Below, piece after piece: positions 1 through 33,498 of a stretch of 33,498 nt of DNA (its first letter is position 1; each line of letters opens with the position of its first letter). The notes under the pieces are model-generated. The model made no database searches, was not told where the DNA came from, and saw only the letters and a program-made list of their open reading frames with translations. This stretch comes from Xanthobacteraceae bacterium. Lineage in GTDB: Bacteria > Pseudomonadota > Alphaproteobacteria > Rhizobiales > Xanthobacteraceae. The stretch is taken from assembly GCA_030038995.1 (NCBI GenBank), contig JASHQS010000224.1, forward strand, positions 1 to 33,498, in the 5' to 3' direction. Made by a program: the position numbers and the translations under genes.

Positions 1-2
1 TA

Positions 3-619
3 CCCTTCAAATCGCCGTTGCGGCTCACCGTGCCGCCGACTTTGGAAAAGCGGCTGGAGGCGCTCGCCGCGCTGCGTACGCTCCAGGCGCAGGACGAGGC
101 GCTCTACCAACAGCGCCGCGCCGAGATCGCCGCGCTGCGCCGCGATTTCGATCGGGTGCGGCCGAAGGTTGAAGCGCTTATCCGCGAGTTCGAAACGACG
201 CGGCCGGAATTACGGCGCCTCCTGAAATACAATCCCGACGAGCCGCGTGTACCGGCGGGTCAGTCGGGTGGCGGACAATGGACGAAAGAAGGCGAAAGCA
301 CTGCTGATCCTCACGTAGCGCAGTTATTCCCGACCCCGCCTTTATTCGAACAACCTCCGCTCTTCTTCGCTCGTCCTCCTTTTGCGGAGTTTCCGAAGGA
401 TCCCAAAGTTTCTCCCGGTCCGGGCTATGAATGGCGCGGGGCTCCGGGGAACCAGGGCCTGGAGACCCGTATGGGAACTGGCATAATCCAAAGACCGACG
501 AATCCTTGCATCCAGACATGAATCATCGTCCTCCAATTGGACCGCATTGGGACTACTATGCGCCAGATGGACATAAGTATCGCTGGTTTCCGGATGGCAG
601 GTTCGAACTAGATTCGTAA
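3..619 (+). pseudogene. Phage-borne polymorphic toxin, Ntox37-like C-terminus, frame-broken
   Basis: The open frame runs in from the left edge. The first start codon inside the window is a TTG at 18, but alignment with the related genes at 2619 and 3049 suggests the true start lies just outside. Order of parts: N-terminal coiled-coil module (VPPTLEKRLEAL...), linker YNPDEPRVPAGQSGGGQWT, then a toxin-like end. The first frame ends at 521, but the homology continues in the next frame to 619 (GNWHNPKTDESLHPDMNH, then GPHWDYYAPDG). That resembles the polymorphic toxin type 37 C-terminal domain as I remember it. One missing G in the GGGG run at 438-441 would restore a single frame (PGYEWRGGSGEPGPGD). 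The next gene at 643 is in the immunity position. Either a broken gene, a frameshift-expressed toxin, or a read error. Confidence 0.62.
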
Positions 620-642
620 ATCGGAGAATTTCGGGGGTTCCA

Positions 643-1221
643 ATGAATTTGAAAGAGATGAACTTAGGCGACGAAGGTCTGGAGTACGTCGCTTCCTGCT
701 TGAGACGGTGGCCGGGGCTATGCTCGAGAATTGCGAGAGAACTGGAGCGGGGCGGAGACGTGTTCGCGCCGTTGCCCGCGGAAACGGCCCGGGAGCGCGC
801 CTTGGAGTTCGAGACGGGCGGATTATTGCCATGGCGCGAGACGTGCGTGTGGTTTGAGCGTGAGATCGAACATTTGAGCGGCCGTGCTGCTAACGGCAGT
901 CTCGTGTTTCAGGATCTTGTGGCCAGGCCGCACGATCCGGTTTTGGGCAAATACGACGGCGTGTTCTTTGATCAGTCCAGCGCCGTTTACCATATTCTCG
1001 GCCATCATGATATTAGTGCAGCGGTAATTTCCCGGACAATGCTTCGAATGAGGAGCTTTTTGTTGGTCGCCGTCTTTTGCAATTTTGGTTTTAGTGCGGC
1101 AGACGTGCCAACAACGTGCATCCTGGACGAAACTCTCATCGATGAAATGGCGAACAACGCACAAGAGGTCTTCGTAAGTGCATATGACCGAGAGGGTCTG
1201 GTCGTTTGGCGGAAAGCTTAG
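643..1221 (+). CDS. Putative immunity protein for the upstream toxin
   Basis: An intact 192-residue protein starting 23 bp after the end of the toxin frame at 619, the usual immunity-gene position in polymorphic toxin loci. I do not recognise a named family. It is mostly soluble and acidic in its first half (EREIEHLSGRAANG). A hydrophobic stretch lies near residues 130-150 (MRSFLLVAVFCNFGFSAAD), so membrane contact is possible. Codon use is looser and AT content higher than in the protease gene that follows. Function is inferred from position only. Confidence 0.5.
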   Translation: MNLKEMNLGDEGLEYVASCLRRWPGLCSRIARELERGGDVFAPLPAETARERALEFETGGLLPWRETCVWFEREIEHLSGRAANGSLVFQDLVARPHDPVLGKYDGVFFDQSSAVYHILGHHDISAAVISRTMLRMRSFLLVAVFCNFGFSAADVPTTCILDETLIDEMANNAQEVFVSAYDREGLVVWRKA

Positions 1222-1408
1222 CATCTGCAGCGTTGCCTCCTTGAGGCGGGGACAGCGCACGGTCATGTCGCCCCAGAGAGAAATCCCGCGGCTCCGCTCA
1301 GCCGCCTGAACGCTTTCGCACAACCAAAAATGCAATCGCCCCTGGCCACGCCGCACCCCTGGCCGGGATGAGCCGGATATCGCCTAAAAACGCCAACAGG
1401 AGTCCATC

Positions 1409-2446
1409 ATGGATGAAGCCACTGCCATTGCCACCACTAAACCCCTGAAGCTGTTCGTGCCGATCATCAAGATCGACGCGGCGAAGCGGCTCGTTTACGG
1501 CGTCGTCACCGCCGAAGCGCCGGATGCGCTCGGCGAGGTGTGCGATTACGCCTCGACCAAGCCGCATTATCAGACATGGTCGCAGAAATTCGCCGCCGCG
1601 ACCGACGGCAAGAGTTTCGGCAACCTGCGCGCCATGCACGGCGCCGTCGCCGCCGGCAAGCTGGTCGACATCGCGTTCAACGACGACGCGCGGCGCATCG
1701 AGATCTGCGGCAAGGTGGTCGACGACGCCGAGTGGCAGAAGGTCGAGGAGGGCGTTTATACCGGTTTCTCCCAGGGCGGCCGCTACGTGCGGCGCTGGAC
1801 CGACCCGGACGATCCGAAGCTGATGCGCTACACGGCCGAGCCGACCGAAGTGTCGCTGGTCGATCATCCGTGCCTGCCGGACGCCACGTTCTCGGTGATC
1901 AAGGCCGACGGTTCGACCGAGGCGCGCCGTTTCAAGGGCGCGTCAGCGGGTGAAGACTTCGCCAAGATCGGCGCCCGCCATTCCAAGGCCGACAAGGAGC
2001 GCATCAAGCAGAGCCACGATCTTCTGGTGGCGCTCGATCCCGATTGCTGTCCGGGCGCGCACATTCCCGGCGCCAACGTCGAGCCGCGGCCGCAATTCTC
2101 GCCGCAAGCCGGCGAGGGCGCAGCGGCAGGCGCGGACGACCGTGAGACGCAGAAGCTCAACAAGCTTGGCGATCAGCGAATGAGCGCGGTCGAAAAAACC
2201 GTCCATGGCATGAGCGCGCTTTTCGACGAGGTGCTCGCGCGCATCAAAAAGATCGAGGACCAGCCGATGCCGCTCGGGACCAGCTCGGTGCGTGTCGCCG
2301 AGAAGAGCGAGGACTCGCTGATGCCGGAAGCCAAAAATCTGCTCGATCGCCCCGGCGGCCTCGAAGCGCTGGCCGACATGGCGATCCGACGCGCCCAGCA
2401 GGCGCCGATGCACACCATCCCCGGCATCAGGCCGCGCCAGCGCTGA
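1409..2446 (+). CDS. Prohead protease with scaffold-like C-terminus (XkdF/HK97 S78-like)
   Basis: A capsid maturation protease would cleave scaffold and capsid protein during head assembly. Residues about 12-165 fit the phage prohead protease fold: YGVVTAEAPDALGE near 30, a candidate catalytic His in AMHG (His77), a candidate Ser in TGFSQGG (Ser121), and the family-typical EVSLVDHPCLP near 147-157. Residues about 245-290 form a charged helical segment (MSAVEKTVHGMSALFDEVLARIKKI) consistent with a fused scaffold. ATG 1409 is preceded by AACAGGAG. The gene sits upstream of the major capsid gene as expected, but about 3 kb of toxin cargo separates them. Assignment to the XkdF type rather than classic S78 is less certain. 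Confidence 0.72.
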   Translation: MDEATAIATTKPLKLFVPIIKIDAAKRLVYGVVTAEAPDALGEVCDYASTKPHYQTWSQKFAAATDGKSFGNLRAMHGAVAAGKLVDIAFNDDARRIEICGKVVDDAEWQKVEEGVYTGFSQGGRYVRRWTDPDDPKLMRYTAEPTEVSLVDHPCLPDATFSVIKADGSTEARRFKGASAGEDFAKIGARHSKADKERIKQSHDLLVALDPDCCPGAHIPGANVEPRPQFSPQAGEGAAAGADDRETQKLNKLGDQRMSAVEKTVHGMSALFDEVLARIKKIEDQPMPLGTSSVRVAEKSEDSLMPEAKNLLDRPGGLEALADMAIRRAQQAPMHTIPGIRPRQR

Positions 2447-2465
2447 CGCCGCTTTCGACGTTCAC

Positions 2466-2575
2466 CGTCATCCTGAGGTGCGCGCCGAAGGCGCGCCTCG
2501 AAGGATGCGGCCCGAGCGCCTTGACCGTCGCCCTTCGAGGCTCGGCGCTGCGCGCCGAGCACCTCAGGGTGACGG
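2466..2575 (+). repeat. Palindromic repeat PE-1
   Basis: A long imperfect inverted repeat: CGTCATCCTGAGGTGC at the left pairs with GCACCTCAGGGTGACG at the right, with CCTCGAAGGATG and CCTTCGAGG inside. It lies just after the protease stop. The same family recurs at 22429-22572. Elements of this sequence are common in Bradyrhizobium-type genomes. It may form a transcript hairpin. Confidence 0.8.
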
Positions 2576-2604
2576 AGTTGAGTCAACACGCAAGCGCACT
2601 CCTC

Positions 2605-2881
2605 AGGAGCGAAAGCCGATGACGTCCTACAAGCCAGGCATTGCCACCGTGCCGCCGCCGACGTTGCAGAAGCAGCTCGAAGTGCTGGCAGCGGCGCGCT
2701 CGCTCGCCACGCAGGACGACGAATTTTGGCGCCAACGCCGCGCCGAGATCGCCGCGATTCGCCGCAAACTCGGCGAACTCGTCGTGCTGCGCCTCGAGCT
2801 GCAGCGCCAATACGGCGAGTTCGTCGAGTGGGTCCAGGAGGAGCGGCGGCGCCGCGACCCGCGCTTGCGCTCGCATGTCAT
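2605..2881 (+). repeat. Tandem duplication copy 1 (toxin N-terminal module)
   Basis: This stretch, from the AGGAGCGAAAG ribosome-binding region to the RSHVI codons, is repeated almost base for base at 3036-3311, an offset of about 430 bp. Differences are mostly scattered single bases. It covers the whole N-terminal coiled-coil module plus its translation start, so the duplication copies a complete expressible leader for C-terminal domains. Confidence 0.9.
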
Positions 2882-3020
2882 CAAATACAATCCCGACCAG
2901 CCGCGCGTGCCGGCCGGCAATCCGCAGGGCGGGGAGTGGACCAGTGGCGGCACTGGATCGGCGATTGATGCTGGAAGCGCTCCACTGGGGCCGGCTCTGC
3001 ACCCCGAACAGGCCTGGTGA
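2619..3020 (+). CDS. Toxin N-terminal module without toxin domain (truncated)
   Basis: A 133-residue protein. Residues 1-90 are the shared module (TSYKPGIATVPPPTLQKQLE, then a helical, charged coiled coil rich in RRAEIAAIRR and EERRRRD). Next comes the linker YNPDQPRVPAGNPQGGEWTSGG, then only about 25 residues of low-complexity tail before the stop. ATG 2619 has AGGAG at 2605-2609. Compared with its relatives at 3 and 3049, the C-terminal toxin and any immunity gene are missing, so this looks like a leader left behind when its cassette was lost or by the tandem duplication. The module has no family name I can give. Its place between protease and capsid genes suggests a virion-associated role, which is inference. 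Confidence 0.65.
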   Translation: MTSYKPGIATVPPPTLQKQLEVLAAARSLATQDDEFWRQRRAEIAAIRRKLGELVVLRLELQRQYGEFVEWVQEERRRRDPRLRSHVIKYNPDQPRVPAGNPQGGEWTSGGTGSAIDAGSAPLGPALHPEQAW

Positions 3021-3035
3021 GGACGAGCATGTCGC

Positions 3036-3311
3036 AGGAGCGAAAGACATGACGTCCTACAAGCCAGGCATTTCCACCGTGCCGCCGCCGACGTTGGAGA
3101 AGCAACTCGAAGTGCTGGCGGCGGCGCGCGCGCTCGCCACGCAGGACGACGAATTTTGGCGCCAACGCCGCGCCGAGATCGCCGCGATTCGTCGCGACGC
3201 CGGCAAACTCGTCGTGCTGCACCTCGAGCTGCAGCGCCAATACGGCGAATTCGTCGAGTTCGTCCAGGAGGAGCGGCGGCGACGCGACCCGCGCCGGCGC
3301 TCGCATATCAT
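3036..3311 (+). repeat. Tandem duplication copy 2 (toxin N-terminal module)
   Basis: The second copy of the 2605-2881 sequence, again including AGGAGCGAAAG and the ATG. After the RRRSH codons the two copies part abruptly: this one continues into DDSDQPTALKASP, while copy 1 continues into the RVPAGNPQGGEWT linker. Confidence 0.9.
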
Positions 3312-3851
3312 CAGGGACGATTCCGATCAGCCGACGGCCTTGAAGGCAAGTCCCGACGACCCGGAGCACCCGGGCTGGCCTGCAGGCACGCCGGACGGCA
3401 GAGGCGGCAAATTTCGACCCAAGGACGGTGACGAGGGCGCGCCGGCAGCCGTCCCGTGCAGTATGGCCTCAACCCGCATTTTCCGCCTGCCCCGCCTGGC
3501 TACGATCCGAAAACCTGGAAACAAGGCACATGGCCGAACAATAAATATTACCTAAAAGATCCGGACGGAAACACTTATACGGTTCACCCTGAAGACGGCA
3601 CGCATTGGCGGCATTGGGATGTACAAGACAATGACGGTAACGATCAAGGGCGATGGCCGCCAAATTCCAGAAAACCGCGGTCTGGACAAAAGAGTCTAAA
3701 AGATGATCAGTCGTGGTCTGATCCGAACGGAGATGAGCCGCCGTGGACGCCAAATCCGTTTGCCCCTGTCATTCCAATTCCAATGCCGCTCCCGCCAATC
3801 TCCGCTCCAGAGCCGATCATGCCGGAGATGCCGCTGATGATTCCAGACTGA
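3049..3851 (+). pseudogene. Phage-borne polymorphic toxin with Imm32-type partner, frame-broken
   Basis: ATG 3049 follows AGGAG. The N-terminal module is nearly identical to that of 2619. The linker is diverged (HPGWPAGTPDGRGGKFRPKDG). The first frame then loses sense and would stop at 3555. The protein-like sequence continues one frame back from about 3432 to 3851: PPGYDPKTWKQGTWPNNK, then HPEDGTHWRHWDVQD and GRWPPNSRKPRSGQK, ending in a Pro-rich tail. This looks like a small basic polymorphic-toxin C-terminal domain of a kind seen next to Imm32. One added base near CCCGTGCAG (3448-3456) would join the frames. The downstream gene at 3965 is Imm32-like. The toxin activity itself is not known to me. 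Confidence 0.62.
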
Positions 3852-3964
3852 AACAAAAGAGCGGATATGTTGTGATCCCTTTCTACGGCGCATGTGCTAT
3901 ATCGTAAATCGCAAGCATATCCAGGCGTTACGCACGCTGCTTGAGCTTGCACCTGGAGGTTCAG

Positions 3965-4183
3965 ATGCTCAGCTTTGAAATTGTCCACCAACACTCAGCG
4001 ATTAGGATCAGCTGTGACGAGGAAGGAATGGAAAAGTTGATCAAGGCGCTGGAACGAGTCCGCGCCGACGGCGACCACATCCACCTCCGCATGCCTGCGG
4101 ATAGCGGACGCGATCTCGACGAGAAAAATCCGTGGGGAGAAAAGACGATCTACGAGGTCATTCTCAACTGGGTTGGCGACTGA
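3965..4183 (+). CDS. Imm32-like immunity protein
   Basis: A 72-residue protein. ATG 3965 is chosen over an in-frame TTG at 3941 because GGAGG (3955-3959) sits 5 bases upstream of it. The pattern DEEGMEKLIKALERVRADGDHIHLRMP followed by YEVILNW is what I recall of the Imm32 family, small immunity proteins of polymorphic toxin systems. It lies 113 bp after the toxin end at 3851, so it would neutralise that toxin. The coding sequence is intact although the toxin is frame-broken, as expected if protection is still selected or the break is recent. Confidence 0.65.
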   Translation: MLSFEIVHQHSAIRISCDEEGMEKLIKALERVRADGDHIHLRMPADSGRDLDEKNPWGEKTIYEVILNWVGD

Positions 4184-4185
4184 GG

Positions 4186-4412
4186 GCCCGTTATGTCTGC
4201 GATTATCGCCATTACACGAACATTGCGTTGAGAATATTCATGGCGGCGGCCGGCGTAAACAGAGAAGATATGCTCACAATCGCGGATTATTACGCTAGCT
4301 TGTTTTCTAGTTTTCAAGAAGAGCCAGGCGAGCGCTACACCCACTCGACCAAGCAGGACGCCTCAAGGGATACGAGCTTTACGAATCTGGCCGTATTCGC
4401 CTCAAAAATTGA
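4186..4412 (+). pseudogene. Displaced (orphan) toxin C-terminal fragment, same type as 7228-7967
   Basis: There is no start codon or leader. The sequence begins 2 bases after the Imm32-like stop: ARYVCDYRHYTNIALRIFMAAAG aligns with GRYVTEYEDYATIAIGLYCVAAG from the gene at 7228. Around 4322-4362 the frame changes by -1 and ends LKGYELYESGRIRLKN, matching IGYELYQSGRISSDR at the end of the 7228 toxin. It is therefore the 3' end of a second member of that toxin family, cut off from its leader, with its own immunity-type membrane gene still behind it (4557). This is the classic arrangement of an orphan toxin/immunity module. Confidence 0.66.
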
Positions 4413-4556
4413 GTTCACAAGTTCGGCAGGGACATGAGGCAAGCAGCCGGCAAGCAAGTTTGGTTACTGAAGCGCCGCCCGTGTGTTGGAGTTGATTGAC
4501 GGAGTTCATGATATGTTCAATGCTTGGTGACTTTTTCAGCCGGCAACGCAGGTCAA

Positions 4557-5264
4557 ATGATCATCAAAGTACTGGTGTTCGCTGTTTTTGTGGTGCTGCT
4601 CGTGGCCGTTCCACTGGTGACTCCGGTTGCCGTGGGGCGGCTGGGCCTGCGGCTTTGGGAGCGGCTGCTGGCCAGGATGACTTCGCCCGTGGCCGACAAT
4701 CGAATTCTTTATTGGCCGGTCGCCGTCGCGATTGTTTGGCCTCTACTGTTTGTTTTGCTGTTGCAGCTCTGCCAGTTTTTTTGGCTGCCGATCATATCGG
4801 AATTTTTCTTCGTAATTGTCGGTTTTGGGCTTGCCGCGATCTGGGTAGGTATGGTCATCGTTGCCTGCAGGCTGATGATCCAGTGGGCGGCTGCGCGACA
4901 ATGGCGCGCAGTACTCTCGACTGTCATATTGCCATTGACTTTTTTGCTGGTGCTATTGAGCTCACCTTTCGTCATGCCTTTCCTCTGGAAGCAGACCGAT
5001 ACCGCGGCAGAGTACGCGCGCTTCTTTGTGGCTTATCACTCCTACCTGGCGCCGGTCGCAAAGGAACCTGCGACTGGGTCGCGGTTCGTGGTGTGGATGC
5101 ACGACTACAATGACCGTGGGCTGTTGTACGACGAAACCGACGAGGTCGCGTACGATCATCCATCCGAAGCTTGGGAGATGAAAGCCGAGGTAGACGGCAT
5201 CGTTCGTTCGTCGCAACGGCATATCATTGGCCATTTTTATTTTGTCCGGCTTTCACATCCGTAA
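4557..5264 (+). CDS. Membrane protein, putative immunity to the 4186 toxin family
   Basis: A 235-residue protein. ATG 4557 is preferred to the TTG at 4524 because the hydrophobic N-terminus starts there. Four or so membrane segments (residues about 1-25, 55-80, 85-110, 130-150) are followed by a soluble tail. The tail shares a pattern with the protein at 7978: YDETDEV or YDESDEF, then a Glu/Trp-rich helix, then II and GHFYFVRL or GSHFYLV at the end. Both genes directly follow members of the same toxin family, so they are probably cognate immunity proteins acting at the inner membrane. No named family is recognised. GC content is lower than in structural genes. Confidence 0.55.
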   Translation: MIIKVLVFAVFVVLLVAVPLVTPVAVGRLGLRLWERLLARMTSPVADNRILYWPVAVAIVWPLLFVLLLQLCQFFWLPIISEFFFVIVGFGLAAIWVGMVIVACRLMIQWAAARQWRAVLSTVILPLTFLLVLLSSPFVMPFLWKQTDTAAEYARFFVAYHSYLAPVAKEPATGSRFVVWMHDYNDRGLLYDETDEVAYDHPSEAWEMKAEVDGIVRSSQRHIIGHFYFVRLSHP

Positions 5265-5287
5265 GGGATGGGATCCTGGGGTTTCCG

Positions 5288-5305
5288 AGGCGGGACAACC
5301 CGCCT
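5288..5305 (+). terminator. Rho-independent-like hairpin
   Basis: AGGCGGG, loop ACAA, CCCGCCT, then TTTC, 24 bp after the membrane gene stop. It is a compact perfect stem with only a short T tract. It would separate toxin-cargo transcription from the capsid gene. The rest of the 5265-5579 gap shows no convincing gene. Confidence 0.5.
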
Positions 5306-5579
5306 TTCATGTCCTTTATAAAATCTTGAACCTATAGAGCTGCGCCGACGGTCGAGCCGCGCGCGTAAATGCGTTCGTTCGGTTTACCGCCGCTGTCGTC
5401 GTTCAATCAAAAATACCCATCGCCAAGCGTGCAGAACGGCGCGCCGTCATCCGCTCGCCCCGTGCAGGCCACCACCGGCTCCACCACGACAGCAGTGACG
5501 AAATTCCCGCCGCCGCGGGAACACTGGATTGTTCGTTGCCAACAATCCGAACGCAACACCAACCAACAGGGACCACGCC

Positions 5580-7154
5580 ATGTATCAAGCCAATCTGCCG
5601 GACCTCATTGCCAAGTCGATGCTGCCGCACACGATGCAGGACTACAACGCGGCGCTGAGCAACGCCACGAGCTTCCTCAAGGAGATCGAGAAGGCGCACG
5701 CCAATCCGCTGCCCGGCCATCCGCTCGCCAAGAGCACGTTCTCGGAATCGACCTCGCCGATTTCCGGGCTCACCTATTACGACCTGGAGACCGGCGCCAA
5801 GTTCGTCTATCCGTTCCTCACGCCGCTGCGCAACGAGACGCCGCGGGTCTCCGGCAAGGGCGGCGTGCAGGCCAACTGGCGCGCCGTCACCGGCGTCAAC
5901 ACCACTGGCCTGCGCATCGGCGTCTCCGGCGGCAATCGCGGCGGCGTGCAGGCGGTGACGACCCAGGATTACAGCGCCGCCTACAAGGGCATCGGCATCG
6001 AGACCTCGGTCGATTTCGAGGCGCAATATGCCGGCATGGGTTTCGACGACGTCAAGGCGATCGGCGCCAAGGTCGGGCTCGAAGCCTGCATGATGGGCGA
6101 GGAGCTGTTGATCCTCGGCGGCAACACCTCGGTGCCGCTCGGCACCACGCCGACGCCGTCGCTGGCACCGTCGACCAGCGGCGGTGCGCTCACCGCCGCG
6201 GCGAGCCCGTACAGCGTCATCTGCGTCGCGCTCTCGCTCGACGGCCTCGTCAACGGCAGCGTCACCACCGGCATTCAGGGCGCCATCACCCGCAGCAATG
6301 CCGACGGCTCCTCGGACACGTTCGGCGGCGGCGCGGCGGCGAATTCCGCCAACGCCACCGCCTCGATTTCTTCCGGCACCACCGGATCGGTCGCCGCCAC
6401 CGTGGCGCCGGTCACCGGCGCGCTCGGCTATGCCTGGTTCTGGGGCGCGGCCGGTTCGGAACTGCTCGGCGCCATCACCACCATCAACTCGGTGGTCATC
6501 ACCGCCAACGCCGACGGCACGCAGACCGCGGCGTCGCTCGGCGCCAGCGACAATTCGACCAACGCGTTGGTGTTCGATGGCCTGCTCTATCAGGCCTTCA
6601 AGAGCGGCTCGAACGCCTACGTCAATTATCTGACGACCGGCACCGCCGGCACCGGCTCGACGCTGACCGGCGACGGCGCCGGCGGCATCGTCGAGATCGA
6701 CGCGGCATTGAAGGACCGCTGGGACAATTACCGGCTGTCGCCCGACACCATCTGGGTCGGCTCGCAGGTCGCCAACGATCTGTCGAAGAAGATCCTGGCC
6801 GGCAACGCCAACGCCGCGCAGCGCTTCGTGTTCGATACCAACCAGGGCGCGCTCGGCGGCGGCGTCATGGTGCGCACCTATCTCAACAAGTTCTCCATGG
6901 CCGGCCCAAAGACGCTCGACATCCGCATCCATCCCAACATGCCGGCCGGCACCCTGCTGATGACGGCGAAGACGCTGCCCTATCCGCTGTCCAACGTCGG
7001 CAACGTCATGCAGGTGCGCACCCGCCAGGACTATTATCAGATCGAGTGGCCGCCGCGGGCGCGCCGCTACGAATGCGGCGTCTACGCCGACGAGGTGCTG
7101 CAGCACTATTTCCCGCCGTCGATGGCGATCATCTCGAACATCGCCGCGGGTTAG
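5580..7154 (+). CDS. Major capsid protein
   Basis: A 524-residue protein. ATG 5580 follows CAGGGA. Position after the protease and before the connector genes, together with size and composition, indicate the capsid subunit, presumably of HK97 fold. Capsid-like stretches are GLTYYDLETGAKFVYPFLTP (about 63-82), an interior NYRLSPDTIWVGSQVANDL and a C-terminal PSMAIISNIAAG. Residues about 190-360 form a Gly/Ser/Thr/Ala-rich block (TTGSVAATVAPVTGALGYAW, NGSVTTGIQGAI) that looks like an inserted beta-rich domain, possibly displayed on the outside of the head. Codon bias is strong, as in the tail genes. A long overlapping open frame (5369-7912) is a by-product of high GC. Confidence 0.75.
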   Translation: MYQANLPDLIAKSMLPHTMQDYNAALSNATSFLKEIEKAHANPLPGHPLAKSTFSESTSPISGLTYYDLETGAKFVYPFLTPLRNETPRVSGKGGVQANWRAVTGVNTTGLRIGVSGGNRGGVQAVTTQDYSAAYKGIGIETSVDFEAQYAGMGFDDVKAIGAKVGLEACMMGEELLILGGNTSVPLGTTPTPSLAPSTSGGALTAAASPYSVICVALSLDGLVNGSVTTGIQGAITRSNADGSSDTFGGGAAANSANATASISSGTTGSVAATVAPVTGALGYAWFWGAAGSELLGAITTINSVVITANADGTQTAASLGASDNSTNALVFDGLLYQAFKSGSNAYVNYLTTGTAGTGSTLTGDGAGGIVEIDAALKDRWDNYRLSPDTIWVGSQVANDLSKKILAGNANAAQRFVFDTNQGALGGGVMVRTYLNKFSMAGPKTLDIRIHPNMPAGTLLMTAKTLPYPLSNVGNVMQVRTRQDYYQIEWPPRARRYECGVYADEVLQHYFPPSMAIISNIAAG

Positions 7155-7178
7155 TCGCACGTCGCATTGTTCTTAAAT

Positions 7179-7203
7179 CCCCGCGGCGCCGAGCGTCGCG
7201 GGG
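7179..7203 (+). terminator. Strong GC hairpin after capsid gene
   Basis: CCCCGCGGCG, loop CCGAG, CGTCGCGGGG (one G-T pair), then GCTTCCTT, 24 bp after the capsid stop. Likely a transcription terminator or mRNA 3' stabiliser that keeps capsid expression high relative to the toxin behind it. Confidence 0.6.
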
Positions 7204-7227
7204 GCTTCCTTCATCGACGGATTTCTC

Positions 7228-7967
7228 GTGCCGCCGCGTCAACAAGCGCGGACGGTTATCGGCTACGACCCGAACGAGCCGCGCGTCCCCGCCGGCAATC
7301 CGCACGGCGGGGAATGGACGAGCAGTGGTGGCGGGAGTGGGAGCAACGGCGATAGTTCAAAGGCAACCGCATCCCCGCCGTCACATTCAGGTGCTAGGTC
7401 GATCATTTCCGATGCTGCGCCTGACAATCCTTGGAAACCAGGCGCGCAGTACGCAGAAGTCGTTGCGTCGCCAAAACTTTCAGCACACGATATACCGGCT
7501 GACAATCCGAAGCATCCAGTGCCGTTTATGGACAGCAACGGACAGCCGGTCTTCGATGACCAAGGAAATGCCCTCTCGCGACCGGCCGATCTGCCGCCGG
7601 AAATGTATGTGCGAGCGGGACTTGCTGCCGGAAAGCAGTTTGCCGCTACTACCGCGACACCAGGGCCGGACGCCGCTTCATTTTACCAGGCTATGCTCGG
7701 CATTGCGCATGAACTGCAGCAGTTCGAGCACGCCGGCGCATGGGACGCCGAACGCGTCCAGGGCAGATATGTCACCGAGTACGAGGATTATGCAACAATC
7801 GCGATTGGCTTTATTGTGTCGCGGCAGGCATCCCGTTTTACACTGCATTGTTGATCCAGCTTTCCTATACGCTGAAGCAGGGCCGCCTGTTGACTGCACG
7901 AGAAATTCGTGACACGCAGATTGGTTATGAGCTCTATCAATCCGGCCGCATTTCGTCCGACCGCTGA
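7228..7967 (+). pseudogene. Polymorphic toxin (orphan-family member with linker), frame-broken
   Basis: The only start is a GTG at 7228. The coiled-coil leader of the other toxins is missing and the protein opens almost directly with the linker YDPNEPRVPAGNPHGGEWTSSGGGSG. A toxin-like domain follows: VPFMDSNGQPVFDDQGNA, RPADLPPEMYVRAG, then HAGAWDAERVQGRYVTEY and EDYATIAIG. At about 7805-7815 the protein sense moves one frame back (LYCVAAGIPFYTALL) and runs to RDTQIGYELYQSGRISSDR at 7967. One extra base in ATTGGCTTT would join them. The composition distantly recalls toxin type 44 domains, which I cannot confirm. The immunity gene start at 7978 overlaps the end region. Confidence 0.6.
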
Positions 7968-7977
7968 GGGAGGCCCG

Positions 7978-8544
7978 ATGATGCCGTCCGTTGAGAGCGA
8001 CCGCATTGCGCGTTGGCCGTTCTTGTTCACGATCGGTTGTCCAGCCGTCTTTGTTCTGATCTGTGCCGGACCGTTCAAGCTTATGGTGGTTGGCGCGCCG
8101 GTAATTGTATTTTACTGGGTGCTCGCCGCCCTGGTAGCCCTGTGCGTCGCTGCTGCGTACGCATACCATCGTTTATGGCGGCGATTTTTGTCAATTGTGG
8201 CTTTTCCCCTGAGTACGCTGATCGCTGCCTGGAACTTTGGATTTGTTTGGGGAACCGGCCAGCTATGGGGCGCTTACCTTCATTTTCTCGTTGTGCGCCC
8301 AATTTACTTGCAGGAAATTTCCAAGCTGCCGGCCGAAAAACCTCGCTTCAAGGTTTTTTACTGGAACTCTTGGTTCCTGAGTAGCACAGAAGTGGTGTAC
8401 GATGAGAGCGATGAGTTCACCTTGCCGCCGGAGAGCCGATCTGCAGAGTGGATGAAAAAAGCCGAAACGACCGATGCCGTATGTCCGATCATCGGATATA
8501 CGTCGATGGGCAGTCATTTTTATCTCGTCACGTTCGGCTGCTAG
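7978..8544 (+). CDS. Membrane protein, putative immunity to the 7228 toxin
   Basis: A 188-residue protein. GAGGGAGG at 7966-7973 overlaps the toxin stop (7965-7967) and precedes ATG 7978 (a second ATG follows at 7981), so translation is probably coupled to the toxin. Residues about 13-90 contain three or four membrane segments. The soluble tail has VVYDESDEF and GSHFYLVTFGC, matching the tail of the protein at 4557. The TAG stop at 8542 is also the first triplet of a palindromic element. GC is lower than in the structural genes, indicating recent transfer. Immunity role inferred from the repeated toxin-plus-membrane-gene pairing. Confidence 0.55.
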   Translation: MMPSVESDRIARWPFLFTIGCPAVFVLICAGPFKLMVVGAPVIVFYWVLAALVALCVAAAYAYHRLWRRFLSIVAFPLSTLIAAWNFGFVWGTGQLWGAYLHFLVVRPIYLQEISKLPAEKPRFKVFYWNSWFLSSTEVVYDESDEFTLPPESRSAEWMKKAETTDAVCPIIGYTSMGSHFYLVTFGC

Positions 8545-8728
8545 AGCATTTCCCGATCGGACTGCATCAGCGGCGTCATTGCGAGGCGCCCCGAAGGGGC
8601 GACGAAGCAATCCAGAAGCTTGCGCGAGCCGCCCTGGATTGCTTCGCGGAGCTTGTCATCGGGCCGGCCACTTCGGCCCGGACCCGTTGGCTCGCAATGA
8701 CGATTCAGCATCGTCGGGAAATGCTCTA
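8542..8728 (+). repeat. Palindromic repeat PE-2
   Basis: A 187-bp inverted repeat with perfect 15-bp ends TAGAGCATTTCCCGA / TCGGGAAATGCTCTA and inner arms GTCATTGCGAGG / GCTCGCAATGACG and GAAGCAATCCAG / CTGGATTGCTTCG. The left end supplies the stop codon of the immunity gene. A partial copy lies at 28939-28980. The sequence type is widespread in alphaproteobacterial genomes. Confidence 0.85.
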
Positions 8729-8830
8729 GACGGTTGCATCTGAGACATCAAAGCATAGGCGGGTCGAATTGGTGCGGGGTTTCGCAGCAGAGGTCACCGA
8801 TTTTCGAATCGCAGATAACGAGGTTACCCG

Positions 8831-9082
8831 ATGAAGCTGAAGGCTCCTGAAGGCGTCGGCGACCCATGCGTCGCCGGCGTCATTCTTGCCGCGCGCGACG
8901 GCTTCTATGAGGTCGAGCCCGCGGTCGGCGCGCTGTTGATCGAGTGCTTCGGCTTCGTCGCGGTCGGCGCGGACGAGAAGGCGAAAGCCGCGCCTGCGCG
9001 TCCTGCGCTGCGGGACCCGGCGTCGTTGCCGAAGCTCAGCCTGCCGGCGTGGCGCAGCCGCCCGGTTGCGAAAAAGCCGTAA
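8831..9082 (+). CDS. Small conserved-type phage head protein
   Basis: An 83-residue protein with ATG at 8831 preceded by GAGGT. Residues 1-55 look folded (GVGDPCVAGVILAARDGFYE, then a hydrophobic GALLIECFGFV). The C-terminal 30 residues are Ala/Pro-rich and basic. It lies directly before the connector gene, and small proteins of this sort are common at that point in head-tail joining modules. No specific family recognised. Confidence 0.55.
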   Translation: MKLKAPEGVGDPCVAGVILAARDGFYEVEPAVGALLIECFGFVAVGADEKAKAAPARPALRDPASLPKLSLPAWRSRPVAKKP

Positions 9083-9098
9083 GCAGAGGTTTGTCATC

Positions 9099-9938
9099 AT
9101 GGCCGCTTCCGATCTCGCCGCACTCGCGGACGTAAAAACCTGGCTGTCCGGATCGAGCGGCATCGGCTCGACCGACGACGCGCTGATCGCGCGCCTGATC
9201 ACCGACTTGAGCGGCGCGATTGCCGCCTATCTGGGCCGGCCGTCGCTCACCCCGCGCGCCTTCACCGAGCAGCTCAACGGCAACGGCAAGCCGCGCATGT
9301 TCCTGGAGCACTATCCGGCGCTGCAGCTCGCTTCGCTCGTGATCGACAATGTCGCGGTGCCGGCGGCGCCGCTGCCGCAAGCCGGCGCGGCGCACGCGCG
9401 CGGCTATTTGCTCGAGCCGTGGAACGGCCTGCCGCCCGGCCGGCCGCAGGCGCTCGATCTGTTCGACATGGCGTTTCGCAGAGGCCGCCAGAACGTGGTG
9501 GTGGGCTACAGCGCCGGCTATGCGGTACAGGGCGAAGCCGCGAGCGTGCCGGCCGCGCCCGGCCCTTACACCGTGACCGCCGCGGCGCCGTTCGGCCCCT
9601 GGGCGAGCGACGCCGGCGTCGTTTATGCCAGTGGCGCGGCACTCGCCGCCGTCGCGGGCAACAACCCGGCCGCGGGCCAATATAATGTATCGGCCGGAAT
9701 CTACACCTTCGCGGCGGCCGATGCCGGCGCCGCGGTACTGCTCTCCTATGGTTTCATTCCGGCGGCGATCAACAACGCCTGCATCGAATGGGTGGCGGAG
9801 CGCTACCGCTACCGCACCCGCATCGGCCAGAGCGCGCAGACCGTGCAGGGCCAAATGACGGCCTCGTACAGCCTCAAGGACATGCCGGATTTCGTGCGCG
9901 CCTCGCTCGATCCTTATCGCTGCGTCGCGGTGCCGTGA
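9099..9938 (+). CDS. Head-tail connector (gp6/gp15-like)
   Basis: A 279-residue protein. ATG 9099 has AGAGG at 9085-9089. The N-terminus DLAALADVKTWL, then DALIARLITDLSGAIAAYLGR fits the helical connector family that sits under the portal. The C-terminus AINNACIEWVAERYRYRTRIG with a final YR/basic segment is also typical. An extra beta-rich module at about 175-225 (GQYNVSAGIYTFAAADAG, then AAVLLSYGF) is shared with the major tail protein at 13148. Its stop overlaps the next start (TGATG). Family assignment is from pattern, not search. Confidence 0.65.
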   Translation: MAASDLAALADVKTWLSGSSGIGSTDDALIARLITDLSGAIAAYLGRPSLTPRAFTEQLNGNGKPRMFLEHYPALQLASLVIDNVAVPAAPLPQAGAAHARGYLLEPWNGLPPGRPQALDLFDMAFRRGRQNVVVGYSAGYAVQGEAASVPAAPGPYTVTAAAPFGPWASDAGVVYASGAALAAVAGNNPAAGQYNVSAGIYTFAAADAGAAVLLSYGFIPAAINNACIEWVAERYRYRTRIGQSAQTVQGQMTASYSLKDMPDFVRASLDPYRCVAVP

Positions 9939-10408
9939 TGCTGGAGGTCGAGCTCGTCGATTCCTGCTCTGCCGCGCTCGCCGCCATGCCCGAGCGCATC
10001 CGCGCCGCGCTGTTGGCCAAGAGCAATACGCTCGCCGCGGCGCTGCAAGACCGAATTCGGCAGAAGCTGGCGGGCGAAGTGCTGCAGACCCGAAGCGGCG
10101 CGCTCGCCGCCTCGATCGTCGCCACCATCGCGGAGGAACCGCAAGGCGTTGCCGTGCGCATCGCCTCGACCGACGTCAAATACGCGGCGATCCACGAGTT
10201 CGGCGGCACCATCCCGCCGCACCAGATCGTGCCGGACAAAGCCAAGGCGCTGGCCTTCGTCATCGGCGGCAAGCAGGTCTTCGCCGCCCGCGTGCAAATC
10301 CCGGCCGTGACCCTGCCGGCGCGCTCCTACATGCGCGCGTCGCTCGCGGAGATGGCGGAGGCGATACGGGAAGAGCTGAGCGAGGCGGTAGGTGAGGCGA
10401 TAGACTAG
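9938..10408 (+). CDS. HK97 gp10-like tail completion / virion morphogenesis protein
   Basis: A 156-residue protein starting in a TGATG overlap with the connector gene, so it is translationally coupled. The pattern VKYAAIHEFGGTIPPH, followed by IPAVTLPARSYMRASLAEM, is the hallmark of the HK97 gp10/gpG-S like head-tail joining family. The N-terminal half is helical (RIRAALLAKSNTLAAALQDR). It would join the head connector to the tail. Confidence 0.72.
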   Translation: MLEVELVDSCSAALAAMPERIRAALLAKSNTLAAALQDRIRQKLAGEVLQTRSGALAASIVATIAEEPQGVAVRIASTDVKYAAIHEFGGTIPPHQIVPDKAKALAFVIGGKQVFAARVQIPAVTLPARSYMRASLAEMAEAIREELSEAVGEAID

Positions 10409-10562
10409 ACTTGACGAATTATTCTACCGTGGCCAATTGGCAGGCCGAGTATCGGCCGTAGATGCACCCATCCGAGCGAAACGCCCGCGAAGCACTGGCG
10501 GCAATTCGGGATAATCGCGGGGGGCCCGGAATGGCCGGTCATAAATCCTTGAGGTTGCTGAG

Positions 10563-10568
10563 TATAAT
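10563..10568 (+). promoter_or_regulatory. Possible -10 box of the cargo genes
   Basis: A perfect TATAAT in an AT-rich patch 46 bp before the ATG at 10615. There is no good -35 hexamer at 16-18 bp, so the call is weak. It is the only such box beside the low-GC cargo pair, and the 10409-10614 gap otherwise shows no gene. Confidence 0.3.
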
Positions 10569-10614
10569 AGCTATGTACGCGTAAGCCATTCGTGCTAAGG
10601 TTTGGGGCGACCCA

Positions 10615-11094
10615 ATGAGCAGGGCCATGCGAACTCCCTTCGGCTACCCCTCTAACTACCTGACAATTCAGACGGAACCACAGCAGCTCGATTTATTCGA
10701 TTGGCTGCGGCATACCGAATCTCCCTCACAAAAGGGATACTTTTTCTCGCCTGCGGTATGCGATCATATTGCGACGGTTGCCCGCACTTGCCATGGCCTC
10801 GGCACCGAACACCACTCAGCACTGAGCAGCTTTATCTCGGGTCAATGTTCCTTCTCAGGTGCCTGGAGTCATTGGCATGACTATGTTCAAGGCATTGCAT
10901 CGGCTATGAGCTTTTTCCCTACCCTGTCAGAAGAGACGTTTGTGCGTTCTGACCGAGCGGCGATGGCTTCCGATTGGGCGTCCGTTCAATTAGATTTAGA
11001 CCAAGTCTGGCGAGCCGTCACCAGTGCCGAAAGACATTGCAATGAGCGATCAACAGAACAGCGGGAGCAACGGCGAGAAACCCAAGCCGCCTAA
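10615..11094 (+). CDS. Hypothetical cargo (moron) protein
   Basis: A 159-residue soluble protein, not recognised. Aromatic-rich and neutral in composition (QQLDLFDWLRHTE, SGAWSHWHDYVQG), with several His and Cys residues (VCDHIATVARTCHG). Base composition is clearly more AT-rich than the tail and head genes on both sides, and the tail operon does not need it. The last 53 bp overlap the next gene in another frame, suggesting the two are expressed together. Confidence 0.55.
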   Translation: MSRAMRTPFGYPSNYLTIQTEPQQLDLFDWLRHTESPSQKGYFFSPAVCDHIATVARTCHGLGTEHHSALSSFISGQCSFSGAWSHWHDYVQGIASAMSFFPTLSEETFVRSDRAAMASDWASVQLDLDQVWRAVTSAERHCNERSTEQREQRRETQAA

Positions 11095-11647
11095 TAACAA
11101 AAAGACTGAAACAAGTGTGTCCCCCGCGCAACCGGAAATTGTTCCGCCAGCTTTAGAGTCCGCACTCAGAACCGTCGGGGTCGATCCGAGGGACCCCAAC
11201 GTCACGAAGGCGCTAGAAATTAGTCTCACAATGATGGTCAGCGGAACGTTGCCTTTGGCTCCCCCGCCGATCCTTAGAGAATATGGAAATATCCGCCCTG
11301 AACTGATCGACAAGTTAGTTGAATGGACTGAGCAGCAAGCGGCACATCGCCGAGAACTCGAAAAGCTGAGAACTGTCGGGTCAGAGGGACGACTTGATCG
11401 ATCGCAGCGAAATGCCTTGATCGTGGCCTTGGGGGGACTTGGTCTAGCGGCCATCGTCGGCATCTTTGGAAATATGTGGGCTGCTATTGCCATTGCTGTT
11501 GTTTCGATAGGTGGCCCAACGGCAGCGATCTGGCTCGCACGCAACGTTCGGAAGCCTGCTGCGCCGCTATCACCTACTTCAAATTTACCTGTGCCATCTC
11601 CGCCATCGGCACCGCCTCAGCCAAACTCTTCCGGCTCACCGTCCTAA
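11042..11647 (+). CDS. DUF2335-like membrane protein
   Basis: A 201-residue protein. The pattern GTLPLAPPPILREYGNIRPELIDKL, then EWTEQQAAHRRELE, followed by two adjacent membrane segments (residues about 128-150 and 152-170), matches DUF2335, a family of small membrane proteins frequent in prophages with no settled function. The tail is Pro/Ser-rich. ATG 11042 is chosen because the domain begins soon after; GTG 11024 is an alternative and neither has a clear ribosome site. Low GC marks it as cargo, possibly a lysogeny-expressed exclusion factor (inference). Confidence 0.65.
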   Translation: MSDQQNSGSNGEKPKPPNNKKTETSVSPAQPEIVPPALESALRTVGVDPRDPNVTKALEISLTMMVSGTLPLAPPPILREYGNIRPELIDKLVEWTEQQAAHRRELEKLRTVGSEGRLDRSQRNALIVALGGLGLAAIVGIFGNMWAAIAIAVVSIGGPTAAIWLARNVRKPAAPLSPTSNLPVPSPPSAPPQPNSSGSPS

Positions 11648-11740
11648 TCCGCCCGTAAGTTGCCGAAACGGCAAACGTTGTGCCTTTGCTGAGAATCTGC
11701 AGGACGTGACGGTTTGAGGAAAATGCCGCGAGCGGCCTCG

Positions 11741-12451
11741 TCATCCCCGCACCAGCCACTCCGGCGGAACCTCGCCGCGATGCATGATGCCGAGATAGTA
11801 GTAGCGCGTGTACGGCGTGAGGCGCGGCTCGGCGTTGCGTGTGAGCACGATGGCGAAGCCGGCTTCCTCGATCATCGGCCGGAACGTTTCGGCGGTCGAG
11901 CCGTGATTGTTTTCCTGGATCAGGATGACGCCGCCGGGTTTTAGGAAGCGGCCGACGGTCTGGAAAAAGCGGCGGTGGAGGCGCCAGCCGCTGTCGCCGA
12001 TGCGGATTTCGCCGATCTGCGACCAATCGAAATGCGGCGGGTTGCCGACCACGAGATCCCAGCGCTCGCCGGGCGGAATGTCGTCGAGATTATTGGAGCG
12101 ATAGACGGCGACGCGGTCGGACAAGCTGTTCTCCGCGATGGTGCGCCGGCAGGCGCGCACCGCGGCGGGATTGATGTCGGCAAGGCACAGCGTCTCGCAC
12201 AGGCCGAAGCCGAGCAGCGCAAAGCCAATGAAGGCCGGGCCGGCGCACCATTCGAACACGCGCGCCTGCTTGGGCATGCCGCAATCGTGCAGCAACGGGA
12301 TGTAATCCTGGCCGAACGCGCTGCCGCCGCCGTCGAGGTAACGCTTGTAGTGCACGCGGACGGCGCCGTAGGTCACGTGACGCCACGGCTGCAGCGCGCG
12401 CAGCGCCGGCTTGACGGTGCGATATTCGAGTTTTTTGACGATATCCTTCAC
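11741..12451 (-). CDS. Class I SAM-dependent methyltransferase (NPPH type)
   Basis: A 236-residue protein on the reverse strand inside the forward late operon. GTG start at 12451. The Rossmann motif I is FEWCAGPAFIGFALLG (about 66-81), followed by LADINPAAV (motif II) and the catalytic-type VVGNPPHFDW (motif IV, about 133-142). NPP(Y/F/H) motifs occur in enzymes that methylate amide or amine nitrogen: HemK/PrmC, RsmC, N6-adenine enzymes. Compactness and lack of a target-recognition domain argue against a DNA restriction-type enzyme. It converges on the DUF2335 gene, and a small TTGCCGAAACGGCAA hairpin (11660-11674) lies between them. Substrate unknown. Confidence 0.68.
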   Translation of the reverse strand: MKDIVKKLEYRTVKPALRALQPWRHVTYGAVRVHYKRYLDGGGSAFGQDYIPLLHDCGMPKQARVFEWCAGPAFIGFALLGFGLCETLCLADINPAAVRACRRTIAENSLSDRVAVYRSNNLDDIPPGERWDLVVGNPPHFDWSQIGEIRIGDSGWRLHRRFFQTVGRFLKPGGVILIQENNHGSTAETFRPMIEEAGFAIVLTRNAEPRLTPYTRYYYLGIMHRGEVPPEWLVRG

Positions 12452-12547
12452 GCGCCGGTTCCGTTTTTCTGCAAACGCCGCACCATGGCGTGAGCGCCCG
12501 ATGCCGTCAACGCCGAGGCCGTAAGCCGGTCAGCAAGAGGAGCCGCG

Positions 12548-12994
12548 ATGAGCACCGTCACGCGCGAGCAGATTTCCGCGGCGTTTTTCGCGCTGGTCGC
12601 CGGTGCGGCGGATTTTGCCGCCACCAGCCGGCGCTTCGTGCATTGGGACCAGGTCAACGAGACGCAGATGCCGTTTTTGACCGTGCTCAAGACCGGCGAG
12701 GTGCGCGGCCGGCAGAGCGAAGGTTTGCCGACGCTCACCATCAACGTCCACGTCTTCGTCTATCTGTCCGCCGGGCTCGATCCGGAGGACGTGCCGGACG
12801 GCGCCATGAACGGCGTGCTCGATGCCATCGACGCGGCGGTGGCGCCGTCCGCGGCCGACGCCGTCAACGGCAACCGGCAAACCCTCGGCGGGCTCGTGTC
12901 GCATTGCTACCCGCTCGGGCCCGTATTCGTCGACACCGGCGATATCGACGGCAAGGCGGTCGCGGCCATTCCGTTCCAGATCCTCGTTCCGTAA
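12548..12994 (+). CDS. Tail terminator / tail completion protein (gp17-like)
   Basis: A 148-residue protein with ATG 12548 behind AGAGGAG. The mixed alpha/beta pattern ISAAFFALVAGAADFAATSR, then FVHWDQVNETQMPFLTV, INVHVFVYLSAG and GDIDGKAVAAIPFQILVP matches the tail terminator group that caps the tail tube, typically located just before the major tail protein as here. Confidence 0.68.
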   Translation: MSTVTREQISAAFFALVAGAADFAATSRRFVHWDQVNETQMPFLTVLKTGEVRGRQSEGLPTLTINVHVFVYLSAGLDPEDVPDGAMNGVLDAIDAAVAPSAADAVNGNRQTLGGLVSHCYPLGPVFVDTGDIDGKAVAAIPFQILVP

Positions 12995-13002
12995 CGGCAA
13001 AC

Positions 13003-13118
13003 AGCGAATTGCCAGATCGCGAATGGCGAATGGCGAATGGCGAGTAGCGAATGGGGCGCGAGCCCGCTCCAGCTATTCGCTATTCGCCATTCGCTACTCG
13101 CGATTCGCTATTCGCCGT
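13003..13118 (+). repeat. Iterated short inverted repeat S1 (GCGAATGGCGAATGG / CCATTCGC)
   Basis: The left half is a run of near-identical GCGAATGGC units and the right half their reverse complement (GCTATTCGCCATTCGC), separated by about 15 bp, forming a very long hairpin between the tail terminator and tail tube genes. It differs in sequence but not in plan from S2-S5 in this window. Confidence 0.75.
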
Positions 13119-13147
13119 TTCGCCCTTCCCCCCACAGGAGACCCACC

Positions 13148-13897
13148 ATGACCCAATTCGCTTTCGGCAGCGGCACTTTGATCGGCAAGCGCACCGATAT
13201 CGCCGGCACGCCGCCAGCTCTGCTCGGCACCTTGCAGGACGTCTCGCTCGATTTCGACCGCAAGATCGAGCTGCTGCTCGGCCAGTACAACATGGCGGTT
13301 GCCGCCGGCGGCGGCGAGTTCAAGATCGCCGGCAAGGCCAAATTCGCCCGCCTGCAGTCGACGCAGATCAACAATCTGTTCCTGGGCCAGACGCTCACCG
13401 CGGGCAGCATGGTCGAGATGACGACCGGCGAGACCGACACCGTCACGGCGGCGGCCGTCAGCGTCGCCAACGGCGCGACGTTTCTCGAGGATTTCGGCGT
13501 GTTCTATGCTTCGAGCGGCGCGCAGCTCGTGCCGGCCGCGGCGTCGCCGGCGCAGGGCCAATATATCGCGCCGTCGGGCAGCGACGGCACCTACACGTTC
13601 AATTCCGCCGACAACGGCGCGGCGGTGGTGATCTACTACAGCTACAGCATCACCTCCGGCAACAAGATCACGCTCGCCAACCAGCTCACCGGCCCGCTGC
13701 CCATGTTCGAAGTGTCGCTGAAGGAGACGTTCAACTATTTCGGCACCAGCAAGGACATCGTGGTCAAACTCAACGCCTGCGTGGCGCCGAAACTGTCGCT
13801 GCCGTTTTCCAGCCAGAAATTCACGGTCGCCGAGTTCGATTTCCAGGCCATCGCCGATTCCTCCAACAATATCGGCACCATCAGTTTGACCGAATAA
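13148..13897 (+). CDS. Major tail (tube) protein
   Basis: A 249-residue protein with ATG 13148 behind ACAGGAG. The N-terminus FGSGTLIGKRTDIAGTPPAL, then LQDVSLDFDRKIELLLGQ, and the C-terminus VAEFDFQAIADSSNNIGTIS are typical of long non-contractile tail tube proteins. Residues about 115-175 carry an extra beta-rich module (GQYIAPSGSDGTYTFNSADN, then GAAVVIYYSYS) also found in the connector at 9099. Located between the terminator and chaperone genes as expected. Confidence 0.75.
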   Translation: MTQFAFGSGTLIGKRTDIAGTPPALLGTLQDVSLDFDRKIELLLGQYNMAVAAGGGEFKIAGKAKFARLQSTQINNLFLGQTLTAGSMVEMTTGETDTVTAAAVSVANGATFLEDFGVFYASSGAQLVPAAASPAQGQYIAPSGSDGTYTFNSADNGAAVVIYYSYSITSGNKITLANQLTGPLPMFEVSLKETFNYFGTSKDIVVKLNACVAPKLSLPFSSQKFTVAEFDFQAIADSSNNIGTISLTE

Positions 13898-13911
13898 ACG
13901 GACCTGCTCAG

Positions 13912-14086
13912 CTCTCCCTCCCTGAAAAGGGGGAGCGGGGGTCCCCACAAAATTCGCGCAGCGAATTTTGTGGGGTGCCCCGGTTGGGGCGGGGGTCGCT
14001 GGCCGTTAGCACCGCGCCCGTAAGCGACGCCGCGTGAGCGGCACACGGCCCCCACCTATCCTCCCCCTTTCAGGGGGAGGAAGAGT
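13912..14086 (+). repeat. Palindromic repeat PE-3 (intergenic copy)
   Basis: Outer arms CTCCCTCCCTGAAAAGGGGG / CCCCCTTTCAGGGGGAGG, inner GCGGGGGT / CCCCCACC, and a perfect 15-bp inverted repeat CCCCACAAAATTCGC / GCGAATTTTGTGGGG at 13943-13975. Related copies sit inside genes at 18349-18490 and 29853-30011. It fills most of the gap between tube and chaperone genes. Confidence 0.85.
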
Positions 14087-14190
14087 GAGCGGCGCCGCAT
14101 GTCTTGGATGTCTTGGCCGCTTCCGTTCGTTCCCGCGAAAGCAGGTCCGGAAGGAGCGCCAAACCGCGCACCTCACACAGGAGAAGCCCG

Positions 14191-14532
14191 TTGAGCCTCG
14201 AACCCGACCAAAACCTGGATCGCGCCGCAGCGCGCAGCGTGCGCCTTGCCGGCCGCGAATTCTACGTGGCGCCGCTGTCGCTGCGGCAGATTCTCGCGAT
14301 CGCCGATCACGTGCCGAAACTGTCGGGTATCACCGTGGAAAACTTGAGCGGCGAGCGGCTGTTGCCGCTGGCCGAGGTGGTGTGGCACGGCTTGCGCCGC
14401 GCCCATCCGGCGCTGACGCGCGAGGAGTTTCTCGATCTGCCGATCCCGATCGGCGAACTGGTCGCCGCGTTGCCGGTCGTGATCGAACAGGCCGGCGGCC
14501 AGCGGATCAAGGCCACAAACGCGGGGGAATAG
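14191..14532 (+). CDS. Tail assembly chaperone, short form (G-like)
   Basis: A 113-residue protein. The TTG start at 14191 is set by AGGAG (14179-14183) with a 7-base spacer and by the protein sense (RSVRLAGREFYVAPLSLRQI). The family coats the tape measure protein during tail assembly. In siphophages the gene is followed by an overlapping frame joined by -1 frameshifting. Here a GGGGGAA run precedes the TAG at 14530 and the next frame (14526-14789) continues the protein. Confidence 0.68.
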   Translation: MSLEPDQNLDRAAARSVRLAGREFYVAPLSLRQILAIADHVPKLSGITVENLSGERLLPLAEVVWHGLRRAHPALTREEFLDLPIPIGELVAALPVVIEQAGGQRIKATNAGE

Positions 14533-14789
14533 CAGGCGGCGAGCGCTTCGAAACGGCGAACTGGCGCGCGCTCGTCGCCGAACTGGTGATTGAATTGCGC
14601 TGGACGCGCAACGAGGTCCTCGACCAGGTCGACATGCCGTTTCTCGCCGAGCTGCGCCGCGCCTGGACCGACTGCCCGCCGCCACGCCGGCTCCTCGCTG
14701 CCTCGTTGGGTTACCAGCCGCCGTCGCGGCCGTCGCGCAATTATCACGAACTCCTCGCCATGTTCCCGAACGGCACCATCAATAAATAA
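14526..14789 (+). CDS. Tail assembly chaperone frameshift extension (GT-like)
   Basis: Frame -1 relative to 14191-14532, with protein-like sense from about 14532: GGERFETANWRALVAELVIE, then LRWTRNEVLDQVDMPFLAEL and YHELLAMFPNGTINK. There is no good start of its own (an in-frame GTG lies at 14586). A slip on GGGGG at 14523-14527 would give a 200-residue fusion as in lambda G/GT. In GTA-like systems the equivalent can be a separate small chaperone, so independent initiation is the alternative. Confidence 0.55.
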   Translation, partial: GIAGGERFETANWRALVAELVIELRWTRNEVLDQVDMPFLAELRRAWTDCPPPRRLLAASLGYQPPSRPSRNYHELLAMFPNGTINK

Positions 14790-14807
14790 ATCCTGGAGAT
14801 CTCCGGC

Positions 14808-16082
14808 ATGGCCGATGAGAACGAAGTCCAAATCCGCTTCACCGCCTCCACCGACGATGCGGAGCAAGGGATTGCGAACGTCCATAAGGCGCTCGCCGGG
14901 CTGACGCAGCCCGTCAACAACGTTGCCAACGCGGCCGCGGCTCTGCGCGGTACGTTCGCAGCGGCGCTCCCGACCGATAAGCTCGCCGACGCGAGCAAGG
15001 CTTTTGCCGGTCTGGGCGATCAGACGGCGCGTGCGGCGAGTCAGCTCAAGGAAATGGGTAACGCCATCAGAGTCGCCGACGCAGCCTTCAATTCGACGAA
15101 GCAGCATCTGGCCGCCGAGCTGAGGCTGCACGAAACCACCTACGATCAAGAGACCGCCGCGCTTCTCGCCGCACTCGATCGGCGGCGCCGCGCCGAAGAG
15201 ACGGCGATCGACGACGAGCTTTTATCAAACGCTCGCGGCTCGGCGGGCTACGAGAAGGCGCTCGCCGAGCGAAGGCAGATCGAGGCCAAGTATTTCACCG
15301 AGCGGCAACGAATTGTCGATCAAGCGGCCCAGCATGAAGCGCAGGAATGGAAAGCGGTCGCCGATCAGATCGCCGGCGCGTTCAATTCGAACCTGCAGAA
15401 ACTCCTCGCTGGCAAGGAAAGTTGGTCGCAGGCGATGAAGAAGACCAGCGCCGACCTGGTGCTCAAGTTCATCGAGGACCAGGTGAAACTATCGCTCGAA
15501 TGGCTGGCCAATCAGGCGCGCATCCTCGCCGGCCACATCGCGATGGAAACCGGGATGACCGCGGCGACGACAACCGGCGCGGCATTGCGTGCAGCGGCAC
15601 AGACCGCTTCAGGGCAGACCAGCATTCTTGAGACGCTCGCCAATGCGCTCAAGGCGATCTTCGCATCGGGCGGCCAGACCGCCGCCGAGGTTTCCGCGGC
15701 TGTTGCGCCGACGACCGGTCCCGCCGCGCCGGCGATCGGCGCCGCAGCAGGCGCTGCCGTGATCTCCATGGGGACGGGGCTCGCCGGCGGCCATGACATC
15801 GGTGACTGGACCGTGCCAAGCACCGGCCTTGCCCTCCTGCACAAGAATGAAGTGGTGCTTCCGGAGCGCGGCGGGTTCGCAGAAGGGTTTCGCCGGGCGG
15901 TAAGCGATGGCGGCGGCGGCGCGAGCGGCAGCGCGAGCATCAGCACGCCGATCAACATCACCGCCATGGACAGCCGCAGCATCCGCCGCTTCTTCGACGA
16001 CAACGCCCATCACGTGGTCCGCGCCTTGCAGCGCGGGCTCAAGGGCGGCGCGCATCTGCCGCTGCGCAACTCGATGCGATGA
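14808..16082 (+). CDS. Tape measure protein (short)
   Basis: A 424-residue protein with ATG 14808 behind GGAGA. N-terminal helix and AAALRGTFAAAL, a coiled coil at about 100-190 (RRRRAEETAIDDELL), then a hydrophobic Ala/Gly-rich section at 235-340 that would span membrane on DNA entry, and a C-terminus with TVPSTGLALLHKNEVVLPER (a motif common in tape measure proteins) ending RFFDDNAHHVVRALQRGLKG. It is short for a siphophage, predicting a short tail of GTA-like length. The next gene starts 9 bp after it ends. Confidence 0.75.
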   Translation: MADENEVQIRFTASTDDAEQGIANVHKALAGLTQPVNNVANAAAALRGTFAAALPTDKLADASKAFAGLGDQTARAASQLKEMGNAIRVADAAFNSTKQHLAAELRLHETTYDQETAALLAALDRRRRAEETAIDDELLSNARGSAGYEKALAERRQIEAKYFTERQRIVDQAAQHEAQEWKAVADQIAGAFNSNLQKLLAGKESWSQAMKKTSADLVLKFIEDQVKLSLEWLANQARILAGHIAMETGMTAATTTGAALRAAAQTASGQTSILETLANALKAIFASGGQTAAEVSAAVAPTTGPAAPAIGAAAGAAVISMGTGLAGGHDIGDWTVPSTGLALLHKNEVVLPERGGFAEGFRRAVSDGGGGASGSASISTPINITAMDSRSIRRFFDDNAHHVVRALQRGLKGGAHLPLRNSMR

Positions 16083-16091
16083 GCACGCCCC

Positions 16092-16718
16092 ATGACGCCG
16101 CCGCCCCTCCTGCCGACGCTGCCCGGCCTGTCCTGGTCGCGGCACAAGAAGCCGGGCTTTGCCACCCGCGTCGCGAGCCACGTCTCCGGCCGCGAGGTGC
16201 GCGTGCCGCTGATGGCCTATCCGCTCTATGAGTTCGAGGCGAAATACGGGCTTACCTCATCGGCGACGCTGTTCTCCGGATTGCAGGCGAATTCACTGCA
16301 AAGCCTGATGGGTTTCTTCCTGCAGATGCAGGGCCAGGCCAACACGTTCCTTTACGTCGATCCCGAGGACAACGCGATCATCGGCCAATTTCTCGGCGAC
16401 GGCGATGGCACGACGACGGCGTTTCAGTTGGTGCGGCCGCTCGGCGGCTTTGTCGAGCCGGTGAGCTGGGTGACGACAATCAACAATGTCTATCTCAACG
16501 GTACGGTGCAATCGTCGAGCACGTACAGCCTCGCCACGCCGAACATGCTGAATTTCACGACCGCGCCCGGCTCCGGAGTCGCCGTCACGGCCGACTTCGG
16601 CTTCGCCTTCAACTGCCGCTTCCTCGACGACCAGATGGACATCGAGGAGTTCATGTCGAATCTCTGGCGGCTCGACAGCATGAAATTCCGCAGCGTCAAG
16701 AGCTGGCTCGGCGGCTAG
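16092..16718 (+). CDS. Distal tail protein, DUF2460 (GTA gp12-like)
   Basis: A 208-residue protein. The pattern FATRVASHVSGREVRVPLMA, YPLYEFEAKYGL, LQSLMGFFLQMQGQ and the end RLDSMKFRSVKSWLGG is the DUF2460 family found in GTAs and related siphophages, where it forms the distal tail ring. ATG 16092 follows the tape measure stop by 9 bp. Followed by the hub gene, as in GTA clusters. Confidence 0.85.
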   Translation: MTPPPLLPTLPGLSWSRHKKPGFATRVASHVSGREVRVPLMAYPLYEFEAKYGLTSSATLFSGLQANSLQSLMGFFLQMQGQANTFLYVDPEDNAIIGQFLGDGDGTTTAFQLVRPLGGFVEPVSWVTTINNVYLNGTVQSSSTYSLATPNMLNFTTAPGSGVAVTADFGFAFNCRFLDDQMDIEEFMSNLWRLDSMKFRSVKSWLGG

Positions 16719-16749
16719 AGCAGATCCCGCTCATGTAGCGCCACTTCCC

Positions 16750-16827
16750 CGTCATGCGCGGGCTTGACCCGCGCATCCATGCGGCCCCGACGCAGCATGG
16801 ATTGCCGGGTCAAGCCCGGCAATGACG
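16750..16827 (+). repeat. Palindromic repeat PE-6
   Basis: Arms CGTCATGCGCGGGCTTGACC and GGTCAAGCCCGGCAATGACG with inner CGCATCCATG / CATGGATTGC, filling the gap between the gp12-like and gp13-like genes. At 16888-16912 lies a fragment (CTGAAAGGGGGAC, CAGGGGGAGG) of the PE-3 family. Confidence 0.8.
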
Positions 16828-16935
16828 AACCGAGGAGTCGCGATTCGATCGGAGCGGAACATGCGCTAGCGCCAAATTCCTCGTCCTGAAAGGGGGACCC
16901 GCCAGGGGGAGGCAGAGCAAGCGGCAACGCCCAAT

Positions 16936-17811
16936 ATGAAACCCGCATCCACCGCGCTGATCAACTATCTCAACGCCGTCCGCGCCGCGCCCGACGCCGT
17001 GATGCTGATGGCCGATGCATTCGCCTTCACGCTCGCGGGCGGCAGCGTGCTCGGTTACACCAATGTCGACGTGTCGTTCAGCTACGATGGCACGCTCTAT
17101 GCGGCCAACGCGGTCCGCATTGACGGGCTGAAGTTCAAGCAGTCGATCGGGCTTGACGTCGATAGTCAGCAGATCTCGGTCGCGGCGCTGTCCACCGACA
17201 CGATCACGGGCGGCGCGGCGTTCCTGCAGGCGTTGCGCAACCGCGCCTTCGACGGTTGCCGCATCGCGCGCTACCGCGTGTTCTTCTCCGACGCGATCGG
17301 CGGCACCGTGGTCGGCGGCGTGCTGTTGTTCCAGGGCCGCCTCGGCGTCATCGACGAGATCGGCCGCACCTCGGCGAAGCTGACGGTCAATTCCGATCTC
17401 GTGCTGCTTGACAACGACATGCCGAGAAATCTTTATCAGCCGACCTGCCTGCATACGCTCTACGATTCCGGATGCACGCTGAGCAAAGCGTCGTTCGCCA
17501 GCAGCGGCGTGGTCGGCGCCGGCTCGAATTTCTCGCAGATCAACTGGAGCGGAGCCAGCGCCAATTTCGCGCAAGGCACGATCACCTTCGGTTCGGGGGT
17601 CAATTCCGGGGTGTCGGCGACCGTCGGCTCGGCACTGGCCGGCGTCGCGCTCTATCTCATCTATCCGCTGCAAAGCGCGCCGGCGCCAGGCGATAGCTTC
17701 ACCGTTTATTTCGGTTGCGACCATTCCGAGGGAACATGCCTGGCCAAGTTCAACAACCTTGCCAACTTTCGCGGCTTCCCGTTCGTGCCGCCGCCGCAAA
17801 TGGCGTTGTGA
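16936..17811 (+). CDS. Tail hub protein, BR0599/DUF2163 family (GTA gp13-like)
   Basis: A 291-residue protein. The C-terminus GCDHSEGTCLAKFNNLANFR, GFPFVPPP is diagnostic of the BR0599-type family. Four cysteines are arranged as PTCLHTLYDSGC (about 171-180) and GCDHSEGTC (about 260-268). In the Rhodobacter GTA structure the homologous hub protein was reported to carry an iron-sulfur cluster, and these Cys residues are the obvious ligands. It would link the tail tube to the tip. The stop overlaps the next start (GTGA). Confidence 0.85.
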   Translation: MKPASTALINYLNAVRAAPDAVMLMADAFAFTLAGGSVLGYTNVDVSFSYDGTLYAANAVRIDGLKFKQSIGLDVDSQQISVAALSTDTITGGAAFLQALRNRAFDGCRIARYRVFFSDAIGGTVVGGVLLFQGRLGVIDEIGRTSAKLTVNSDLVLLDNDMPRNLYQPTCLHTLYDSGCTLSKASFASSGVVGAGSNFSQINWSGASANFAQGTITFGSGVNSGVSATVGSALAGVALYLIYPLQSAPAPGDSFTVYFGCDHSEGTCLAKFNNLANFRGFPFVPPPQMAL

Positions 17812-18107
17812 CCACGCTGATCGACAAGGGCGGGCCGTCGCCGCAGGCGCAGGCCGCGATCGGTCGCCATGCCCATGACGTGACGATGACTGCGCTGACC
17901 ATTGCACTGGCCAAACACTTCGTCATCGGCCGCGAGCGGCGCGAGGTCGAAGACTTCCTGTCGTACTTTGCCGAGCAGTCGCGGCGCATGGCCGTGCAAG
18001 CGGCCATTGCCGGCGTCGAGCCGGCGGCCGGGCAAAAGACCGGCCAGCTTGCCGCCATGCTTCTTGACAAGCACATCGAGGCGCGACGTGAGCGAGAACG
18101 AGAATGA
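17808..18107 (+). CDS. Small tail-operon protein, unknown
   Basis: A 99-residue protein starting at GTG 17808 within the hub stop (GTGA overlap). Mostly helical: IGRHAHDVTMTALTIALAKH, then SYFAEQSRRMAVQAAIAG and a basic end (KHIEARREREREE-like). Its last 20 bp overlap the peptidase gene. Position between gp13-like and gp14-like genes is consistent and both overlaps suggest coupled translation. No family recognised. Confidence 0.55.
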   Translation: MTTLIDKGGPSPQAQAAIGRHAHDVTMTALTIALAKHFVIGRERREVEDFLSYFAEQSRRMAVQAAIAGVEPAAGQKTGQLAAMLLDKHIEARRERERE

Positions 18108-18939
18108 AGCAGAACAGCGCGCTGCCGTTGTCGCCGAAGCGCGCTCATGGATCGGCACGCGGTACCATAACTGCGCCGACGTGAAGGGCGCCGGAGTGGA
18201 TTGCGGCATGCTGCTCGTTCGCGTGTTCGTCGACACCGGGCTGTGCCAACCGTTCGACCCGCGGCCCTATCCGCCCGACTGGCATCTGCACCGGTCCGAG
18301 GAAAGGTATCTCGGCTTCCTGTTCGACCGCTGCCATGAGGTTTTTCTGCTCCCTCCCCCTGAGAGGGGGAGCGGGGGTGTCCCGGTCGGGGTGGGGGTCG
18401 CGGGTCGGCAGCGTGGCGCGCTGATCGCAAACACTGAGCTGCCGGGCCGCGACCCCCACCTATCCTCCACCTTTCAGGGGGAGGAAGAGCGAGCGGCTCT
18501 CTCCAATCAGGCGCCGAGCGCCGCGGGTTGGGGGGCGGCGGGGCGCGAGGCGCCAAGCAAAGTGCAGCCCGGCGACGTCGCCGTGTTCCGTTTCGGCCGC
18601 TGCTATTCGCACGGCGGCATCGTGACAGAGGTCAAGTGTCAGACATCAGGTATCAGGCATCAGGTATCAGGCGCCAGGGATCGGGCCTTGATGCCTGATC
18701 CCCGGTCCCTGATCCCTGATATCCGGATCGTGCATGCCTACGCGCCGGCGCGCTGCGTCGTCGAGGAACCCGTCGTGCAGAATCCGGCGCTCAATGAAGC
18801 CAAGCGCGCGCCGCGGTTCTTCAGCTACTTCGGAAATCAGAAGTCGGAAATCGGAAATCAGGATGAGCAAGCCCTTCGACTTCGGAATCCTGAATTCCGC
18901 CTTCTGACTTCCGGCCTCGGCGTGCGGAGCGCGCCGTGA
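18088..18939 (+). CDS. NlpC/P60-type cell wall peptidase (GTA gp14-like) with repeat insertions
   Basis: A 283-residue protein. GTG 18088 overlaps the preceding gene. Residues 13-88 match the NlpC/P60 start: ARSWIGTRYHNCADVKGAG, VDCGMLLVRV (Cys39 as nucleophile). The His region appears as QPGDVAVFRFGRCYSHGG (His175). The family is normally about 140-150 residues. Here three repeats are translated in frame: PE-4 (residues about 88-134), S2 (about 185-212) and S3 (about 247-278). The conserved peptidase parts remain in one frame around them. It would open peptidoglycan at the tail tip during entry. Confidence 0.72.
   Translation: MSENENEAEQRAAVVAEARSWIGTRYHNCADVKGAGVDCGMLLVRVFVDTGLCQPFDPRPYPPDWHLHRSEERYLGFLFDRCHEVFLLPPPERGSGGVPVGVGVAGRQRGALIANTELPGRDPHLSSTFQGEEERAALSNQAPSAAGWGAAGREAPSKVQPGDVAVFRFGRCYSHGGIVTEVKCQTSGIRHQVSGARDRALMPDPRSLIPDIRIVHAYAPARCVVEEPVVQNPALNEAKRAPRFFSYFGNQKSEIGNQDEQALRLRNPEFRLLTSGLGVRSAP
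18349..18490 (+). repeat. Palindromic repeat PE-4, in frame inside the peptidase gene
   Basis: Arms CTCCCTCCCCCTGAGAGGGG / CCACCTTTCAGGGGGAGG and GGGGGTCGCG / CGCGACCCCC. Same family as 13912-14086 and 29853-30011 but without the central CCCCACAAAATTCGC stem. It lies entirely within coding sequence and keeps it open. Confidence 0.82.
18641..18722 (+). repeat. Iterated inverted repeat S2 (TCAGGCATCAGG / CCTGATCCCTGAT)
   Basis: Left: ATCAGG units in a row. Right: the complement CCTGATCCC units. The whole is translated inside the peptidase gene. The same unit type recurs at 30353-30478. Confidence 0.78.
18828..18920 (+). repeat. Iterated inverted repeat S3 (GGAAATCAGAAGTCGG)
   Basis: CGGAAATCAGAAGTCGG units then GAATTCCGCCTTCTGACTTC in opposite sense, coding the last part of the peptidase. 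The units resemble those at 33331-33418. Confidence 0.7.
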
Positions 18940-21900
18940 GCGGCCTCCTCAAAAATTGGCTTGGTCCGACCAACACGGCCCCGGACTATACCGGCCTGCA
19001 GGTCCAGACCGCCGTTGCGACGCTGCCGATCCCCGTCGTTTGGGGCATGAACAAGCTGGCGCCGAACCTGGTCTGGTATGCGAATTTTCAGATCAACCAG
19101 AACGGCGGCGGCGGCAAGGGCGGCCTCTTCGGCGGCAACAACCAGCCGACCTATTCGGCCGACATCATCCTCGCCGTCTGCGAGGGGCCGGTCACCGGCG
19201 TCAATCTGATCTGGAAAGACCAGTCGGTCTATTCGCTTGGCGGCGTCGATGCCATCGGCCTCGGCATGCTCCTGGGCACGACGCCGCAATCGCCCTGGTC
19301 CTATCTGGTTTCAACCTACGGCTACCCGCAGGATCTGGCCTACCAGGGCACGGCCTACTTCTACGCGCCGTCGTATCCGCTGACCTCCGCGGCCACGGTC
19401 GACAACCACAATTTCGAGATTTTGGGCTTCCGCTACGGCACCGGCTACGGCCAGACGCTTTACACCGAACAGCAGGTGGAGCTGGTCAACACCACAATCT
19501 TCACCCCGCTCGGCACGCCCTACAGCCCGCCGCCGTCGACGCCTTATTTCGACGCCGATCCGTCGCTCTGCATCTGGGATTTTCTGACCGCGGCGCAATA
19601 CGGCGTCGGCCTGCCGCAAGGTTCGATCGACCAGACCACGCTGTTCACGCAAGGCGGCGGCAACGATGCCTCCGTTCAAACGTATTGTCGCGCCGTCGGG
19701 CTCGCATTCTCGCCGGTGCTCAACTCGCAGGAGCAGGCGTCTTCGATCCTGGCGCGCTGGCTGCAGCTCATCAACACCGCCGCGGTGTGGTCGAACGGCA
19801 CCTTGCGCTTCATCCCCTACGGCGACAATGCCGTCACCGGCAACGGCATCACCTTCTCGCCCGACGTCACGCCGATCTACAATCTCGCCGACGACGATTT
19901 TCTCGCCGAGGACGGCCAGGACCCGATCCAGGTCTCGGTCTCCGACCTCTACGAGGCTTACAACGTCTGGCGCCTGGAATATTCCAACCGCACCAACCTT
20001 CAACAATATTCGTTGACCACGGCCGAATCGCGCGACCAGAACGCCATCGAGCTGGTCGCCGCGGCCACCGGCACCAGCGGCATCCGGCTGGCGCCGACCG
20101 TCACCGCCCACGAAATCTGCGATCCGGGTGTGGCGTCGATCTCCGGCCAGCTGATGCTGCAGCGCGCCGTCTACATCAGGAACACCTACAAGTTCCGGCT
20201 CTCCTGGGAATATTGCCTGCTCGATCCGATGGACCTGGTGACGGTCACCGACTCGATCCTGGGCTTGAGCAATACGCCGATCCGCATCACCGAGATCGAA
20301 GAGGACGAGAACGGCTATCTGGACATCACCGCGGAGGAGTTTCCGCAAGGGACCGCCACGGCGGTGCTCTATCCGGTCGCGACCTCGTCCGGCAATTCGG
20401 TCAACCGCAATGCCGGCGTCGGCTCGGTCAATGCGCCGATCATCTTCGAGCCGAGCGACGAGCTCGGCGGCGGCCTGTCGATCTGGGCCGCTGTCTCCAA
20501 CTCGAATCCGCTCTATGGCGGCAGCAACGTCTTTGTCTCCACCAGCGCCAGCGGCAATTTCAGTTGGGTCGGCACGCTCAACGGCAACTCCAATATGGGG
20601 GTGACGACGGCGGACCTGCCGCCGGTGGCCACCAATCCGGTCGCGGTGACGATCGACGGCCTCGACACGCTGTCGGTCAATCTGACGCAATCGAATGGCT
20701 CGCTCGCCGCCGCCACGGCGAACGACATCACGACGCTCGACAATCCCTGCTACGTCGGCGGCGAGATTATTTGCTTCGGCTCCGCGACGCTCACCGCGGC
20801 GAACAACTATAATCTCACCGATCTTGGCCGCGGCGTTTACGGCACCGAGACGGCGATCGTCGATCATCCGAGCGGCACGCCGTTCGCCCGCCTCGACAAC
20901 GTGTTCAAATATCCGTTCGGCCAGGGCATCATCGGCCAGACGCTTTATTTCAAGTTCCAGACCTTCAACGCCTGGGGTGGCGGCGTGCAGTCGCTCGCCG
21001 ACTGCGCGGCCTATCCCTACACGGTGACCGGCTCGGCGCTGTTGTCGCCGCTGCCCGATGTCTCCGACGTCTATTCCAATTATCAGAGCGGCTTCCAATA
21101 CATCTATTGGGACCAGGTCAGCGACTTCCGCTCCGGCATCGTCTACGAGATCCGCCAGGGCGCCAGCTGGAACGGCAGCCTGTTCATGCGCACCCAGGCG
21201 CACCCGCCGTTCATCGCGCCTGGCAGCGGCACCTATTGGATTTCTGCGCGTTGTCAGCCGGTCGCCGGTGGACCGATCGTCTATTCGGAGACGCCGGTTT
21301 CGATCGAGATCACCGGCAACCAGCTCTCGCTGACCTACAGCGAAAGCTTTGACGAATTCGCGACCGGCTTCTCCGGCTCGCTCGATTACGGACTGGTCGG
21401 CGGCGCGACGGTCTTGGCGACGCTCAATCTCGTCGCCAAGGCCACGGCCGCGGCGGCGAGCGGCAACCAGGTTTCGGTTGTCAGCCTGCCGTCGCTCGTC
21501 ACCTACGGGTTCGGCATTTCCGACGCCACGACGCCGGCGGCGATCCCGTCCGGCGGCAGCGTGCAGTCGGTCAACTTCTACGCCAGCGCCGATTACGGCC
21601 CGCTCGAGCTCACCAATGTGATGACGCCGGCGACGGTCGATAACGGCTCGATCGCCAGCGCTGCCACGACGAGCATCGACAACGGCTCGATCACCGATAC
21701 GGTGGCGACGCTCACCATGTCGGTCGACGTCGCTGCCGGCGGCGTAGCGGCGGGCGACACGCTCGCGCTCGCCGGCGTGCCGCTCGAGGTGCCGCTCTAT
21801 TACGAGCCGCCGAATGCGCATTGGATGACGTCGGGTTATCTGGCCAATGCCGCGGTCAACGCCAACGCCGCGTTCTCCGGCACGCTGTTCAACGCCGACT

Positions 21901-22418
21901 TTCTCGGCATCGGCGACGTTCTCGACGACCCGGACTTTTTGGGCGCCGGCGAAACCTCGTTCATCGAAGGCTGGGTCGAGATCGCGACGGCCACGAACGC
22001 GCCGCCGAAGCCGGTGCCGCAATGGAGCACATGGCAGCAGTTCATCCCCGGCGTGTTTCCGGCCACCGCCTGGAAGTTGCGCATCGGGCTTGAAAGTTCG
22101 TCGCCTGCCGCGGTGCCGACCTGCTCGGCGTTCTCCTTCACCGGCCAATTGCCGACGCGCACCGACAATTACGTCAACGAGGCGGTGCCGAGCATCGGCC
22201 TGACGATTACCTTCACGCCGGACGGCAGCAGCACAGCGCAGCCGTTCAACGGCGGCGTCAACGGCAACCCGCTGCCGAGCGTGCAGGTCGATTGGCAGGC
22301 GACGCCCGGCGACACCTACCAGATCACCGGCTTCACGCTCGCCGGCCTGGCCATCACCTTCTTCAACGGCGGCGCCGCCGTCGCGAGAGTCGCCACCATC
22401 GTCGTCCAAGGTGCGTAG
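18936..22418 (+). CDS. Tail tip / host-specificity protein (J-like, GTA gp15-like)
   Basis: An 1160-residue protein. The GTG start at 18936 lies in a GTGA overlap with the peptidase stop. The N-terminus LLKNWLGPTNTAPDYTGLQV, then VWGMNKLAPNLVWYANFQ, and the middle QLMLQRAVYIRNTYKFRLSW with DPMDLVTVTDSILGLSNTPI are typical of phage tail tip proteins that form the central baseplate megatron. The C-terminal third (about 750-1160) is Thr/Ser/Gly-rich, beta-type and low in charge, as expected for receptor-facing domains. It lacks the glycoside hydrolase-like first part of GTA gp15, so this is a shorter relative. The last gene of the compact tail operon. Confidence 0.78.
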   Translation: MSGLLKNWLGPTNTAPDYTGLQVQTAVATLPIPVVWGMNKLAPNLVWYANFQINQNGGGGKGGLFGGNNQPTYSADIILAVCEGPVTGVNLIWKDQSVYSLGGVDAIGLGMLLGTTPQSPWSYLVSTYGYPQDLAYQGTAYFYAPSYPLTSAATVDNHNFEILGFRYGTGYGQTLYTEQQVELVNTTIFTPLGTPYSPPPSTPYFDADPSLCIWDFLTAAQYGVGLPQGSIDQTTLFTQGGGNDASVQTYCRAVGLAFSPVLNSQEQASSILARWLQLINTAAVWSNGTLRFIPYGDNAVTGNGITFSPDVTPIYNLADDDFLAEDGQDPIQVSVSDLYEAYNVWRLEYSNRTNLQQYSLTTAESRDQNAIELVAAATGTSGIRLAPTVTAHEICDPGVASISGQLMLQRAVYIRNTYKFRLSWEYCLLDPMDLVTVTDSILGLSNTPIRITEIEEDENGYLDITAEEFPQGTATAVLYPVATSSGNSVNRNAGVGSVNAPIIFEPSDELGGGLSIWAAVSNSNPLYGGSNVFVSTSASGNFSWVGTLNGNSNMGVTTADLPPVATNPVAVTIDGLDTLSVNLTQSNGSLAAATANDITTLDNPCYVGGEIICFGSATLTAANNYNLTDLGRGVYGTETAIVDHPSGTPFARLDNVFKYPFGQGIIGQTLYFKFQTFNAWGGGVQSLADCAAYPYTVTGSALLSPLPDVSDVYSNYQSGFQYIYWDQVSDFRSGIVYEIRQGASWNGSLFMRTQAHPPFIAPGSGTYWISARCQPVAGGPIVYSETPVSIEITGNQLSLTYSESFDEFATGFSGSLDYGLVGGATVLATLNLVAKATAAAASGNQVSVVSLPSLVTYGFGISDATTPAAIPSGGSVQSVNFYASADYGPLELTNVMTPATVDNGSIASAATTSIDNGSITDTVATLTMSVDVAAGGVAAGDTLALAGVPLEVPLYYEPPNAHWMTSGYLANAAVNANAAFSGTLFNADFLGIGDVLDDPDFLGAGETSFIEGWVEIATATNAPPKPVPQWSTWQQFIPGVFPATAWKLRIGLESSSPAAVPTCSAFSFTGQLPTRTDNYVNEAVPSIGLTITFTPDGSSTAQPFNGGVNGNPLPSVQVDWQATPGDTYQITGFTLAGLAITFFNGGAAVARVATIVVQGA

Positions 22419-22428
22419 AAAAAATGGT

Positions 22429-22572
22429 CCGTCACCCTGAGGTGCTGGCGCCAACGGGTCCGGCCTTCGGCCGGCCCGATGACAAGCTCAGCGCGAGCCT
22501 CGAAGGGCGACGGCCCGTGAGTCATCGGCCGCATCCTTCGAGGGCCGCTTCGCGGCCACCTCAGGATGACGG
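22429..22572 (+). repeat. Palindromic repeat PE-7
   Basis: CCGTCACCCTGAGGTGCTGG pairs with CCACCTCAGGATGACGG, with inner GCCTCGAAGGGCG / CATCCTTCGAGGG. Same family as PE-1. It begins 10 bp after the tip gene stop. The remaining 22573-22758 has no gene I can support; a 45-codon frame from 22617 to 22754 lacks a ribosome site. Confidence 0.8.
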
Positions 22573-22758
22573 TGAACAAAAGGTAGCCCCTATCCTCCAA
22601 TCAGAGCCGCGAGCCGATGGGTTGGCGGGCGGCATATCTGGCATCGCGCGGTCTCCAATCGCTGCAACTTGCTGGGCGGATTTTGCTACCCGCACCGCAG
22701 CACCGCTCAAGCGCTGGGCGACCGCGCGATGCAAAATTAAACGCGAGCAGCTAAAAAC

Positions 22759-23841
22759 ATGTCCCAAGGCTCAACCGTCCTCCCCACCACCGGCGTGTTT
22801 TCCGGCCTGACCGAGCAGGGCAACATCAATGCCGCGCTCGCGGCGCTGTTGTCGAACAATTCCGGCGGCGCGGCGCCGTCGGCGCCGACGCAGTATCAGT
22901 TCTGGGCCGACACCTCGGTATCGGGCCAGGTCACGCTGCACTGGTATATCGGCACCACATGGGTGCCGCTGTTGGTCGCCGACACGAGCACGGACGCCAT
23001 CATCGACGATCCGCTGTCGCCGAAGAATTGGGTGGCGGCGAGCGGCACCCACGACGCCATCGTCGCGACCTACGATCCGCCGCTCGCCACGCTGGTCGAC
23101 GGCATGGTGCTGTCGTTCCGCGCCACGTCGGCGAATTTGACCACGGCGCCGACATTCGATCCCAACGGCCTTGGCGCCGGCACGATCACCAAGAACGGCG
23201 GCCAGGCGCTCGCCATCGGCGACATTCCCGGCAACCTCGCCGAAATCCAGCTCCGCTACAATCTCGCCAACACGCGCTGGGAACTTTTAAATCCGCCGGC
23301 GGTGCCGGTCGGCGGCATCGTGCCGTATTTCGGCGGCACGCTGCCGTCCGGCTTCGCCTTGCCGCAAGGGCAAAATTTTTCGGCGACGACATTCCCGGCA
23401 GCCAATGCCGTGCTCGGCACCACCTACGGCAATCCGGGCGGCGGCAATTTCACCATGCCGGACCTGCGCGGGCGCTTCTTCTTCAATCTGGACGCCGGCG
23501 GCTCCGGCCGCATCACCTCCGCCGGCGGCAATTTCGACGGCACGGTGCTGGGGAACGCGGGCGGGGCGCAGAACCGCGCGCTGTCGTCCACCAATCAGTT
23601 ACCGCAGTTCACGCCGAGCGGCACGATTGGGGGGAGCCAGACCTTTAATGACATCTGGATGTACGGCGGTACTGCAAATCCGGCGACGGCTGGTCCTGGA
23701 AACCAATTTGTCCCCAGTTCCTTAACAGTCCAGGGTAGCAGTTTTAGCTTCACCGGCAATGCCATCGGCAGCGCGTCGCCGTCGACGTTCCCCACGATTC
23801 CGCCCGCCATGGGCATCAATTGCATGATGCGGATCGCTTGA
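22759..23841 (+). CDS. Tail collar-domain fibre protein
   Basis: A 360-residue protein. Residues about 1-175 are a fibre shaft/adaptor (GNINAALAALLSNNSGG; QYQFWADTSVSGQVTLHWY). The collar domain is VGGIVPYFGGTLPSGFALPQ, then GNPGGGNFTMPDLRGRF (about 193-245). The short C-terminal tip ends PTIPPAMGINCMMRIA. The last 19 bp (CATGATGCGGATCGCTTGA) recur at least three more times downstream next to enzyme genes, plus a degenerate copy at 29082. It presumably binds the host surface. Confidence 0.8.
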   Translation: MSQGSTVLPTTGVFSGLTEQGNINAALAALLSNNSGGAAPSAPTQYQFWADTSVSGQVTLHWYIGTTWVPLLVADTSTDAIIDDPLSPKNWVAASGTHDAIVATYDPPLATLVDGMVLSFRATSANLTTAPTFDPNGLGAGTITKNGGQALAIGDIPGNLAEIQLRYNLANTRWELLNPPAVPVGGIVPYFGGTLPSGFALPQGQNFSATTFPAANAVLGTTYGNPGGGNFTMPDLRGRFFFNLDAGGSGRITSAGGNFDGTVLGNAGGAQNRALSSTNQLPQFTPSGTIGGSQTFNDIWMYGGTANPATAGPGNQFVPSSLTVQGSSFSFTGNAIGSASPSTFPTIPPAMGINCMMRIA

Positions 23842-24675
23842 CTTTTCCAGAATCCAGAGGCCTTCGCTCATTCCGTTCAATTGAGAATGGACGATGGCAA
23901 AGCCAAATCTCGACGCCACATAGCTGAACATCTCGGTCATCGCGGCATAGTCCCAAACGTGAAAATGAATGTTGAGGTGTCTCGCCACAAACTCGGCGAC
24001 CATTGCGCGCCGCTCTCCTCCTTTTAGTCCGAAGGCATTTGAGACCCAATCGTCGTAATGATCCGCGCGTGACCCTTCTGGGCCGTGCTCGTAATCGGCG
24101 ATCAGGTGCTCAAGCGGCGTGATCGGGCGCCTGCGATCGAATGAGAAGCGTTTGTCAGGCAGTGTAACAAAAGCGATGCCGCCAGGACGAAGAACGCGGT
24201 TAATTGTTTGGAAGGCGCGGAGTGGATTTTCTAAATGCTCTAAAACGTGGTTTGCGATGACGAAATCCATGCTGCCATTCTCAATGCAGTCCATGGTCTC
24301 AATGTCGGTCACAATGTCCGGCGTGGTGATTTTGTTGTAGTGCGGCGAAAACTGCTCAACGAGCGCCTCTGGGGTCTCGATATCGGCGTAGCGGATCTTG
24401 ATGTGGCGTGGCAGATCGAGAGGGGCGTTGAGCGCGCCGAATTCTATTCCTGAGCCGCGCAGGTATTTTCGCGCCAACCGCTTGCGAAGGCCGTGAATGG
24501 TCTCCCTGCCTAAAGCATGACGGATAAATCCGCCTGCGGGCGTCGCATCGATGACCGACGCGGCAATGCTGCGTGTCCATGATCGCTGCGGCGGGTTGCC
24601 CGGATCGGAAAGACCGCAGCCACTACAAATCTGAGCTTCATCGCTGATGTCAGCTTTACACCTAGGACAAAGCAT
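23722..24675 (-). CDS. SAM methyltransferase with zinc ribbon, reading into collar gene
   Basis: Reverse strand. ATG 24675. Residues 2-22 form a zinc ribbon (CPRC and CSGC). The methyltransferase core follows: GSGIEFGALNAPLDLP (motif I variant), then SMDFVIANHVLEHLENPL and VLRPGGIAFVTLPDKRFSF. A paralogue lies at 27225, which ends ...FILCKL. The equivalent here (LWILEKS) falls exactly at the collar stop codon (23839-23841). The native stop is gone and translation continues about 38 codons into the antisense of the collar end. The family is often found in polysaccharide or O-antigen loci. Confidence 0.72.
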   Translation of the reverse strand: MLCPRCKADISDEAQICSGCGLSDPGNPPQRSWTRSIAASVIDATPAGGFIRHALGRETIHGLRKRLARKYLRGSGIEFGALNAPLDLPRHIKIRYADIETPEALVEQFSPHYNKITTPDIVTDIETMDCIENGSMDFVIANHVLEHLENPLRAFQTINRVLRPGGIAFVTLPDKRFSFDRRRPITPLEHLIADYEHGPEGSRADHYDDWVSNAFGLKGGERRAMVAEFVARHLNIHFHVWDYAAMTEMFSYVASRFGFAIVHSQLNGMSEGLWILEKSSDPHHAIDAHGGRNRGERRRRRAADGIAGEAKTATLDC

Positions 24676-24707
24676 CTTTGCCGCCTGATTGTAGTCTCAC
24701 AGTCGTC

Positions 24708-24956
24708 GATTGCACACGGCTGAGAACCAAAAGTCAACCAGGGCGCGAGTGCAACCTCTGGAACGATAAGACTGTCCAACACCGCCCATGGTCGTTAACT
24801 ACGCCGTGAGGATTGCGCGAAGGGCAATCTGCAGCCTGCTTCCGTTGGCTCCGCCATTGGCTTGCCCCGGATCGCGGCGACGCGATCCGGGCTACGGCGG
24901 CTGTGCCGTTCATCCCACCCGCCATGGGCATCAACTGCATGATGCGGATCGCTTAA
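24708..24956 (+). repeat. Collar 3'-end remnant R2 with leader block
   Basis: Ends with codons for PFIPPAMGINCMMRIA and a stop, the same last 13 residues as the collar protein (site CATGATGCGGATCGCTTAA at 24938-24956). The upstream block (TTGCACACGGCTGAGAACC, AAAGTCAACC) is repeated in R3. A hairpin CCCGGATCGCG / CGCGATCCGGG lies at 24866-24891. No intact gene. Confidence 0.78.
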
Positions 24957-25753
24957 AACGGCTGCCACTGAGTGCCGTGTCTTGCGGCCCTTAGCTCGGC
25001 GACCGGGATAGCATTCCGCTCAAGGACGGCTACGAACGGATATAGATGCATCGATCCGACGGCCGATTGAAATGCCGTTGTCCGGCCAAAAAGTCTGCGC
25101 GTGTCATCGTCTGGAAAATCGTTGATCTGCGCTGCGTCGTTCAGCCGGTCCGCCAAGCCGTGAAGATATGCCGCGAATTTGTTACCCGTTCCATGGATGT
25201 CTTCACACAGATAGATCCCTCCGGGTCGAAGAAATGGAAGCAACTCCTCCAGGCTCACGATTTGTTGCTCGGGCTCGTGGCCGCCGTCATCTATGACGAT
25301 GTCAAGGCACGGTACCCTTCGGCGAAAGTCGCGCCAAAACGAACGGTCGGCTTGATCGCCGATAAAAATCTTGATCCCTGGTGCCTCGTAGGCGCGACAC
25401 TCGGGCATAATATCGACGCCGTAGATGAACGCCTTCGCACCAAAATAATCGTGCCACATCGCTAGGCTGCCGCCACTGTGGACGCCGATTTCGAGAACGT
25501 AAGCTTGCTGTCCGCGAAATCGACAAAGGTGACGGTCATAGATTTCGAAATAATGCCTCCACTTGCAGATCCCCGGACCCCCCTGGTCCCTGCGGGCATC
25601 AAAGAATTCCCGCAAAGGATTTGACTGGGAGCGTGGAATCCAACTGCCTGTTGTTGCCACTGACCAAGCGAAGTCGGTATCGCGCCCTCGTTTAATCCAT
25701 CTGCTCAGCCTCCTGAATTTCAGGGAGGCCAATGTCGCTCGGATGAGACCCAT
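24953..25753 (-). CDS. CmcI/Methyltransf_24-like SAM methyltransferase
   Basis: Reverse strand. ATG 25753 is chosen because the frame further upstream only mirrors repeat R3. A loose AGGGG precedes it. Core motifs: YVLEIGVHSGGSLAMW (SAM-binding), IYGVDI, CLDIVIDDGGHEPEQQ, LEELLPFLRPGGIYLCEDIH. These fit the cephalosporin hydroxylase/CmcI-like group that methylates or hydroxylates small molecules and sugars. Its TAA stop (24953-24955 read in reverse) is formed by the end of remnant R2, so the gene is fused precisely to that junction. Confidence 0.72.
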   Translation of the reverse strand: MGLIRATLASLKFRRLSRWIKRGRDTDFAWSVATTGSWIPRSQSNPLREFFDARRDQGGPGICKWRHYFEIYDRHLCRFRGQQAYVLEIGVHSGGSLAMWHDYFGAKAFIYGVDIMPECRAYEAPGIKIFIGDQADRSFWRDFRRRVPCLDIVIDDGGHEPEQQIVSLEELLPFLRPGGIYLCEDIHGTGNKFAAYLHGLADRLNDAAQINDFPDDDTRRLFGRTTAFQSAVGSMHLYPFVAVLERNAIPVAELRAARHGTQWQPF

Positions 25754-25867
25754 GCCCCTGCAAATCCCGCTTTCCATAGCCGGCTCGGCCGACGCCTTCG
25801 CTGCGCGGGCGGCGATGCGGCGGCCAATCGCCAGATCAAGCTGTCTGTTTTGCTTTGCTACGGCCGC

Positions 25868-26184
25868 TAATTGCGCACGGCTGAGAACCAAAAGTCAACC
25901 GGGGTGCGACTGCAACCTGTGGAACGGCAAGACCGACCGGCGCCGGCCGGGCTCATCGACTGCCCGATGAGGATTGCGCGACCCTGCTACGCTCGCTATG
26001 CGAGCTTCGGAGGGTTCGAGTCCGCCGCAGCGCGGATCGCGTAGGCGGGAGCGCAGTCCGGCCTGCCTCCGTTGGCTCCGCCATTGGTTTGCCCCGGATC
26101 GCGACGACGCGATCCGGGCTACGGCGGCTGTGCGGAGCATTCCGCCGGCGATGGGCAGCAACGGCATAAATGCGGATTGCCTGA
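25868..26184 (+). repeat. Collar 3'-end remnant R3 with leader block
   Basis: Shares with R2 the block TTGCGCACGGCTGAGAACC, AAAGTCAACCGGGGTGCGA, the segment CTCCGTTGGCTCCGCCATTGG and the CCCGGATCGCG hairpin (26093-26118). It ends in a more decayed collar end (IPPAMGSNG; CATAAATGCGGATTGCCTGA at 26165-26184). Confidence 0.75.
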
Positions 26185-26192
26185 CATGGCTT

Positions 26193-27053
26193 TCAACCGA
26201 CGAAGCGATGTTTTATTGTGCTAAGCGCACGCCGCAGTGTGCTCGGCTGTTTGATGATCGCGTAAAGCTGCCCACTCGCGTCACATCCGCGCATTGGCAT
26301 GTCATCTCTGTGATTGATGCCGGAATAATGACAGATGAGCGATTTACGCAGCATGCCCGGTTTGTTCGGCTTCGAGCCGCGGTGCAGAAGGCGACCATGC
26401 CAGATCAGCGCGTCGCCGCGGTTAGCGATGAATTGCCGCACCTCTGCATCGCGGCGCCTTATTTCCGCGTCGATCGCGGGAACAACAAACGATTCCGACA
26501 CCTGCGGCCAATGCGGCCGCATCGCCTGCCGCCACGGCATGTGAGCGCGGACCTTATCGCCGCGCATCAGCGGCCAGCGATGCGACCCCGGAACATACTC
26601 AAATGGTCCGCTGTCGGGATGAATGTCATCGAGCGCCATCCAGACGGCGGCGTACCAGCTATTGACAAACGGCGGATTCAGATAGTCGTCCTGGTGCCAG
26701 CCGCGCTCGGTGCTTATCCATCCGGTCAGGCACAAGTGCAATATCATTGGCTCGCTGATCAGCGCCTGCATTTGCGCCATCAATGGAGGATAGAGCGCCA
26801 GTTCCCGCAACTCAGGAACATCGAGATACGGTGTTGGCGAAGCCCATCCGCCCGGCACGCTCAGCGTCGCACGTCGCTCTGAATAGGCGTCCATCAAGCT
26901 TCCGGGTAGAAAGCGTGGTAGGATCACGACGCCATCGCGGCGCCACGCCAACTGCGTCGGGGTGAGCACAGCTTCGTCAACAATGGGCTGATCGAGCGGC
27001 GGCAAGAATTTTGTCGCCGGTTCTTCGCTCAGTTCAGCAAAACTCGGCTGCAT
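26193..27053 (-). CDS. Phytanoyl-CoA dioxygenase (PhyH) family oxygenase
   Basis: Reverse strand, 286 residues. ATG 27053 is set by GGGGAGG seven bases upstream. An Fe(II)/2-oxoglutarate enzyme: HxD pair in TERGWHQDDYLNPP, then GPFEYVPGSHRWPLMRGD, distal His in DALIWHGRLLHRGSKPNKPG and Arg in MLRKSL. All metal ligands are present, so it may be active. PhyH-type enzymes hydroxylate lipids, sugars or small molecules, and a surface glycan or lipid is a reasonable guess given the neighbours. The stop lies 9 bp beyond remnant R3. Confidence 0.78.
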   Translation of the reverse strand: MQPSFAELSEEPATKFLPPLDQPIVDEAVLTPTQLAWRRDGVVILPRFLPGSLMDAYSERRATLSVPGGWASPTPYLDVPELRELALYPPLMAQMQALISEPMILHLCLTGWISTERGWHQDDYLNPPFVNSWYAAVWMALDDIHPDSGPFEYVPGSHRWPLMRGDKVRAHMPWRQAMRPHWPQVSESFVVPAIDAEIRRRDAEVRQFIANRGDALIWHGRLLHRGSKPNKPGMLRKSLICHYSGINHRDDMPMRGCDASGQLYAIIKQPSTLRRALSTIKHRFVG

Positions 27054-27100
27054 CCGAAAGCCTCCCCTCATATGCCGACGGTGCACCGCGCCAGCAGTAG

Positions 27101-27180
27101 AAGTCAACCGGATCGAAGCCATGGCGCGAAGGTCTGGTCCGCCGGCCATGCGCCTCTACCACATGATGCGGATCGCCTGA
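27101..27180 (+). repeat. Collar 3'-end remnant R4
   Basis: Begins AAGTCAACCGG as in R2/R3 and ends with codons GPPAMRLYHMMRIA and TGA (site CATGATGCGGATCGCCTGA at 27162-27180), a clear relative of the collar C-terminus. Only about 14 residues of collar sense survive. Confidence 0.75.
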
Positions 27181-27224
27181 GCCGGGCCGTTGCTTGACGG
27201 GCTGAGCGCGCTACTATCGCGCGC

Positions 27225-27956
27225 ATGTCGGGATGGCGGCGCATAAAGGCCACGCTGGCGACGCCAACGATGCGGCGCCTGCTGCGGCGGCCTGATCCCC
27301 ACGCAGTTCGCGAGGCGTTGGCAGCCAAGTATCTGCATGGTGACGGGATCGAGATTGGCGCGCTTAACGCGCCACTTCGTGTGCCGGAGCACGTCCGCGT
27401 TCGCTATGTCGATTGCGCCGAGCCGGACGTGCTGCGAGCGACCGGGTACGGTGAAGTTTCCTCCATCCAGTGGCCAGAAATTGTTGCCGATATTGAAACC
27501 CTTGCGGGCATCGATGACTGCTCCGTCGATTTTGTCATCGCCAACCACGTCCTGGAGCACGTCGAAAATCCGCTTCGCGCACTCGCCGCGATTTCCCGCG
27601 TGCTGCGACCCGGCGGCTTCGGCTTCATTGCGCTGCCGGACAAGCGCTTCACCTTCGACAAGCGCCGCGCCATCACGCCGCTTTGGCACGTTGTACGAGA
27701 TTTTCGCGAGGGGCCGCAGTGGTCGCGGCGCGGTCATTATCTCGACTACGTCGCCAATGTTGATCGCGTGCGCGATGGGGAAGCGCTAGCCAACGAATAC
27801 GAACGCAAGGCACAGAACATTCACTTTCACGTCTGGGACTTTCCTGCAATGCGGGTGATGCTCGATTATGCGGCTTCTGTGCCGGAGACCGGCTTGACAA
27901 TCGCGCACGCGCAGCAAAACCGCAGTGAGGCGGTTTTCATCCTGTGCAAGCTATAG
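27225..27956 (+). CDS. SAM methyltransferase, paralogue of 23722-24675
   Basis: Forward strand, 243 residues, ATG 27225. Very similar to the reverse-strand enzyme at 23722 over the whole core (GDGIEIGALNAPLRVP, FVIANHVLEHVENPLRAL, VLRPGGFGFIALPDKRF, NIHFHVWDFPAM) but lacking the zinc ribbon, and ending properly in FILCKL. It follows remnant R4 by 44 bp and is the only enzyme of the array on the forward strand. Confidence 0.72.
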   Translation: MSGWRRIKATLATPTMRRLLRRPDPHAVREALAAKYLHGDGIEIGALNAPLRVPEHVRVRYVDCAEPDVLRATGYGEVSSIQWPEIVADIETLAGIDDCSVDFVIANHVLEHVENPLRALAAISRVLRPGGFGFIALPDKRFTFDKRRAITPLWHVVRDFREGPQWSRRGHYLDYVANVDRVRDGEALANEYERKAQNIHFHVWDFPAMRVMLDYAASVPETGLTIAHAQQNRSEAVFILCKL

Positions 27957-28029
27957 GCCGCGCCGCTTGGAAGGCCGGCGCGCGCGGCAGCGCCTCGCGA
28001 CCATCGGCAGTCGGGAATTCTTCGCGCCA

Positions 28030-28920
28030 TCAGCGGCTCAGCCGGCGCTTGGCGCGGGTCCAAAGTCCGAGGCCGAGATGCGGTAGATGTCGCTCCAGCG
28101 CTCCCATTCGCGGCGAGAGGACGAGCTTCTTGGCGAGCAGGTCGGCGTCGAGTCTCGTGGAGATGATCTCGCGAAACTCCCGCGCCAGCGCTACGGCAGG
28201 CCCGGCGAGCCCGTAAACGTCGAAAATCGCAATCGTTTTCAAGATCGTGCTTGGCGACAAGCCGGCAGCGCCGGCAGCACCGGCAGCAACGCTGTTGCGC
28301 TCATCCAAGAGGTGCCTCGCAAACAAGACGTTGCAGGTTCCGTTCCATGGTTGGTCGGCGTCCAGCGCGCGGCTCAAGGCCAGGTCGGCGACGCGCAATC
28401 GGCGTTCGAGCAATGGGGCATTGATCGCCGCGAAGTGCGAATACGGCAAGGTCGGCCCGACGTGGAAATGGCTCTCGATGTCGGCGCCCAACAGGTTGCT
28501 CGCTTTCAGATAATCCGCGCCGCCCGCCAAAACTTCCGGCTCGTAGCCTTCGCAATCGACCTTGACGAAATCGGCAGGCGGCAGCGTGCCCTTTGCCCAC
28601 AGCGTATCCAGCCGCGCGATCGGGACCCGGTGGCCGCCGTCGGCGGACACGCGGGCCTCGTAGGGGTTGGCCGGAACGTGAACCAGGCATTCGCCGTCGA
28701 AGTTGCCGAGCGCCAGCTTGAAATAATGGTGCCGCGCGGTCGGTGCGTCGACCTCGGCAATGGCATCGAAGCCGTAGATGTCCATCGCCGGTTCGAGCGG
28801 CAGCCAGCGCGGGTGAATCCCGCCGCGAACGCCGACATCGACGAGAACGAAGGCGCCATCGAGCGCGCCGGACTCGGCGATGAATCTCGCCGCTAAGCCC
28901 GGGCTGGCAGACAGCTCCAC
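28030..28920 (-). CDS. FkbM-family methyltransferase
   Basis: Reverse strand, 296 residues, GTG start 28920. N-terminal SAM motif VLVDVGVRGGIHPRWLPL and the FkbM signature PPADFVKVDCEGYEPEVLAG (about 116-135), followed by GADIESHFHVGP. FkbM enzymes O-methylate sugars in polysaccharides, glycolipids and antibiotics. It converges with the forward methyltransferase at 27225. It ends SRMGALERHL-type sequence then RAKRRLSR. Confidence 0.75.
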   Translation of the reverse strand: MELSASPGLAARFIAESGALDGAFVLVDVGVRGGIHPRWLPLEPAMDIYGFDAIAEVDAPTARHHYFKLALGNFDGECLVHVPANPYEARVSADGGHRVPIARLDTLWAKGTLPPADFVKVDCEGYEPEVLAGGADYLKASNLLGADIESHFHVGPTLPYSHFAAINAPLLERRLRVADLALSRALDADQPWNGTCNVLFARHLLDERNSVAAGAAGAAGLSPSTILKTIAIFDVYGLAGPAVALAREFREIISTRLDADLLAKKLVLSPRMGALERHLPHLGLGLWTRAKRRLSR

Positions 28921-28938
28921 GCGACTCTCTTGGCTAGA

Positions 28939-28980
28939 TCGTTTCCCTATCGGACTGCTTCAGCGTCATTGCGAGGAGCC
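28939..28980 (+). repeat. Partial palindromic repeat PE-8
   Basis: GATCGTTTCCCTATCGGACT then GCGTCATTGCGAGG, the left third of the PE-2 family (8542-8728) without its right arm, 19 bp upstream of the FkbM start. It shows truncation of an element at an array boundary. Confidence 0.7.
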
Positions 28981-29059
28981 TGAAGGGGGCGGCTGCCGAT
29001 TGCATAGGGTGACGTGCCGAGTCAACTGCCCCGAGTCAACTGCCCAAGTCGGTCGCCCC

Positions 29060-29102
29060 AAGTCAACGGCATCATTGGCGCCTGCATGATGAGCATCGTC
29101 TA
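29060..29102 (+). repeat. Degenerate collar 3'-end remnant R5
   Basis: AAGTCAACGGC followed by CTGCATGATGAGCATCGTC and TA, agreeing with the R2 end at 17 of 21 positions. The stop codon of the reverse gene 29100-29621 (TAG) lies on its last bases, as the CmcI-like gene's does on R2. The call rests on this combination, since the sequence match alone is short. Confidence 0.5.
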
Positions 29103-29621
29103 CGGCGGATCGAGCTTGTACCAGATGCTGAGGCTGCCGGTATATGAGGCGCCCTTCGGCCAGCAGTAGACATGGACGTCGAGGTGCGCGGCTTCCATGG
29201 GCTGTCCGGCCGGAAACTGCATGCCGGCATCGGCGGGAAAATGTTCTTCGGCGTGGACGCTGGCAAAAAATTCGCCGTGCGGTCCTGACGGCACGCCGAC
29301 GGCCTTGCGCTCGGGGGTCATCAGGTCGGCATTGTAGCTGTTGCCGGCGAAAACCGAGACGAAGCTCGGCGCGCCGCGTGCCATCACGACCACGTCCGCC
29401 GCGGCGATGATGATGCGGATCGGCAGTTTTTCCCAGGCGCCGACCGCGATCGCCACCGTGTCCCAATCGGGAAACTTGTATTTCGGAACGCCGCACTCGC
29501 CGTCGAAATCGAAGGCGATGCTGCACAGCGCCGGCTCTTTCAGCTCCGGGGCGATACCGCGGCACTGCGTCGCGTGCACGGTGCCTGACCACAGCACAAC
29601 CACGATGACCGCGATCAGCAT
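29100..29621 (-). CDS. Secreted protein of unknown function
   Basis: Reverse strand, about 173 residues. ATG 29621 is chosen because a clear signal peptide follows (MLIAVIVVVLWSGTVHA, cut before TQCRG); ATG 29630 is an alternative. Mature part: DFDGECGVPKYKFPDWD, then IAAADVVVMARGAPSFVSVF, EEHFPADAGMQFPAGQPM and CWPKGASYTGSLSIWYKL. Three or four Cys suggest a periplasmic or extracellular protein. No family recognised. It diverges from the gene at 29677. Confidence 0.55.
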   Translation of the reverse strand: MLIAVIVVVLWSGTVHATQCRGIAPELKEPALCSIAFDFDGECGVPKYKFPDWDTVAIAVGAWEKLPIRIIIAAADVVVMARGAPSFVSVFAGNSYNADLMTPERKAVGVPSGPHGEFFASVHAEEHFPADAGMQFPAGQPMEAAHLDVHVYCWPKGASYTGSLSIWYKLDPP

Positions 29622-29676
29622 GCGCCACATCGGGCCATCCCACCGGCCGCGGCGCGCTCTGTCAATAGGGGAGCTC

Positions 29677-30396
29677 ATGACCGCATATATCAGAGCATCC
29701 GAAATCGGCGACATCGACGCCTTCAAGAAGCGCGTCGAAGCCTTCCGCCAGGCCAAGCTCGATCACCACAAGACCGAGGGCGAGCCGGCGCCGCGCGAGC
29801 ACGAGCTGGTCGAGGCCTGCGTGCGCCGCGTGCCGCGCGGGCAAAATTCCCGCCCCGTGAAAGGGGGAGCGGCGTCCCCACAAAATTCGCACAGCGAATT
29901 TTGTGGGGCGCCCCGGTCAGGGTGGGGGTCGCGGGGCGGCAGCGTCATGGGCCCGGCCGCGTCGCTGCCAGCCCGCGACCCCCACCCATCCTCCCCCTTT
30001 CAGGGGGAGGAGGCGCAAGCCGACGACTACGAGATCGTCGATTACGTGATCGTCGATGACCGGCCCGGCTTGCGCGCGCGCAAGGACGCGCTCATTCACC
30101 AAGTTATCGAGCAAGAGCGCGCGCTGATGGCGGCCTCGATGCCGCCTGGAAAGCGCCGGCTCGCGGCCTTGCGCGCCGCCGGCATCCGACGCAAGCGGGA
30201 AGCCGAGCGCAGCGAGGCCGACCGAAATTTCCTCGCCGACGAGGACGCGCGACAAAAACGCGAGGCCGCGATCGGCCGCTACGCCGCCGAGCAGATGGCC
30301 GCGATCGAGGACTTGACCGAAGAGATGATCGAGGTCTGGCAGCCGGCGCCGCTCCCAGGGATCAGGGATCAGGAATCGGGATCGCGGGCGGTCTGA
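29677..30396 (+). CDS. Phage tail-associated protein, unknown, with repeat insertions
   Basis: A 239-residue protein with ATG 29677 behind AGGGGAG. Residues 1-58 (ASEIGDIDAFKKRVEAFRQA) and about 112-222 (helical, Arg/Glu-rich RKREAERSEADRNFLADEDA) are protein-like. Between them residues about 59-112 are the translated palindromic element PE-5. The last residues and stop come from S4 (GIRDQESGSRAV). Without the insertions it would be a helical protein of about 175 residues. Position before the receptor-binding protein suggests a fibre-linked or assembly role. Confidence 0.6.
   Translation: MTAYIRASEIGDIDAFKKRVEAFRQAKLDHHKTEGEPAPREHELVEACVRRVPRGQNSRPVKGGAASPQNSHSEFCGAPRSGWGSRGGSVMGPAASLPARDPHPSSPFQGEEAQADDYEIVDYVIVDDRPGLRARKDALIHQVIEQERALMAASMPPGKRRLAALRAAGIRRKREAERSEADRNFLADEDARQKREAAIGRYAAEQMAAIEDLTEEMIEVWQPAPLPGIRDQESGSRAV
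29853..30011 (+). repeat. Palindromic repeat PE-5, in frame inside a gene
   Basis: Full member of the PE-3 family, including the perfect stem CCCCACAAAATTCGC / GCGAATTTTGTGGGG at 29876-29908, with outer arms GTGAAAGGGGGAGC / CTCCCCCTTTCAGGGG. It keeps the host reading frame open. Confidence 0.85.
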
Positions 30397-30478
30397 TGCC
30401 TGATGCCGATCCCCCTGATGCCTGATGCCGATCCCCTGATCCCTGACCCCTGACCCCTGATCCCTGACCCCTGGCAGA
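30353..30478 (+). repeat. Iterated inverted repeat S4 (GGGATCAGGGATCAGG / CCTGATCCCTGA)
   Basis: A left run of ATCAGGGATCAGG and a longer right run of CTGATGCCTGATGCC, CCTGATCCCTGACCCC units. It supplies the 3' end and stop of the gene at 29677 and the leader of the gene at 30482. Confidence 0.8.
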
Positions 30479-30481
30479 CCA

Positions 30482-31798
30482 ATGACCGCAACGCAAATCC
30501 AATTCCGCCGCGGCAGCGCGGCGCAGATGGCCACATTCACCGGCGCCGTCGGCGAAGTTGTCGTCGATACCACCAACAACCGCGTGGTCGTGCAAGACGG
30601 CGCCACAGCGGGCGGCTGGCCCAGCGAGATCGCCGCGCGCACGGCCATCTCCGACGCCAATTACACGGTAAAAAACACCGACCGCACCATCGCCTATACC
30701 GCAATCAGCGCGGCCCGCACGGTGCAGCTCTTGGCGGCCGCATCCTACCCGACAGGTGCGCGACTCCTCATCGTCGATGAAAGCCAAGCGGCGTCGGCCA
30801 GCAGAACCATCACGCCGGTGCCCGCCGGCAGCGACACCATCAACAAGGCCTCGACCGCGCCGCCGACCGGCATCGTCAGCGTCCCCGGCGGCTCGGTCGC
30901 CCTCGAATCGGACGGGGCGAGCAACTGGACGGTGGTAGCGCCGAATCTTGCCTCCGGCGTCAGTTCGCTCAACGCCCTGACCGGCGCGATCGGCGTCAGC
31001 TATCCGATCGGGACGGCCGGCTCCAACGTCGTTGCGGTTGCCCCTTGGGCGTGCGGCCGCCTCGCCTATGTCAGCGCCACGCAGATCAAGCTCTCGCCCC
31101 ACGACGGCGATCTGATCCGCATCGCCGGCGTCGATTATCAGATACCGTCGGGCGGCGTCACTGCGGCCAACACGTCAGTCTATGTCAACGGCACCGCGGG
31201 CCAGAACCTCGCCGCCTCGACGCTCTACTACGTCTATCTGTTCAACAATTCCGGCACGCTGACCGTCAACTTTTCGACCACGGGGCACTTAACCGACGCG
31301 ACCGCCGGCAATGTCGGCACCGAGATCGAAAGCGGCAACAATGCCTGCACGCTTATCGGCATGGTCTACACCAACGCGTCGTCGCAGTTCGGCGGCGCGG
31401 CGCTGGTCGCGTCATGGTTCAGCCGGCAGAACAAGGCCGTTTCCGGCACCGTCTCGAACTTCACCACCACCGCCACGACCAGAACCACAATAGCATCGAA
31501 TGTCGTCCAGTTCCTGGCCTGGTCGGATGACGCGATCTTCGTCAGCATCGACTGCATCCCCTACAACTCGGTCTCCGGCGATTACGGGCAGCTTTACGTT
31601 CTCGACCAGAACGCGAACGAGTATTTTCAGTTCACCAGCTTAGCTGCGAACATCAATATCAATCCGTATTATCAACTGGTGCCGACGTCGGCGTTTGCGG
31701 AGGGGCTTGTCTCGCTGGCGCTCGCCGCGCTGAGCCAGGCCAGCGGCAACACCTTCGCGGTGGCCAATTGTGGAATGTACGCGATGGCGAGGACGTGA
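30482..31798 (+). CDS. Receptor-binding tail protein with Mtd-N-like start
   Basis: A 438-residue protein with ATG 30482. Residues 3-45 (TQIQFRRGSAAQMATFTGAV, GEVVVDTTNNRVVVQDGATA) closely follow the N-terminal domain of the Bordetella phage major tropism determinant, which anchors receptor-binding proteins to the baseplate. The middle (about 50-150) is beta-rich, and the C-terminal part ends VANCGMYAMART. No reverse transcriptase or template repeat is visible here, so there is no diversity-generating retroelement in the window. The stop overlaps the next ATG (TGATG). Confidence 0.75.
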   Translation: MTATQIQFRRGSAAQMATFTGAVGEVVVDTTNNRVVVQDGATAGGWPSEIAARTAISDANYTVKNTDRTIAYTAISAARTVQLLAAASYPTGARLLIVDESQAASASRTITPVPAGSDTINKASTAPPTGIVSVPGGSVALESDGASNWTVVAPNLASGVSSLNALTGAIGVSYPIGTAGSNVVAVAPWACGRLAYVSATQIKLSPHDGDLIRIAGVDYQIPSGGVTAANTSVYVNGTAGQNLAASTLYYVYLFNNSGTLTVNFSTTGHLTDATAGNVGTEIESGNNACTLIGMVYTNASSQFGGAALVASWFSRQNKAVSGTVSNFTTTATTRTTIASNVVQFLAWSDDAIFVSIDCIPYNSVSGDYGQLYVLDQNANEYFQFTSLAANININPYYQLVPTSAFAEGLVSLALAALSQASGNTFAVANCGMYAMART

Positions 31799-32154
31799 TG
31801 GACTGGGTGGCGGAGTGGCTTCGCGCGATCGACGCGCTGGCGCCGGCCAACGGCGGCATCACCATCAGCGGCATCGCTTCGTCGGCCGCGACGGTCACGC
31901 TCAATTCCGGCGCTGCGCCGCCAGCGCCGGCGGTTTGTTTCGGCGGCCGGTTCGGCTACAGTCCGCCGGCATGGCCAAGCCCTATTACGTCCGCGATCAT
32001 CGGCGCGCGGTGGCGAACTTTCTCGCCACCTTGCCGCGCGACGTCGCCATGGCGCGGTCGGTCGGGCCGCCGAATCTGCTCGAGCTCGAGCGGATCGCCA
32101 AGGTCCAGCTCGCGCTCCTTGAGGAGTTCGGGTTCGGCGCCGGCAAAGCCTTGA
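31798..32154 (+). CDS. Small phage ORF running into methyltransferase gene
   Basis: ATG 31798 overlaps the previous stop (TGATG), a coupling typical of genuine phage genes. Residues 1-57 are protein-like (MDWVAEWLRAIDALAPANGG, ITISGIASSAATVTLNSG, FGGRFGYSPPAW). From about 31970 on it is merely out of frame with the methyltransferase and becomes Arg/Ser-rich nonsense. The original gene was probably cut by insertion of the methyltransferase. Confidence 0.4.
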   Translation: MDWVAEWLRAIDALAPANGGITISGIASSAATVTLNSGAAPPAPAVCFGGRFGYSPPAWPSPITSAIIGARWRTFSPPCRATSPWRGRSGRRICSSSSGSPRSSSRSLRSSGSAPAKP

Positions 32155-32645
32155 TCGACGTCGGCTGCGGCAGCGGCGGTCTGGCCGCGCAGATATCCGA
32201 GCGCTTCGGCGAAACCGCCACCTATCTCGGCACCGATATCGTGCCGGAGCTGCTTGCGTTCGCCAAGGCGCGGTCGTGCCAAACGTACCGCTTCGAGCTG
32301 GTCGAGGATTGCGTCATCCCGGCGCCGGCGGCGAGCGCGGACTTCGTCACGCTGTTCAGCGTGTTCACTCATCTGCGGCGCGCCGATATTGCGCGCTATT
32401 TGCGCGAGGCGCGGCGGGTGCTGCGCCCGGGGGGCAAGCTCGTCTTCTCCTATATAGAGAGGGCGCGGCACGCCAAGTTTTTGCTCTATACGATTGCGGT
32501 GACGATGCTGCGCCGGCGCAAGGTCGAGAACCATTTTACCTCGGCGCGCGAGATCGAACGCTGGGCCCGCGCGTCGGAGTTTGCCGTAGAGGCGATCCTT
32601 CCGGGCCGCATCGGCCACTCGATCGCGGTGCTGCGTAAGCCGTAG
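31971..32645 (+). CDS. Class I SAM methyltransferase
   Basis: A 224-residue protein. ATG 31971 is chosen because sense begins there (MAKPYYVRDHRRAVANFL). Motif I is ALIDVGCGSGGLAAQ, then YLGTDIVPELLAFA, the acidic SADFVTLFSVFTHL, and VLRPGGKLVFSYIERARHAK. A small-molecule or sugar methyltransferase of the UbiE/Methyltransf_11/25 type. Not closely similar to the enzymes at 23722 and 27225. It overlaps the small ORF 31798-32154 and lies beside the receptor-binding protein. Confidence 0.75.
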   Translation: MAKPYYVRDHRRAVANFLATLPRDVAMARSVGPPNLLELERIAKVQLALLEEFGFGAGKALIDVGCGSGGLAAQISERFGETATYLGTDIVPELLAFAKARSCQTYRFELVEDCVIPAPAASADFVTLFSVFTHLRRADIARYLREARRVLRPGGKLVFSYIERARHAKFLLYTIAVTMLRRRKVENHFTSAREIERWARASEFAVEAILPGRIGHSIAVLRKP

Positions 32646-32700
32646 CCGCGCGCCGCGCCACGCCGCGCGCCCGTCCTTCTCTAACAAGCAAAGGTGTCCG

Positions 32701-33129
32701 ATGCGAGCGCTTCTCGCCGCGATGATCTTTTGCGCGCTCGCCGCGTCGGCGCGTGCCGAAACCCTGTCCCCGACCCGATCGGGGATCGCGAGCTGCTACG
32801 GCCGCGAGCACCATCAGGTCCGCACCGCCACCGGCGCAAGCTATGACCCGTCGCGGCTCACTGCGGCGCATCGCTCCTGGCCGTTCGGCACGCGGGTACT
32901 CGTCACCAATCGGCGCAATGGCCGTTCCGTCGTCGTGATCGTCAACGAACGCGGTCCGGCAGCCTTTACCCACCGCGCCATCGACCTGTCGCTCGGCGCC
33001 TGCCGCGCCATCGGCAACAGCGGCTTGGCGAAGGTCTCGCTGCAAATCGTCGGAGGTCCTCATGAAGCACGTTCTCGGCCTCGTCCTCGCCGCCACGCTC
33101 GGCGGCGGCGCCGTCGCCGCCGTCGTTGA
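32701..33129 (+). CDS. RlpA-like double-psi beta-barrel secreted protein
   Basis: A 142-residue protein with a signal peptide of about 19 residues (cut after SARA). The RlpA/DPBB domain is SGIASCYGREHHQVRTATGA, SYDPSRLTAAHRSWPFGTRV, VTNRRNGRSVVVIVNERGP. RlpA enzymes cleave denuded glycan strands. Here the usual Glu of the GE(R/K)(Y/F)D motif is Ala (Ala46) and NDRGP reads NERGP (Glu83), while His57 is kept, so catalysis may be lost or altered. The last 20 or so Arg-rich residues are just overlap with the next gene. Confidence 0.78.
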   Translation: MRALLAAMIFCALAASARAETLSPTRSGIASCYGREHHQVRTATGASYDPSRLTAAHRSWPFGTRVLVTNRRNGRSVVVIVNERGPAAFTHRAIDLSLGACRAIGNSGLAKVSLQIVGGPHEARSRPRPRRHARRRRRRRRR

Positions 33130-33313
33130 GGCCCGCGCTCAGAGCGCAAGCGAGCGCGCCGCCTGCAAGCCGGACGTGTTCCGGCTATGCGCCGCCGGTC
33201 AGATCGCGGCTGCGGCGCTCGGCGACCGCAGCGGCATTTACGCATGCTTCCGCGCGCATCGCCGCGACTTGTCGCCGGCCTGCGACCGCGTCCTGAAAAA
33301 CCACGGCTACTGA
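33062..33313 (+). CDS. Small Cys-rich secreted protein
   Basis: An 83-residue protein. ATG 33062 overlaps the preceding frame by 68 bp. Signal peptide 1-27 (HVLGLVLAATLGGGAVAAVV...RAQ). The mature part, CKPDVFRLCAAGQIAAAALG, then GIYACFRAHRRDLSPACDRV, has four Cys in CxxxxxxxC and CxxxxxxxxxxxC spacing, as in the cysteine-rich secreted proteins common beside rhizobial phage genes. Two disulfides are likely. Role unknown. Confidence 0.65.
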   Translation: MKHVLGLVLAATLGGGAVAAVVEARAQSASERAACKPDVFRLCAAGQIAAAALGDRSGIYACFRAHRRDLSPACDRVLKNHGY

Positions 33314-33330
33314 GCCTTCGGCGGATCGGT

Positions 33331-33418
33331 AGCCGGAAATCCGAGATCGGAACGGAGGCAACCCATGCGCATTCGCTCGCTTATTCTGATTTCCGGCTTC
33401 TGGCTTCTGATTTCTGCG
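33331..33418 (+). repeat. Iterated inverted repeat S5 (CCGGAAATCCGAG / GATTTCCGG)
   Basis: Left GTAGCCGGAAATCCGAGATC, right TTATTCTGATTTCCGGCTTC then TGGCTTCTGATTTC. The right half is inside the signal-peptide codons of the gene at 33365. Unit sequence related to S3. Confidence 0.6.
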
Positions 33419-33498
33419 CTGCCAACGACGGCCCACGACGATGGCCGCTTCGCCGCCTCGCCGCTCAAGCCGTGGTTCGATCAGCTCAAAAGCGGCAA
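33365..33498 (+). CDS. Secreted protein, incomplete at right edge
   Basis: ATG 33365 behind ACGGAGG. A signal peptide (RIRSLILISGFWLLISALPT) is followed by a mature start AHDDGRFAASPLKPWFDQLK. Beginnings of this kind (PLKxWFDxLxSG) occur in small secreted proteins of rhizobia with unknown function. Much of the signal sequence is written by repeat S5. The frame is open at the window end. Confidence 0.6.
   Translation, partial: MRIRSLILISGFWLLISALPTTAHDDGRFAASPLKPWFDQLKSG

What the first reader, a model, noticed from the sequence alone, without database searches (positions are those of the whole stretch)
22759..29630. Cassette array built on the 3' end of the tail-collar gene
Seen: the last 19 bp of the collar gene (R1, 23823-23841) recur at 24938-24956 (R2), 26165-26184 (R3), 27162-27180 (R4), and degenerately at 29082-29102 (R5). 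R2-R4 still encode the collar C-terminus (PPAMxxxxMMRIA). Between them sit single reverse-strand genes (methyltransferase, CmcI-like, PhyH, secreted protein) whose stop codons fall at or within about 10 bp of the repeat. R2 and R3 also share a longer leader block. Inference: repeated events at the collar 3' end each delivered a new fibre tip plus a reverse-oriented modifying enzyme and left the old tip downstream, like orphan-toxin arrays. This could be a host-range and surface-modification switching system that I do not know as described.
Basis: partly seen in the sequence, partly recalled or inferred. Interest (0 to 1): 0.9.

Follow-up and report, generated by a model that had tools for sequence, protein, structure and literature searches.

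The report
Stacked phage fibre tips with enzymes
Behind a phage tail-fibre gene lies a row of leftover fibre-tip ends, most of them beside a gene for a likely surface-sugar-modifying enzyme; related phages carry other tips and other enzymes at the same spot, so the row is likely a fossil record of repeated swaps of the part that would recognise the host.

Summary
The repeat is real and specific: R1, R2 and R4 are the only matches of the 19-mer in the held 4.6-Mb genome; R3 is frameshifted, R5 is at noise level. R encodes the last strand of a T4-type receptor-binding domain. In 44 homologues codons 286-330 are hypervariable between conserved flanks. Sister genome G193 carries extra receptor-binding cassettes that begin at the domain boundary (codon 178), with cores 96-97% identical over 185 bp but different tips. 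R-plus-enzyme blocks are collinear between genomes; in 4 of 9 internal junctions a fragment of the start of the right-hand gene gpD abuts or precedes displaced sequence. This fits stacking by unequal recombination between related phages, like Rhs orphans. In this window and G233 displaced tips have decayed while the enzyme genes stay open, three of them under purifying selection: here a graveyard of tips and a bank of enzymes, not a working switch. Glycan modification and receptor masking are inferred. Closest precedent: xenorhabdicin loci (PMC13280938). A new variant of a known kind.

The parts
22759..23841 (+). Expressed tail-collar fibre gene: codons 1-177 N-terminal part, 178-245 collar core, 246-345 variable tip, 346-360 conserved C-terminal strand (R1 at 23797-23841)
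   Evidence: PF07484; conservation profile; model and T4 gp12/gp37 match 181-360
23722..24675 (-). MT1, zinc-ribbon class I methyltransferase; native part about 23842-24675, rest is antisense collar because its stop is lost
   Evidence: Methyltransf_11; R1+MT1 block collinear with L043 2038-2967 at 75%; dN/dS 0.17
24709..24737 (-). Promoter-like TTGACT-N17-TGCAAT upstream of MT1 (predicted)
   Evidence: one of only 2 matches in the held genome
24709..24963 (+). Leader block copy 1, containing R2
24912..24956 (+). R2, relic of a displaced collar 3' end
24953..25756 (-).
25751..25830 (+). Relic of the start of gpD, the phage gene that follows the array
   Evidence: 84% to the L043 relic, 72% over 64 bp to the intact L037 gpD start
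25870..26191 (+). Leader block copy 2 (with an insertion of about 68 bp), containing R3
26139..26184 (+). R3, frameshifted relic; homologous to the R of tip-C collars in G193 and G246
   Evidence: R3+PhyH block 75% to L037 532-1510, 73% to L041 4208-5190
26193..27149 (-). PhyH-family Fe/2-oxoglutarate oxygenase (relatives start at 27053)
   Evidence: PF05721; dN/dS 0.09-0.16 to three relatives
27136..27180 (+). R4, relic of a displaced collar 3' end
27225..27956 (+). MT2, class I methyltransferase, forward strand; same R-then-MT2 order as behind the expressed collar of L045
28030..28920 (-). FkbM-family methyltransferase
   Evidence: PF05050, TIGR01444
28999..29025 (-). Promoter-like TTGACT-N15-TGCAAT upstream of the FkbM gene (predicted)
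29100..29643 (-).
29677..30396 (+). gpD, intact phage gene that bounds the array on the right; no Pfam match

Best explanation
The array is a stack of displaced receptor-binding-domain cassettes at the 3' end of a phage fibre gene, likely built by repeated unequal recombination between related phages, each round adding a new tip together with a gene for an enzyme predicted to modify surface sugars. Shown: the gene has a conserved N-terminal part, a conserved collar core, a hypervariable tip and a conserved last strand; relatives carry different tips and enzymes there; an extra cassette starting at the domain boundary, and truncated copies, lie downstream of full collars; R+enzyme blocks are collinear between genomes; fragments of the start of the right-hand gene gpD lie inside the arrays. 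Inferred: one crossover joining the gpD start of one phage to the collar of another gives [collar A - enzyme A - gpD start | collar B fragment - enzyme B - gpD]; repeating it builds the stack. Displaced tips have no start and decay in time; enzymes, most of which face the other way and seem to have their own promoter, are kept. Predicted function: expressed from the prophage, they alter the surface glycan so that the lysogen is not adsorbed by phages bearing the current or former tips.
Against: No tip-enzyme pair is strictly kept: tip A is followed by MT1, MTx or an MT2-type gene. MT2 is forward in the window and L045. Five of 9 internal junctions lack gpD: window 24675-24912 and 27107-27136, L035 11486 (broken enzyme to codon 178), L043 about 2983-3040, L041 3768 (cold-shock-like start to codon 212). 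The window's own orphans are too eroded to show which tips they carried. G193 and G233 arrays are split over contigs (MAGs), so the order across contigs is inferred; cassette B runs off its contig, and cassette C starts at a contig edge, so its missing N-terminal part is not directly seen. The consensus promoter scan shows no excess (1 found, 1.6 expected). 12 more distant fibre loci show no orphan end. Pairwise dN/dS includes time before capture, and the Methyltransf_24 and FkbM genes were not tested. No virion, induction, glycan or adsorption data.
Confidence: 0.6

Rival explanations
1. Moron hot spot: enzymes enter one by one behind the collar stop, and the repeated R is a by-product copied at the insertion joints; tips are not displaced.
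For: In the window only about 45 bp of collar survives at each joint; the same tip class sits beside different enzymes; in L046 several enzymes lie in a row with a single R found; 5 of 9 internal junctions show no gpD.
Against: Whole or long receptor-binding cassettes with different tips lie downstream in G193, and a tip A relic from codon 254 in G233; cores start at the domain boundary.
Confidence: 0.2
2. Tandem duplication inside one genome, followed by divergence of the copies.
For: The three G193 cores are 96-97% alike over 185 bp, more than to other genomes.
Against: Tips are closer to tips of other genomes than to the expressed tip of the same genome, and neighbouring units carry different enzyme families.
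Confidence: 0.08
3. The linked enzymes modify the fibre tip itself (glycosylation, methylation or hydroxylation of the protein) and not the host surface.
For: Tight linkage to the tip; the enzymes' substrates are unknown.
Against: Relatives of the Methyltransf_24 gene act on macrolide antibiotics (that they methylate its sugars is recalled); mostly reverse orientation and a predicted own promoter suggest expression apart from the late operon; a PhyH relative lies in a host glycosyltransferase-like cluster.
Confidence: 0.15
4. R is a site for a dedicated site-specific recombinase (invertase, integron-like or retroelement system).
For: R is conserved and repeated.
Against: Copies are direct, not inverted; breakpoints lie at several codons; no reverse transcriptase above the cut-off in the genome; R conservation is explained by the fold.
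Confidence: 0.04

Closest known systems
Rhs orphan toxin-immunity modules (PMC3967940; passages read, some from the abstract)
   Same: Displaced C-terminal fragments, often with part of the conserved region and usually without a start, lie downstream of a full gene, each beside a partner gene; an orphan in one serotype is part of the main gene in another; recombination can fuse them to the main gene.
   Different: The variable end is a receptor-binding domain of a virion fibre, not a toxin; the partner is an enzyme, mostly in opposite orientation, not an immunity protein; in the window the orphans are dead.
Xenorhabdicin tailocin loci (PMC13280938; passages read)
   Same: Extra fibre genes without the attachment domain in a hypervariable region with glycosyltransferase genes, which the authors propose give self-resistance by altering LPS.
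   Different: There a fibre-end fragment is found inverted and recombinases encoded elsewhere are suspected; here units are direct, most R ends meet an enzyme gene tail-to-tail, and gpD fragments mark some joints; different phage and enzyme families.
Phage serotype-conversion clusters, e.g. gtrABC of epsilon34/P22 (PMC2629481; passages read)
   Same: Prophage enzymes that alter the surface polysaccharide and move between phages.
   Different: One three-gene glucosylation operon; here a stack of single methyltransferase or oxygenase genes directly on the fibre 3' end.
Localized exchange of receptor-binding protein and chaperone in R-type syringacins (PMC6331570; passages read)
   Same: Clean local exchange of the receptor-binding gene and its partner by recombination.
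   Different: Replacement, with no archive of displaced ends in the passages seen.
Invertible phage fibre ends and shufflons (PMC4272514; passages read)
   Same: Alternative C-termini for one fibre.
   Different: Need invertase and inverted repeats; none seen here.

Membership tests
Phage tail-collar fibre (PF07484) with T4-type receptor-binding domain | Collar domain by sequence | tested here: met
   PF07484 49.5 bits against cut-off 24
Phage tail-collar fibre (PF07484) with T4-type receptor-binding domain | Collar closed by the C-terminal strand, head inserted between | tested here: met
Rhs-like orphan array | Fragments with conserved core plus a different C-terminus downstream of a full gene | tested here: met
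   Met in G193 for cassette B; C is on another contig. In the window only the last 45 bp remain
Rhs-like orphan array | Orphan C-terminus is part of the main gene in a relative | tested here: met
   At class level only: tip B 43% to expressed L036 against 28% to the expressed tip of its own genome; tip C 49% to expressed L045 against 15%
Rhs-like orphan array | C-terminus is a toxin with a cognate immunity gene | tested here: not met
   Tip is a fibre domain, partner an enzyme
Invertible fibre / shufflon | Inverted repeats and a nearby invertase | tested here: not met
   Copies are direct; no recombinase among the 24 distinct window translations put to Pfam or PHROGs; not every window ORF was scanned
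Diversity-generating retroelement | Reverse transcriptase | tested here: not met
   Only a sub-threshold RVT_1 match in the genome, on contig C209; genome 91% complete
Lysogenic-conversion module | Surface-glycan enzyme | tested here: inconclusive
   Relatives among antibiotic- and metabolite-tailoring enzymes and a weak NanM match in L046 below its cut-off; substrate unknown
Lysogenic-conversion module | Expression from the prophage by an own promoter | not testable with these tools
   Shared promoter-like element only; consensus scan negative
Xenorhabdicin-like extra fibre ends | Extra fibre ends exchanged by inversion | tested here: not met
   Units are in direct orientation

The most novel reading that the evidence does not exclude
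Phages keep an archive of receptor-masking enzymes: each receptor-binding tip arrives with the enzyme that hides its own receptor, the tip dies when replaced, but the enzyme stays on under its own promoter, so the prophage accumulates poly-immunity of its host against all phages bearing the former tips. This would be the fibre counterpart of toxin-immunity arrays, written and dated by the decay of the tips.
Probability: 0.3. Interest if true: 0.85.

Novelty: new variant of a known kind. Interest (0 to 1): 0.6.

Why it matters
It shows how a tailed phage can exchange a whole receptor-binding domain and leave a readable record of past exchanges, so that the history of host recognition of a phage line could be read from one locus. 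If the enzymes mask the receptors of the linked tips, receptor choice and self-exclusion travel together, as toxin and immunity do, and the question why surface-modifying genes sit beside fibre genes becomes testable tip by tip.

Tried and rejected
R5 as a fifth copy: noise level. Genome-wide short repeat: rejected, 3 copies in the 4.6 Mb held, all here. Structured RNA or tRNA target: none above Rfam gathering scores, no tRNA. Diversity-generating retroelement: no reverse transcriptase above the cut-off. Strict tip-enzyme pairs: not supported. By eye tip A is with MT1 in the window and on two metagenome contigs matched by length (22,626 and 17,181 bp), but it sits beside MTx in G193 and, as a relic, beside an MT2-type gene in G233; PhyH is found with tips B and C. 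A further R before the PhyH fragment at the end of L043: not convincing. Orphan collar ends in 12 more distant fibre loci of the family and genus (L157-L168): none at E 1e-3 in stretches of 12.0-14.5 kb, though epimerases, methyltransferases, acyltransferases or a GDSL gene are near in several. PDB sequence search with the collar alignment: no match; only the fold search gave relatives. PhyH in named phages: no match; the collar there: 54 records, all under 60% identity and none covering 80%. MTx in viral contigs: no relative. R-type pattern in viral contigs: only the contig of L045. Wider genome searches with other collars: 1 of 397 genomes in the order (the own one) and 5 of 391 in the family at E 1e-25, no new array. 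The capsid of this element is in 9 of 20 genomes of the genus at E 1e-3 (G161 partial, G246 41%), the last third of the gene upstream of the collar in 5 of 20; the capsid contigs of G002, G146, G175, G184 and G076 end before a collar would come, and G076 C185 goes on with a different fibre.

Of the viral loci L047-L097, most share only the codon 90-180 domain; only L047 was looked at, and L045 and L046 were analysed in full.
Full report
WHAT THE WINDOW HOLDS. It carries genes of a tailed phage or GTA-like element: head protease, head-tail adaptor and tape measure by PHROGs, DUF2460, a TIGR02218 baseplate hub protein and a large tail protein with Rcc01698_C. The fibre gene 22759-23841 has the phage collar domain.

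THE REPEAT. The match to the collar end is 43 bp (R2 40/43, R4 33/43; best of 500 surrogates 27/43). R3 is real but frameshifted (sequence). R5 is not distinguishable from chance. The leader in front of R2 and R3 is duplicated (112 bp at 79%, 144 bp at 83%).

RELATIVES. In the genus, matches to the collar at E 1e-3 are in 5 of the 20 genomes searched, the own one included; close ones in G193, G233 and G246. IMG/VR gave two full relatives, L045 and L046. Their N-terminal parts are 61-88% alike and cores 75-100% (truncated L041 lower), but tips fall into classes: A (window and G193 expressed, 58%), B (G233 expressed, L046, G193 silent B, 42-44%), C (L045, L041, G193 silent C, 49-52%); tips of different classes are 15-37% alike, except L045-L046 at 44%. 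The neighbours differ too: MT1 (window), a Methyltransf_24 gene (G193), a gene cut by the contig end (G233), a gene with a weak NanM match below cut-off (L046), MT2 forward (L045), PhyH (G193 cassette C and G246).

SILENT CASSETTES. In G193 the contig with the full collar (tip A) goes on with its reverse methyltransferase, relics of the secreted-protein gene and of the L046-type enzyme, then a second collar that starts at codon 178 with tip B and runs to the contig end. A second contig of the same genome starts at the same base of the core with tip C, ends in R, and is followed by PhyH, an acyltransferase, a relative of the secreted protein, gpD and later phage genes. Similarity of the three cores starts at one base (AATCCGCC) and is 96-97% over the first 185 bp before it drops towards the tip (B to expressed 88% over 287 bp). 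That the two contigs are halves of one element is inferred. In G233 the cassette is a relic with three stops (collar codons 254-360), then R, an MT2-type gene, R', MT1. The window is the last stage: only R remains.

JUNCTIONS. R+enzyme blocks match across genomes as units: window R1+MT1 with G233 R'+MT1 (75%, 952 bp), window R3+PhyH with G193 (75%, 984 bp) and G246 (73%, 989 bp). The gene right of the array, gpD, is intact in the window (29677), L037 and L046. Pieces of its start lie inside the arrays at 4 of the 9 internal junctions that I read: window 25751-25830, 40 bp before the leader of R3; L043 2003-2093, joined to R'; L043 about 820 and L035 about 11281, where the intergenic stretch and only the first 8 or so bases of gpD are joined to collar codon 254 and to the 3' end of an enzyme. 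A single unequal crossover between two related genomes predicts such joints. The other five lack gpD: window MT1 to R2 and PhyH to R4, L035 11486 (broken enzyme to codon 178), L043 about 2983-3040, and L041 3768 (a cold-shock-like start, by eye, to codon 212); later deletions or other events must be assumed for them.

GEOMETRY. Of 12 R-type ends (window R1-R4, L035, L036, L037, L041, L043 two, L045, L046), 10 meet a reverse gene, in 9 of them with its stop between 26 bp inside and 12 bp beyond the collar-type stop, 5 of these at exactly 4 bp overlap; the tenth, MT1 in the window, has lost its stop and runs 120 bp into the collar. R4 and L045 are followed by MT2 in forward orientation (coordinates, arithmetic, R3 corrected by one base).

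PROMOTERS. TTGAC lies within 180 bp of 10 of 17 chosen starts (16 genes, one with two starts) against 2.0 expected by mononucleotide shuffling; several of these genes are homologous to each other and two share the duplicated leader, so they are not independent. TTGACT-N14-18-TGCAAT occurs twice in the held genome, both upstream of reverse enzymes of the array (backwards control 0). The standard consensus scan finds no excess (1 against 1.6), since it demands A at the second -10 base. This is a prediction.

ENZYMES OUTLIVE TIPS. All five enzyme genes of the window are open, while its three displaced tips are gone. dN/dS is 0.09-0.25 in 7 comparisons of MT1, MT2 and PhyH (dS often above 1, so rough; the other two genes had no close relative at hand). 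The Methyltransf_24 gene is closest in the PDB to 3ssm and 8ia9 (that these methylate macrolide sugars is recalled), PhyH weakly to oxygenases such as MysH, phytanoyl-CoA dioxygenase and EvdO2. In G218 a PhyH relative (66%, one stop in the matched stretch) lies near genes that by eye are a methyltransferase and glycosyltransferases (no family search on those).

BREADTH. Exact equality of contig lengths and a shared source puts collar and MT family on one contig 6 times (22,626; 17,181; 14,774; 7,152; 4,805; 4,153) and collar and PhyH 7 times (25,365; 7,152; 4,985; 55,826; 3,433; 528,481; 36,315): 12 contigs of the 42 listed collars P0002-P0045 with contig data. The enzyme lists are capped at 120 of 394 and 120 of 1376, so this is a lower bound; it is inferred from lengths, and the contigs were not read. 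Among 12 more distant loci none has an orphan collar end, so the stack seems a trait of this phage group, while fibre-enzyme neighbourhood is wider.

LITERATURE. Ten searches, seen as listings with the starts of abstracts, showed no report of stacked collar cassettes with reverse enzymes; most subscription papers are not in the library. Nearest are Rhs orphans (PMC3967940) and xenorhabdicins (PMC13280938), whose authors propose self-resistance by glycosyltransferases in the same locus. Also seen in passages: PMC13123978, PMC2629481, PMC6331570, PMC4272514.

VERDICT. On checking, the gpD count (4 of 9 junctions) led me to lower the confidence of the mechanism slightly.

Noticed in passing
29846-30010, 13926-14080, 18350-18484: A palindromic repeat of up to 165 bp occurs three times, twice inside open phage frames (gpD and the ORF at 17902-18939); the L046 gpD lacks it.
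   Followed up: partly
about 18-8544; also L126 1542, 3816, 7450: A second cassette-like array between protease and capsid region: modules with a PRVPAGNPxGGEWT-type linker (243, 2901, 7279, a variant at 3373) followed by different C-terminal parts.
   Followed up: no
30482-32645: A fibre with an Mtd_N domain right of gpD, overlapped by another methyltransferase ORF.
   Followed up: no
L041 3746-3790: The G246 tip C cassette is fused at codon 212 to a start that by eye looks like a cold-shock protein.
   Followed up: no
L047 4639-6411: Same collar N-terminal part continued by a different, larger fibre end.
   Followed up: no
L110/L193, 58.6-kb viral contig: An MT2-type gene (60%) beside genes that by eye look like tail fibres of another phage.
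   Followed up: no
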